Shown: positions 1-64,000 of the stretch, one piece after another
Layout of the letters: each line of letters begins with the position of its first letter
Position numbering within the stretch: the stretch's first letter is position 1
NCBI GenBank assembly: GCA_019915015.1
Contig: JAHBBC010000006.1
Coordinates: forward strand, 1,240,001-1,304,000
Direction of reading: 5' to 3'
Origin: Auriscalpium vulgare
Lineage: Eukaryota > Basidiomycota > Agaricomycetes > Russulales > Auriscalpiaceae
Length of the DNA: 64,000 nt
Position numbers and translations under genes: made by a program
Notes under the pieces: model-generated
Told to the model about the DNA's origin: nothing
The model's input: the letters and a program-made list of their open reading frames with translations, nothing else
Database searches by the model: none

Positions 1-766
1 CATTGGAGGCTACAAGGGCGGGACACGTAAAGGCCTTGATCTCACCATCGGTAATTCGAAACCCCACCCGACGCCTACGACGTCGCCCTACTTCAACTCT
101 CTGCCGAGTCAGCCGCCTCTGCCACAGCACCCCATACACGGTGGTATCCTGCTGCGCACTCTCCGCAGGATATCCGACTCGCGGGTGATCTCCGGGCCCT
201 CATTGCTCGTCGACGAGGTCCTGCGGGCGAGCCGCGCAGGGAGCATCACGGAGCTTGTCCAGGTCATGTGGGCGGCCGACATATTTGCCCTCCCTGCTCA
301 TCCAACGTCAGGCAAGGCATCATCCCTGTATCTGACGATGAAACCGCCCGGCGGGAAGTCCCCGACCATCTACACCTCTCCACGCATTGGCCTGGATTTG
401 TCCAACCCGTCGACGCGCTGTAGCGCATCTGATCCCCGCGTTCAGTTTGTGGCGAAGCCGTACCGGTACTTTGTCGAACCCTGTCTTCTCACTGCGAATG
501 GGCGAGGACAAACTTTTTTCGGCGTCTTTCAGGCGTGCCGGCGGTCTGTTGATCTGCCGAAGGAGAGAATGAAGCTCATCACCAGAGTCGCCGAGCTCAC
601 GTCTATAAAGCTTCAGACTGTTGCGAAGTATCTGGTCGAGTACGAGGTGGCCTGTCTGACAGGCAACCTGCGGGCCTTTGTAGGAGCGGCAGGCAAAGGC
701 GCCTCGGCGTCTCCGGCGACGTTCCTAAGGATGATGGGCTCCCTTGAACGCTTCCAGGGCGCTTAA
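1..766 (+). CDS. 3-methyladenine DNA glycosylase-like protein, 3' part
   Basis: The frame is open from base 2 to the stop at 764-766, so the true start lies left of the window. The visible 254 residues begin with a GGYKGG..KGLDLTIG stretch, followed by a GGILLRTL strand, an ISGPSLLVDEVL helix, SPRIGLDLS and a closing KPYRYFVEP. The order (start of the fold, xGPSxL, a RVG/RIG strand, then a P.RFYV-like end) resembles the methylpurine-DNA glycosylase (AAG/MPG) fold, which flips and removes alkylated purines in base-excision repair. Fungal proteins with this layout are often annotated as 3-methyladenine glycosylase. The catalytic Glu region would lie upstream and is not seen. A C-terminal extension of about 90 residues is unassigned. 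Family assignment is inference from pattern. Confidence 0.5.
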   Translation, partial: IGGYKGGTRKGLDLTIGNSKPHPTPTTSPYFNSLPSQPPLPQHPIHGGILLRTLRRISDSRVISGPSLLVDEVLRASRAGSITELVQVMWAADIFALPAHPTSGKASSLYLTMKPPGGKSPTIYTSPRIGLDLSNPSTRCSASDPRVQFVAKPYRYFVEPCLLTANGRGQTFFGVFQACRRSVDLPKERMKLITRVAELTSIKLQTVAKYLVEYEVACLTGNLRAFVGAAGKGASASPATFLRMMGSLERFQGA

Positions 767-1468
767 TATTTTTTGTCTCGCCGTGATGGTTTCCGTGCTG
801 GTTTTCCTGCTTCTCCTCGTTGAGTGCCGGCATACGACATCACACACATGTGAGTAACCTTGAGTGACCCAGCAGTCCCGTCCCGCCTGAAAATTGACCC
901 AGTTTTTCCTATCAGTACATATCCCTCCAGCTCACCCGACCAGTTGCGGCTATGCTTGGGGCGTATGATAATATCCGTTTTGCTCGCGTTCCTTGCTCAA
1001 TGAGAGTATTTGCCAAGCATGATGCGTCAGAAGTGGTCAACCACTGTACAGATAGCGACTTTTCCACAAATTTGCAGGAGCTTCTCAGCTATCACCGCCA
1101 CATCAAAAGGCACCTGAGGCCCTCCCGCACTCGCAAGTACTAGCGAGCAAGATTGTTTTCTCCTACCGGCTTATCGCTGAGATTCTGCTCGACGCTCTGT
1201 TTTTCTTCCTCCTTCTTTTGATCTAATCATGTGCGGCGCGCACGTATCGCCGTGAGTAAATTACCATGCCCTTCATGCACTTGGCGCCTTATCGACATTC
1301 TTCCCCTTCCCAGCATGGCCTTCGAATGCCTCATTGGAGTGCGCTTCCTGGGGGCTGCCCTGGCATGCTCCAAGAAGTCTCAAAATGGCGTGCCCATATA
1401 AATTCATCGCTGTCTCTCGTCGCGTGGACTCTCCCCTTCCGCCTTCTCCATCACCGCACCACGCAGAG
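767..1468. other. Intergenic region, no gene seen
   Basis: About 700 bp between the glycosylase-like gene and the transporter, both on the plus strand. Short open frames here (for example 952-1143) have no recognisable protein pattern and no splice partner. It should hold the terminator of the first gene and the promoter of the transporter. Confidence 0.5.
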
Positions 1469-3767
1469 ATGGGTTCGCTGAGCGAGAAGAGCAGCCAGGA
1501 TGAGAAACACGATCACGGCGTTTCGGTGGATGTGGACGTGGTTGACACGGGTGCCCATCTCGTCGCTGGGACGAATGTGGTGCTTGACGAGGCCGAGGGT
1601 CTGAGGATACGGTATGCCTCTCAGGGATATCTCTGCCATGGATTTAACACATTACGCAGACGCAAGATTGACAAGCACATTTTGCCTCTGATGTGCAGTA
1701 CGTCCTCCTTACCTCTGTCGCTGGAATGATAGTGATGGTTATTTCGGTGCAGTACTGTATTGGTTCGTCCTACACACGAACTATCTTGCAGACCTTGTTG
1801 CTCATTCCTTACAGGATCCAATTCATGGACAAGACCACGCTGGGATCTTCAGCAATCCTCGGAATCCGGTTGGTCGAAGCATCGGTAAATATGGAACTTC
1901 ATATTGATCTGGCCCTTTTCTCAGACAGGCGACTCATCTGACCACGAACCAGTATAACTGGTAATATCGGTCACTTGTGATAATTTCCCGTGCGCTATTG
2001 ACGTGTCTGCGGCAGGCTCGGGACGATCTTCTACCTGAGTTATCTTCTGTTTGAGTATCCTCAAAACCTTGCGTTGCAAAGGTTTCCTGTCGGCAGATGG
2101 ATGAGGTAGGTACCTGCACGATACCCGTGCCTGTTGTGAGCTAATGAATAGCATTCAGCATAAACATCTTCATCTGGGGTGTCGCTCTCTGCTGCCATGC
2201 CGCCTGCACGAATTTCGCGGGCCTGTTTGTCGTTCGCCTCATTCTAGGAATGTGCGAGGGCTCCATCACAGCCGGCTTCATGATCGTCAGCAGCATGTTC
2301 TACACGCGTAACGAGCAGACCCTGCGTGTCGGATACTGGTGTAAGTCGTTCTGTCGATGCAACCAGTACCTCAGACTTATATTTTCGTGCTATGCAGTCC
2401 TAATGAACGGTACTGCGCAAATCATATCCGGCTTCCTGAGCTTTGGCGCCTTGCACATCCACACTCCGAAGTTTGAGCCTTGGCAATGGTTGGCCTTGCA
2501 TTATTCTCAACTTCTTCCTGCGTTGCTCTAACCGTCCGCCAAGGCTCATGGTCATAACCGGCTTCCTGACCTTGCTTACCTCCGTTGCCTTCTTGTGAGC
2601 TCTACCTCTGGCTCGTTCCGACGTTCATGTCACTGAGCATATTGCCTGATAGCTTTTACTTCCCCGACTCGCCCACCAATGCATGGTTCCTCACCCACGA
2701 CGAACGGGCAAAAGCTGTCCAACGTATCAAGGGAAACCAGACTGGTGTCGAGAATAAGCATTTCAAGAAGGAACAGTGCGTGGCCCATAGACCCCGCACA
2801 TCAATACTTCCTCACACCTTTACATAGAATGATCGAAGCAATTCTGGACCCGAAGACGTGGCTTTTCGCTCTATTCTCCGCGCTCGACAACATCCCCAAC
2901 TCGCTCACGAACCAGTATCAGATCATCATCACGTCCTTCGGCTTCTCGCCTCTGCAGACGACGCTGCTCGGGTGTGTCAGCGGCGTCGTCGAGATCCTTA
3001 CGATCTATACGGGCGTTCAGCTCGCCTCGCGCATCCCGAACAGCCGCGCGTGGGTGGCGATCGCGTACTTCGTGCCGAACATTATGGGCGTGTTCCTCGT
3101 GAACTTCCTGCCCTGGCATGACAAGGTCGGGCTGCTGTTCTCAATCTGGCTCACCGGTGAGTGAGATTCACGCGTTGCGCGTTGCGCACACTGACGCGTT
3201 GGCACAGGTGTGGGGACGACGGGTTTCGTGCTGTCGCTGACGTGGGTCTCGCAGACGACGGCGGGCCACACGAAGAGGATCACAACGAATGCCATAATGC
3301 TGTCTGCATACTGGTAAATATTTTTGTCCGGCCCTAGTCAGGATGCTCAACTGGCTGGTACTCAGCATAGGCAACTCCGCGGGTCCGTTCATGTGGCAGG
3401 CGAAATACAAGCCGCGGTACGTGGCCTGGCAGTTTGCGTGCTGACTATTGCTGAACGCTGGTCGCAGTAACCATGTGCCTTGGATCATCATTGGCTCCTG
3501 CTACGCGGCTTGCATGGTCCTACTCTTCGCCATCCGTGTCCTCTTGAAGGCCCGTAATACGCGCCGCGAGATGGAAGCAGCAGATGACACGTATGAGGAT
3601 GTCTATGTCACGACGATAAACGAGGATGGGAAACACGTGGCAGTCAAGGTCGCAAAGGTGAGGGCAGACGCACTCCACGTGGTCGGGATGCTCACGGCGT
3701 TCACACTCGACAGGAATTCCTCGACTTGACAGATACGCAGAATCGGGAATTCCGATATGTGTTGTAG
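1469..3767 (+). CDS. MFS transporter, Dal5/anion:cation symporter family
   Basis: Predicted plasma-membrane permease for a small organic anion (allantoate, nicotinate or similar; substrate not inferable). Fifteen exons join in frame to 515 aa: 1469-1611, 1660-1697, 1753-1762, 1815-1868, 1925-1960, 2016-2105, 2159-2340, 2398-2488, 2544-2594, 2653-2775, 2828-3156, 3208-3313, 3366-3416, 3468-3657, 3714-3767. All introns are GT-AG, 48-60 nt. Family marks in order: RRKIDKHILPLMC, LYWIQFMDKTTLG in TM1, TTNQYNWLGTIFYLSY, YPQNLALQRFPVGRWM, ILGMCEGSITAG, FFFYFPDSPTNAWFL in the central loop, TGVGTTGF and GNSAGPFMW in the C-half. These are typical of the Dal5 subfamily. Exon 3 is a 10-nt microexon that supplies part of TM1. 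The start was chosen at the first ATG giving a hydrophilic N-tail; 3767 is a stop after a short cytosolic tail. Confidence 0.88.
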
Positions 3768-4362
3768 ATGGCGCGATCGACATGTATGAGTAGGAATGAA
3801 AACTGACACGAATGCTTGGAAGACCACACGATGGACGCGAGCTTCTTCCGCAATGTTACTCCTAAAAATCCATTAAGCGTGAACCAAAAATGTGCGCGCG
3901 AGGTATTCTCTAAGTAGTATATGTTAGCGTATGTAAGACAGAGACAAACATGGCGACGTCGTGAGGATGCAGAGCTATTTTTATAGTACGTGTGAACAAC
4001 GAAAGCAATAACGTTAACTGGTAACAAAGACGGCTTGAGACCAACATGGCGAATAAACAAAAACGGATATGAGCAGAACTGTGGGTGTCGTGGGATGCAT
4101 GCATGTGGAAAATGCGGTGCGATTGCGAGGGATGGAGGCACGGGAGGCACGGTGTCGGGGTATCGTATGACGGGGTTGCGAGTCGGAGCGTCGTTATCCG
4201 GAGGCAGGAAGGAAGCGGGTTTCGCGGCGGCGCCCAGCTCCTTTTGCACATACAGCGCCTAACCTACAGACAAAACCGTCAGCATAGCTCATGGGTCGTC
4301 TATCAGAATGTTCACTCGTACAGGTGCGGCGCTTGCTGCGGGAGGTGAGAACTTGCGTGTCT
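3768..4362. other. Convergent intergenic region
   Basis: About 600 bp between the 3' ends of the transporter (plus) and the alpha/beta hydrolase (minus). It is AT-richer than its neighbours. Longest frames are on the minus strand and carry no recognisable domain. I see 3'-UTR sequence only. Confidence 0.5.
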
Positions 4363-5851
4363 CTATTTCGACTCAAAGAACCGTACTAAAGCAGCTATGA
4401 CAGTAGCCGGGTGGCTCGTGGTCAGATCGTGCTTGCCGCCGTCGACAGTGACGAGCTCGGAGCGTGGGAGAAGGGTCTGCATGAGCCCTGCATATTTGTA
4501 CGGCACGACCGTGTCCGCGGTGCCCTGCCGAAAACGTGTGAGATCACCTGAGTATATGGATGCAAGCGCCGACGCCAGCGCGCAAAGAACACGTACCCAG
4601 ATAAGGAGCACCTGCAAGTCGGACGCGCCGAGCTGCTCGAACACTGGTGTGAGTCCACGTACCGGACCATCTCTCAACGATGAAGCGATGGCCGGGTTGT
4701 ATCCGGGTAAGTGAGCAGATTGTAATCGCACGATCTGTCGAGGGTGGAAGCACGGAGGCGGTGTCAGATAATGCAGGCCACACGTAAATTCAACCATACC
4801 TCGTTGAGGGGGTCAGGATATGTCGTGTTTGCCAAGCGTTGAAGGTAAAACTGGTAGGCGCGAGGCACGTATCAGCTTTCGCTCATGACGTGAGATGTAG
4901 GGACTCACGCGGACCGGCGGGCTTGAGGCGACGGCTTGAACGATGGGCGATGACATGAACCTCATTGTCCGAGATATATCACCTGCCTGAAGGTAGACGT
5001 CAATTATCAATGAGATACAAACAGCATCATGAGCGGACCTCAACGAGTCCAGTCGATGCGATGAGAGCAATCTTGCCGTCCACGAGACTGGGAAAGTACA
5101 AGCTGAATGCTGCCGTGACACCGCCTCCCTGATAGCGCAGCCATCTAAAGCTTGAGATCATGAAGACAATCGAGAGTGACGAAACGCACCATTGAGAGGC
5201 CCACGACCTTCGCCTTGGCCCACTTGACGTGTTGCATGAGTAGAGCTAATTGCATTGTGTACAGTGGTGCGTCATAGGTCGTCTGAGGCGCATCAGAATA
5301 TCCGCGGCCATACAAGTCTACGCACCCTGCTGTTAGGACGCACACAAAGGATTCGGGGAGAGAAACGCACCATACAACAGAACGCGGTAACCGCGCCCGG
5401 CCAATGCGGGCGCCACATCTCGCCACACCATTGCGGGATGGATAGCCCGTGGACCAGAACGACCTTCGCATCCCGAAGGTAGCCAATAAGTCGGGGAGAC
5501 AGTAGACGAATTAATGAGACACACTTTCTTGCCCTTTTCCGGCCCCAGCATCCAGTATCGGACCTAGTCGAGAAAGTCAGACCACTGGGGAGGAGTAGCG
5601 CCGGGCACCCCAACAGACGAAGGAGGACTCACCCTGCCGTAGGGAAGGGTCACATACGCGCCGCCGTCGTAGAAGTCCTCTGGATATACATCCCAAGACT
5701 TGGATGTGTGCGACAGACTGGCAAGCGAAGGGTGGATGTGGGTGATTTCTGGCGCGTGCGGGAACTGTGCGACGAGGTAGGCGGCGAGGAGGCAGAACGG
5801 AAGGACGAGCAGCAGGAGGGTGAGACATTGGAAGGGCGTCCTTGCGGGCAT
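4363..5851 (-). CDS. Alpha/beta-hydrolase with N-terminal membrane anchor, apparent frameshift
   Basis: Predicted serine hydrolase of the alpha/beta fold, anchored by a hydrophobic segment near the N-terminus (LLLLVLPFCLLAAYLV). Seen in order on the minus strand: YWMLGPEKGKK, the oxyanion-type VVLVHGLSIP, WRDVAPALAGRGYRVLLYD, GRGYSDAPQTTYD, nucleophile elbow GLSMGGG, the acid in GTADTVVP and the histidine in GGKHDLTTSHP, ending FFESK. At least eight short introns are needed; exons 1 and 2 are 5633-5851 and 5525-5563. Between LSIP and MVWRD (about 5424-5436) the frame shifts by one base with no room for an intron, so either the sequence has an indel or this allele is broken. All other parts look intact. 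The ATG at 5851 is preferred over 5914 because it puts the anchor at the N-terminus. It shares a 180-bp divergent promoter with the next gene. Confidence 0.72.
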
Positions 5852-6999
5852 GTCGACTAGAGTGCGGGGGAGTCCATGCAGTGCGGGGGTGGCAAGCGGG
5901 GAAGAGCAACTCACCGTCCACCCTCTCCCGCACGTGATGAAGGCGCGTTGGCTGAATTTGGCGTTGTTTGTGCCCGCGAGCGCTTCTCATTTCTTTCCGC
6001 AACCACCAAGACGCGCCCCCCGCCCCCCGCCATGGCCTTCGACGGCCCCGTGCTCAGCTTGTCAGACATCCTCCAGGCGCTGTCTTCCAATCCTGTCATC
6101 ATGCAGCCCGTCGTCGAGGATCCAGGTCCCTCCGTCCGACATCTCAGTCCGACCCCAGAGCCCCTCGACTATGCTCAGCTCGACACTATCCGGCAGCGCG
6201 CACGGGAGCTCGTTGCTACCTCCCCTCCGATAGGCAATATTCCGCCGCGGGAGAAGGAGATGCTAGAAATGGTACGCTCCTCCAACGCTGCATACGACGA
6301 TCGCTTACCTCGCATGTAGCTGCTACGCATTACCTCATCCATTCTTCCAGACCCCGTACAACTGCACGCGCAAGCGGACACAATATATGACTTATTTCAG
6401 CAGCGTGATATGCTCATCAAGGACTGCGAGGAAGAACGTGCTCGCTGGGAGGCGGAGAGGCTGGGATTCGACCGTATGGCCGAGGCGCTTATAGTCCGTA
6501 AGAGTAGAAGTGGCGACACCACATATCGGGAAGAGGTACGCCCTTACGCCTGGATTCAATCGAGCTCCTCTCATACTCTGCTAGGAGCTCGAGCGGCAGG
6601 TGTCCACTCTGGAGCAGGACAACAAGGCTCTGCGCCAAAAGGTGAGCTCGATTTGCATAATTCGCTGTGCATGCTAAGTCGCACTTGCAGATTGCCGACT
6701 ATCATGTCCGCATTCAATCCGTCGAAACTGAGCTTGCGCAGCTCCGTCCTGTGCTTTTCATGCAGCCTTATGCCCTCATGCATACTATTCATCGCTCCCA
6801 TGCGAAGGGCGAACATAGCCGACACTCGAAGCGCAAACGACACGCTCATACGACTGCGGCTAATGTCCCCGACGCTGCCGCTGACGACGGTGCTGATGCC
6901 ACAGGCGAAGCAAAAGTTAAGCCTCCCCGTGGCGATTATTATCGCCGACGCGATACAGACTACATGGAGCCCAAACACCGCAAGCGCGTCTTGCGCCGG

Positions 7000-7007
7000 G
7001 GTACCGC
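7000..7007. repeat. Target-site duplication, left copy
   Basis: GGTACCGC directly before the left terminal repeat; identical to 12338-12345. Confidence 0.9.
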
Positions 7008-7028
7008 TAGCGTTGCGGGAAAAACCTG
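7008..7028 (+). repeat. hAT left terminal inverted repeat
   Basis: About 20 bp starting TAGCGTTGCGGG, matching the reverse complement of 12318-12337 except for C/T at position 4 and one extra A in the A run. Confidence 0.88.
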
Positions 7029-7440
7029 AGTTTTTCCCCGAAAACGTTTTTCCCCGGTAATGTACCTGTATAGTACCGGTACCATACCTGCCCTGCCCTG
7101 GGCCCCAATATACCCGGTACAATACCTCCAGCACGTGATGTGTGTCGGCCCCTCCGGCGCCCGGCGCCGGCCCATGAGCCATGAGGCTCGCAGCCTCGCA
7201 CGCAGACATGGCCGGCAGTCGTAAGGTGGTTGTGCAATGCTACGCGGATGTTTAAGGAGGTATTAGACACATCCCGCCTCGGCATGGGATAGTTGCAAGA
7301 GTGTTGTATGCAGCAACGTGTGTATGATCGACCCGTTGCTGTGATCGACATTTACACTCCGTAGTGAGTGACTAAATGAGGGCGCAATCTTCACCTTCGA
7401 CACTGGCCTAGCACATTTTGCCAACCCTCAAAACTGTCAA
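7029..7440 (+). promoter_or_regulatory. hAT left subterminal region and transposase leader
   Basis: Holds clustered GTACC/GGTACC/ATACC motifs from 7057 to about 7130, then about 300 bp of leader before the transposase ATG. The matching cluster at the other end is 12249-12310. Confidence 0.5.
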
Positions 7441-10400
7441 ATGGCGGACGACGAGGTCATCCACGACATCGACTCATTTCAAACTCTGGGTGATATCCTC
7501 AAAAGAATACCCATTCCCGACGACATTAAACATGTCCTACTACCCACACCAGCCCTGCGCAATGCCGATATCCAAAATTTCCCTGTCCCACCGGAGGCGA
7601 ACGCGCCGTCTCTGCTCCAGCAGAGCACACTCTTCTCGAAGGGCCAAAGCTTCATAACGGCCGCAAATGCAATGGTCCTGCTCTCTAGGCCGATGCCGCC
7701 GCACACCGAGGTGTTGGAAATCCTGCAAAACCGCGTCATCCCCGCCCTAGAGACAGGCTATGCTTGCCTGGGCTATCCTGTTCAAGAGTCGGTCACTCAA
7801 CAAACACTCAAAACCCCGATGTGGGTTCTCACCTACTGGTACGAGGTCCGGCGCATACTCGCTGCCAAGGCGCGCCTTTCTCTGGCCACTGCGTGGTTGA
7901 AGACTTGGACCGAGGGCTTGCTCAACGACGAGGTGAAGTCCCTTGCTGCAGACACGTCAGCACTCCTCGACGACTGGCCATGGGACGTACCCCTCCCAAC
8001 GACGATGGGCGTCGATCCAAAGACGCTTACATCGTACTGTGGTCGGCGTTGGCTGGCGGCGGAGCATATGGATCAGCTGGGGATGCTGCTAGGTCATCGT
8101 CTGCAAAGACAAGGCAAGCCGGCATGTATACTGCCGAGTGCGGCATCAGTCAAGCTCATTGACACGTACCGCAACCGCGCACGACTCAATGCTAGCGGAA
8201 CATCTTACCAATCAATGCGCGGCATCACTCCCCTACGATTGGCTGGCTCGCAGCTGCAAGATGGATCACTCAAGGAGGTTGGAATGACGATCGGGGTGCG
8301 GATCGATGGCGCGGATGTGCTCTTGCCAGCAGCCGTACACGAGACAAATCACTGGGTGTCCGTTGCGATCAGCGTAGAGCCACACACGGCTTTCTATGCT
8401 GATTCTCTTGGACGGAAGCCGCCCCGCGAGCTGTTGGAGATGATAGAATGGTGGTTAGGACAACACGGAGCGACTGGGCCGCTTTCACTCAACGTGTTAC
8501 CATGCACCCCACAGCTCGACAGCTTCTCCTGCTCTGTCCTCAGCCACAATTCTCTTGCTCACCATCTCATCCCCGACGACATCCATCTCCTCTCGGATAC
8601 AGACTGTGTCGTGCAACGCATTCGACACCTTGCTGACATAATGTGTTACCTACGTGACATGGTCAGTGCGCGCTCAGCTTCACTTACTTGCGGACTCGAC
8701 TCACCGACAGTGCAGGACAGTCTCAAATACAAGTCCAATATGCTAGCGCCTGGCATGCTTATACGGGCAAGTGCGCACACATCGGCGTTCACGAAGCCGC
8801 AGTTATTGAGTCTAGAAGGCGTCGTTAAGAGGCGACTGAGTGTAGCCACCAATGTCACGCCACTCACCGTGCCAGCCAAACGCACGAAGAAAAATGCCGC
8901 TTCGAAAGGAAAGGAACCGGCGGAGAGTTCCGGCAATGCGGGGAGCAAGCAGCAGTGGGACGAGGTCTTCAAACCGGCGCCGTTGAATCTGCATATTGCT
9001 GGAACGTCAACTGTAAGTGCCCAAAGAGGTTGTCAGCGCGCGACAGCAGTAAGTAACAGAAGCTTTGCTTACAGGTTGCAAAGCGTTCGGGCGGAAACAC
9101 AGTCGCTACGCACAAGCAGCCTAGTAGTTCACCGGTACTGCAAGACCAGCAGCTCGATGAACAGAAATCAGATGCCGAAGGAGTTGCGGACGGCGCAGCT
9201 CCGTATGTGAACGAGATGGGGGAAGAAGATGGGAGCGACATGGAGATTGAGCTTAACCCTGGTGACCTTGTCAAATGGGTGCAGCCGAAGAAGGATGCGC
9301 GCCGGGGAGGACGGCCGCCGGATCCTCTGATGGACGCTCTCACCGAGGCTTGCTATCGCCGCGACAATCCAACTACGCTGCTCTGGCGCTGTGTCGGAGG
9401 TCCTGATAACCCTTGCCATCATACTTTCCGACATCGAGCGTTGATCCGAGTCGTTCGTCATGCAAAGGACTGCCCCAAGCTGTCCTCAGAGCTGCGGGAG
9501 AAAGTGCACATACATTCAGCTGGAAAGGCACTGTCTGCGCAGGTCCAGGAGCTCACCAATTCGAAAGGATCCATGATGGTTGCGAAGGAACTAGGAGCTC
9601 AAGATGGAATTGGACAAGATGGGGAGAAGCAAGATGCAGGCGCCGCGACACATGCGTTCTTTCGGCAAGCAAAGGCGCTTGGGAAGCTCGAGCGTCACAG
9701 AAAGCTCGACCTTGCCATTCTTAAACTCATATGCGTCGCGGTTTTGCCAACATATATCGTCTCGCGCCCGGAGTGGAAGGAGATGCTTGAGATTGCCTTA
9801 CCATCATATGCACCTTCAACCAGAGACAAGCTCGAATATGAAGGCATCGTAAACGAAGCATCGTGGGTCCGCCGGGAGCAACTCAAGTATCTGCAAGGTC
9901 AGGAAGACCTCACTCTCTCCTATGACGGCGGAACTTCGACAGGTCGTGAGTCCTACTGGACTGTACACGTCTCGACCTCAGACCGTGAAGTATACTTGAT
10001 GGACACACGGGAGGCAACTTCCGAGTCGCACACTGCACCTTGGATTGTTGAGAATGTCGCAAGTCCGGTGCGTGGGCATTGGAACTTAACTACTTCAGCA
10101 ATTTCTAACAACTTCGCGCAGATTGTCAATGCCATCGGTCCGTCCAGGTTTTCCGGCCTGACATGTGATAGCACGGGTAACACGCGAGCCTCGCGTTCCA
10201 TTGCAATTCTGGCCCTCATGCCCACTGCGCTCAATCTTGCGGATGTTTGCCATCACTTGAATCGCACAATCCTTGAGATTAATCTCATTGATGTTTTCAA
10301 ACCGGTGCGCAAACGTCCACACTACCAGCATTAATCAGATCTAATCCGCAACCAGATCATCCGTGTGGTGCGGCAGACAATAACATTATTTCATACCTCG

Positions 10401-11958
10401 CACGCTGGACATGCAGCCCTCAAGAAAGCTCGTGAAAAACTAAAGACAGGACGCGGCCTGGAGGCTATCGGAAAGACGAGATTCGCAACAATCCCGCTCT
10501 CTGCTCGCTCTGTCCATCGGTCCTCAGCTGCGATCAAGAAAGTCATCCGTGAATCGCCTAACGGACTTTATGAGGTACAATTGATGGATCGACTAGACGA
10601 AATGACTTGCTGACAACATTCGCAGGAAATTGCTGAGTATTTTCAGCCTGCACCGGATGATCACCAGACATTCAAGTTCGAGTCTGGTCTCTCCCAGTTC
10701 ATCGCGGCCACTTTGCCTGCAACAAAGGCATTAGCCTGCCTGGAGGCTCTGGAGGCGACTGCTGCCGACGTCTATATATTCTGGCATGCTGTTATTCGTG
10801 CAACAGAGGACGCCTTTCAAAATCCTAGGCTGTATTTTGACGCTGAGGTCGCGAACGCCATCCGCGGCATCCTCAATGCGCGACATCGCCAACTCTTTCT
10901 GGATGGCAACATAGCTAATAATGCATACCTTGCTGCAGCATATCTGAACCCTGGTTAGAGCCATTCTTTTGCTTGCATCTCGTCGCTGTCTTATGTGTGC
11001 ATCAATCAGATCTTATCACGTCGGACCTGTGGCTACCGGAAGGCGAGAAGGTGACACTCATTGGTGTTCGGCATCCATCAATTTTCGAGTCCGTTGTCCG
11101 CTTCTTAGCCAACATCGGAGAGAAAGAGATCGTTCATGGCCATAAGAAGGCATTCTTGAAGTGGGCAAAAAAAGGGAAATCATTTACAGCCCAACTTCAC
11201 AGGGAAACTCTAGCCTATGCTCGACACCAGTTCCCATTCGATCATCCGCTCGACGATACGGTTCCGCAGGCGGTCCTTAAGTGGTGGAAGGGCCGTGTTG
11301 GCTCTGATAATGTGCACATCCTTCCGGTACGTGTTCGTGTCCGTATGATTCACCGAGCGCTGCCGACTGATGCTGTCATGAATAGCATCTCGCTATCAAA
11401 CTGTATTCCGTCCGAGTCAACTCCATGCCCGATGAACGGACTGGCTCTACATTCACATGGCTTACTCCAAAGCATAGGAATCGGCTATCCGTGCATAACA
11501 TGTCTGCAATGACTCAAGTCCGACAGTACCACATGTCTAAGAGCAAGGTAAGCAACCTCCGTTCTTTATTGAAGTACACAGTGTTCCAACCATTCGAGCA
11601 GGTGCGCGCGCACACTAATCAATTCCCTTCGGTCAAGTTCTACAACATCGAAAAGAAGGTATTCCCCTCTTCAGAAAACGCACCCGCACCGATGTCGGAC
11701 GAAGAAGACGACAATGACGACAATGACGTTCAAGGTGAAGACCTGGCAGAACCGTACGAACCTGCCAATGCTTTCATCAAGATGCCTCACATCAACCTGA
11801 GGTCTGCAATTTTATCTGATGTCCTCGCGGAGGAAGCTCAGCTTCCTGCACGTCGGAACCCTGCTGTCGGAGTCAGTGCAGGTCAGGCTAGGGACGAGAG
11901 CATACCAGATTCTGATGAAGAGGACAATGATTTCAGCACAGATGCCTTGTTTCAATAA
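7441..11958 (+). CDS. Ulp1-type protease fused to hAT (DUF659-like) transposase
   Basis: One spliced frame of 1,376 aa: 7441-9012, 9075-10067, 10122-10304, 10356-10574, 10626-10953, 11010-11326, 11386-11547, 11602-11958; all introns GT-AG, 51-62 nt. Residues about 230-380 are a Ulp1/SENP-like cysteine protease: His304 in TNHW, Asp321 in YADSLG, Gln358 and Cys364 in PQLDSFSC. After a Lys-rich linker with a PAKRTKK basic patch comes a BED-like zinc finger (CVGGPDNPCHH ... H..DC), then the transposase core: LTLSYDGGTSTGRESYW (first Asp), FSGLTCDSTGNT (second Asp), the CHHL motif typical of hAT, and a C-terminal dimerisation region with SVRVNSMPDERTGS. The tail is acidic. The protein should act in the nucleus, cutting and joining this element's ends. 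The protease presumably removes SUMO or a similar modifier, which is inference. Every catalytic motif looks intact. Confidence 0.85.
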
Positions 11959-12317
11959 GCCTCCCGAGGTTTCAGTATGTATTGTACGCGTTGTTACAAT
12001 GTACGCTCGAGTGCTGCGGCAGCCTTGCAAAAGCCGCGTCTGCTGACAAATCATGACACTTGTGTAGCAGGCAGCAGCGAATTCGTACAGGTCGGGGCAC
12101 CTACGGCTAAGCTCTGGCAATTTGGCTATGGATACATACACTGCTAAATCTTCATCTGATGCATTGAAACCATTCCAAATCCTCGTGTGTACGCGAAAAT
12201 CGAGCTGCTACTGCGTGGGAACTAAACATCACGTGACTATTTCCCTGGTACGGTACCGGTTTGATACCTCCCCGGCTAGGAGCGCCACCGGTACCTTACC
12301 GGGGGGATACTGGCCAG

Positions 12318-12337
12318 AGGTTTTTCCCGCAACACTA
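12318..12337 (-). repeat. hAT right terminal inverted repeat
   Basis: Reverse complement starts TAGTGTTGCGGG, the common TAGTG/CAGTG opening of hAT ends. Confidence 0.88.
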
Positions 12338-12345
12338 GGTACCGC
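12338..12345. repeat. Target-site duplication, right copy
   Basis: GGTACCGC directly after the right terminal repeat; identical to 7000-7007. Reading the host gene with only one copy keeps its frame. Confidence 0.9.
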
Positions 12346-13441
12346 GACACTGGCAGACGCGCGTGCAGAGCACGTGCTTCTTGCCGCGAGGAAAATAGGC
12401 CGAGAGCGCGCCGCCATCTTGGCGGGCTTTGCGCCTCCGCCCCACAGAGATCGGGACAAGGAGCGAAAGGATGGCGCGGCGTCTGCCAGTGCGCCAAAGA
12501 CACCCAAGAAGATGCCCATCGCCGGTCCCAGCGGATCAACTACCGGGGTCATCTATCTGAACAAACCAGTCCCGAATGTCGTCCCTACAGTCTCTGCAGC
12601 CTCCAGCTTCTTAGTGTCGACTCCTCAACCTGCCAACAAGTCGGCCCCGCAGGAACTGGCGAGAAATAACCAGCGAACACCCCTCGATTCCTTGCTCACA
12701 GCGGCTCGATCGATGCAGGACGATGAGGGAGACGAAGAAGATGGTGACGAGGCAGCACCAGGACCGTCTAATAAGCCCTTGACAAGGTCACGGTCCTCGG
12801 CGGTCCTCGACAGCCCACTGCCGGCCAAGCGGAGACGGGTGGCTGCCGCCCCCAGCGCATCTACACCGCGCCTTGTCTCATCTCGGTCCGCCCCAGGGCC
12901 AAGCAGGACGAGGTCCGCGTTGGACGTGCTCGCGGACCAGGCTGCAGTCTTCAGCTCGAAGGATCAGGACAAGGAGACCAGTCACGTGAAGGGGAAAGGC
13001 AAGGGCAAGGCAAAAGCAAAGGACGCTGAGCAGCCGAGCGACGCACCTTTGCCAGACAACCGCCCTCCTCCGCCGACCGGTTCACGGACCCGCCGTGCTA
13101 TCCCGGAGGTCGTACTACCCCTGATTACGCGCCGTCCGAACGTCATGCGCGCCCCAGCGCCCGACCGCGAGCCCTCCGACCCGCCATCTCGACACGCGAG
13201 CACCGCGCCACGCGCATCCGCGTCCCACTCGCAGTCACGCTCGCCGGCGCCGGCGCCTGCTGACCGCATGGATGTCGACGACGACGATGATGACGATGAT
13301 GCGGCCCGCCCCTCGTCGCCATCGCCCACGCTGCCGCCTGCGCTCGCGCGGGCCACAAGCAACCACGTGTATGAAGTTGCGAGTAAGGCGTCCAAGTCGC
13401 GGTCGCCGCCAGCCATGGACGAGCGTCGGGCGGACAGTTAG

Positions 13442-13767
13442 GTGGGCAGCAGGTCGACACGGTGGCTGCCACCGGTGTTTTGCAGTGAGACGATATCTTG
13501 TAGTATTTAGGCTTTCTTGGAATTTTTGGGTGCACAGGCCGGTCACCGGTCGTTCGGCATTGATTCGCCTGCTCAAACCTCAGGGCTCAGTCAGTCCTGC
13601 TGTTACTTTCGTGGCAATATTGTCCGAGTACAAGTATCGGAGCACTTGCTACTAGTTCGGAGCACTTGCCGAGCGCAACAGCCAAATAAGCGCAAATACT
13701 GCTACTCACTCTGCGCACCTCCGACCGTCGCATACTTACCTTGCGTTGAGATTGAACCATCTTCACC
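13442..13767. other. Intergenic region
   Basis: About 325 bp between the interrupted coiled-coil gene and NDUFA1, both plus strand. It contains an imperfect duplication of a TCGGAGCACTTG motif (near 13635 and 13656), probably promoter sequence; nothing else seen. Confidence 0.45.
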
Positions 13768-14213
13768 ATGCCTGTTCCATGGGAGGCCCTCATCCCCTTC
13801 GGTACGCAACAACCAGGCAAGGCTCACTAAACCGCCGAACTCTGACCGTCTTATGCAGGCCTGGTGACCGTTATGTTCGGCACTGCAGGGACCCTGCTGA
13901 ACGTCTCAAAGCGCGCTCAAAATGAAGGGAAGGTGCGTATACCATCACTTCATTGTGCACCCAGGCTGACCATTGCTCGCCGCCTTCTTCGCACTGCCAT
14001 GTGTTCACCCGTAGGCACCACGGTACCACGTCGATTCATGGGAGGGGATGATGATGGACAGGGACAGACGCCTCACAGGGCACGCCCGGAAACAAAGTGT
14101 GAGTGATCTTTCTCGTTGGGCTTGTGGTATGCTCATCAACATTACAGGACAATCCTACCGCACCAGACGGCTTCGAGACCAGCAGCGCGTGGTACTCAGA
14201 ACCAGCACAATAG
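13768..14213 (+). CDS. NDUFA1: Complex I subunit NDUFA1 (MWFE-type)
   Basis: Small membrane-arm accessory subunit of mitochondrial NADH:ubiquinone oxidoreductase. Four exons (13768-13801, 13859-13932, 14015-14098, 14148-14213) give 85 aa. The start MPVPWEALIPFG leads straight into a single transmembrane helix (LVTVMFGTAGTLL), followed by the basic NVSKRAQNEGK, then PRYHVDSWEGMMMDRDRRLTG, which matches the conserved R-Y..D.WD..M..RD.RLTG block of the family. Length fits the 70-90 aa usual for this subunit. No cleavable presequence is expected. It ends 65 bp from the convergent lipoate ligase gene. Confidence 0.86.
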
Positions 14214-14278
14214 AACTTCTCCCACCATCCGCAAACTTTCAATATCATATTACATCTCGCAGAGAAGGGTCCGACAAC

Positions 14279-15750
14279 TCAGGTGCTCATTTCGTGAACC
14301 AGCCAGCGATGTACGTCACGCGCCAGTTCTGCCCCAACAGATGGCTCCGTATCATCTACGAACGCATACCGCGCCCCTTCTATCTGCTTGCCCACGTCCG
14401 CAACCACGTCTGCCTTCGCATCGTCATCAGTTGAAACTGTGCAAGACAGTATGACGCCATGCTTTGAGCGGATTTCAGCGTTCTGTCGGCAACAATGAGT
14501 CCAGTGTTTCGAGCGCGGTAGAATACTGGGACATACCACTACACCACATTCGAACTTCCGCTGCACCGTATATGTGAACTCTGGTGTTTGACCGAAAGCC
14601 CAATTCCAGCTCTTGTAAAGGCAGCTGTCAGCGTCCGTCCCGAGAGCACACTGCGCCACCACTTACCGGCAGCTCGTCCATTCCGTGAAGAATTTCTGGT
14701 ATGCTCACCGACTCTGAATCCTCATGAATCTCATAGACCTGCGGGGGAAAAAAAAAAAACGTATCAGTTTGACTTTAACGCGAAGACGCGCCGGCTTCAG
14801 CTCGTACTGGCTCGTCCACGCCGTATTCTTCACGGAATGCTTGGACTGTCGCATTCATGAAAGCATCATGGGTGATCTTCGGCTGGAATTCTCGCAAGTT
14901 TCGTACGGGCGACCGGACGGACGCGACGCCTCTTGTCACCATCGTGTCCTATACCAGCTTTATACTTCCAACCTGTCCAGATATTAACATTTATATGCGT
15001 ACCTTATTCACGTGCAGAACATCGCCAAGTGTATCCAGGCGAGTGGAAATTAGCATGGTGCCGTGGTGGTATGCGCGGTCCTTGACGATCTTGTACGCTG
15101 ACCCCGACACGTATAAATAGCACAGAAATCGTCAGGATAATCGCATAGACGGCGCTGCCGAGGGAGAACTCATCTTGTATGGCCCAACACACACGTCATT
15201 CCGGTCGTTGACGTCCGCACCGATGTCGAGCGACCGCACGGCGCGTAAGACGACCTGCGCGGTCGCGTGCCGGTCAAACGAGTTGCGCGGGAGGTGAATG
15301 GAGAAGTTTGTGTTCCCCGTATCCTACATATGCCGCGTTAGAGAGTTCTGTGGAAGATGACATAGAGCAATCGTACGTGAAAGACCGTGCCCCCACCGCT
15401 CCGCCTCCGTATAAACGGGATGCCTGCGCGCTTCAGCGCCGGCATGTTCACCTCCTTCCATGGGTTCTGGTTGCGTCCTATGACCACACACGGGTCGTCG
15501 CGGTACAGCAGGAGGAGTGGGGCGCTGACATCCTTGTTCTTGAATAGCCTGGGATACTGGTTACAATGCGAATTGCGTGGCAGTAAAGCACGGGCGCGAA
15601 CCAGTCTTCAAGGGTAAGGTTGAAGTATGGATTAGTTGAGGTTGATACGTAGATGCTGTGGTCCGCGTCCAGACATGTTGTTCTTGATGAAGAGAACTGG
15701 CGCGAGTAGGGGCTGAGGCGGGTGAGGGTGGAACGGAAGACGGAGATCAT
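14279..15750 (-). CDS. Mitochondrial lipoate-protein ligase A
   Basis: Attaches or transfers lipoyl groups to E2/GcvH proteins in mitochondria. The start MISVFRSTLTRLSPYSRQFSSS is a typical amphipathic mitochondrial presequence. Family motifs follow in order: NPYFNLTLEDWLF, LLLYRDDPCVVIGRNQNPW, RRRSGGGTVFHDTGNTNFS, RNDVCVGPYK, SGSAYKIVKDRAYHHGTML, and a C-terminal accessory domain (SWNWAFGQTPEFTY ... HGVILSCTV). RRSGGGTVFHD and the Lys of K-V-SGSAYK belong to the lipoyl-AMP site. The intron between CVGPYK and VSGSAYK (15111-15173) has AT-AC ends instead of GT-AG; the others are GT-AG. The stop is at 14279. It lies convergent with NDUFA1 and 241 bp downstream of NDUFA8 on the same strand. Yeast and animal relatives are AIM22 and LIPT1. 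Confidence 0.88.
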
Positions 15751-15991
15751 AATTATTGTCCGGACCCCGAGCCGCGTCCTCTGCAAGAGCACCCGCCGAC
15801 CTCAGAAAAACATTACATCTACATACTCGAGAGATAACCATGGACACTTCAGAACCTTTCTTTTCAGGGAGCCCGAGGCCACACAGTATTTATGTAAACT
15901 CAGGCCAGTATAAACTCAGGCTGTAGCCAATCACGCAGTCTCCGGGAACATCCATTAGATTATAAGACATCCCAAGCACGCCTTTCTATGC

Positions 15992-16765
15992 TCATTTCTG
16001 CATGCGCCCGAAGAATGGCTTCTCTACCTCATGTACCGGAGTCTGACCTGCAGGCGTCCCAGGAATGGTCTTCACCAGGCCCTAAAAACCCAGCATAAGC
16101 ATGAGACACAACAAAAGCGAGAGACAAACATACGAGCTTCTCAAACATGCACTTGTTCAGCACACGTTCCGGTTTGCGGCACGGCGCGTACTCCTGCATG
16201 GTTGTGTCCAATAAGTCTGGCTTTAACGCCCGTACAGACATTGGACGAATGTACGCACTTGATTGTTGAGCTCTAGACACTGCCAATGCTCCTCGAACTG
16301 CTGCAGACAGTTCTCGCGCATCTTGGTGATCCTGAAGGGCGAGCGGGTATGGATAATGTAGTGAGTTTCGGCTGGAGCATCAATCAGACAGAAACACGCA
16401 CAGGTCTGTTGCGCATCGTGTTACGCGGCGTCCTTCCTTCAAGCAATGTGCGGGGTCGCGGTTCTCCCCCTTGCAGAGCATGAAGTCCTCTGTTCAACCC
16501 CATCAGCCACTACCTAGCACCATTTCCACATCCCTTCCCAGCCGCCACCCCATCGCTCCAAAGCGTTCCATGCGCTGCCCTAGAATCATAAAAGCTACAC
16601 ACACGCACCATTGTACTCCTTGCAATACGCGCCGAAGAAGAACGCCGCGCTCTTGAGCGGTGCACTAGTAGCGCCGACCTCCTTGACCTTCGGGATGGAG
16701 GCGGGGAGCGGGGTGGGGTCCTTGTAGGGCTGGGATGAGGAGGCGCCCTCGTGGAAGGTGCTCAT
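15992..16765 (-). CDS. NDUFA8: Complex I subunit NDUFA8 (twin CHCH, PGIV/20.8-kDa type)
   Basis: Accessory subunit of mitochondrial complex I on the intermembrane-space side. Exons on the minus strand begin at 16765 (MSTFHEGASSSQ) and, after four short introns, end at the stop 15992-15994. The mature sequence has the family core TPLP-SIPKV-E-GATSAPL-SA-FF, then cysteine pairs in YCKEYNEDFMLC, CLKEGRRVTRC, CLQQFEEHWQC and CRKPERVLNKC, the repeated CX9C pattern that is oxidised by Mia40/Erv1 on import. The C-end GLVKTIPGTP is also conserved. There is no presequence, as expected for a Mia40 substrate. Its start is 212 bp from the divergent gene at 16978, so they may share a promoter. Confidence 0.88.
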
Positions 16766-16977
16766 CGTCGTCGTCGGTGGTGGACGTGCAAGGCGTTGGC
16801 AGCGTTCGGGGCGCCGGCGTCGCCGCCGGTCGATGCCGATAGTGCCGGCCGGACCGGCGCTCGTCCGACGGACGCGACGCGACGCGTTGTGTTCTCATCG
16901 TGCTCCTGCCAGTCGACGCCATGGTACGAACGGAACATGTTCGATCCGCCGCGCATGTTGTTCTTACTGACTTTGTG

Positions 16978-17503
16978 ATGCAGCCGCCCCGCGCTCAGCC
17001 CAAGATCTTCCAGATCCTCGTCAAGACGCACAAGCTCACCGTCTTTTGCACATTCCCGAGCTCTACGACACTGGGCCCTGTAAAGGAAGAGGTCTTTTCC
17101 GCGCTCACAGACGGTGTGGCACAGAGAGTCGAATTCCCGACTGTCTCGAGCTTGGACGACTTCGTGTTGGCGCGGGAGCTGAAGGAGAAAGGGCAGGGCA
17201 CAGGGCGGTACGAAGCGCTGAAGGACAGTCAGGTCCTGAAAGATGTTGCCAACAACTGGGATGTGCTGTATATCCAATTCAAATCTGAAGACGGTAAGCA
17301 TGTCCTCTTCCTCGTATTGTCTGAGGGGTTATGCATCGGTTGCGACAAATACAGGAGAGCTGCTACCGATCGAAGTCACACTCCCGTCCCTGAACGACGA
17401 CGATGATGTAGAAAGTATCCCGATAGAATACCCAGAAGAGATGGACCTGGCCCCCGACGCTGGGTCGAGTAGGAAAGGCAAGCGGAAAGCGCCTTCCAAC
17501 TGA
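16978..17503 (+). CDS. Small conserved protein, ubiquitin-like-fold candidate
   Basis: Two exons (16978-17293, 17355-17503; intron GT-AG) give 154 aa. The N-terminal part, KIFQILVKTHKLTVFCTF followed by PVKEEVFSALTDG, has the two-strand plus helix pattern of a ubiquitin-like domain, and WDVLYIQFKSEDGELLPIEV gives later strands. The C-tail is acidic then basic (DDDD ... RKGKRKAPSN) and looks disordered, possibly nuclear. I do not recognise a named family. It is convergent with NDUFAF3, 114 bp apart, and divergent from NDUFA8. The start was placed at 16978 because the frame above it lacks conserved character, although an in-frame ATG at 16921 exists. Confidence 0.62.
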
Positions 17504-17617
17504 GTCCAGTATGTTAAGCATCCCGACGTGTGGTTGTTATCTGTACTGCTGCTTGTAACATCAATTTGCTTTTTGCTCGCAAATCGTATGCGCCGCAAGT
17601 CACGAGAACAGCCGGTC

Positions 17618-18235
17618 TTACGCCTTCCAACGCTGTAAAGAGTTGTACGGTAGCAGGGCCGCTGCGACTCGGCGGCCTTCTTCTGCGAGCAAATTGTATG
17701 TTGTGCACGCATTCCACTTCATCGATTGGGTCAGTGAGAACGTAGCCAAGAGTGTCTCAGATGGACGTACTGTGTCCATGACGTCGACTTGAATGCCCAG
17801 CTGGTTCAGATACTGCCTCAGCGGCGCTGGCGGGGGCACAACCGATCTCCCAGTTCCAAGCAGCAGAATCTCTGCGGAAAATAACGTGTCAGTAGAGGAA
17901 AATAACCTTAGACGAGACAACAAACCCGGTCGCGGCACCACAGCCTCGAAGACCTCGAACCGGTCTTTGTCCCAGTCCTGCCACAACGTCGCCGGAACGT
18001 CCCACAGGAAGACCTTCCCCTCCAAAAAGATCGAGGCCCCTGGCAGAATTGTCCCGTCCTGCAGCTCGATGCCTGCAGCCGTCATGGACTTGACCTGGAC
18101 GGGTGGTGGAATTTCGCCTGCGAGGATGTTCGTCAGGCCCGCCCATGTCTTTTCGCGCCGCGGTAGGGATGCATGTAGAGAGCGCGTCAAAGGGCGATGG
18201 TGTAAGGCAGCAGGTCGCAGTATTCGCGCAAGCAT
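17618..18235 (-). CDS. NDUFAF3: Complex I assembly factor NDUFAF3 (DUF498/Mth938 domain)
   Basis: Mitochondrial assembly factor for the early complex I intermediates. The ATG at 18235 gives MLARILRPAALHHRPLTRSLHASLP, a clear presequence; a longer frame up to 18322 is less likely. Domain marks: GGTILPGASIFLEGKVFLWDVP-like strand region, VPRPEILLLGTG, PLRQYLNQLGIQVDVMDT, NACTTYNLLAEEGRRVAAALLP, which is the diagnostic C-terminal motif. Spliced length is 169 aa. Two introns, near 17885-17938 and 17719-17772, are each 54 nt and contain no in-frame stop, so an unspliced message would still read through; splicing is preferred because it restores the conserved RPEILLLG and MDTWNACTTYN. It is divergent from SWC4 (234 bp). 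Confidence 0.86.
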   Translation of the reverse strand: MLARILRPAALHHRPLTRSLHASLPRREKTWAGLTNILAGEIPPPVQVKSMTAAGIELQDGTILPGASIFLEGKVFLWDVPATLWQDWDKDRFEVFEAVVPRPGLLSRLRLFSSTDTLFSAEILLLGTGRSVVPPPAPLRQYLNQLGIQVDVMDTVRPSETLLATFSLTQSMKWNACTTYNLLAEEGRRVAAALLPYNSLQRWKA

Positions 18236-18469
18236 TTTGGCGAGTACTGTCGCGGTCACTGTCAGAGGAGACGCGTCCAACGCCGGCGCTGACGTCGACG
18301 AGCGCCGGCGGCATTTCCTCATCTGGAAAGACCCTAACCTCAGCCCTCATCGGACGCTCGTCGACGACGCCGACAGCGACGGCGGCAATTCAGTAGCGTG
18401 CCGCTCAACTTCCCTAACCTTCACCTTCACAAGACAGTACTTTCCAAAGGCCCTCTTTCCGTAGCCACC

Positions 18470-20336
18470 ATGGCCGGCGGTGCATCCGCTGCCGACGTTC
18501 GCAGTATCCTCTCGCTCCCCGCCTCCTCTACCCCGGGACCCTCTCAGTCAAAGAAATCTGCCACGTCCACAAAGAAACCTGAAGGGATTTCCAGGGAACT
18601 CTACTCCCTCATCGGCGCGTCGGCGCCCACATTAGCGGCCCAGGTTGCGAAGCCACGCTTAAAGCAGAAGCCCAATCTCGGAGGCGGCGGGAAGGTCAAG
18701 TGGTGCGTGACTCTGCTTTTCCTCCTTAGAGACGGAGTTCTCAGCGAGCGAGTATCCAGGCAGTGGCGGAACTTCAAGAACGGTGCCCGGACGGATGGGC
18801 TGGAGTTGGGCCATTGGGTCAAGGCGCATACAGACCCGGAGGCAGGTACGTCGGGATAAACGCGTCTGCCGCCACCTGCTGACTTCGCTCAGAGTACCCG
18901 TTTGCAAAATACAACGTGAAGGGCACAGAGTACACGTACTCGCAAGACGATTATACGCGTCTGTTAGAAGGTGTGGACGAGGTGCAGCCAGCCAGTAACC
19001 GTTGCTCACGCCCTGCTCCCATAGATCCTGCATGGTCGAAAGAGGAGACCGACTACCTGTTCAGCCTTGTGCAAGAATTTGACTCGCGGTTCTACATTGT
19101 CGCGGACCGGTATGAATATCCAGGTGGCACAGAGCGGTCGATGGAGGTACGTCGAAATGCAATACCATCGAGGTTGTCACTTACACGACAATGTTAATGC
19201 AGGACTTGAAAGACAGATATTACAGCGTGTGTCGAAAACTTATTCGCAACCGGCCATGGGCAGGCGACGAAGCGAGCAAATCGCAGCTAATTTCGAGCTT
19301 CCAATTTGACAAAGGCAAGCAGCCCGGTCGCATCGCACACCCGCCGCCTCCCTGACCCTCTCGCAGACCGCGAAGTCACGCGCAAGAAGTATCTGTCTAG
19401 TCTTGAAGACCGCACACCAGAACAGCTGGCTGAAGAAGAAGCGCTGTACGTCGAGCTGAAACGGCTAGAGCAGACAGAGCGGCGCTTCAAGAAGGAGCGC
19501 GACGAGCTCCTGCGGACACTGGCGGGCGTCGACTCCGGGCTGCCCGACCTCCCATTCGACGAGGACGGGCCGCTCGGCGACCCCAAGAAGCGGAAGAACG
19601 GGCGGCTTGCCGAGCTCGAGAGCCCCGCGACGCCGTCGAGCGCGACGTTCGCTGCGCCGCCGCCCCGCCGCGCACAGTCCGCCCGGTCCATCGCATACGG
19701 TGCGCATCGCCCGCTCCTCTCCCTGCCTCTCGCTCACACCTCACGCAGACGCCCTCCACCTCATCTCGCGCACGGACCCGCCGCCCGCGAGCGCCTCGAC
19801 GACGAAGGCTTCGCACCAGGCCGCAACGCTGCGCTCGTTCAAGATCGCGTACCCCAAGTCCGCGGTCGCGGCGAAGGTCACGCAGGTAGTCGCGGAGCTC
19901 GGCGTGTCGCTGAACCGCCTTGTCGTGCCCTCGCGCGACACGCTCGCGCAGCACGAGGCGCTGCTCGAGGCCGCGAGCGCGCTCGTCGAGACGAAGAAGG
20001 TCGTCGACCGCGTCGACCAGGACATCCGCGTCGCGCGCGCGCGCCTCGGGCTCCGCGAGAGCGAGGGCGCGGAGACGCCGATGGAAGTGGACGGGGAGGG
20101 CGGAGGGAGCGCGCCAGCGGTGCTGCCGGAGGAGAGCCGGGCACAGAGCGTGGTCAGCACGAGGAGTGCGCGGAGTCGGAAGCCGGTATGTGTGCTTGGT
20201 CTCATCGAGACGTTGCTGTATGCTGAGGGGTTGTGCACAGACGGGAGCAAGTCGACGCTCGGGCTCCGTTTCGTCTGTCGATGCGTCTGTCACGTCGACA
20301 ACCCGCGCGGGGACCAAGCGACAGAAGCTCAGCTGA
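18470..20336 (+). CDS. SWC4: SWR1/NuA4 complex subunit SWC4 (DMAP1 homologue)
   Basis: Nuclear subunit shared by the SWR1 H2A.Z-exchange and NuA4 acetyltransferase complexes. Eight exons join in frame to 498 aa: 18470-18702, 18760-18845, 18893-18970, 19025-19146, 19203-19314, 19367-19699, 19749-20185, 20241-20336. N-terminal marks are MAGGASAADVRSIL, GISRELYSLIG and a WRNFKNGARTDGL-LGHWVK strand block; the SANT/Myb-like domain is DPAWSKEETDYLFSLVQEFDSRFYIVADRY ... LKDRYYSVCRKL; then a Lys/Glu coiled coil (LEQTERRFKKERDELL), and the DMAP1 C-terminal region with KVTQVVAELGVSLNRLVVPSRDT and LVETKKVVDRVDQDI. The tail is Ser/Thr/Arg-rich. Intron 5 (19315-19366) has a GC donor. A basic tail TKRQKLS ends the protein. 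It is convergent with the branching-enzyme gene. Confidence 0.9.
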
Positions 20337-20576
20337 TCTCTAGCTCTGGTTCAATTCCTCTCGGTCTGTGTTGTTTCCGTCCTTGTATTCCTACTTTTGC
20401 TTTTGGCTATCCGTGAAGCGAAGTGCAAACACTTGCTTGAAACTGCATACTTATGTTCTCAGACAACATTCTAAGGTGGTAATACAGGTGCGTGTGCGCA
20501 GGGCACCCAGGCACTTGGAACTCGACGATAACGTTATTGGCATAACAACAAGTCAACTCCTTTTCACAGCCCACTT

Positions 20577-23122
20577 TCAATTTACCTTCGCCAGGACGAT
20601 GCACGTCCTGCTCGGGACATACACCTATCATGCGGGCCCGTCAGCGCTGTCATGCACGTACAACAGAAGTCTCGCACACTCACATGCATCCAATTCTTCC
20701 GGTTGTTCCACTCGAGCGGCGTGGTGAAGAACTTCGCATTCACGTCAATATTCGCGAACCCGCCGAACTGCTTGTCGTCGCTGCTGAGCACGATGCGGTA
20801 CTCGCCGGGCACGTCCACGCCGACGCGGTAGTCCGAGTACGAGTTCGTCGGGTGAAAGTTGAACACGAAGACGAGCCCCGCGCGCTCGAACACGACGACC
20901 TTGTCGCCCTCGTGCTTGAGTGAGACGTACGCCTGCGGTGCGTCGAGCCACTGGTACTGCGCATCGAGGTGGTTCATAGCTTTGTCGAAGTTGTTCAAGA
21001 ACTTGTACCGCAGGAGCTCATCGTCGACGATGGTCCACTGACGCCGCGCGTAGTGGAATGAGTTGCCGTTGCCTTCGCGGGGGAAGTCGAGCCACTGTGG
21101 TGCTCGTTAGCTCCGAATCGTATCAGTCAAGAAGGAACGCCAACCTCGGGATGGCCGAACTCGTTTCCAATGAAGTTCAAATAACCCTCACCTCCAAGGG
21201 AGTGAACTAGCAGCCTAAATGTGTGTTCAGTCTGGACAGACCAGACTTGGGCGATTATATGGCTCACCTAATCATCTTGTGTAGCGCGATGCCTCGAGAA
21301 ACGACAGGTGTCATCTCTGAAAGGTCCGACATGTTTGTGTCTGATGTCATGTGAAGATGATATCACTACAGAACCGAACCAAGACTTACACATCTCCTTG
21401 TCCATCAACCAGAACGCGAGTGTCTTGTCGCCGACTAACGCTTGATCGTGGCTCTCCGCATAGGCAATGCTCTTCTCCTGATGGCGTCTGTTCGTCAGTG
21501 TGTGGACAATATCGCCCATGTCCCACTGGTCGTCGGTCTTGTGCTTGAGCAGCTTGATCCACATGTCGGGGATGGCCATGGAAAGGCGGTAGTCGAAGCC
21601 CACGCCACCTTTCTCCGCCTCGACGCAGAGGAGTGGCATCCCAGAGACGTCCTCGGCAATGGTGATGATGTCGGGGAAGAGGGTGTGCATGGCATCGTTA
21701 GCCTATGGGTGCAAGTGAGCAGGACCCGACGAGAACTTCGTATACAAGCCTACCAGCATAAGATACACGACGCCCTCGAGGTCAACGCTGTCGCCGAAGT
21801 ACTCATGGTACCCGCCAGAGAAGCCCGTGCCGATTCCGTGGTGGGTGTACATCATGCTCGTGACGCCGTCGAACCGGAAGCCATCAAAATGATACTCCTC
21901 AACCCAGAAACGCAGATTGCTGAGCAAGAATCGCAGGACCTCATGTGAGCCATAGTTGAACAGGCGGCTGTCCCAGAGCTCGTGCCGGCCCTTGCTGCCC
22001 TCGTGGAAGTAGAGGTGGTCAGAGCCATCGAACAGGTTGAGACCATCCAGAACGTTCTTGCATGCATGCGAATGCACTATATCAAGAAGGACGGTAATGC
22101 CCAGCCCGTGCGCGGTGTCGATCAGCTCCTTGAGCTCGTCAGGAGTGCCGTACCGAGAGCTGGCGGCGAAGAAGCTTGTCACTTGATAGCCAAACGCTAC
22201 AAAACCACTATTCAGTTACTCTGGAAGCGAGACGGGGGGGAGTTAGAGACAAACATGCGTAGTATGCGTGCTCCATGATCGCCATGAGCTGAATGGTGTT
22301 GTATCCAAGAGCGTGAATGCGCGGAAGAACATTGGCCGTGAACTCCTTGTACGTCGCAACCTTAGGCTCGGCGGATGCGATGCCGACGTGAGCTTCGTAT
22401 ATGCGCACACTCTTCGGTTTGGGCGGCGACTTGTTCTTGAATACATACTGGCTTTCCTTGGGCGGGTTCCAGAAGCGAGCGTCGTACACCGGAGACTTTG
22501 ATAAATCCTGGGTGACGCGCCTGATCCATGCGGGGATCCTCTCAATACGCTCTCTAGAAGGAAGAATCATGGATATCTACACGGGGGTGAGGATGATTGT
22601 TGCCTCGCACGGCACAGAAGACACACCTTGAGCTTCGAGTCGTGCGGGATCGCTGGCACGCCAGGACTCTGGGGAGGGATGACAATTTCCCAAACACCGA
22701 ACTCGTTCTTCTTCATGGGATGGGATGCTCTGTTCCAATCGTCTGCAAAGCAGTATGAGCTTCGAGGAGAGTCACTCGCCGGCGATGAACTCACTGAAGT
22801 CACCGATGAGGACAGCCTCGACAACGTTCGGTGCCCACTCCCGATATGTGACCTCGCCACCGGATCCGACATGCAAGCCAAAGTTGTCGTATCCCTTGGT
22901 GAAGGCATCATATCCGCCCTCGTGCTGCTGGATGGTGTCCTTCCACTTTTTGAAGAGGTCGTACCTGTGTCCGATGGCACCAACGAAAGGCTCGAGCCAG
23001 GAATCGTGTTCGAGAACAGACTTTGGGTCAAAAGAGCTGACTGAGCCCATGGTGGAGGATGGTGGGGAGACGGTGGAGGTGGGGATGTGGGCGATGTCCA
23101 AGGGCGGAGACGCGACGGTCAA
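20577..23122 (-). CDS. GLC3: 1,4-alpha-glucan branching enzyme (GH13)
   Basis: Makes alpha-1,6 branches in glycogen in the cytosol. An N-terminal CBM48-type domain ([20 protein letters not shown] ... [16 protein letters not shown]) is followed by the GH13 barrel: [20 protein letters not shown], region I DIVHSHA, region [11 protein letters not shown] (nucleophile Asp), region [11 protein letters not shown] (acid/base Glu), region IV YAESHDQ. The fungal/animal block [26 protein letters not shown] and a beta-sandwich end ([18 protein letters not shown]) complete it. Several short introns interrupt it. The last exon codes for [14 protein letters not shown] before the stop at 20577-20579. The start was set at 23122 ([10 protein letters not shown]); ATG 23050 ([10 protein letters not shown]) is a good alternative. 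Every catalytic block looks intact. Confidence 0.92.
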
Positions 23123-23801
23123 AACACGGTCGACGTTCTCTATTCAGCCTGTGACGTCATTGTCTTTCGTTGCCTTTCTCGGCCTCTACCTCACCCGGGT
23201 CCAGGCGAGCCGCGAAGTCCGCGACAGCTCTCAGCAGCTGTGCGACGACTGCAGTTCGGCGGATTGTCGCGCGATGCAGCGTCGTGAACGTAGAGCGGGG
23301 CAGAGAAGACCGTCGGGGCTTCGAGTTCGGGCCCAATCAGCAAATGACGTGCCAGGCAATTGCTGACGAGTGACGATAAGGCGATGCGGAACAGCGCCAT
23401 GGACGCGTGTGTTGGGTATAATGTTCGAATTCTCGTGTGATCAGCCTCCTCGGGGTCGGGGACGAGGGGCGCGTCGACTGTTTTGCGCGACGCGTCCAGT
23501 ACTCACGTGACATTGACGTAACGCGCATTTCGCACAGGAAACTCATCCTACCCTGGCCATCCTTCAAGCTGACAACCTTCAACGACTACCAGCTCGCTCA
23601 TATCTCTTCCATTCATGCCTTGCACAAAAGCTAGCAGGCGAAATATTCAGCAAATGCGAGACCAGCGCTTCGGGACAGCCTTGTGACCATATCCTTGGTA
23701 GTCACTTGGTATCGTGAGTACAGTGATGGACGCCCTCATTTCGAGTCAGCCTGCCTACCGCCCACCACTCTCTCCTCAGTATCCCGTTCTTCACTCTCAT
23801 C
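23123..23801. promoter_or_regulatory. Divergent promoter region, branching enzyme / M28 peptidase
   Basis: About 680 bp between two genes transcribed away from each other. No convincing frame. It should carry both promoters; no specific element is called. Confidence 0.45.
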
Positions 23802-26800
23802 ATGGTCGACAAACAGGCCTCGCGCCTGCCTCTGCCTGAGAAGACGGTACATAGAGCGGACGACCAGCCCCTCCTGCATGCGCGCCATCGCCGGCCCCCT
23901 CCCGTCGTCTTCCTGCGTCTCATACTTTTTGGCACCGCCGCCTGGATATTCACTACCCATTTGCTTTGGCCTCCTATCCTATCCTATCCTATCTTTGGGA
24001 CACCATCGCCTCATCACCCCTGTTCATGTCCGAACCAGGTGCATCAGGTGCAGTCCGGCGCGGCCATGCAAGCAGTAGCTTACGCACTAGAGAACCCGGA
24101 GGTACCCATCGGACGCCTCGCAGAGAACTTTTTATTGTGAGCCCGCCCAGCCTTGTGCTTCTCCGCGTGACGAATATTTGTTATTCAGGACGATCCCGTG
24201 GAACGAGAGCGCGGTGGCCGCGTCGCGCCAGTACGCATCGCAGCCCCACCTCGCCGGGTCTGAGGGAGACCTCCAGACTGCGGAGGACTTTCTCGACCTC
24301 CTGCAGCGCGAGCTCAACGTCTCCGCACCACACGGCCCGCCCATCTACCCCGCCGGCACGATTGCCTCGCGAAATGCTACGCTATCTATCAAGCACCGCA
24401 ACGACACTAACGCTTGGATCGACATATACTATCCCGTCTTGAACACGCCTCTAGAGCGGAGTTTGCAGATAGTCGGCGGCGATGGGAACGTTGTGTGGAC
24501 GGCCAATCTGGAGGAGGTCGCGGACCCGGCAGACGGAGATGCCTTGAGCTACGAGAAAGCGGTGCCCGCGTTCCACGGCCTGAGCTACGATGGAGAGGCG
24601 GAGGGTCACTTAATTTATGCCAACTATGGTCTCAAGAGTGACTTCGATGCACTGGTTGAGCAAGGTGCGTCTGGGTAGTGTGTGTGCACGGAGTAGAGTT
24701 GCTGATCAGGACGCATATAGGCGTCAATCTCACCGGAGCCATTGTCCTGACTCGATACGGTGGTAACTTCCGCGGCCTCAAGGTATGCGCATATACACAT
24801 ACCAACCTAGTCATTTGCCGACTTTGTTGCCAGGTCAAAGCCGCGCAGGAGCGCGGCGCAGCGGGCGTCCTAATCTATTCAGACCTACGCGACGACGGCA
24901 CTGTTACAGAGGCGAATAACTACACCGCGTGAGTATCTGCGCGCTATCATATGTACTGCGGTTCCTCACGTCCTTGACTTTACACATCAGTTACCCGCAC
25001 GGGCCCGCGCGCAACCCAACCGCTGTACAGCGCGGCTCCGTGCAATACCTGTCTGTCTATCCTGGCGACCCAACCACGCCCGGCTACCCAGCGTACAAGG
25101 ATTCCACCCGTGTTAACGGGACGAACATTCCGTCTATCCCCAGTTTGCCCCTCTCATGGGCGAACGGAAAGTTCTTGCTCGACGAGATAACCGGCGGCAA
25201 GAATTTCACCGTGAAGCTTGTCAATCACGGTAAGCCTCAAACGCCTCGCGCGTCCGCAGCAGGGCTGATGGGTCTGCAGTGGATACGAAGGTGACACCGA
25301 TATGGAACGTGATGGGCGTCGTACCGGGGCACATCAAGGATGAGGTGATTGTGGTAGGAAACCACAGAGACGGTGCGGGCGGCGCTTATATGAGAGGGCT
25401 TATCAACTCATATAAGCATTCAGCCTGGGTCCTGGGGGCTACGGACCCGTCCTCTGGAACCGCTGCCCTACATGAAGTCGTTCGTGGCCTAGGTGCCCTA
25501 CTCCGGGAAGGCTGGCGGCCTCTGCGTACCATCCTGATCGCCAGCTGGGACGCCGAGGAGGTACGCCCTACGCGTCCTTTGTATAATGGTGATTGCTCAG
25601 CGAACAATGCAGTATGGCCTTATCGGAAGCACCGAGTGGGGCGAAGACTTCACGCAATGGATCGATGACCACGTTGTGTCGTACATAAACCTCGGTCTGC
25701 TCCCTCCAAACGAGGTCCTTCCGCCCGCTCACACGCCTCGCGCCCAGACTCTGCCGTCTTCGGCTCCCGCTTCGAAGCACAAGCCTCGCCGCTGCTCGCA
25801 CACTTCATCCGCAACACCGCTCAGGAGCTCCCTCACCCGACCAACGCCTCCCAGTCGCTCTGGAACGCGACGCGCGACGAGGGCGCCCTGCACGGCGTAC
25901 ATGACGACGCGGAGGCGCGCGCGCTGGCGGACGCCGAGGCCCAGGCGGCAGACGACGTCGGCGTGCTGCCGCTCGGCGCAAACTCGGACTTCACGGTGTT
26001 TGTGCAGCGCGCGGGCGTGACGAGCCTCACGTCGGGCTTCAGAAGCACGCGCACGGACCCAGTGTACCACTACCATTCGATCTACGATTCGGAGAGGTGG
26101 CAGGAGATGTACGGTGACCCGGGGTTCGCGAGGCATGTGAGTATGGCAGAGCCGCTGCCAATGTGTGGAGGAGGAGATTCTGAACGGTGTCTATGTGCAG
26201 GTATCGGTCGCCAAGCTCTTGGGCTTGCAGATGATCCGTCTCTCCGACTCCCTCGTCATCCCATTCAACACGACGCACTACGCCTTCACGCTAGCGTCCT
26301 ACCTCGACAAGTACGCCATATTCTCCATCTTCTAGGTCCATCTTAGTGACCGAACAAATGTTCACCGGACAGAATCGAGGCGCAGGCTGCCGCCGCGTCC
26401 GTAGTCGCCGACTTTGCGCCTCTGCGCCTCGCCATTCGATCGCTGCAGCTTTCCAGCTTCGTGCTCGACCACGAAAAGTTTGCCGCGGAGCGCTTACTGA
26501 AGGATGCACTTGGCTATCCGAAAGACAATAAGACGTTCACTGAACACGACCCCGAACTCTGCCGTAGGACGCCTCTGCTGGACATATTTAATCGTCATAT
26601 TACTGCAAACCAGTCGGCAACTCGTGCTAACGTCACCGGTCCCGTCGCCCATATCACACCGTCAGCCACCGTCTGGGTCGTTACACCCGAGTTTCCAGAC
26701 ACGCTACACACCGCACACACGCCCGGCGCGTTGTGCAGTCCTCGGACACCTCGCGGCAATGATGCGTGGCCGCGCCTTCCGAAGTTCCCCTGGCCGTTCC

Positions 26801-27149
26801 CGCAGCCCGAGAAGCCGCCGACCACGCTCGTCCGCGCGTGGGCGCTCGTGCGCAAGATCAACAAGAAGCTCGCGACGTTCGAGCGCGGGTTCATACACAC
26901 CGAGGGCTTGCGCGAGCGCGAGTGGTACAGGCATCTCGGCGTCGCGCCGGGCAAGTGGTCTGGTACGTGTGTGACTTGCTGGTCGAGGAGATGTATCGTT
27001 TGCTCATGGTATGCGCAGGGTATGGCGGGACGCCGCTGCCGGGCCTTACGGAGGCCGTCACGATCGAGAAGAACGCGACGCTCGTGGCGTACGAGGCGGA
27101 GAGGCTGCGCGTGGCTATCGAGCAGATCGCACAGCGCATACGTGCGTGA
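23802..27149 (+). CDS. M28 zinc metallopeptidase, PSMA/transferrin-receptor/VPS70 type (copy 1)
   Basis: Type II membrane peptidase like glutamate carboxypeptidase II; in yeast the relatives are Tre1/Tre2/Vps70. A short cytosolic tail is followed by one membrane helix (VVFLRLILFGTAAWIFTTHLLW). Then EDFLDLLQRELNV, a PA domain ([32 protein letters not shown]), the peptidase domain with zinc ligands in [21 protein letters not shown], catalytic/ligand Glu pair in [14 protein letters not shown], and HYHSIYDSERW, and last a helical TfR-dimerisation domain ending [15 protein letters not shown]. Introns are short GT-AG; one inside NHRD|AWVLG is visible at 25373-25420. The dimerisation domain carries a Pro/Thr-rich stretch around 26600-26820. 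All zinc ligands are present. An inverted paralogue sits at 54501-57940. Confidence 0.85.
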
Positions 27150-27558
27150 GCTGTTGTACTTATTTCTATATTGCAGAGCTATGTAAGATATTCGTTGCGC
27201 TTATCCCTGAACAATACTAGGAGACCCCGTGTTGTCGCAATCGTCGAAGCGCCGTTGTTGCCGTAAACCTCAGAATGCATCATGCTCTGATATTCCTCAA
27301 GCTCAAGATTGTTCTCCAATTGTTGTTTCTGTTCGCACCCGGCACGAGGTCACGGTACGTGGTGGCCGCTCATGTTGTCGCTTGTTCCCATTGACATCTC
27401 TCACATGCGCAAAAAATAAAAAATAAAATGGTGCTTGTTGTCCTCATCCTTGATGGCGGCTCATATCCCGCTCTGCTTTGACCTTCGTGCGTCACTATTT
27501 AGAGATCCTCCACCGGCAGCTTTCCTTCATTGAACCGTTTCGCACTCAATCCCGCGAA
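27150..27558. other. Intergenic region
   Basis: About 400 bp with no recognisable coding pattern. An A-rich AAAAAATAAAAAATAAAA stretch near 27410-27427 may be part of the downstream promoter. Confidence 0.4.
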
Positions 27559-28691
27559 ATGCATCGCCGCTCTAAATTCTACAAACCAGCGGCTCCAGAC
27601 CCGGATGCCGCATCAATACTCTCGGGGACCACACTCGCCTCGGGAGCACAAAGCGATGCGTCGTCCGTGTACTCGGGGCGTACTTACACTCAGTCGACGA
27701 CCTCACTCAAACCTTCTCAGGAACCCGTGGACGCTCTAGCCAAGCTGCGCATGATGGACACCCAATTCATCGTCGACGATTCGTCCAGATACTCCCGGAA
27801 TCTACAGCGAAGATCGTACTGGGCGAACGGCGGGAAAGCAAGGGTACGCGTTCATGTGCCAATGCGCTTTGGTTCGTTCTGCCGCACACTTTATAGGCTC
27901 GGGATCTCCTTCCGAATTGATCGATGCTGCTGTGCCTTATCAAGAGCACTCTCCCCATGGTTTCGTAGGTTATCTAACCCGACGCCAGAATCGTTTAAGG
28001 TGGAATTTGCAGCCCAGAGCGGTTGGCGCATGCTCAAAGCGGGGGTATGGTACACAGGCCTCCTCTATTTGCCTGACACTGATTATCTGTCTTGGTGCAG
28101 TCAGGATCGAAAGTCCCCGATCTGTTTGAGCACAGTGACACCCTGGGCAGCCGCGAGCTGATGCATGTCGGAGTGGCCATGCGCAACGCCACAAAAAACT
28201 ACGTCCTGCGCAACAAACCCTTCTATTCCAAAAGCCTCAACATCGTTGTGCTCGCTGAAAATCCGAAATTCGGCGATGATAGTACGCTGCAGTATAATAC
28301 AGTAAAGGACGTAACGTTACTAGGTCCTCAGCGACTACGCCCCATGGTGGTTCGACGGCAAGCTCGAAGATAACCGGTCCAAAGAAGTACGCCCTGCTAG
28401 CCTCAACATCGTTGTGCTCGCTGAAAATCCGAAATTCGGCGATGATAGTACGCTGCAGTATAATACAGTAAAGGACGTAACGTTACTAGGTCTCAGCGAC
28501 TACGCCCCATGGTGGTTCGACGGCAAGCTCGAAGATAACCGGTCCAAAGAAGTACGCCCTGCTTCACGCTCTGATAAGTTCCAATAATCCTCATACCGGT
28601 CCCTGTGCAGGTCAGAGTCCACTTTGTGTGGCTCGGCGCGGATGTCTGCCCGGGTGACAGTGCGGACTTCGTCAAATATTTCAAGGGGTGA
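27559..28691 (+). pseudogene. Hypothetical gene disrupted by a 166-bp tandem duplication
   Basis: Unknown protein beginning MHRRSKFYKPAAPDPDAAS with a Ser/Thr-rich, likely disordered N-part, then ESFKVEFAAQSGWRMLKAG, VPDLFEHSDTLGSRELMHVGVAMRN, SLNIVVLAENPKF, DYAPWWFDGKLEDNRSKE and a last exon VRVHFVWLGADVCPGDSADF ending at 28691. At least three short introns are needed. The exon coding SLNIVV...NRSKE is present twice in tandem (28233-28398 and 28399-28563). The first copy carries one extra C after the TTACTAGGT segment, which shifts the frame to a stop at 28371-28373; the second copy reads on correctly into the last exon. The allele therefore probably yields a truncated protein unless one copy is skipped. 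No family recognised. Confidence 0.5.
28233..28563 (+). repeat. Tandem duplication, two 165/166-bp copies
   Basis: Copies 28233-28398 and 28399-28563 are identical except for one C (GGTCCTCAG versus GGTCTCAG). The repeat unit starts at AGCCTCAACATC and ends at GTACGCCCTGCT, so it includes an exon end and a splice donor. Confidence 0.93.
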
Positions 28692-29446
28692 GCCCATGTT
28701 TCCCCCGCTGTGCACACCCGCTTTAGTTGACCATGGCATCCGTTTTCTTCAAGCTCGATCTCAAGTCGGCCTGCAAGTCGACATGACTTGTACGATTTTT
28801 CCCTGGCAGGGTAGCCCCGACCGGAAGATGCTGCAAAGAATTTTGGTTGGCGAAGAGGGCCAAGATCAGACTACCGAACAACTCAAATCGTCACAAGGCT
28901 GTTACCCCACTGTCAGCGGAAATGCTTCAGGTTCTCTATATAAGTAGATGGGCTTTGTTTTAGCGGTGACTATGACAACGGGTCTTTCACTGTCCAGTAA
29001 TTACCTTGTACTCCTGAATATTCATGTTTGTAATCGGAAGGCAGTCAGGCTTCATTGCAGCGCAGACACATGTACATTCATCGCATTCGAATTACAGACG
29101 TATGTACGCAAGAAGTATTTTGTCCCCTCGTAACAGACTGGTCAAGAGTCGGGGGGCAGGCAACGAGGCACAGGAGCGGTAGGTATATAAGGATATAGTG
29201 ATACAGTGCAGTGTCCGTGAGTGTAGAGTACGTACGAGGTATGAGGGTAGCGAGGTACAAGCGTCCAGTCCAGGGTGGCAAACTGTCCGGAGAGTCCGAG
29301 TCTAGGGTATGATATCAAGCGAGAGCGCGTATATGCAGCGGCAAGAGAGTAACGTAGTGGCGGGGTTGAAATGAAAAGGAAAGGTGCGCGGGGGGCGAGG
29401 GAGCAAGTCGACGGGCAGCGCGGGGCGGGGTAGCGGAGCGGGTATC
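28692..29446. other. Convergent intergenic region
   Basis: About 750 bp between the 3' ends of the disrupted gene and KRE6. No frame with a recognisable pattern; 3'-UTR sequence of both genes is expected here. Confidence 0.45.
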
Positions 29447-31844
29447 TCAACACTGGTTGACGAGCTTGTTCTTGGGGAACGGTTTGCCGTAGTCGTTAAC
29501 CCACGTCGTCAGATTCGGATTATTGTACGCTTCCGGGTATCTAGGAACCTGCGTCAGGACCCGATCCACAAGCATGGAGGAATGATGCACGCACGTATTG
29601 ATATACTGCGACGTCGGAAAGTCGCTGGGATCGCACCCGACGTTCCGCGCGTTGCTCGGTTGGTACACACGCACGTAGTCGATGTACATGTGTACCGGGA
29701 AGGGTATATGTGCCACATCGACGAGGCCGAAATTCGTCGACATGCCCATGTTCATGATGATATACTGTGTGTAAAAACGTTGAGCCCTCTGGTAGCGATG
29801 AGGAGCTAGACGGGCAGAATACGCACCATGGGTTCTTGGGGTATCGGTCTGGCTGCTATTTGGGTATTCGGATCCGCGGCCATGCCTGCTTGTTTCAATG
29901 TCCACGATGGGACGCCGCTTGAGATCCATGTGATATATGCGTCGTCAAAGCCAGGTTTGTACTGAAGCGGGTATCAGAAAGTCATGCAAAGCACCGCCGA
30001 ACATACGACGCACCTCGAACCCATATGTGGAGTAACAGCGGCCGGAGCCCTCGTAACAATCCTGGTTGGTGACACTGACAACCGACGCCGCCTGCTGCGT
30101 GATACCGCCGGTATACGTGTTCTGCGCAGTGATCGTGTTGTCGTAGATGATCATGTTGTCTGAGTTGTTCAACCACACGTAGCCTGCATTCATGGGCTAC
30201 GCGTGCCGAGCATTAGCAATCGACTTGCTTGAATACCCGACATCGAGACTCACCGCCCACTGAGCACTTTGCGACACCTCTCCCATGAGCGGCAGCTCCT
30301 CCAGCGTCACCGGGCTCCCACGCACTTGCGCCTCGAACACGTCGATTTCTGGCGCAGCGCGGCCAACCAACGATCCGTCGGAATGCTTCGGCCCAGGGTG
30401 GCTCTCACCGTTGCACGTGCAGCGCGACAGACGTTGACCGGGGAGATAAGACAGCGCGCCGCCGTGCTCTGGGTCGCCATTGATCAATGCAGCAGCAGGC
30501 GCGCCGTTCATGGTCTGGTTGGGGAGGGTCCCTACGTCGCACGAGTCGTACGAGTATGGCCACTGTGAAGGACGGCGTCAATGCAAGCAAGGCATACTGA
30601 GCGGACAACGGCTCACCATGCCTTCCAATGATGCACCATATCCTGCGCGACCGAGATTGCCCATGGTCCACACGGATGGCCAGAGGCCGACCACGTTGGT
30701 GAGACCCGGAAGCATAACCGACACCTCCAAGTAGCCGCCGGTATAGCAGAATTTGTTCCTGGGCGCGCATTAGCAGTCAAAATCACGGGCCTCCGACATA
30801 CTGACAACTCACCATGACGACATCATTCCACCCTGGTAGTCCAGACCATGCGTCTCCTTCTGGGAGAGCGTGATAACAAGAGAGCCGTTTGAAGTCGTAA
30901 TCGCGGCGGGGTCGTACCACTCCATGTTATTTGTTGCCTGCATATATGCGGTCAGAACACCGGCGACCTGCCGTGCCGTCCGCACGCACCCAGTAGTGGA
31001 GGTCGACAGCTTCCCAGTACGGGTCGTCACCGGGGTAGAAGGTGCGCCCGTCCGTGTTGAACTCGTCGGAGAAGACGAGCTCGTAGTCCGCGCCGTCAGA
31101 CACACCCTTCCGGGTGTACACGTCGCGCGGCGTCTGCGGGTCGATCAAACCAAACCCGCCGATCATCATCGGGAGCTGGCCCGACGCGTTCGTGCCACCA
31201 AGGTTGAACCCGCCGTTCGTCGACTGCGTCGTGCGCGTGAGGGCGGTCGCAATGGGGTACCCGGCGCTGTGGAGGCGCGGGCGGAGTCAGCGGGGCCGTT
31301 CATACATGCGGCGGGGGTGCGGGCGTACAAGAGAGCGACGATTCCCACGCAGAGAACGAGAAGGCAGCCCACGTTGGTGATGCCGCGGACGGTGAAGACG
31401 TCGCCGTGGTGGTAGAGGTCCTTCCCCTTGCGCTCGTCGGGGTTGTGCATGTCGTCGTCGGCCTCGAGAAACTCGGGCGAGACGTTGAGACCCCATTTTT
31501 GCGGGTCGGGGGAGAGCGAGAACTGCAGGGACGCGTTAACGGCGGACGACGGTCGAAGGAAAGCAGAGCGCACCTTTTCTTCGAGGCCGCTGCCGCGCTT
31601 GCCCGACTTGCTGAAGGAGTCTGGGTACGGCGCGTCATGGTAGGACTGTGGACGGCGGTGAGGACGATGAGCAGGAAAAAAGCGGCGGGGTGGAGGGACG
31701 CACGTAGAAGCTGCCGAACTGGTCTGGGGTGTGACCTCTTGAGAACTTTGCGTAGGGAGCTGCGGGGACGAGGCTTGCGGTGGAGGAGGGCGTTGTGAGG
31801 CCGCTGTCTGTGGGGGCGAGGAAGGGGGAGTCTGAGTGGGACAT
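29447..31844 (-). CDS. KRE6/SKN1 family beta-1,6-glucan synthesis protein (GH16)
   Basis: Type II membrane glycoside hydrolase/transglycosylase needed for beta-1,6-glucan in the cell wall, acting in the secretory pathway. The protein starts MSHSDSPFLAPTDSGL, with a long Ser/Pro-rich cytosolic N-part, DERKGKDLYHHGDVFTVRG, then one membrane anchor (NVGCLLVLCVGIVALL). The lumenal GH16 domain shows LVFSDEFNTDGRTFYPGDDPYWEA, LDYQGGMMSSW, GGYLEVSVMLPG, GLWPSVWTMGNLGR, the catalytic EIDVFEAQ, and the C-terminal IMNMGMSTNFG and YIDYVRVYQ blocks. It ends GKPFPKNKLVNQC. At least seven short introns. The PF03935-like architecture is complete and the catalytic Glu pair is present. Confidence 0.9.
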
Positions 31845-33035
31845 GGCGGGGGGCGGGAAGGGGGCAGAGGACGAATATCCGCGGTGGAGTCCCCGCCATA
31901 TTTACTCCCCGAGCGCAGAGCAAAGCCACTCCCATTCGTGGCGCACCAGCGCACCGTTGACGCAATGTTCCCACGCATGCTACCAGGGTCCTCGGCTCTT
32001 GTTGGAGCGCAGTCGCCCCAGATCCCTGATGCCGTCCTGCAGTCTACCCTCCGTCTCCCCCAGGCCAGCCAGCAACGTGGCTCTGCTGCTCACCGCCGTC
32101 GACGACGACTAGCAAATATTTTTGGGATGACATGCCGATTTGTCCGAGGCGTTCAAGGACGCATCTGGCAATGCAATCTCCCCAGCTGCCAATCGACGAT
32201 CTACGCTTTGATGCCGGATGTTCCACGGTCCCCGAGGGCCTCCCTGGGCCTCCGCGCTCGATCCCTCGTTCCCAACGCGACAGAGATTCTCTGCAGCTCA
32301 CAATCAAGGCAGGACAAGAAACATGGCAGCAGAGCTGCTTGACATTCTGAGATAGACGGAAGTGCAGTGAACGAAGGTAGATGTCAGTGTTGACGCTCAG
32401 TAAAAACGAGAGTCAGCCATCGGTCCGGTGCCAGTCCAGTCGGGACCGAGCAGACTGCGGGTGGACTAATCGGCACGTTCTGTGACTAGGATCTTCCTGT
32501 CCAAGTCTCGTCTAAGTCTGAGAAATTAATTAGATCTTGATGGGAACCATTCCGACCCGTCCACTCACGGTCCGGTTACAGTCGATGCGTCAGTCCACTC
32601 AAGTCCTTTAATTGCAGGACCCCAAGGTGACGGCTACGTCATGCGTCAGTCGACTGACAGTCATGGGAACAAACTTTCATTGAAGGGGACAATCAGTCAT
32701 GTATTGGTCCGGTAGCAGTCATCTAACAGACAAGTCCTCCCGTAGTCATCTTCCAGTCCGGGAGCGTCCCGTCCCCTTTCCTGTCCACTCGTGGTCATCT
32801 TCCTGTCCAATTTTCCCGTCAACTGATAGTCACCTTCCGGTCCGGAAGCATCAGTCCGCTCGTAGTCATTGTTCAGTCGCTCGTAGTCATCTTTCAGTCA
32901 CATTGCAGTCAAGCCACAGTCGGTTTTCAGTCGCAATATGTACACTATACGCCTCGCTGCTCCCTGCGCCCCATGGTCCTGCGATGCTCGCGGCGCGGCT
33001 CGCAGCGCGGTGGAGACCCGCACCTTGAGGCCTTA
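31845..33035. other. Long gene-free region with GTC-rich repeats
   Basis: About 1.2 kb upstream of KRE6 and downstream of the interrupted small gene. The first 500 bp show no supported gene. From about 32380 to 32935 the sequence is a degenerate repeat of AGTC, GTCC and GTAGTCATCTTCCAGTCC-like units on the plus strand. Confidence 0.55.
32380..32935 (+). repeat. Degenerate GTC/AGTC-rich repeat tract
   Basis: Dozens of AGTC and GTCC words, with a recurring unit close to CGTAGTCATCTTCCAGTCCG, especially 32700-32930. No coding pattern. It looks like a decayed minisatellite or remnant of a repeat-derived element. Confidence 0.5.
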
Positions 33036-33549
33036 TCATTTCGCCTTCTTGGCCTTCCGCTAACGAGAAATGTAAGCAAGTATCCGTGGTCAAAAACCAT
33101 CGTCGACGTACCTCCGTCAGCACGGCCTGGATATCTTTTTGAGAGGGCTTCAACGGGGCTGACAGGTCCATGAGCGCAGATACGAAATCTGGATATCGTC
33201 AGGCACAAGTCCGCGAACGTATATGGTAGAAAGAGCTCACCGCCTTTATTCTTTTTCTTCGGCAACTCAATTTTGTGGGTCTCGAACCACTGCTTGAGTT
33301 CGTCCTTCGTGAGAGAAGACAAGGCGGCACGGATCTACAGGTAGATCTATGGTGAGCACAAAGGAAAGTAATACATCTGGAAGCGACGTACCGCTTCGTC
33401 GTTCTCGGGCGAGGTCGGGACATCATCGGCAGAGGAAGGCTGCCAGCGCATGATGAGAGGATGGACAACCATGTGAGAATATGGGTACTTACCGGCGCGG
33501 GAACCTTCGTAATCTTGCGTAGCTGTTCGACGATGTTCGATAAGTACGC

Positions 33550-34398
33550 TGATGAGATGAACCCTGGGGGAGGCCCCGGGAACGTCGATAGAAATGGAGG
33601 GAGCGAGCAGCCAACCGCTGGCCCAAGAGGTAGTGGGTCGGAGGAAGAAACCCAAGATCGCGACCGTGCCCCGAACAAACCACCCAGGACCCCGCGGGTC
33701 CTGCCCTCGTCCTGCGGCCCTCTCTCTCTCTCTCTCTCCGCTCCCATCCGACCGTCGCACGTTGCGTCTCTTCCCACACTACTCGGTGCGACCCTCCCGT
33801 CTGTCGCCGCCGGTCCGTCCTAGTTGCGGAGTCGCCCTTGCCGTCCGACCGTCCGACCTGTGTCCCCGCGCTTGTACCGTCCGAGCCGCTATCCTGGAAT
33901 ATAAACGTCAGTCATAAAACCTACCACACTGTATCACTCCAGTCTGTGGTTGAGTCGGGGCAGCGTAGCCCGTGGTATCGCAAAGGTGGCGCGACCCGGA
34001 TGTCGCTACGGCTTCCTGGTTTAAGGCATCGTGTCGGGCTGGTCTGGCGGTGTCGCGTCGTGCGGTGCTCTCTGTGAAGCAGGAACGAAAGGTGTAGTCT
34101 CGGGTGTAGGCCCAAGGTCCAAAAGTGTCCCTACAACAAGTCGAATCGCGTCTATATACCGCTGCTTCGTCAGCTCTTCCCACGCGTCTGCGCTCCTACG
34201 CGTCCTACCAAGTTCCGCGCCCGACCGTTCCGACTCCCTACCTCGGCTCTCCGTCTCCTCCCCAGACGCTCGCTTGCTTTGTGCTGTCCCGTGGTCGTGC
34301 CGGTGCCGCGACGCCTGTGGGGCGTCTCGGGGGTGTGTGTCTTGGTGTAGCGGTGTGATTGGTCCGTTTCGGTGCCTGTAGCGCTGCGGGTCCCATCA
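33550..34398 (-). repeat. 3' LTR, 849 bp
   Basis: TG...CA ends; on the minus strand it starts TGATGGGACCC at 34398. It contains a (TC)9 run. Same sequence as 47067-47849 except for 66 extra bases at about 34272-34337. Confidence 0.95.
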
Positions 34399-34414
34399 TC
34401 CTCCCCCCAACTGA
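34399..34414 (-). other. Polypurine tract of the 3' LTR (copy 3) plus hairpin
   Basis: Minus strand TCAGTTGGGGGGAGGA directly abuts the 3' LTR start, the position needed for plus-strand priming. A perfect hairpin CCGACTG/CAGTCGG lies at 34419-34436. Confidence 0.85.
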
Positions 34415-34543
34415 GCTACCGACTGCCCTCAGTCGGCGAATCCCCGGATGGCTCCTCCTGATAAAGGCTCCCTCGCGCCGTCTCGATGAGTCGTCAGGTA
34501 GCGTCGCACCGCCCGCCCGACCAACCCCCCCCCACACACCATC

Positions 34544-35771
34544 ATGACCTGGTCTCCCCACACGTACCGTCGCGGTACTCTCTTGCTGTACCACCTGGGT
34601 CGGGCCCCCAGCGCGGACTTCCCGCTCGCAGCAGCCGCCGAAGCGATCGAATCGCGCGAGCGTTGGGCACAGGAGGTGTTGGCTGTCATCGTACGGTTCC
34701 CCTCTTTTCCGCCCCGTTGTCGCGCTAACCGTCCGCTCCCATCGGCTGTAGGAATCCATCACCGATTCCGACCCCAGGCTGATCATCCCCCTCGCCGAGC
34801 GCATCCTCATGCCGATACTCGAGAACGCCATCCTCCTCGTACCCGAGGTCGAGGATCGCTTCCGCTCGTGGGCGGGGCGCTTTCTTCGTCCCGCCCCGCT
34901 CCCTACGACCGAGCTGCACCCGTGGACCTCCGTTGTTGATCGGGTCGACCTACTTGACGCCCCCAAGGTTCGGCTGACCGCGACGCTGGTTGAGGAGAAC
35001 TTTTGGGTCGTGTTTCGCAAACGCGGGTGCTCGGTCGCGTCGTACTTGCGCGAGCTCGCCATTTTCCATGCCGCCATCCCCGATGACCGTCCCCTGGGCA
35101 ACCAGACGTGGGTCGCGTACGTCCTCCGAGAGGCCTTGGAATGTTCCGCGCTCTCCATTCGCCACTCGCGTGGTGGGACCGCTTTCCTTCCCGACTACGT
35201 CGCCCGCGAGTCGACCGCTTGGCCCATTTCGCCCCCCACGCAGTACGGTCGCAACCTCGGCGGACTGGGTGCGCGTCTTTTAGCTCGTTTCGAGGCCGTG
35301 TACCGCGAGACCGTCGAGGAGCTCGCTGGGGCTACGGAGAACGTCGCCAATCTGCAAGCCCTTTGGGCCGACGCTCCCTACCTGTTAGCCATCGTTCGCG
35401 ACCCCTGCCTCTCCCTCGAGCACGCAACCCGACTCTTCCTGGAGTACGCAGTGACTGCGGCATACGTTCTGCGCCATTTCCCAGCCGCCCCGACCGAGCC
35501 CGACCTTTACACGAACAACCTCTTGGTGACCTTTGTGCGCCATCGTGTATTGTCGGGGCTCCCCGCCTTGCCCGCCGGTGATGGTGTCGGCTTGGTTGAC
35601 GACGATGCCGGCGGTGTCGATTCCGACGAGCAGATGCAGGGCGATCCCGTGGACGCCGGGGGTGTCGGGGATAATGTCGCTGTGATGGAGCGTGTGGTGG
35701 TCGGCGATGTCGGCGCGATAGTGGATTACCGCAGCGATAGTGATAGCGACATCGCGAGCAGTCGCGAGTAG
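34544..35771 (+). CDS. Antisense cargo ORF A of the LTR element
   Basis: Two exons (34544-34690, 34752-35771; GT-AG intron of 61 nt) give 388 aa. The protein is mostly helical, starting MTWSPHTYRRGTLLLYHLG, with ERWAQEVLAVI, LAERILMPILENAILLV, SVASYLRELAIFHAAIPD and RLFLEYAVTAAYVLRHFP, ending in an acidic Asp/Gly/Val-rich tail (VDSDEQMQGDP ... SDSDSD). No known domain, signal or membrane span recognised. It is transcribed opposite to gag-pol and its start lies 130 bp from the PPT and the LTR, so the LTR may act as a two-way promoter. The intron remains because it is on the strand not used as genomic RNA. Confidence 0.68.
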
Positions 35772-36058
35772 TGTACCCCTTCTGTAAATGGTCTCTCCGG
35801 CCGCCATGAATCGCACAGAACTGTGGCCCCTGATGTCTCATAGCAATGATCGTCGCGTTTCGCTGCGTGGGCGACTCATAGCGTCGCGCGGTCTCCGACC
35901 GTGTTCTGATGGATCGCGGATTCGGTTGCGCGTGGTCGGCTCTGACTTTGTCTTGTCCCGCTCCCTTCTGGCTACTTGCTCCTCGTGCACCCTGCGCAGG
36001 CTGGTCACCCGTCGCCGAGAAAATCCCTATCTTTCTCCTCGTCGCTCGTGACTGGCCA

Positions 36059-36074
36059 TCCTCCCCCCAACTGA
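36059..36074 (-). other. PPT-like motif copy 2 plus hairpin
   Basis: Plus strand TCCTCCCCCCAACTGA with a hairpin TGCGCCTG/CAGACGCA (one mismatch) at 36079-36098. It lies between antisense ORFs A and B, about 120 bp before the start of ORF B. Confidence 0.7.
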
Positions 36075-36193
36075 AATCTGCGCCTGTCCTCAGACGCAAA
36101 TTCTCCGGCCAAACCCCGGCATATCGGGTCGCGGCGGGTTTCCGACGGCCTACATAACGAGTGCGGTCGGTGCGTGCGACCCAGCCTCCGACC

Positions 36194-37375
36194 ATGTCGT
36201 CCAGTTTCACCCTTGAGGCGCGTGCTTTCGCCCTTGTCGGGCTACTCCTCACTCCGCCCGCGATTGACCTGGAGACCGCTCCCGTCGAGACCCTGGTTCT
36301 GGCTCGGGAGGAGTGGGGTCGCAAGGTTGCTACGCTCTACGTAAGTCCTCGCGCTGTCGTTGCGATCCCCGCTCACGTCCGTGTCGCGCTTATCCAGAAT
36401 GAAGTGTATAACACTGCGAAGCCATCCGTCCTTCGTCTTGTCCAGGCAATTGTCAGCCCCGTCTTCGAGACGCTGTTCACTGTGTCCCCCGAGTCGCGCG
36501 CCGCGTTTGCTGAATGGGGTGGTAACCTCATCAGCGACCTCGCGCCTCCGACGTCCGCTCCTCTCGACCCGACATTTTCGGTTCGCCCGATCGCTGGATT
36601 CACCTTCCCGAACAATCGCGACCACTCTCGCCAGCTCTCGCGCCTCTGCGAGGGCGCCCTGTGGGCCGCATTTGAGTCGGGCCGCACGTCCGTTCCCCAG
36701 TACCGTCGCAGCCTTGGTGAGCTCTGCTTGGCCGCTCATCCCACCGGTCGCGGAGCGGGCATCGACGCGACAGTCCACGCGGAGTTCATTGCCGGCATGA
36801 ATGCTTGCGCTTCGGCTCTTCAGCGCCTGAACGGCGGGGAAGAGGCCCTCCTGTCCGAGGTCCATCGCCTCTCCTACTCGACCACCGGCATATCCCTCCC
36901 CGACCTCCTGCGTACCCTCGCGCACCCTCTGTCCGATACGCTCATTACCCACACCACCGAGACCGTGGCGACCTTGGCGTCGATCTACGGCACCATCGCG
37001 CAACTTGCGCGACCCGACGACCGCCGCGCGCGTGGTCGCTGGGGTCCGTATGCCGACGCCTTTGACTCTGCGGATGGGTTCTTGGAGGCCGCCGCTGCCG
37101 CGTATCTGCGCGACGCCTTGCAGTGGTCCACCACTATCGACAGTCTTCATGCGCGCACCGCCATTGAGAGCGCTATCCTCGCGTCGAACCTCCCCACCGA
37201 GTTATTGGCCGACGTCCACAGCGACCCGACGATGTTCTTGGACGAGGTCGTGACGTTCCGCGCAGTCCCGATGGGTTGGCAAAACGCGCACCGTGGTCGT
37301 CGAGGCGGGGGTGCGACTCGGGGGCGCCTCACTCAGCAGGGGCGTATCCCGCGTGACGATCCTACCACGCTGTAG
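36194..37375 (+). CDS. Antisense cargo ORF B of the LTR element
   Basis: Uninterrupted frame of 393 aa from MSSSFTLEARAFALVGLLL to a basic Gly/Arg end (HRGRRGGGATRGR). Helical through most of its length (PSVLRLVQAIVSPVFETLFTV, AFAEWGGNLISDLAPP, ALQRLNGGEEALLSEVHRLS, HTTETVATLASIYGTIAQLA). The RGG-like tail suggests nucleic-acid binding. No family recognised. The ATG at 36194 is preferred to the one at 36161 by context (CCGACCATG). A long frame also exists on the opposite strand here but has no protein-like pattern and is probably a GC-rich shadow. Confidence 0.66.
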   Translation: MSSSFTLEARAFALVGLLLTPPAIDLETAPVETLVLAREEWGRKVATLYVSPRAVVAIPAHVRVALIQNEVYNTAKPSVLRLVQAIVSPVFETLFTVSPESRAAFAEWGGNLISDLAPPTSAPLDPTFSVRPIAGFTFPNNRDHSRQLSRLCEGALWAAFESGRTSVPQYRRSLGELCLAAHPTGRGAGIDATVHAEFIAGMNACASALQRLNGGEEALLSEVHRLSYSTTGISLPDLLRTLAHPLSDTLITHTTETVATLASIYGTIAQLARPDDRRARGRWGPYADAFDSADGFLEAAAAAYLRDALQWSTTIDSLHARTAIESAILASNLPTELLADVHSDPTMFLDEVVTFRAVPMGWQNAHRGRRGGGATRGRLTQQGRIPRDDPTTL

Positions 37376-37863
37376 CGTCGTCGCGCTGTCGGAGCGTCGG
37401 GAGATAAAGGGAAAGAAAGAGCCCGCGTTAGTGTAGTGCCTTGTGCCCGCATGTACGTCGTTGAATGCCTCCCAATACGAGTATTGAACTTGCGACGCGT
37501 TACCCGCTTGTGCGACGCCAGTGTACCGTGGTCGCGCCCCGTGGGAGGGGCGGGCGCCAACGACTTGTGCCATTTCGCTCGTGCCAGCGACACGTGCCCG
37601 CCACGCGGCGTCGGAGCCGCGCGTGGCGTCCCGCACCGGTCCGGGGAACGTCGCGGGATCAAATCAACGATCGCTGATCAGATCGCGGATCGACCCGGCA
37701 TCGTGGGCGCTCGGAGGCAAACCGGCGCTCTGGCCGGGCCACGCGGCCGGTCGCTCCCACGCACGCGCCATTGTTCGTGCGCCTGCGGCGAAGTCGCCGT
37801 CGCCCTTCTTCCCTCTCCCCCCTCTCACTCGCTCCCTCACCCGCCCCCTCGATTCCTCTTGCC
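37376..37863 (+). promoter_or_regulatory. Leader/spacer between antisense ORFs B and C
   Basis: About 490 bp. The last 80 bp before ORF C are a C/T-rich run (CCCTTCTTCCCTCTCCCCCC), a common fungal promoter feature just upstream of a start. No other element called. Confidence 0.4.
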
Positions 37864-39869
37864 ATGGACACTGCTTCCCTCGCCGACACCACCGCCACGC
37901 GTACCATGCTGGAGACCCAGCTGGGCCTACTCGAGGCCATGGCGCGCGACGCCACCGCCGAGGCGCAGCTCGTCTTGTTGCGGCCGCAAGTCCGCCAACT
38001 CCTGGTGCGCCCGCTCTGTTTTGCCTGCAAGGATCGCTCTGACCTGTTCCCCGCTTGTGCCGTCCCAGCGTTCATACTACGACGCCCGCGATCGCGGTGT
38101 GGTGTTCCCTGCTGCGGTGCGCGCGCGGTACGACGCTCTCGACGACGCCGTGCGACCGCCGACCGCGCCCCGCGATGACGGAGACGACGAGGACGAGGAG
38201 GTCGCCCCCGCTGCTGTCCCCCCGACCGCCCCCAGCGGCGCCGTCCAGACGGGCGCGCCCGCAGTGGAGGCCTCTCCAGCTCCTCGTCGTCGCCCCAAGG
38301 TGCGTCGCTGGCGCTCGGCCTCCTTCTCTGCTAACCTTCCTTTTGCAGGCTCGTCGGGTGCCTGCCAACCGCGCGGAGGTTGTGCTACCCCGCGTCGCTC
38401 CGCCCCCGCCTCCTCCTTCTGCACGGAGCGAGCGTCATGCTGCGCGCAGCGCCCCGTCGACCGCGCCGCCCTCGTCGAAGCGTGTTGGCAAGCGCCGTGC
38501 TTCCCGGTCCCCCGTGCCCACACCTCCTCCTCGTGCACCGTCCCGTTCGCGCTCCGCCCGTGGTCGCTCCGCCAAAAGGGGCCGACCTACCCCGGCGTCG
38601 GTCGCCTCCAGCCCGTCTCGCCCCCGCTCCCCGTCGTCCTCGCCGACCGCCGGCCTTGACGACTCGCTGTCGGAGGCGGTCGATGAAGATGGCGACCCGA
38701 TGTTCCACGCGTCGGACCGTCGCCCCACGAACACGGAGCGCTACGCCGGTGAACGTCTCAAGGTGAGTCGCACCATGTGCCACGGTGTCCGTCCTTACTC
38801 ACGCCTCCCCGGTTGTAGACTGCCACCCGTTGCGCCCGCTGCGAGCACCACTTCAAGCGTGGGCCAAAACGCTGCGAATTCAAGCCGCACTTGCCGTCCA
38901 AGTGCATACGCTGCCGTGCGCAGCGGAAGTCCTGCACCGGCGCCGTGCTCGCGGACGGCACGCGACCACGCGCTCCTCCTCCTCGTGCCAACCGCGGACG
39001 CGCTGGCCGCTCGCGTGCCGCTTCCCGCGGCCCTCGGTCCCGTTCGGCTCTTCGCGCCGCCACGGTGTCTTCCACCGCCCGCTTGCTCGAGGAGTTGCTC
39101 GCGTCCGCCGACTCGATGGGTGGGTTTCCCCACTCGTCCCACCTGCCTACTGCTAACTTCCCTTGTCTCTTCCACAGATCCCCCGCGACGTGCTCGCGAG
39201 CTGCTGGCCGAGGTTCTGTCGTCTGTCGACGCGGACATCGGCCGGTTCGAATCGCTCACCGCTGCCGATCGCTTCCCCGACAACGCCGACTCCATCGCCC
39301 TCGTCCAGGCGGATCTGGACGCCAGTCGGACGACCCTCCTGCTATGGCCCTACCGCCACGACCGCCTTCTCCTGCGCTGGGCGCAGCTCACCCATCGGTA
39401 CGGCGCGCGGGACACTTCCGACGTTCCGGGCTCCGACGTCGCCCCTTCCCCTTCTCCTCCCGGTTCCCCTGTCGCCGGCCCCAGCGGCCTCCACGCCCCC
39501 GACTCGCCCGCCCTCGCGACGATCCCACCCAGCTCCGTCGCGGCTTCAACGTCGGGCGACCCTGCCGACTCTGGCGAGGAAGAAGACGAGCTCGACACTG
39601 CCGTCAAGTCGCCGGAGCCCGACGATGACGAGGAGGACGACAGGGACTCCGCCGTTGGCAGCCCCCGCCCTGCTGGGCCATCGGGTAGTGCGATCGAGGA
39701 GGACGAGGAGAACGAGGTGGACGAAGCGGGTCCTAAGGCGGCCGACCCGGACGACGACGCGGATGAAGAGGGCGCCCCGGCGGCTGGCGAGGACGACGAA
39801 GATGACGAGGACGAGGAGGGTAGTGACGCGGCCGCGGAGGAGGTCGCCGACATGGACGTCGACGAGTAA
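37864..39869 (+). CDS. Antisense cargo ORF C: six-cysteine zinc-cluster protein
   Basis: Five exons (37864-38004, 38069-38299, 38349-38762, 38819-39119, 39178-39869), GT-AG introns of 49-64 nt, give 592 aa. The N-part has a helical start (MLETQLGLLEAMARDATAEAQLV), then an Arg/Ser/Pro-rich basic stretch (SRSRSARGRSAKRGRP) expected to be nuclear. Exon 4 codes for CARC-(10)-C-(9)-CIRC-(6)-C, that is CX2CX10CX9CX2CX6C, close to a fungal Zn2Cys6 DNA-binding cluster with wider spacing. The C-terminal 130 residues are very acidic (runs of D and E), like an activation or histone-binding tail, ending VADMDVDE. A consensus AATAAA lies at 40004-40009 after it. Function inferred only: DNA-binding regulator of the element or of host chromatin. 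Confidence 0.68.
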
Positions 39870-40118
39870 GTTACGGTTTTCCGCCTTTCTCGTGCCGCTC
39901 CTGTACTATACGTGTACCATATTCGCTCCGGTCTCGTTCTTTCTCGTGTATTCTGGTTAATTTCTTGACTCTCGTGTTCTGTATGCTTGTACGTGCTCGC
40001 CGAAAATAAAGTTTCAGTGTTCCCCCACCACAAAGGGAGAAAGAAAATAAGTTAAACCTGTAATCTCAGTGTACTGTCCGTGGTGTATCTCCTTAGCGTG
40101 TTACCATATCTAATCGCG
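39870..40118 (+). terminator. 3' flank of ORF C with polyadenylation signal
   Basis: AT-rich stretch with GAAAATAAAGTTTC at about 40002-40015, containing AATAAA on the plus strand, consistent with an end for antisense transcripts before they enter pol. Confidence 0.45.
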
Positions 40119-40134
40119 TCCTCCCCCCGACTGA
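40119..40134 (-). other. PPT-like motif copy 1 plus hairpin, just after pol
   Basis: Plus strand TCCTCCCCCCGACTGA (minus: TCAGTCGGGGGGAGGA), next to a 7-bp perfect hairpin ACTGCTG/CAGCAGT at 40136-40153. Located 33 bp past the pol stop, where a normal element would have its PPT and 3' LTR. Confidence 0.7.
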
Positions 40135-40166
40135 AACTGCTGACCCCAGCAGTCGTATAGGGCCTG

Positions 40167-43100
40167 TCAGGCGACACTGCCGTCTTCCGCGCTGTTGCTC
40201 GCGGTGTCCGACGCGTCGCTGTCTATGCTGCGTGATTCCTGTGCTTGGGCGTCGGGGTCAAGCTGTCCGAGAAGCTCGTTTAGTCGTCGGGCGGGTATGT
40301 CGATGAACTCCGGTAGCGGAGGAAGCGTGATGTGTGGTCGCGCGAAGTACGGAATGACGCGAAACTCCGCAGTGGGCCTGTCAAAGACCGCCCCGTGCAT
40401 ATCGCACAGGACGTACGGTCCACCACGTCGCCGCCCAATTACGATGAACGGACCGTCGTAGCGAGGCAGCATCTTGCGGTCGAGTGATTTCTCGAACTGC
40501 GTGAAACGTACCAGGACAAGGTCGCCTCGTTGGAAGCCGTAGTTCTTGATCGACGCTTCGTGGTCGCGCTCGAAAATCAGCGCATCCTGCCGCCGCTTGT
40601 CGAACACTTTCGAGTGGAGCGTACGAAGCTGGGTGCGGCGCTTCTGAAGTGCGACAGCCCGTCGCGCGATTAAATCCGTCGTCGACAGTATCGAGTCGGG
40701 CGGTGGTAGGAGATACGTTGCTTCTACGATATCGAGGGGCATCAATGCCTGCGTGCCGGTCGCCGCGAAGTAGGGGGAGCAGCCCATACGCCTGCGCGTT
40801 GTGATCCTGTCCGCCCAGAATACCGAGTGTGCGACCGTGGCCCACTTGCTCGCGTCACCGTCGGCGGCCTTGTACAGGGCCTGTCGGACGTCGAAATGCG
40901 ATCGCTCTACGATTCCGTTGGATCGCGAGTTATAGCCTGAGATGCGGATGTGCTGCACGCCGTAATCTTCTTCGAGGTGCTTCATCGCTGCTAGGTACGG
41001 CGTCCCGTTATCCGTTACGATTTCCCGGAGCGCTCCCCAGCGACAGAGTACGTCCTCGAATATCCATCGCGCGAGCGACTTGGCATTTTCCTGTCGCAGC
41101 ATGCGCCACTCTGGGAAATGCGAGACCGAGCACCTTCCTTGTACGATGTATTTGAAACCTCGAGAAGCCGGCATGTGCATGGTATCAGCGTACATCTTGG
41201 CGAACAGCGGCGCCGGGGTCGCGACCGTTGGGGGAATGAGCACGTGCTTGACCTGTCGCACTTGGCAAATATGGCATGATCGTACAAACCATGCGACGTC
41301 GCGATCCATGTACGGCCACCAGAAGCGTTCGAGGAGAAACATCTTGGTCGGGTACGCGCCGCGATGTCCGACATCGTCGTGACAGGCCTTCAGAGCCCCT
41401 ATGCGGCGTTCCGGGGGTAGGACAAGTTGGTGGCGGCCCTGCGGCTCCTTGCGAAAGAGACTCGTGCCGTCAAGGAAGAACTCGGTGCAGTACCGCAGGA
41501 ACGTCGCGTACTCTTGGTCGGAAAAGCCATCCGGCCGCTGGAGCGTGTTGTGCCATTCCCGAACTCGCCCAATTCGTTCGTCGGCTTGCTGCGCCTTGAT
41601 GTCGCGGTCGACGGCGTCGTAAGACATCTCCGTCGGGGCGGCCTGGGTGACGAACGTCGCGATCGCGGCCCTTGGGTGGTCGCGTGGGTCCCCCGACCGT
41701 GGCCTTGTACTGCGCGGTACGTATGCGTTCACGAGGTGAATGAATCCATACATCGCGTCGACCCAGTCCTCGAACCCGTCGTGCTCGTTTTCTGCCACGT
41801 CGCCCGGTTGGCGCCTTCGTCGTGACATTCCGTCAGGCCCATGAAACAGGCCGGGCACGTGAACGAGGACGAAATGGAACATTAGAATGGCGATGATCCA
41901 CCTATTCATGCTGGCCGAGGGTTCAATATCAGGGTTGTCGAGCATGCCCTTAATGTAGCGTGCGTCGACTTCCACGACCATGTTCCGCACTCCGATGAGA
42001 TATATCTTCAGCGCGCGGAGCGCCCGAAACAGGCCGTATAATTCTAACTTTGGTTGCGAAAAACGCGCCTCGCGATCGTTCAACGCGATGGACCCAAACC
42101 GTGCGTACCGACGCTTCTTGCGACTCTTCGGATCGTCGGCGTCAGCCTGGCACAGCAAGAACCCGACCGCAATAGGAGACGTATCGACCGCGAGGATAAC
42201 CGGTTCGCCCGACTGATAGTCGATCGGTTTCAGGGCTGGCGACTCCAGCAACGCGCTTTTGAGATCTTCCATAGCTGCTAATTGTTCCGCTCCGAATTCG
42301 AATGGCACATCTTTCCTCGTAAGGTGCGTGAGCGCATGCGCGCGATGTGCGAAATGGTGGATGAAGATCCTCAGCACCCCGACCGTCCCGAGGAACGCCC
42401 GCACATCGGACAGGTCTTGACATGGCCCCCAATTCACAATCTTAGCCACCCGTTGTTCGTCGGGGATCCGCCCGTCCCTCGTGCAGCGGTGTCCGACCAC
42501 GACAATTTCGGGCGCGCACAAAATAGTCTTCCAACCCGAAAACGTCCCGCCCGAATAACCCATGCGCTGTACGACGCGGTTGAGATTCTGAAAGTGTTCC
42601 CAGACAAATCGGCGGATGCCCTCGTTGTCAGCGATTGTCTCGTACTTCCCCTGGTCGTCCTTGTATTCGCTCGCGGGGCCCTTGACCGGTACGTCATCAA
42701 TAAACGGTATCGTGACGTGAGGAATTTCCGGCCTCAGGATATGTGTGACGTCGTCGTGGAAGATAGGCACTGAATTCGTCCAGCCCATCGGTAGTGTTAC
42801 CAACCGCAGCGCGCCGTAAGGGGTCTGGAACGTAGTGAGGTCGCGCGACGCTGGGTCCAACGCTCGCTCGTCGTATCCGACGTACAGATCCAGCATCGCG
42901 CCGCAAGCCCGACCCGCGAATTGCTCGGCCAGTTGGTCGGTAAACGGGGGCACCCCGGAATGAGCTATCGTGACGGCGTTTAACGGCTCCAGGCTGTGCA
43001 CTATGCGCAGGCTCGTTCCATCCTTTTTGACCACGCAGAACCACCGCGACCTATACGACGAATTGGATGGTTCGTAGACGTTCGCGGCCAACTTCCGACT

Positions 43101-43955
43101 GATTTGTTCCATGACTTGGTCGTAGATTCCCGGCGGGATCGGTATGTTGCGTTGTACCCATGGCGTGTGCGGTACGACGGGTATCGTGACCGGCGGAAAG
43201 AAATCTTCGCGGAAGTGGCCTCGCTCGCTGTCGTCCCACGCGAACGCACCGTTGTGCTCGCACATAAAATGGTGCATCAGCTTGCGTTCCTCCTTCCACA
43301 AGAAGTCCCCCTCGTGAACTACGTCGAATTGGTCGCGGCGCTCCTCGGTGTAACGCCCCGTCGGCCGGAAGTCAGGGGGCTTCGTCGGTAACTTGGGTAG
43401 TGTCGCTAGCGGGTCGCCTCGTATGTCGCGTATGATTCTGAACTGCCCAGGCAAGTCGGCTAGTACTGGCTTCACTTTTAGGTGGGCTGGCTTATACTTT
43501 TTCTTGGTCGCTGCGAAAACTGCGCGTGCCCGCGCGCTGCTTGGCAGCGACTTACAGTCGCGAAATTCCTGTTCGCCTGCGAACGATGGCACCCCGGCTG
43601 GGGCGAGAAAGAAAACGGGCGCCGATGGAACGTCTAAAGTCGCGTCGGTCGGCCGATCAAATATTGGAGGGGTAGACTCTGGGAGATCGCAAAATGATAA
43701 ATAGGTTGCTCGTAACTCTTCCGGCGAACTAGAGGAGTCGAAGGGGACCACGGCTTCCACGGAAATAGGATCGGCGGCGTCGCCCGTGAACTCGAGGACG
43801 AGCGCCACTTCCGCCTGGTCGTCCAACGACGCCTCTAGAGCCGAAAATCCCTGCGCTCGCCGGCGCTCTGAACGATGCGACGCGAGCCTCGCTCTACTGT
43901 CGGGACGGTCGCCGTCGCTTGAGTGTTGGGATCGGTGATCGTGATGGTCTGTCGC
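40167..43955 (-). CDS. pol: Pol: reverse transcriptase, RNase H, integrase (-1 frame to gag)
   Basis: The frame is open from 43955 to the stop at 40167 and overlaps the end of gag in the -1 frame. There is no ATG near its beginning, so it is probably made as Gag-Pol by -1 frameshifting; no classical slippery heptamer was found. RT marks (residues counted from 43826): LDLYVGYDE (313), TFQTPYGALRLVTLPMGWTNS and the catalytic FIDD (about 375). RNase H: VILAVDTSPIAVGFLL, LELYGLFRAL, VEVDARYIKGML. Integrase: zinc-binding CHICQVRQ, then the D-D-E residues in YADTMHM, IVTDNGTPYLAA and NGIVERSHF, followed by a GPY/F-like module (RYDGPFIVIGRRRGGPYVL). All catalytic residues look intact. No chromodomain follows. 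Confidence 0.92.
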   Translation of the reverse strand, partial: ATDHHDHRSQHSSDGDRPDSRARLASHRSERRRAQGFSALEASLDDQAEVALVLEFTGDAADPISVEAVVPFDSSSSPEELRATYLSFCDLPESTPPIFDRPTDATLDVPSAPVFFLAPAGVPSFAGEQEFRDCKSLPSSARARAVFAATKKKYKPAHLKVKPVLADLPGQFRIIRDIRGDPLATLPKLPTKPPDFRPTGRYTEERRDQFDVVHEGDFLWKEERKLMHHFMCEHNGAFAWDDSERGHFREDFFPPVTIPVVPHTPWVQRNIPIPPGIYDQVMEQISRKLAANVYEPSNSSYRSRWFCVVKKDGTSLRIVHSLEPLNAVTIAHSGVPPFTDQLAEQFAGRACGAMLDLYVGYDERALDPASRDLTTFQTPYGALRLVTLPMGWTNSVPIFHDDVTHILRPEIPHVTIPFIDDVPVKGPASEYKDDQGKYETIADNEGIRRFVWEHFQNLNRVVQRMGYSGGTFSGWKTILCAPEIVVVGHRCTRDGRIPDEQRVAKIVNWGPCQDLSDVRAFLGTVGVLRIFIHHFAHRAHALTHLTRKDVPFEFGAEQLAAMEDLKSALLESPALKPIDYQSGEPVILAVDTSPIAVGFLLCQADADDPKSRKKRRYARFGSIALNDREARFSQPKLELYGLFRALRALKIYLIGVRNMVVEVDARYIKGMLDNPDIEPSASMNRWIIAILMFHFVLVHVPGLFHGPDGMSRRRRQPGDVAENEHDGFEDWVDAMYGFIHLVNAYVPRSTRPRSGDPRDHPRAAIATFVTQAAPTEMSYDAVDRDIKAQQADERIGRVREWHNTLQRPDGFSDQEYATFLRYCTEFFLDGTSLFRKEPQGRHQLVLPPERRIGALKACHDDVGHRGAYPTKMFLLERFWWPYMDRDVAWFVRSCHICQVRQVKHVLIPPTVATPAPLFAKMYADTMHMPASRGFKYIVQGRCSVSHFPEWRMLRQENAKSLARWIFEDVLCRWGALREIVTDNGTPYLAAMKHLEEDYGVQHIRISGYNSRSNGIVERSHFDVRQALYKAADGDASKWATVAHSVFWADRITTRRRMGCSPYFAATGTQALMPLDIVEATYLLPPPDSILSTTDLIARRAVALQKRRTQLRTLHSKVFDKRRQDALIFERDHEASIKNYGFQRGDLVLVRFTQFEKSLDRKMLPRYDGPFIVIGRRRGGPYVLCDMHGAVFDRPTAEFRVIPYFARPHITLPPLPEFIDIPARRLNELLGQLDPDAQAQESRSIDSDASDTASNSAEDGSVA

Positions 43956-46900
43956 TCATCGACAAAGTTGCGGACTATACTCCCAGTGAGGACGTCGAAG
44001 GGCCTCCCTAGCAGGATGTCGTAGGCCGGAGAACGTATGACGTGTATCTGTACGTAGAGCGTGATGTCGCCTAGCTTTAGCGCTACGTTGCGGGCTAGCC
44101 CGAGGGATTTGTCAATCGAGCCGTTGGCGGAAAGCATGTCCAGTGTGATCGCGGGATCATATGCCAGGCCGAGAAAATGACAAACGTCTTCGGACATGGA
44201 GATGACCTGCGACCCTGGATCCAGGATAGCCTCAATGTGCGCTTGGTTATCCACCAAGGGCAGGACCGCTCGCAATGCCGATGACTCTTTTGCGACCACC
44301 AGCGGGGCCGGTTTCTCGGCCGAGGCACTCATCAACGTCAGCATCGGGTCGGAGAGCACCAGCGACCCGCGAGGCGGCACCGCTGGCTGGCTCTGTATGG
44401 CCTGCAAGAACGACGACGGCATGTGCGAGGTGTATCCCCGCGCTCGATCTCTCTCCTGCTCGCGCTCTTCCTCGTACAAGTCGCCGGGTAGGTCCGACCA
44501 CTCCTTGGTAGGCCCTTCCCCTTCCGCTACGACCGTGTGTAGGACCGCTACTGGGGAGTCCCCGCTGGACAGTACCGGGGCCGCTATGCGTCGCGGGGTG
44601 ATAGCGTATCGCAACTGGGAACGTACTTCTGGCGCCAGCGACAGTAACTCGCTCTGTGTCAGAGTGACGGAAGTCTCCATCGCGCGGCCGTAGACTTCCT
44701 TCGCGACTTCCTCACTATGGATGGGCGTGTCCTTGGTATAGGCGGCGACTGGTTTCTTCCCTTTGTCTGGTCGGGACGCGTCCCCGACGGGTATGTAGGT
44801 TGCGTCGGGTACGGAGGCGAAAGGATGGATGGGTTCCGGCTCTATCTCCTCGGGGTCCTTCTCGACTGTCGGCTCACCCTCGCTCTCTTCCCTCGCCGCT
44901 TCCGCATCCTCTGGACCCTCGGGCACCGCGAACGTAACCTTCGGCCGCTTTGCCGTGAATTTCGACGGAGATATGACCACCTCAGGGACTAGCCTCTTGG
45001 ATCGCACTCTCTCCCCGGGCAGCGGACCGATTGGTGGCGGTAACTCTCCGTTGCGAATCGCTGCCTCCCTTCGGGCCCGGCCGGCGTTCCTCTGCTCCTT
45101 CATGAGGGTTAATACCGCCATCTCTTGACGCAACTCCTCGAGTCGCTCGTCGTCCGTCAACGGCGGGATTAACTGGATGAGCCCGGCGACCGGCTGGTCG
45201 CGCGCAGGTCGGAGCGGGTAGTCGGTGACGGCGATGGGACCTGTCGATGCCAACATCATTGTTTCCGTCGCGTTGCCCGCGACTCTGGCCGCGACGTCGG
45301 CGCGCAGCCCGGACGGGTCCGTGCGATAATATTCGTCTACCCTCGCTTGAATCGGGCCTAGCCCAAATGGCACTGGCCTGCCGCTCTTGAGTACCACCTG
45401 GTTCATCTCGTTGCGTACCACCCGCCCCGTCGCTATGTAGTCTTGCAGGACGAGGCATTCGCGGATGAAGTGCTCGGGACCGTTGCAGAACGAGCACCTG
45501 GCGCCATCCTGTCCCGGGGCCGGGCGAGGACGATCGAAACGAGCGGCCGACGCCATCATCGGGCCCGGTGGCCCGCGCGTGTACGCCGACGGCTGCGGGC
45601 CTGCGTTACTCATCCCCATCGCATCGGCTCTCCCCGCGCTATACGCTTTCGCGATCTGCTCGGCCGCCTTCTCCATCAGAGCGGCAAACTGCTCGACCTT
45701 GATCGCAGGTTCTTCCGCCTTGACGGCCACGGGTTGGGACAAGTCGGCCAGACCCGCGGGGACGCTGAGCCCTGCCGATCGCGGGGTGCTCGACGTGCCG
45801 TGCAGCACGTACCGCGCCGCTTCCACTATTTGGTCCATCGGGTACGGGCCGTCGCGATCGTGGTCGGGATACTTCAGCTGCAGCCGCTGCTCTATCCTAT
45901 CTTGCAGTCCCTTCTGAAATCCACGCAAGAAAGTGTAGTCGCGGTCGCGCTCGGAGATACGCTGCCGCCCTATAAGAAACTGGGAGATCGCGTAGAAACC
46001 GCGATAGTATTCCCCAACGTCGCCAATGGTCGTGACGCCTCGGCGGGCTGTCTCGGCGACGAGCTGATCGAGGTCGCCCATCGTGTATTTGCGCTCCTCG
46101 TCCGCTCCGGGGTATAGCGCTATGATCGCGGTCACGAACTCTTCGAACGTCGCATTGCCCGCGTACTGGGGTCGGCTTTGCCACTGGTCTGCTGTAAGGA
46201 CGTCCAGGTATCGCGTGGCGTGCTCCTTCTTCTCCTGGTCCTGGCCGTCCTCGATACCCGCCCGCGTGAACAAGTGCCTCAACTCCGCGAAATAGCGTTG
46301 CAGCTCGCGCGGCTTAAGATTGTCGAACTTAGGGGCTTGGCGGTCGCCACGGGTAGGCATCGGAGTGGCCATGGTCGTGCGACGGGGTAAACGCGATAAC
46401 GGAGTACTGGATTGCGATGTGGGAGAAACTGGTCGGGAAACCTGTGCGGCCGCTCCACGCCCGTCTCCTGATAAACCTCCGTGCGTTCCGACGTTTCCGC
46501 GGTCGGAAGCCAAGCGGTCGCTGTCGGAAGGCACCTGTGCCTCGTCTCGGTCCTCATCAATCAGCGCAGCCACTTCGGGCTCCGATTCCGACGGGGTAAG
46601 CTCCGGCGACGACCATTGTCGCATCGCTCCGCCAGTCAGCAACTCGATCGACGCCTCATTGACGTCCAGGAGCTCCTGATGGAGGGACCGTCTACCATCC
46701 CAACCGTGCTCCGACTCCTCCGATTGGACAGGGCCTGCCTCCGCGTTTTGATCGCCGGGAGCCTCGCCCGCAGCATCCCCGTCGTTCTCGGGTGCTGCGT
46801 CCGACACACCCGATGCCTCGCCGTCGTCGTTTTCGTTGTCGCCCTCGGCGCCTTCAGCGCTGGAAGTCGCGCGCTCTTCGTCCGACGCCCCACCTTCCGA

Positions 46901-47017
46901 CGATGCGAGGTGTCCTGGCATGGACTCCGCCCGCTGACTGGTCGAGTACTCCGACGGGGCCGATCGGGGCGGTGCGCGTCGAGTGGGCTCTACGATAACC
47001 CTCGCCTTTGGTGCCAT
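43835..47017 (-). CDS. gag: Gag-protease polyprotein
   Basis: Single frame of 1,060 aa starting 50 bp after the 5' LTR. The N-part (residues 1-230) is acidic and disordered. A capsid-like helical region follows (KFDNLKPRELQRYFAELRHL ... FLRGFQKGLQDRIEQRL), then one zinc knuckle CSFCNGPEHFIREC (CX2CX4HX4C) that binds genomic RNA. After a long linker, a retroviral-type aspartic protease sits near residues 900-1010, with the active site in AILDPGSQVISM and the ILLGRPF strand. This is a long Gag for a fungal element. The stop at 43835 is overlapped by the pol frame for about 120 nt. Confidence 0.9.
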   Translation of the reverse strand: MAPKARVIVEPTRRAPPRSAPSEYSTSQRAESMPGHLASSEGGASDEERATSSAEGAEGDNENDDGEASGVSDAAPENDGDAAGEAPGDQNAEAGPVQSEESEHGWDGRRSLHQELLDVNEASIELLTGGAMRQWSSPELTPSESEPEVAALIDEDRDEAQVPSDSDRLASDRGNVGTHGGLSGDGRGAAAQVSRPVSPTSQSSTPLSRLPRRTTMATPMPTRGDRQAPKFDNLKPRELQRYFAELRHLFTRAGIEDGQDQEKKEHATRYLDVLTADQWQSRPQYAGNATFEEFVTAIIALYPGADEERKYTMGDLDQLVAETARRGVTTIGDVGEYYRGFYAISQFLIGRQRISERDRDYTFLRGFQKGLQDRIEQRLQLKYPDHDRDGPYPMDQIVEAARYVLHGTSSTPRSAGLSVPAGLADLSQPVAVKAEEPAIKVEQFAALMEKAAEQIAKAYSAGRADAMGMSNAGPQPSAYTRGPPGPMMASAARFDRPRPAPGQDGARCSFCNGPEHFIRECLVLQDYIATGRVVRNEMNQVVLKSGRPVPFGLGPIQARVDEYYRTDPSGLRADVAARVAGNATETMMLASTGPIAVTDYPLRPARDQPVAGLIQLIPPLTDDERLEELRQEMAVLTLMKEQRNAGRARREAAIRNGELPPPIGPLPGERVRSKRLVPEVVISPSKFTAKRPKVTFAVPEGPEDAEAAREESEGEPTVEKDPEEIEPEPIHPFASVPDATYIPVGDASRPDKGKKPVAAYTKDTPIHSEEVAKEVYGRAMETSVTLTQSELLSLAPEVRSQLRYAITPRRIAAPVLSSGDSPVAVLHTVVAEGEGPTKEWSDLPGDLYEEEREQERDRARGYTSHMPSSFLQAIQSQPAVPPRGSLVLSDPMLTLMSASAEKPAPLVVAKESSALRAVLPLVDNQAHIEAILDPGSQVISMSEDVCHFLGLAYDPAITLDMLSANGSIDKSLGLARNVALKLGDITLYVQIHVIRSPAYDILLGRPFDVLTGSIVRNFVDERQTITITDPNTQATATVPTVERGSRRIVQSAGERRDFRL

Positions 47018-47044
47018 CGGGTTGCTGAGCGGTTGACACTAGCC

Positions 47045-47062
47045 CCCTCGCGGTGGGCTCCA
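47045..47062 (-). other. tRNA primer binding site candidate
   Basis: Four bases inside the 5' LTR the minus strand reads TGGAGCCCACCGCGAGG. TGG complements the CCA end of a tRNA and the GC-rich rest fits an acceptor stem. The tRNA was not identified. Confidence 0.6.
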
Positions 47063-47066
47063 CAAA

Positions 47067-47849
47067 TGATGAGATGAACCCTGGGGGAGGCCCCGGGAAC
47101 GTCGATAGAAATGGAGGGAGCGAGCAGCCAACCGCTGGCCCAAGAGGTAGTGGGTCGGAGGAAGAAACCCAAGATCGCGACCGTGCCCCGAACAAACCAC
47201 CCAGGACCCCGCGGGTCCTGCCCTCGTCCTGCGGCCCTCTCTCTCTCTCTCTCTCCGCTCCCATCCGACCGTCGCACGTTGCGTCTCTTCCCACACTACT
47301 CGGTGCGACCCTCCCGTCTGTCGCCGCCGGTCCGTCCTAGTTGCGGAGTCGCCCTTGCCGTCCGACCGTCCGACCTGTGTCCCCGCGCTTGTACCGTCCG
47401 AGCCGCTATCCTGGAATATAAACGTCAGTCATAAAACCTACCACACTGTATCACTCCAGTCTGTGGTTGAGTCGGGGCAGCGTAGCCCGTGGTATCGCAA
47501 AGGTGGCGCGACCCGGATGTCGCTACGGCTTCCTGGTTTAAGGCATCGTGTCGGGCTGGTCTGGCGGTGTCGCGTCGTGCGGTGCTCTCTGTGAAGCAGG
47601 AACGAAAGGTGTAGTCTCGGGTGTAGGCCCAAGGTCCAAAAGTGTCCCTACAACAAGTCGAATCGCGTCTATATACCGCTGCTTCGTCAGCTCTTCCCAC
47701 GCGTCTGCGCTCCTACGCGTCCTACCAAGTTCCGCGCCCGACCGTTCCGACTCCCTACCTCGGCTCTCCGTCTCCTCCCCAGACGCTCTGTCTTGGTGTA
47801 GCGGTGTGATTGGTCCGTTTCGGTGCCTGTAGCGCTGCGGGTCCCATCA
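47067..47849 (-). repeat. 5' LTR, 783 bp
   Basis: Matches the 3' LTR but lacks 66 bp near 47788, in the U3 (promoter) part as read on the minus strand. It should drive gag-pol transcription leftwards. Confidence 0.95.
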
Positions 47850-47871
47850 GCGCGCCAGCCGCGGACCTCAT

Positions 47872-48250
47872 GGAGGAAGGGTGTGCGCTGTCCCGGCAGG
47901 GCGAGCGCGGTGCGCGTGCTGTTGCGCGTGCCGGGACGCGCGATGCACGACGAGGCGGGAAAAGGGCGCGTGGGCGTCCGGCGCGGGCGGTACGTCAAAT
48001 CTCCCTTGACGTGGTCCTTCCTCTCGCGAGACAGAATACTTACCTCCACGAGCGAGCTTGGAGCTCGCGCGCGGGTGGCGAGCAACAAAACAAGTGCATA
48101 TCAAGAAACAGAATCACAGTGACACGAATACATGGCTCATCAGTGCCCCCTCCCCGTTGGCCGCGACGCGACTTTTCAACCAAACCTCCTCCATGAAACT
48201 TTTCCTCCTTGTACACCTCCCCGTCTTCCACCTAGCCCCTCGCCCCGCGC
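47872..48250. promoter_or_regulatory. Upstream region of the split small gene
   Basis: About 380 bp right of the LTR element, upstream of the MRSAAGA start on the minus strand. No supported frame; presumed promoter of the interrupted gene. Confidence 0.4.
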
Positions 48251-48619
48251 TCAAATATCTGCCAGTCCCATGCTATCGGCCTCACCGCGGCCCAATGCCG
48301 TGGACTGCGCACAGAATATGGCGGCAAAGAAGCGACGCACTCTGGTGCACACGCAGCGACGCGCGAAGCGACGCGAACGCGGTGCTGTCCCGCCGTACGC
48401 GCCGTCGCGGCCGCTGTCCCCTATCCCTCCCTCGTAGTGGAAGCCTTGCCCGGAGACGATCGGGTATGCGGTCTGCAGGGGCAGAGGCATGTAGTAGAGC
48501 GGGGGGAGGTTGCCGTGGGCTGGTACAACGACGAGGGCCACCGCAGGGTAGAGGAATAGTGGTTGGTTGTAGGTGATATTATTGACCTGAATCCACTGAT
48601 TATTGTAGTTGTTCGACAT
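48251..48619 (-). CDS. Hypothetical protein, 122 aa, doubtful
   Basis: The frame starts MSNNYNNQWIQVNNITYNQ and contains PLFLYPAVALVVVPAHGNLPP, YYMPLPLQTAYPIV, then an Arg-rich part that looks less protein-like. The first 65 residues have coding character (balanced, Asn/Tyr/Pro-rich); the last 55 may be intron or UTR. No family recognised and no neighbour supports it. Confidence 0.28.
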   Translation of the reverse strand: MSNNYNNQWIQVNNITYNQPLFLYPAVALVVVPAHGNLPPLYYMPLPLQTAYPIVSGQGFHYEGGIGDSGRDGAYGGTAPRSRRFARRCVCTRVRRFFAAIFCAQSTALGRGEADSMGLADI

Positions 48620-49597
48620 TGCCTTGATGCGAGGGCGTCAGAATTTGTGAGGATGGAATGCTACAAAAGACTGACACAGGGTTTGGACGATGAAAGCGTG
48701 AAGTTCGAGTTCGCCGCGACCGCGAGCACTTAGTCGCGTCGCGCGTTGCCGGCGCAGCGCCGCAAGCGCCGGTGTGCTGATGCGATCCCCTCAACTCGCA
48801 CCCGACTGCTCCCTACACACCCACCCATGTCTCAGGCCCACAACGCCCTGCGCCACGCACCGTGCGCTCAGCCTGCTACTAGACAGCGAAATCACTTCTC
48901 TCGACTCTCGACGCGCTCATCCCACTCGCCGTACGTCTGCAGCACCCAGTCCATCCCCCACCCATCACCCACCCACGTCTCAGGCCCACAGTGCGCCCTG
49001 CGCCACGCACCGTGCGCTCAGCCCGCGCTAGACAGCGAGTCTGCTCCCCACCCGCGAGGCCACACAACTGTGCCATAGGCGCGGTCGCCCTGCCCTCTAA
49101 ACGACACGTCCAGGTCTTGATCTGAAGCACTCAAAGCACCTGTGCGTCACAATTTCGTTTGACCTCTCCCTTCTCCGCTGAGACGTGCTACAGCGCCACC
49201 TCTTGGTTCCCCGTCGCTGGCCGCCGCCTGCGCGCGCACTACGCCGCCAGGCTCGACGCGTGGCAGGCTGCCGCTGAGCGAGCCGATTGCATACCCGTAC
49301 ATATCATGATGTATATAACGTATATAACGGATCATTACGTATATAGGGTGTTCTGACAGCAGCGGACTATTTCGGCCCATTGTTGGACTAGAGGATGACC
49401 TACGCCTCCATACAGGACTGGCGGCTGACTTCGCGTTTTTACTGAGGTTGACGGGCAAAGCGATAATTGAAGGGAGTGTACACATAGCTAGAGAACGAAG
49501 GCGATAGATCAGCAACAAAGCATCGACTTATGGCATTATACAGAGGAGTGTAAGTATACGCGCGCATCACGATCCACAGAGAAAATATACATGGCAG
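48620..49597. other. Gene-free region with a direct repeat
   Basis: Nearly 1 kb without a supported gene. It contains a 72-bp direct repeat (see next entry) and AT-rich TATATAACG repeats near 49312-49330. Confidence 0.45.
48818..49038 (+). repeat. Imperfect direct repeat, about 72 bp, two copies
   Basis: Copies 48818-48889 and 48966-49038 share CACCCACCC(A/C)(T/C)GTCTCAGGCCCACA, CGCCACGCACCGTGCGCTCAG and CTAGACAGCGA with a few changes. Confidence 0.8.
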
Positions 49598-51549
49598 CTA
49601 CGAGCGGATAATAAGCCGCCCGAGCGGAATCGCCGTCGCCGACGCGACACGCGCGAGGTTGCTCTTCACCACGAGCTGGTCCATGCGCTCGACTGTGCCG
49701 GGGTTGAACATCGCGCGATGTGTCGCGCTCACCCGCACGATCTCCTTCGACGCCGTCTCCAGCTGCCCCTCCAGCGCGAGGGCGCCCATCGGAGAGTGCC
49801 CGGGGTGCCCGCGGAGGTAGTCCTCCTCATCTTCTTCCGACATTTGCCCGCTCTCCGCGTACGACATCCAGTAGCGGTCGCCCTGGAACCAGTGGTCGTG
49901 CTTGCGCTCAGAATATCTGCCCCACAAATGAGCACTTCCACCTACCGCGCACACAGTCAGCAAGCAACGCACCTGCGCATCGGCCGGCCGTCCGCGCCCA
50001 ATGGCGAGAACGCCTTGCACGAGTCCTTCGACGCATGCATGAAATTCTCCGTCTGCAGGCCCTGCACTTGTGGGGAAATGCGCGAGAACGACATGGACGA
50101 GATCTCCTCCCGCCCGCGATGTCCGATGGACGGGTCGTGGACGAGCTCCGCGAGCGTGTCTAGCGCGCGCGACATGCGCTCCTGTACCGGCTCGGCCGGG
50201 GGGCGCAGATCCGACCGCGCGTGGGGCTGGCGCTCGAGAAACTTCACGAAGACCTGGTTTGCAATCGATGCCCAACCGGGCACGACGCTGAGGTAGCCCT
50301 GACCACCTGCAGAGTACGCCGTTCAGAAAGACGAATAAGACGTAGATTTGACGACGCACCTTTGACAACAAAAAGCTTAGCCCCGCCCCTCGCGTTAACC
50401 AAACTCGCTGCCATCCGCTCCGCATACTGCAGGGGGTGAATTTGGTTCCTGTCGCCCTGAAAGTTTTGTTAAGATACACGCGCCACAATCAGCGACGGAA
50501 GTTCGCGTACATGAATGAGCAATGTCGGCTGCGTGACGGCGGCAAGCTCCCGTTCCGTGAGCGGCTCTCGCTAGAAAGTCAGTCAGAAAACCATTTACGG
50601 CAGCGCGAGCTTCGTGCGGGTCGGCAGTGCACTCACGTTCATGAGGACGTTCCCGAGCTGCGCGAGGAGGTGTCTCCGGAAGGGCGGATAGCTCATCTCG
50701 AAGTACGCAATAAGCTGCGTGAAAATCGCAGTCAGGCCGAGCACGTCGGATGCAGCACGCTACACGCACCTCATCGGCTATGTCCATGTCTATATCCTAC
50801 AGGGAGAGATACCGGTGAGCTCCAGACCCTGGCAACGAACGCTGCAGAACGTACCGGGCCCACGATGTAAGACACGATCTGCATGAGCGCGAACTCGAGC
50901 GTGTCGAGATCGTCCGCGTGCGCCCACATATGCAGCAGCTCGTCATACGTATGGAAGAACGCCTCTAGCCTGTGCAACGCATGAGCATACAGTGGGCGAT
51001 CCGGCGGGGAAGCACGCACTCGGTAGGAGACGGCACGGAGAGCAGCGTGAGACTGAGACACATCTCTGGGAAGCTGGGGAAGCATGAGATTCAGAAGGCG
51101 AAGGCGCGAAGCGAGTGGGCGCGGGGACGTACAGCGCTGCGAAGCGGATAGCCATGTTTGCGCCGATGGTCTCGCTCGCCCACACATGCGCCGGGGATAA
51201 CCACAGCGCCTGCACACAGATCAGCCCACGCAGCGCACACCACCACCGACACACTCACATGGCACGCAAACGCCAAGTCCGCCGCATCCGTCCACGCATC
51301 CTGAAGACCGCTCGGGCGCGAGACGGTCTTGCCCGCCGCGCGCGCGTCGAACGCGATGAGGTTGTAGTGCGCGCTGAGGCGCGGGTCGCCGAACTGCGCG
51401 TCGCACCACGACGAGTCGAGGAAGAAAGGGTGCAGCATGATGACCGTCGGCCGCGCGGGGTCGAACCCGCCGACGTGCCCCGTAGGCGAGTTGGTCACGT
51501 ACCAGAGCGAGACGTAGTCATCCCCGCGCGCGATGTCGACGTAAGGCAT
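49598..51549 (-). CDS. Alpha/beta-hydrolase fold protein with altered histidine
   Basis: Predicted cytosolic alpha/beta-hydrolase fold protein, MPYVDIARGDDYVSLWYVT at the start. Marks: TVIMLHPFFLDSSWCDAQF, NLIAFDARAAGKT, the elbow region WLSPAHVWASETIGANMAIRF (Ser in WASET, not the usual GXSXG), PTLLIHGDRNQIHP as the acid strand, and VVKGGQGYLSVVPG where the family normally has His. The C-terminal extension after VFVKFLERQ is about 150 residues, with a SEEDEEDYLRGHPG acidic patch and a last helix ATAIPLGRLIIRS. Many short introns. If Gln replaces the catalytic His the protein may not be an active hydrolase. The 3' end is at 49598-49600. Confidence 0.75.
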
Positions 51550-51831
51550 AGATGGCGTCTGGTGGGCGGGTGTGGGCCGGTGGGCGGGAGAGGGGAGAAG
51601 GGCGGTCCAGCGCGTCGAACCGTTGAGGGATATGTAGCGGGGACGGACAAGAGCAGGCCGATGACAATAAGCGAGTGAGACCCGTCGTCTAACCGCGTTG
51701 AGCGATTTGCCGCAGGATGCCGCCGCGTGCATATTTTGCTTCCGCGCCTTGTTCACGAGACATTTGGCCGACTGACCGCCATCTACTAGGATGTATACAA
51801 ATTAATCAAGACAGAAAATACCCTTGTGGTC

Positions 51832-54192
51832 TCACCCCCAGACATCGAGCCCCAATCCTACAGTCGCATTGTCCGCGTTCGCCCAGTCCCACCCGACGTC
51901 GCGCACCACCTCCTCGCGCGCGCCCCAGCCTCCATTCCACCCGCCCTGTTGCCCCTGCGCCCCACCAGCCGCGCCAGATCCTCCAATCGCATCGCCCTGT
52001 CCCTGAACGCCCTTGCGCCTCTCTTTGCGGCGCCCGTTCTGCGGCGCCGCGAGCCCGCTGCTCGGCGAGTACACAACATGCTCCACCGGCCGCGCATACG
52101 CGCCACTCGCACGGCGGCTCTGCGCGCGCGCGCGGCCCCGCGTCGCCGGGTTGCACCCCAGCGCGACGCCGCCGCTGAGGCCGCCGGCCCCGCCCGAGCT
52201 CTCCTCGTCCGCCTGCATTGCGCCCGCCTCCTGCGCGGCGCGCTGTGCCTGTGCCTGCGCGTACGCGAACGCGAGCTCACGCGCGTCGCGCCCCCGCGAT
52301 GCTGGAATGGACAGCGACACGACCCTGTGCGCGTGCGGGGCCTCGCGCCCCGGTCCAAGAGCCCGCTTTGCGCCCTCGTTCGTCGGGGTGACGAGAGTGA
52401 TAGCACCCGCGGTGCGCAGGGCCTGCGAGCCGGCGGGCGGCATGGGCACACTGTCGAGCCCGAAGCCGTCGACGCGCGGGCTGGACGTAGCGTTGGGCGC
52501 GAACGGCGAGCCGTTGGGGTCAAAGGAAAATGTGTCTGTGCTGGGGTCGGAGGCTTTGCCGGTGCCAGCCTGCGTCTGAGTTGAGGTCGAACTGTTAGGT
52601 TTTTCCGCATCACCACTTGCCCGGTGTTCGAGCTGCTTCGACTTCCCCTCCGGCAAGCGACTCTGCGTTGCTTCGGCTGTGTGCGTCTTCAACAATGTTT
52701 CCAGAGCTTCCATTTTCGGTTGCGAGATAGCTGCGTCTTTCGCGAGCGGAGGGCGGGCTGATGCGATGCCGGAATCCTGTCGAGCCTCCGGTTGCCTCGC
52801 AGCGTCGCTGGAGCGCTCCCTAGTACGCCTCTCGAAATACTCCTTGGTCTCCAGCCGTGGCGTACTCTCAGACGAGGTCGGCTGCGGCGCAATGAGGCCC
52901 TGCTCCTTCGAAAGAACCCGGCGCGGGCCCTGCGAATAGCAAGCATACGAGGCAAGCATAGTGCCCGAGCGAACAGGCCCGACGTCTTCCGGCGCGTCGA
53001 TATCGCCCTCGGTGGGCATCTCCAATTTCAGCGCCTGCTCCATCTCCCATACGGAGACGGATCGTTGCTGCTCCATCATCTCGACGTCTTCGTCTATGGC
53101 TTCGACCGCCTGTGCGGAAGGCACAGGCGGCGGGCCAACGAGGTCACCGAAATTGGCGGCAGAAGAGGACGCGCTCGCTGGACCCTTTGAGCGAGCTTTG
53201 CTGCGGGCTCGTCTCCTGGACTTGGACTTGGATCGCCCACCGTTGCCGTCGATCTGCGGCGCGTCAGCCCTGGCAGGATCCCGTCCTCTGCTGGGTTTGG
53301 TCTCTGCGGGCTTGACCTCTGCCCTAACCGGGCGGCGCCTGCGATTGCGCCCTCTTCCCGCAATTGTCTCCGTCTGGGCCTCCCCGCGCGATGTCACCTC
53401 CCGCAGGTGCGGCGGCGCATCGCGCTGCGGCGCGGCATTCTCGTCGATGGTGGGAGCACCGGGCCGTCGGGCTGGAATCCCGGGCCGCTTGCTCCGATTC
53501 GAGCGCGGCGGCGCGGCGCGCTGCTCGTCTGGCGGGGCGAGGGCCCAGTTCGGTATGTCGCGCGTGTGCTCGCAGGGGGCGCTGCGGAATCCCTCGGGGG
53601 GCCCGCTGGCGAGGGGCGACTTGAGGATGTCCGACGCCAGCGTGGGGAATTGGGCTGCGAGCTGGCGGGCGGTCAGGATCTCCGTTTAAGGGGGCGGATA
53701 CGACCGCAGCAGTGCGACTTACGTTTGTGGCGTCGGCGTAGGTCTTGGGCAGGGCGGCAGGAGAGATGGCGGCGAGCGCGGCGACCGTGTTGGGCGTGGC
53801 GGGCGCGGGCGCGTCAGTCTTGTGAGGAAGCGCGGCGGCGCTAGCGCAGGCCTTGATAACTTCACGGGCTGCCTCGGGCTCAATTTCATCCTTCGATCTG
53901 TCTAGAAACTTCGCTTTATTTAGTATAGAGTCGGCGGATATGGCGGGTTGCGGCATCAAGCCGACGGGAAGCTTGAACTTACTTTGGTGTCCACCGCCAT
54001 CTTAAACTTGAGGTCCCTTTGTTTCGTGTGCTGACGAACAAGCACGTTAGCGCGTAATGAATGAGACCGCTCTCAGTATCAACGCACCTCTATAAGTTCC
54101 GCGGATTGATTTGCCTTGGCGGACGCGCGCAGAGCCATGTGTGGTTGGCCTTGGCCGTAGACGCGCTGCTGCACGGAGGGTGCGTTGCCCAT
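51832..54192 (-). CDS. Large low-complexity protein, unknown function
   Basis: Starts MGNAPSVQQRVYGQG (Gly2 would allow N-myristoylation), then short exons KQRDLKFKMAVDTK and FLDRSKDEIEPEAAREVIKAC (helical), APATPNTVAALAAISPAALPKTYADATN, EILTARQLAAQFPTLASDILKS, and one long exon (to 51832) that is almost wholly disordered: basic RGRNRRRRPVRAEVKP, SKSKSRRRARSKARSK, acidic EAIDEDVEMMEQQ, VWEMEQALKLEMP, and a Gly/Gln/Trp-rich end (GGWNGGWGAREEV ... VGLGLDVWG). The conserved-looking part is the first 150 residues. No domain recognised. The long exon also has open frames on the plus strand because of its GC content; these are not supported. Confidence 0.6.
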
Positions 54193-54500
54193 TGCGATCT
54201 GTGGGCTGTGTGAGGTGTAGGTGCAAAGTAGGGTGTGCTGTCTTGGGCCGGCAAGAGCGGAGGTGTGTGACGGAGCGCAGGGTACGTTGAAGTGCAAGGG
54301 CAAGAGTCGATGCGGCGGTGGGCAGACGAACGCATCGAGTTGGGATGCACCTGCCGAATGCAGTCACTGACGTCTTGGTATGCATCTGGCATTCATCCAA
54401 GATATATTTATGAGTACAAAGAGGCGGAGTAAGGAGTCTGTATGGTTAACATGGGTTATGCGGAATCAATGTCTCCCCTGTTATATGGTGAACGAGCCGT

Positions 54501-57500
54501 TCATGCGCGCAACACGGCAGTGAGCTTCTCAATGGCCTCCTTCAGTCGAGTCGCCTCGTACTCCACGAGCGTAGCATTCTTCTCGATGGTGATTGCCTCC
54601 GTGAGCGCGGGAAGGGTGGTCGCACCGTACCCTGTCAACAAAGCATAACACATTAGCTGCCGCAAGACTAAACACATTCGAACATCACGCACCTAGCCAC
54701 TTGCCCGGCGCAACACCGAGATGCCTGTACCATTCGCGGTCCTTGATGCCATCCTCGTGGATGAATCCACGCTCAAACGCAACGAGCTTCTGGTTGATCT
54801 TGCGCACGGCCTTGAACGCGCGGAGCATACGACGGGAAGGATGACGCGGCTTGGGGCGCGGCCAGTGAGGCCAGTGCGGGTGGTGCGGGAGATGCGGGAA
54901 GTGAGGCTTCTTCTCATCGACCCCCTCACCCAAGATCGTCGCCAGCACGGCATCGTCCTTCTCGCGCTGCTCAGCGTGCCAAGCCCCTGCATGGCCGACA
55001 CGGTGTTTCTTGCCTGTTGGAGACACCAAGGCATCGGGACGAGGGGGAGGCGGGCCGAACATGCCCTTGCACTTCTTGAGCACGCGGCCAACCCTGGACG
55101 GGGGCTCAGGACGTTCAGGATGGTGAGGTGCCTTAGGATGTTCAGGGCGCTTGGGGTGGTGCGGGGGCTCAGGACGGTGAGTTGCCTTTGGAGGCTGAGG
55201 GCGCTCGGGGTGGTGCGGGGGCGGAGGGTGAGGAAATTCGTGGTTGGGAGGTGTGGAGAAATGCTTCCTCCAGCGATGAATGAGACGCCGCACCAAGTGG
55301 TCGAGCACATGCTTCTCGTGGTCGAGCTTGAGACTTGCGAACTGGAGGCTCTTGATGGCCGCGCGGAGGGGCGTGAGGTTGGCAGGGACCAAGGACGCGT
55401 CGGCGAGGTCCTCCACCCTGTCGACAGTATATGAGAACACAAGGAAAGTGTATGGAAAAAGGGAGCGCTTACTTGTTCAGGTACCTTTCAAGTTCGAATG
55501 CGTAGTGAGTCGTGTTGAATGGAAGGATGATCGAGTCAGCAAGACGCAGAGTCTGGACGCCAAGATGCTTCGCAACTGCGACCTGCGAATCATTGTCAAG
55601 ATAACATCCAATTTGAAAGGACCGACGAAACTTACGTGCTTAACGAAGCCGACATCGCCGTAAACCTCCTGCCACCTCTCGGAGTCAAAGACAGAGTGGT
55701 AGTGATAAACAGGGTCATGGCGGGTGGAGCCGAATCCAGAGCTCAGACTCGCAACGCCGAGACGCTGCAGGAACACAGTGAAGTCACTGCCAGATCCCAG
55801 CGGCGACACGCCGATGCTGTCAGGGACGACCGTGGTCTCCGCCTCCATAGCAAGCGACTCTGCATCGTCGTGCTGACCGAACAGCTCGCCTTGGTCCTGA
55901 CGGGCATCCCAAAGGGTGCGCGTGGGATCGGTCGGGTGAGGAAGCTGCTCGGCAGTTTCACGGATGAAGTGAGCCAGGGACGGAGAGGCCGACGCGCTGA
56001 ACTTGGAGCCAGACACCGATGAATCTGTTGGCGTAAAATAGCCCTAAGTGGTTCATGCAGGCGACGGGCGGGGAGGAACAATGCTTACCCAGGTTGAAAT
56101 ACGCCACGACGTACTTCTGAATCCAGTCAGCGAAATCTTCACCCCATTCAGTGCTGCCAATAAGGCCATACTAAAGAACAGATGAGCTCCTGCTCTCAAT
56201 TAGAAGAACGTAATGCTTCTGTACCTCTTCAGCGTCCCAGCTGGCGATCACGATGGTGCGCAGAGGCTTCCAGCCCTCCTTGAGCAAAGCGCCGAATCCG
56301 CGGACCACCTCGTGTACGGACGCCGTGCCAGAAGTGGGGTCAGTGGCGCCGAGGACCCAAGCTACAGTTCAGCCGTCAGTGCAGCAACGGTCAAGGTCAG
56401 GATGAGACAAACCATCGCGATGATTTCCAACAATGATAACTTCGTCCTTGATGTGCCCAGGAATGACACCGACAGAGTTCCAGATTGGCGTAACCTTAGT
56501 GTCAACTAAGGTCCTTGTGAGAATACGAATAAATGCCACAAATGCAACATCCTCACCGTGGTTGACGAGCTTCACTGTCCTATTTTTGTCGTTCAACTCC
56601 TCGAGCAAGACCTTCGCATTCGCCCACGAAATCGGCAAGCTCGGGATCTCCGGGATATTGCTACCGTTGGTGCGAGTGATGTTCTCGTACGCGGGATAGC
56701 CGGGAGTTGTAGGGTCGCCGGGGTAGATGGAGAGGAACTGCACGGAGCCACGCTGCACAGAAGTTGGGTTACGAGCTGGGCCATGCGGGTAGCTGGAATG
56801 CAATGTAAGTGCAGGAACCGGTATATACACAGCAGGCGTACGCAGTGTAGCCATTAGCCTCAGTCACGGTGCCGTCGTCGCGAGGGTCAGAATAAATGAG
56901 GACGCCGGCAGCACCAAGTTCCTGGGCGGCTTTGATCTGCGCCAAGTGTTAATGTGACATCACAGTCATACACTAGGATGACACTAACCTTGAGGCCGCG
57001 GAAGTTACCGCCATAGCGAGCGATGATGATGGCACCCGTGAGGTTGACGCCTCGGTGGTACAAGTTCAGTGTCAAGAGGTACTGACAGGTTGTTCGTCAC
57101 GCTCACCCTTCGCAACCAGAGCGTCGTAGTCACTCTTCAGTCCGTAATTAGCGTCAATGAGCTTTCCTGTAACCTCTCCATCGCGGCTAAGGCCGTGCCA
57201 GGTTGGAACGGCATCAGAGTAGTTCCAGGCATCGCCATCGGTCTGGTCTGCGACTTCTTCGAGCTCTGCCGTCCAAACCACCTCTCCCTCATCATCAAGG
57301 ATCTGAAGGCTGTGGTCAAGGGGTGTGTTCAACACGGGGTAGTAGACGTCGATCCAGGCAGCGGGTTCGGTGAGGTTCGTGATCGATAGAGTCGCATTGC
57401 GCGAAGCTGCGGAGCCAGCAGGGTAGATAGGCTGTTTCGCGCCTTTGGGAATGCCGAACTCCCGTTGGAGGAGCAGGAGGAAGTCTTCGGCCGTCTGAAG

Positions 57501-57940
57501 GTCACCGTCGGAGCCTGCCAGGTGGGGCACGGAGGCATACTGGCGTGAGGCAGAGATGGCGCTCGCCGAGTTGGGGATAGTCCTGTTCACATCCGAATGA
57601 GGCACGAGGCATAGCTATTGGTGAGAAAGACTCACAGGAAGAGATTCTCTGCGAGACGACCGAAGGGCACGCCAGGCTTCTTGGGCTCAAAGGCCTCCAT
57701 AACCCAGGCGAAACTCGAGTTGTGGCGCGCGCAGCCGTGAGACATACGAACTCCGAACAGAAATGAGAGGGCATGCTTGACGAATAAGAAAGTGAAGAGA
57801 GGGAAGATGATGAAGCGGATGAGCCTGCGAAGCTTGGATCGCTTGGGCTTCGCGACCTGCTCAAGGACGGGGCTTGCCACCTCGACGTCCTCCTTGATGT
57901 CACCGAGGAGGGGCTCACGGTCCAGCTTCTCGTCGTTCAT
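54501..57940 (-). CDS. M28 zinc metallopeptidase, PSMA/TfR/VPS70 type (copy 2)
   Basis: Inverted paralogue of the gene at 23802-27149 with the same domain order. Start [15 protein letters not shown], cytosolic tail, membrane helix ([20 protein letters not shown]), [35 protein letters not shown] domain ([20 protein letters not shown]), [44 protein letters not shown], then the TfR-dimerisation domain ending [19 protein letters not shown]. All zinc-ligand motifs are visible. Inside the dimerisation domain a His/Pro-rich insertion of about 100 residues (repeats like HHPERPEPP and [12 protein letters not shown]) separates its helices. The insertion may bind metals or be a linker; this is inference. 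The start at 57940 is the ATG before the acidic tail. Confidence 0.86.
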
Positions 57941-58314
57941 GGCAAAGGTGAGACCGTCTGGACCAACGGCGAGATGATGGTAAGGATCAAGGGCGTGTGA
58001 GATGTCGAAGACGGCCGCGCACCTCACGCAATATGTCACAACGCGTGGAGCACGCAATCGAGCTGTCGCTTGGGTGGTGGCCGAAAATCAAAGGAAAAGG
58101 GAAAAGGAATGTGCGTGGTGTGGTTCCACGGTCGTTCTGACCCAATATCAATGGCTCTGGAGCAACCGGCCGGCGTAGCTGCTGCCACGAGCTCGCCGTG
58201 CCGCGTCAAGGTCACGTGCGCGACTGCGCATTGCGCAGTCGCTTGCGGCTTCAACTTTTGATCAACATTACAGTAATTCTCACAACAATTTTAGAGAACT
58301 TATTCGACTACACA
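57941..58314. other. Intergenic region
   Basis: About 370 bp between the M28 gene start and the 3' end of the MYND gene, both minus strand. Presumed promoter of copy 2; nothing specific seen. Confidence 0.45.
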
Positions 58315-61300
58315 TCATACTCTGACGCAATTCGCCTTGTGCAACCTCCAGTGCGCTCTCTGGCACACTGCCGTGCAGTAACCAATGTTCTTGCATCTCG
58401 CACAGCTCAGTAGCCTTGGTTTCCCGCTGCCACCGCAGGCCGCACATACCCCCGGATGAGAAGCTTGCGCCGGCGTGGAAGGTCCAGAGGAAAATCCAAG
58501 CTGGCTCAAGTCCTGCCCCACCTCTTCGAGGTAGGAAACCGCGAATAGCGGGCTGAGAGCGATGCGCGTGACGAGCGGCGAAAATTCTGCCCACTCTCTC
58601 ATGCGCCTGAATGCCTCCACATCCTTGCCGTTTCCGCAACTGCAGATCGGGTTCTCCGCGTACTCCAAAGACACTGGGACCTTGCCCGCCTTCAGGTACT
58701 CGCACGTAGAAGTGTGCTTCCAGGAGTGCCGCGCCCGTTCCGCGAGCGCAGGGAGGAGGGATTTCCACGAGCGCATTTCGTTGTTGACAGTATTGACGAG
58801 GACAGGTCGATCGCGCCCAGCGTTGAGTCTTTGGATGAACGGCGTAATGCGGTTCACCAGCTCGTGCGTTATCGGTAGGACGTACGCATCGAGAACGGCG
58901 GTGTTGGCTGCGACATCGAGACGAAGGTCCGCAATGAAGATAAGAGTGTACATCCCACCCATGGACGCCTCATTCAGAGCATACACGGCATGGCGACCGT
59001 CACCCTGAAGACCTGTGAATCGCACGTACATAGCGTGAAGGGATTCCTTGATATCTATGAGCGTCTGTTGCGCGCTTTGTTGCTTGACGAGAGATGCGCT
59101 GACGCTGCGGCGTTCGCGGTCGGACATCATGAGAGTAACATGGGGGTTGAGCCAGCCGAGCTGCGCCTTTTTGGTGATATCGATGGCCGGCATGCGGTCA
59201 AGATGTACTCGGTGCATGTTCCATAGCGTCGGCGTGTTGCCACAGAAGATAAGAGGGAATGGGTCAACGAAGAATCCACCTGGTGTCGCAGGGCCCGCTG
59301 GAGGTATTATGATCTGCGTTTCCATGTCAGTCGCATTGGCTAAGTCGTCGCAATGCATGTACGTACCTCAATGTAGTGAGACTTGCGGGCGATACGCAGC
59401 TTGATGTTGGTGACATCCACTGGAAACGGAAAAAAGACCGTGTGAGGGAAAGATCCAAATAGAACATTGATTCCGCAGGTGGAGACCTGCCCGTAGCTGA
59501 CTGCCGCCCCGCCCGACAGCACCTCCCGCTCCTGCTCATCCACGACCTCCAACTTGGCTGAAAACGTGGAGATCTCCTTGGAAGAAGGATTCAAGGTCAC
59601 TGATACATGTGCCGCGTTGGATATCTCGGTTTGGACATGAGATATGGCTGCAATCTTCTCGAGTTCTCCAGGATAATTCGGGCGTTCGCGGGAGAGGAAC
59701 ACAGACTCCTTGTCGGTGAGGGCCGCGCCATGAATCAGAAGATCTGATCCGAGGGCGCTCCTCAAGGACCGTATGTTAGACACTGTCTGGCGAGCGGCGA
59801 GGTTGACACGAATAGACTCGTTCGGATTATTTGCCAGCGACCAGGTAGGAACCCAAAAGGACACTGCGAGCGGAGCCCGTCCTTCCCAGCCGTTAGGATC
59901 TTCGACCAACAACAGTCTGAGTTCATCATCCTCCCCAGTAGCCTTGAGGTTTCCAAACACCGCATGTACGGAGGGGAAATAATTCAGGAAATTGGCATTC
60001 CGAACCTCGCATTGAAGGACTGGTGTGCCAATCTTCTCAGAATCCAGGCTCTTGAGCTTCTTGAGAGCGCTCCGAGGTACCACGAGGGTAATGCATAGAA
60101 CTGTGGGGATGGTCTTACACGTGCGAAATCTACTCCCAACGCTTCTAATAAAGGATGACTGAAAGATCTCCAGCGAAAAGACGCCCAAAATATGAAGCTG
60201 GACATTCAAGTCCTGCGCATAGTTTGATCCAAACACCAGGCTGCGGTCGGAATCCAAAAGATCGTAAAGGCCATCCATGACGGCGCTCCAATCCGTCTGT
60301 GTTCTATCCTTGAGCAGCCTCAGAAGCAAAGCAAAAGAGCTCCGAACGTAATGGATGAGACCGAAAGCTTTGAGCTTTTGCTCCGTGCTCATGGCCATGG
60401 CGGCCAACATGTTTTCATCGGCAAACATCTTCTGGTACACTCCAAACAGAAATGTGGCAAGCTGGTTGGGTTCCAAGGTAATCGAGAGCCGCGATCCGCC
60501 AGTGGCAGCCAGGCAGTGTGGATCGGCTAACGACAGAATTTTCCACGACGTGCGCTCGTGGTACTGAGCTGCTTCCGGCCCGACAGCAGTCCGCAAGGCA
60601 AGTTCGTGAATATTGGAATTGGTCATGAACTTGGAGATGAATGTCGTAGGAGTAAGATCTAGGAGGACGGACATGACGGCGAGGTCGCCTAGCGCGGCAT
60701 CCATGAATCCTTTAGCCGCGTTAGGGCCCATGGCTAGAAGGGCCTCCGTAAAGATAACGGACGACGGCTTCCTAACCAGCAGGGGGATGGTGACCACTAT
60801 AACATTCAAAAGCCCGAGATGATCCACGAGATTCGAGGTATCAATGACATCAAATGCAACCGGGGCTCTGCAAGCGGCATCCCCACCGTAGTCGCCGCTG
60901 TCGAGGTCCAGTCGAGCGTCTGTCCACGTGGAAGTAAACACGCCTGATGACGTCGGCGATGTTGAGGCGGAAAAGTGTATGGCGCGGCAAAAGCTCAAAG
61001 CATCGCCAGAAAAGAACCTGATCACAAACTTTGAGGGCCGCGCGGTCGCAGCCTTGAACGCCGCACACCAGTCTTCAAAAACACCCTGCGCAAATTGGAC
61101 AATGGAACTCGCCGTCACATGCTTGGCTTGTTTATCTGCCATCCCCTTCAACTCTGCGAAGGCTGGAGCCAAAGGGAACGTGGTGAGAGGGTCGGTCCCA
61201 TAGTGAACCGAGAAAGCGTCACCGCTCGCCGAATAGACGAACAAAGGGTTCAACTCTGTAGCATCCTTCCAGTCTTGCGGGTCCATGGAGTTAACACCTT

Positions 61301-62070
61301 TGCGCCAAAAATGGGCGTGATGCGCATCCCCAGGTTTGATTAGAGCAAGAGCATTTGGCAACAGCGGTCCCGCCGACCGAAGGCCAGAAAGGATATGCGG
61401 ATATTTGTTGGCAACGTCTTTCATACCAGAAGAGAATGACTCTTTGATCTTCGTCTTCTTGGCCACAGGAAGGTCCTTGAAGTCCGCATACAGAAGCCAG
61501 TGCCTCCGTAATTCGGCAAGTGTGTGGAGTGTGCATACCCGAAGAAAGGGGCCGTATTTGCTGCCAATCCAAGTGTCGATGTCTTTGGCGAGGTCGGCGA
61601 GTTGGTGGCTTTGAGCAATGACAAGGGCAACGTCGGACTTCTTGAGGAAAAAGTCATAGAATATGTTCCACATTTGCGAGTGGGCCTTGCCGTCAAGTAT
61701 CAAGGAGAAGAGTAAAAGGTTACGGGCTGCAGGTGAAGTATTAATTAGGGGAGTTAGTGAAGGGAAAGTGATACTCACCTAAGACCGCAGGCTCCAGGTC
61801 GCAACACGTGAAGTCGAGATCTCGTGGAACTGGATGTTACATTACTTATCAGCAGTCAACTCGGGCATGTGCCAATGAGGGCAACTCACAAGCAGTGGAG
61901 TCCGCCCCGCTGGCGTATATGGTGAAGAGGATGTTTCTCGGGTCTCCACAACCAAGCAAGAGCACGCTGGCTGGCTCTTCTGGAGGGATGTCCTGGGTCA
62001 GGCATACGGGGACTGTGTTGCCGACCGCATAGAAGTAGGTTTTCTTAGGCCACCAAAAAGTATGTGCCAT
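58315..62070 (-). CDS. DUF4470 and MYND zinc-finger protein
   Basis: Large basidiomycete-type protein. Four exons: MAHTFWWPKKTYFYAVGNTVPVC ... VLLLGCGDPRNILFTIYA (from 62070), RDLDFTCCDLEPAVL, a long exon with ARNLLLFSLILDG ... down to RKSHYIE (about 59370), and IIIPPAGPATPGGFFVDPFP to the stop at 58315. The beginning (LLLGCGDPRNILFT ... RDLDFTCCDLEPAVLARNLLLFSLI) is the DUF4470 signature, which resembles a methyltransferase nucleotide-binding start. The C-terminus is a MYND zinc finger, CAACGGSGKPRLLSCARCKNIGYC ... CQRAHWRLHKANC, with all Cys/His ligands present. MYND modules usually bind proline-rich partners. Such genes are often expanded in mushroom genomes; the role is unknown. Confidence 0.85.
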
Positions 62071-63296
62071 TTTGGAGTCGACAACGGCGGTTCGGAAGGT
62101 GTTGGAGGAGACAGGAGAAGACCAAGATTCAATGCGGCAGGTCCCGACGAATGTTCATTGTTAGTGCACGAGGCGGGTGTACTTAGTACGCTTATGGAAA
62201 CACCGACGTCGACTAGTACGTGTTGAAAGGCGTAAACTAACAAACAAAATCTCTAATGCCAGTAGTTAAGTTGCGATTGGGAAGTCGCGAGTTCGTAGTT
62301 GTATCTGAGGGAGCAGGCATCAGCCCCCGAGGCTCTGCGTGCAGACACTGAGACAGTGAGCCTATTACTAGCCCGAGGGGATGAATCAAGGACCTTTGAG
62401 CTTGCATTCAACAGTTGCTCAGGGAGGACAAACTTGTGGGGAGTTTCCTTGTCATGTTTGCACTGATAACTGTCAAACATGGGGAAGGCCGAAGAGTGCC
62501 ACTTACCACTAGAGCGGCGGTCATGATCTGATCGAGAGTGATTGTTGAAGGAGAAACACAACGAGGGAAGACTATGCGAACTCGTTCACTTGCATTCCAT
62601 ACTTCATACTGGGGCCAGCGTCAGAGAGCGGTGCTGGTGGAACCCGATAACGCCTGGTCTCCGTGCACAAGGAGGGTCTAAGTCGGCCCCAGAGAGTAGC
62701 CAGGAACGCTGACCGTGATATACAGCCACTGATTGACAAAATCTGTCAACGGGTTCGAGTACTCGTTTCCCCGTCTCGTCCTGAACCTGGGCTCAAGACC
62801 TGCAGCCAAGCGCAGTAGTCCCCAGGCGTGCCGAATTGGCATTGCGAGACACTCGTACATGGGCCTTTTCTCTGCCTGAGGAGCGGACACGCCATTTTTA
62901 ACCAACAGGTGCTGCTGCGGTGTCGTTCAAGGAGCACAGGGTTCACCGGCGAAGAGCTGAGGCGTGAGAGGTCGCTCACTTCGCTGCATGGTGTCAACCG
63001 GCGCAACTGCAAGGAAGTCTGGGTCGAATCAAAGGGTAGCCAAGATGTTCGTCCAACAACACGTCGTCGCCCAAGGGCACCACAGCAGATTTTGACGGAC
63101 TTTACCGATGAGATTGCGTGGACGGAAGCGGCCTAGGATCGATGACAGGACACACTTCACTGGTAGCATGGACGCGCATTGCTGTACGTACACTCATTTA
63201 GCCATAGTCAATAGATCTTGAAGATACCGTTTGCGTCGGGAAGGTTCCAACGCGTTGTTGCGGCGGGCCACCGTTGACTCTGAGTGCGAGCAAGCA
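62071..63296. other. Gene-free region
   Basis: About 1.2 kb between the MYND gene start and the 3' end of the peroxin-like gene (both minus). Short frames on both strands (for example minus 62678-62905) lack recognisable protein character. Promoter of the MYND gene is expected near 62071-62300. Confidence 0.45.
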
Positions 63297-64000
63297 CTAT
63301 GGAGCAATTGGCACGCCAGGGGTGCTGGACGGTCGAGATGGCAAGAATGACCTCCTAAATTCCGGCACAATCAGAACATTCGCCATCTACAGCCCTCATT
63401 GTACCCACCTGTTAAGGACTAAACCTTTCAGGGCCCTGATCTCTCGTCTGACCTCTTCCTCTTCAGTCCCCAGAGTAGCAGGAGCCAATCCGGGCATGCG
63501 AATTGCCGACGACGACAGGGAATAGGTCTGCGTGGTGAGATAGCCTGTGAAGTCGATCATACCTTGTAGCGTGTGTTGGAAGGGGTTCGCCGATCGCGTC
63601 GCTAATGGCCACAGCGCCGTGTTGAGGGAGTCGAGGGACGGGAGAAGAGGCGCTGGCAATGGTAATGGGGGTGGGTCGTATGTCCAGCGAGGTGGTTCGT
63701 TGGAATCATTCGATCTGCTGAACAGTGGAGTCTCGTTCAGTGTCTTCCACAACGACTCCTACAAGAAGCATCAGGATCACGGAGTCCGTTAGCCTTGTCT
63801 GAGACGTTACCTGGTATCCAGTATCTGCCTCCAGCCAAGGTATCTTTTCTAGTAGCTCGCGGAATAGTTCGTCGGGAGTGCCTTCTCTTCCTTTATTGCT
63901 GAGGTCGTTCAGGGCACAACGGAGTAGCGACACCTCGGAAACATCGTGTTTCTCGCCGCTGACAGCAACAATGTCATCCAAGGACTTGCAATCTACGTAT
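63297..64000 (-). CDS. Peroxin-like protein (Pex14/Pex17 C-terminal type), 5' end missing
   Basis: Minus strand, open to the window edge, so the N-terminus lies outside. Exons read DDIVAVSGEKHDVSEVSLLR ... PWLEADTGYQ, then ESLWKTLNETPLF ... PPRWTYDPPPLPLP ... EEEEVRREIRALKGLVLNR, then RSFLPSRPSSTPGVPIAP and the stop at 63297-63299; introns GT-AG (about 63362-63411 for the last). The EIRALKGLVLNRRSF block resembles the end of fungal Pex14/Pex17-type peroxins (docking complex for peroxisomal import), which have EIRS-KG-LL..R motifs. This is pattern memory only; an unrelated family with a similar helix is possible. Confidence 0.45.

Follow-up and report, generated by a model that had tools for sequence, protein, structure and literature searches.

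A family-wide module of spliced-looking antisense genes, with blocks exchanged between copies, in a fungal Ty3/Gypsy-type retrotransposon

The window, a stretch of 64,000 nucleotides, contains a minus-strand Ty3/Gypsy-type LTR element of 14.3 kb (33550-47849), whose 5.7-kb interval between pol and the 3' LTR holds three plus-strand genes, A, B and C, at 34544-39869; the anatomy described in an earlier note on this DNA is thereby borne out. The note's placing of gag-pol on the minus strand also stands, since Pfam finds the gag-protease and pol domains there. Their order (protease, RT-RNase H, integrase) is that of Ty3/Gypsy elements (Metaviridae), with Asp_protease_2, RNase H and Integrase_H2C2 matching above the Pfam cut-offs and RVT_1 below its own. 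The LTRs (33550-34398 and 47067-47849) are identical apart from 66 nt missing from the right one, a polypurine tract (PPT1) adjoins the 3' LTR, and there is a candidate primer binding site, as for Ty3/Gypsy. Below, W is the copy in the window and L-numbers are other copies in the same genome.

33550-34398, minus strand: 3' LTR, 849 nt, TGATG...CATCA
34399-34436, minus strand: PPT1, polypurine tract beside the 3' LTR, with hairpin (stems 34419-34425 and 34430-34436)
34544-35771, plus strand: gene A, 388 aa (exons 34544-34690 and 34752-35771; intron 34691-34751)
36060-36098, minus strand: PPT2, between A and B, with a hairpin that has one stem mismatch; exchange boundary in W-L015
36194-37375, plus strand: gene B, probably 374 aa, paralogue of A (exons 36194-36340 and 36398-37375; intron 36341-36397)
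37660-37800, no strand: B-C spacer, conserved, non-coding; exchange boundary in W-L018
37864-39869, plus strand: gene C, 592 aa (exons 37864-38004, 38069-38299, 38349-38762, 38819-39119 and 39178-39869)
40120-40153, minus strand: PPT3 with hairpin, in the pol 3' untranslated region; both comparisons have their right-hand exchange boundary here
40167-43277, minus strand: pol (RT, RNase H, integrase)
43835-47017, minus strand: gag and aspartic protease
47052-47062, minus strand: candidate primer binding site, starting with TGG, 4 nt off the LTR
47067-47849, minus strand: 5' LTR, 783 nt, with the 66-nt gap relative to the 3' LTR

The earlier note gave the genes 388, 393 and 592 aa and introns to two of them. 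The sizes and spliced appearance of A and C hold, but the intron of B had been missed: B is probably spliced too, to 374 rather than 393 aa, and all three genes look spliced. The B intron (57 nt, phase 0) leaves the frame open whether spliced or unspliced, and lies at the same codon as that of A in the three subfamilies modelled, Fam1, Fam2 and Fam3 (codon 49; codon 50 in Fam3 A). Gene C has four introns, with phases 0, 0, 0 and 1, which are common to Fam1 and Fam2. In W, L018, L015 and L001 its intron 1 measures 64, 67, 52 and 54 nt and its intron 2 measures 49, 63, 71 and 53 nt; the shifts include non-multiples of three, and the spliced frame is still open. Gene C is matched from end to end, at 95%, by the 595-aa Auriscalpium vulgare protein P0004. 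This implies that identical exons were picked by an independent annotation.

Chance does not explain the plus-strand coding, since changes between two compared B alleles are concentrated at third codon positions (39, 19 and 150 at positions 1, 2 and 3), with pS of 0.53 against pN of 0.06. A, B and C are under purifying selection: within Fam1, dN/dS by the crude NG86 method is 0.07 for the B alleles, 0.19 for A and 0.21-0.33 for C, with 0.04 for pol. Two kinds of value were set aside: those between subfamilies, where saturation is close, and those of almost identical pairs (L015-L020, for example), where changes are too few. Parts of C are only loosely constrained, pN/pS reaching 0.74 in C-terminal windows (W-L015).

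The genes are not a one-off insertion, and other family members carry them, as the earlier note's reading required. A-B-C occurs in the same order in three subfamilies of this genome (RT about 100, 90 and 81% identical to that of the window), and gene order, orientation and A/B intron position are alike in the Fam1, Fam2 and Fam3 loci modelled; in two further subfamilies A-B-C is absent from all six copies examined. The own-genome protein searches scored the best candidates only (for RT, 121 of 450), so the counts are lower bounds. A 320-aa query from the exon-2 part of A gave at least 33 full-query matches at 93-100% identity, 32 of the 33 without a stop, and beyond these at least 10 rows at 33-35% and at least 58 at about 25-35%, which belong to Fam2 and Fam3 judging by the examples fetched. 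Fam1 has at least 43 B loci, a figure that leaves out further short B rows at the same loci and rows below 85% identity. A, C and pol matches lie near 30 of the 43, so the co-occurrence with pol that the earlier note asked about is found; the other 13 lack at least one of A, C and pol in their vicinity, several Fam1 copies being incomplete. Conversely, 33 of 43 Fam1 pol matches pair with a B locus within 9.5 kb and 10 do not, so that the antisense genes are present in most copies, for Fam2 and Fam3 on the examples L001-L008. L016 (77% RT identity) looks like a truncated or cargo-deleted relative of Fam3 and was left out of the counts. One copy with A but no B or C (C2:3054453) was considered as a clean PPT-to-PPT deletion, and the distances do not support this.

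Outside the genome, searches of 5.8 billion proteins, scoring about 8000 candidates each, recovered three relatives of A and one of C, and none outside A. vulgare among the candidates scored; with so few relatives, spread beyond the genus is unproven. The host is closely related to A. vulgare. Wide divergence of the host, suggested by an 80%-identical host gene, was rejected, as two unspliced introns account for the gaps and P0005 matches at 164 of its 169 residues.

The proposal that introns persist because the cargo is antisense to the genomic RNA is strongly supported for Fam1. At a tolerance of two mismatches, all 46 Fam1 sites found for the A intron keep its acceptor side, and the same search found no spliced A junction, although the three copies with both LTRs read, whose LTR pairs are 0-2 substitutions apart, are of recent origin. 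The genomic RNA would run antisense through A, B and C and so lack splice signals for them, which would preserve the introns through reverse transcription, while the genes themselves are predicted to be transcribed antisense to gag-pol and, judging by their conserved introns, spliced.

Two further features go beyond the earlier note. The first is that polypurine-tract copies, each with a covarying hairpin, mark the boundaries of the cargo. The module lies between PPT3, at the end of pol, and PPT1, at the LTR, with a third copy, PPT2, dividing A from B-C in Fam1 and Fam2. The search pattern for tracts was derived from the window itself, and a weaker match with two mismatches (L001:4747) was left out. 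Across 17 distinct hairpin rows 111 of 119 cells pair, against a mean of 85 and a largest value of 101 in 2000 shuffles, a share that is partly the product of selection because 14 of the 18 rows were picked where a stem scan had found a stem. The remaining four (Fam1 PPT2 in W and in L015, PPT3 of L015, and Fam2 PPT3) were located by their stem letters; the scan saw no perfect stem at Fam1 PPT2 in six of six loci. The hairpin stands beside the tracts of cargo-free relatives too, which offers another hint about how plus strands are primed in these elements.

The second feature is block exchange. Near-identical backbones carry four classes of C, one of them (C2) known from protein-level matches only, and two of B. 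B1 loci carry four C classes, and C4 occurs on both B1 and B2 loci, with match scores mostly identical. Between W and L018, dS is 0.007 for A, 0 for B and 0.013 for pol, but 0.90 for C; between W and L015 it is 0.055 for A and 0.115 for pol, but 0.91 for B and 1.0 for C. In these two pairs, the ones mapped, identity steps at PPT2, the B-C spacer and PPT3: the W-L018 block runs from the spacer, where there is no PPT, to PPT3, and the W-L015 block from PPT2 to PPT3. W-L015 shows an extra mosaic segment within pol (41.25-41.95 kb, 86-94%), away from any tract found. Cargo blocks are exchanged between element lineages, so that one backbone occurs with different C or B-C alleles.

None of the three proteins has a Pfam match above cut-off, and sequence searches of the PDB gave best E-values of 0.15 (A/B profile) and 1.3 (C profile). 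An AlphaFold model of A from a five-row alignment is poor (pLDDT 36) and so gives no fold for A and B, whose tail charges keep their sign across the three subfamilies. C has a six-cysteine cluster in exon 4 and an acidic C-terminus. A fold search with a 60-residue model of the cluster (pLDDT 60) returned only four weak PDB matches (E 1.9-8.6): Pho7 twice, GAL4, and PPR1, a Zn2Cys6 protein by its title; the Pho7 and GAL4 entries we take to be Zn2Cys6 domains as well. The Zn2Cys6 pattern is C-x2-C-x6-C-x(5-12)-C-x2-C-x(6-8)-C, whereas cysteines 2 and 3 of the cluster are separated by x8-10, and the cluster weakly resembles such DNA-binding domains.

We consider it reasonably probable that this fungal Ty3/Gypsy-type retrotransposon has here an accessory module common to its family, made of real, spliced antisense genes that likely encode nuclear regulators and whose blocks are exchanged. 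The three products, expressed from a putative antisense promoter, would most likely act on the element itself, C as a putative Zn2Cys6-like DNA-binding protein with an acidic tail and A and B as predicted helical paralogues with acidic and basic tails, and together they may set the element's transcription or shield it from silencing. The proteins could instead be self-limiting regulators of copy number, as Ty1 p22 is, rather than activators or anti-silencers. Several distinct C alleles in one genome would be expected if each escapes the repression of the other, and U3 type tracks the B allele, U3a being present in 22 of 22 readable B1 copies (window included) and U3b in six of seven B2 copies. 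This count leaves out L026 (partial), L028, L048 and L050 (no B found), L032 and L053 (no LTR match), and L051 and L054, where B lies more than 9.5 kb from pol and the link is doubtful (L051 has U3b, which would count against; L054 has U3a). Yet U3 does not track C, and co-evolution of the two was rejected; one B2 copy (L056) has U3a, and the link with B may reflect simple descent of two lineages. We regard self-limitation as rather unlikely. Passive carriage of captured host genes or of a nested transposon is improbable: the spliceosomal introns are like those of host genes, but the set sits in the same place in three subfamilies with PPT copies at either end, terminal repeats belonging to a different transposon were not noticed, none of the own-genome rows, not all of which were placed, was recognised as a relative standing alone in the host, and the protein searches described above gave no relative outside A. 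vulgare. The dN/dS values speak against passive carriage, though not against capture as a remote origin. That the region works as antisense RNA only, with the frames as by-products of a GC-rich sequence that yields many long ORFs on both strands, is very improbable given dN/dS below 1, substitutions piled up at plus-frame third positions, and C introns that vary in length around an open spliced frame.

Within the favoured reading, that of an exchangeable accessory module, the manner of exchange is something we infer. The chances seem even that it is ordinary recombination, by template switching of co-packaged RNAs or ectopically between genomic copies, with the extra PPTs passive and the tracts and spacer mere conserved anchors beside divergent genes. 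Tf1/Tf2 and Tosmo show similar mosaics, with pol above 96%, as far as PMC10085805 describes them; the mosaic segment in pol lies apart from the tracts found, and the spacer boundary has no PPT. Against this, PPT3 is the right boundary in both pairs and PPT2 the left one in W-L015, in a sample of two pairs. A more speculative scheme, to which we give rather little credence, has blocks bounded by the duplicated tract and hairpin signals: each tract would prime its own plus-strand segment, so that segments of two co-packaged genomes could be joined at the tracts, and selection would maintain a set of C alleles, older than the divergence from A. vulgare, that serve as interchangeable specificity factors against silencing by the host or against competing elements. 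The A. vulgare C-type protein is 95% identical to C1 and 69% to the C3 allele of the same genome. Integron gene cassettes have end hairpins on which a site-specific recombinase acts; here hairpins lie at the block ends, Pfam finds no recombinase in A, B and C, integrase-type matches occurring only in pol, and any likeness is one of analogy only.

To our knowledge, most descriptions of antisense genes in LTR retrotransposons come from plants. The set here consists of three spliced genes with measurable selection, and backbones that are nearly the same except for one block amount to natural swap experiments, which makes the role of such genes directly testable. HBZ of HTLV is spliced. It is named as a model for antisense genes in PMC11963269, and it is an antisense nuclear regulator in a retroelement, as the present genes may be, a likeness of presumed working. 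Antisense extra ORFs at this position are already known from Retand, Grande and Boty, and the earlier note's mention of such ORFs in plant and fungal elements agrees with what the passages of PMC7264820, PMC11963269 and PMC8365987 report. The aORF-3R elements (Grande gene23, RIRE2, the Retand TRP28 ORFs, PvRetro13) are described as having antisense ORFs between pol and the 3' LTR, and share with our family position, orientation, presence in most copies and a suspected nuclear or DNA-binding role (PMC7264820, PMC11963269); antisense-promoter expression and a nuclear product are reported for Grande, and PMC11963269 counts 104 antisense ORFs over its clusters, which allows for more than one per element. 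Our family differs in its three spliced genes of conserved structure, two of them paralogues, in its PPT-hairpin boundaries, allele block exchange and basidiomycete host, and in lacking a Pfam match, whereas most Retand clusters are described as carrying a TRP28 ORF. Boty, an LTR element of the fungus Botrytis cinerea, likewise carries an additional antisense gene, brtn (Zhao et al. 2011, as cited in PMC8365987 and PMC7264820), but is described with one gene and in an ascomycete host. Tf1/Tf2 and Tosmo of fission yeasts also combine near-identical pol with a divergent block elsewhere, and the passages of PMC10085805 report no antisense genes in them, whereas here the exchanged blocks are accessory genes with boundaries at PPT copies. 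The apparent swapping of these genes as blocks points to a mobile element whose accessory proteins form an interchangeable set.

The window's element lies on the minus strand and its three cargo genes (A, B, C) on the opposite one; the coding backbone of the element is as follows.

33550-47849, minus strand: LTR element, 14.3 kb, from its LTRs and gag-pol
43835-47017, minus strand: gag-protease, from open reading frames and Pfam
40167-43277, minus strand: pol, from open reading frames and Pfam

The LTR pair is identical across 783 nt, with 66 nt absent from the right LTR. The copy is flanked by ACGC at left (33546-33549) and GCGC at right (47850-47853); together with the gap in the right LTR (47067-47849), the sole LTR difference, these flanks would fit either a duplication altered by mutation or recombination between two copies. 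Our gene models agree with the earlier note that the 5.7-kb interval between pol and the 3' LTR contains A, B and C in plus-strand orientation. Its spliced genes also stand, A having a single intron after codon 49 and C having four, and its reading of B as unspliced probably does not: a likely intron of 57 nt interrupts B at the codon position where A has its own, and the frame of B is open whether spliced or not. Judging from their sequences, A and B are paralogous, since window B used as a query against host-genome proteins matches Fam2 A proteins (E 4e-6), the two align at 20-23% identity and they share the intron position.

That A, B and C are real genes is well supported. In Fam1, the subfamily nearest the window's pol, pairs of copies with enough changes give a dN/dS of 0.19 in A, 0.07 in B, 0.21-0.33 in C and 0.04 in pol. 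Substitutions fall mainly at third positions of the plus-strand frame (39/19/150 at positions 1/2/3 in B, 108/87/269 in C), intron divergence in B and C is mostly at least that of the exons, the introns of C vary in length, and 32 of 33 host-genome matches to the whole A query, among the matches listed, are free of stops. None of the three has a Pfam match above cut-off. C carries a six-cysteine cluster conserved across three subfamilies, and a predicted model of this piece (pLDDT 60) gave four PDB matches, each weak: Pho7 twice, GAL4, and PPR1, whose entry title names a Zn2Cys6 domain; we take the Pho7 and GAL4 matches to be Zn2Cys6 domains as well. The C terminus is acidic in Fam1 and Fam2, and in three subfamilies the end of A is acidic and that of B (last 35 residues) basic. 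These features fit nuclear regulators without proving such a role.

The host genome (51.6 Mb, 96 contigs) was searched and the best 121 of 450 candidates scored were grouped according to how closely their RT matches the pol of the window.

Subfamilies among the best 121 of 450 candidates
Fam1: 95-100% identity, 43 rows
Fam2: 88-90%, 10 rows
Fam3: 80-81%, 43 rows
Ungrouped: 77%, 1 row
Fam4: 74-75%, 12 rows
Fam5: 73%, 12 rows

The order and orientation A-B-C are constant in the loci examined from Fam1 (window, L015, L018, L020), Fam2 (L001) and Fam3 (L006), with C in Fam3 identified solely from the cysteine cluster and the way its frames are laid out. The cargo is thus not a one-off insertion, and other family members carry it; the earlier note had named the contrary as fatal to its proposal. 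All six Fam4 and Fam5 loci fetched as a check (L009-L014) lack the cargo, and their elements terminate 1.4-1.9 kb beyond the pol stop. At L060, a Fam4 element is inserted at the start of gene B in a Fam3 copy.

Repeated polypurine tracts punctuate the window's element. On the minus strand the 15-nt tract reads TCAGTTGGGGGGAGG, from which PPT3 differs by one base.

PPT1: adjoins the LTR
PPT2: between A and B
PPT3: behind pol

With a pattern derived from the window itself, three tracts were counted there against 0.35 expected, a number reached in 0 of 100 shuffles, and 195 in the host genome, where the reversed control gave 0. Fam3 L006 has PPT1 and PPT3, and no tract was seen between its A and B; in Fam4 and Fam5 a diverged tract lies close to the LTR and a second within pol. 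This second tract-hairpin of the cargo-free elements (L009:8410, L012:8416) is positioned like a central polypurine tract. The loop of the hairpin adjoining the tracts is four bases long and, on the genomic strand, reads AGGA in 9 of 18 rows. Pairing holds in 111 of 119 cells over 17 distinct rows (2000 shuffles: mean 85, maximum 101), a share that is partly selection, because 14 of the 18 rows were chosen by a stem-finding scan and four placed by stem letters. Both sides have changed at pairs 2, 4, 5 and 6.

As far as sequence comparison goes, the cargo is evolving and moving separately from pol. Amino-acid identity between window and Fam2 is 81% in the compared part of pol, 31% in A, 30% in B and 34% in C; with Fam3 it is 73% in the compared part of pol, 26% in A and 22% in B. 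Within Fam1, the window and L018 are near-identical in A, B and pol while 29% of residues differ between their C proteins, and L015 diverges from the window strongly in B and C and little in A and pol. Sliding comparison places the step changes with L018 at ~37.8 kb (the B-C spacer) and 40.1 kb (PPT3), and those with L015 at ~36.08 kb (PPT2) and 40.11-40.13 kb (PPT3); it also finds a further mosaic stretch within pol, so exchange extends beyond the tracts. When the 43 Fam1 B loci among the matches listed were sorted into allele classes by match identity, B1 occurred with C1 (3), C2 (10), C3 (4) and C4 (11), and all 8 assigned B2 loci with C4; the remaining 7, mostly incomplete, fall outside these combinations. 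C4 match scores are mostly identical between B1 and B2 loci. The LTR segment matching window 34110-34335 (L021-L056) comes in two U3 types, 66% alike, which track the B allele in 22 of 22 B1 loci (window counted) and 6 of 7 B2 loci, with doubtful loci, one of them contrary, left out; gene A is ~98% alike between carriers of the two types.

The acceptor side of A's intron occurs 46 times and the spliced A junction 0 times in the same search (up to 2 mismatches allowed), and in three copies for which both LTRs were read, the pair differs at 0 positions (window, not counting the gap), 2 and 1. Recent copies were therefore made from RNA in which these introns were unspliced, which bears out the earlier proposal that antisense orientation preserves them.

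A wider search of 5.8 billion proteins, with the best ~8000 candidates scored per search, found three proteins related to A and a single one related to C, each of them annotated in Auriscalpium vulgare (Russulales). The C relative, P0004, shares 95% identity with C of the window; against C of L018, from the same genome as the window, its identity is 69% across 536 aligned positions. The A relatives are less close (P0003, 88% over 215 residues; P0001, 83%), so A and C give no single simple descent story. An NDUFAF3-like host protein with a DUF498 domain agrees with its A. vulgare counterpart (P0005) at 164 of 169 residues, and the host is therefore closely related to A. vulgare. The thin evidence of one C protein suggests that the C allele classes predate the split of the two.

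Immediately beyond the 5' LTR, 32 of the 34 Fam1 copies that could be read have the bases N-C-G-N (36 fetched, L021-L056; misses L046 and L047; background CpG 0.092, P ~3e-31), and left flanks agree in 3 of 4 Fam2, 3 of 3 Fam3, 3 of 3 Fam4 and 3 of 3 Fam5 copies. Two copies with both ends read have a 4-bp ACGC duplication. Integration looks CpG-targeted, and the flank preference belongs to the lineage, not the cargo. Around the element, inverted repeat arms (24719-26969 and 54686-57052; 76-83% alike, ~28-32 kb apart) are probably inverted paralogous host genes, presumably, by eye, of beta-glucan synthesis type. A near-exact tandem duplication with a ~166-nt unit lies at 28233-28563, and a pair of long ORFs on the plus strand at 7441-10334, of 589 and 372 aa, looks by eye like a protease-plus-zinc-finger DNA transposon.

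In the open-licence literature searched, we found no account of a single element with three spliced antisense genes, of hairpin-tagged repeated tracts at block ends, or of the present element. For fission yeast, PMC10085805 describes mosaic LTR elements whose pol is near-identical.
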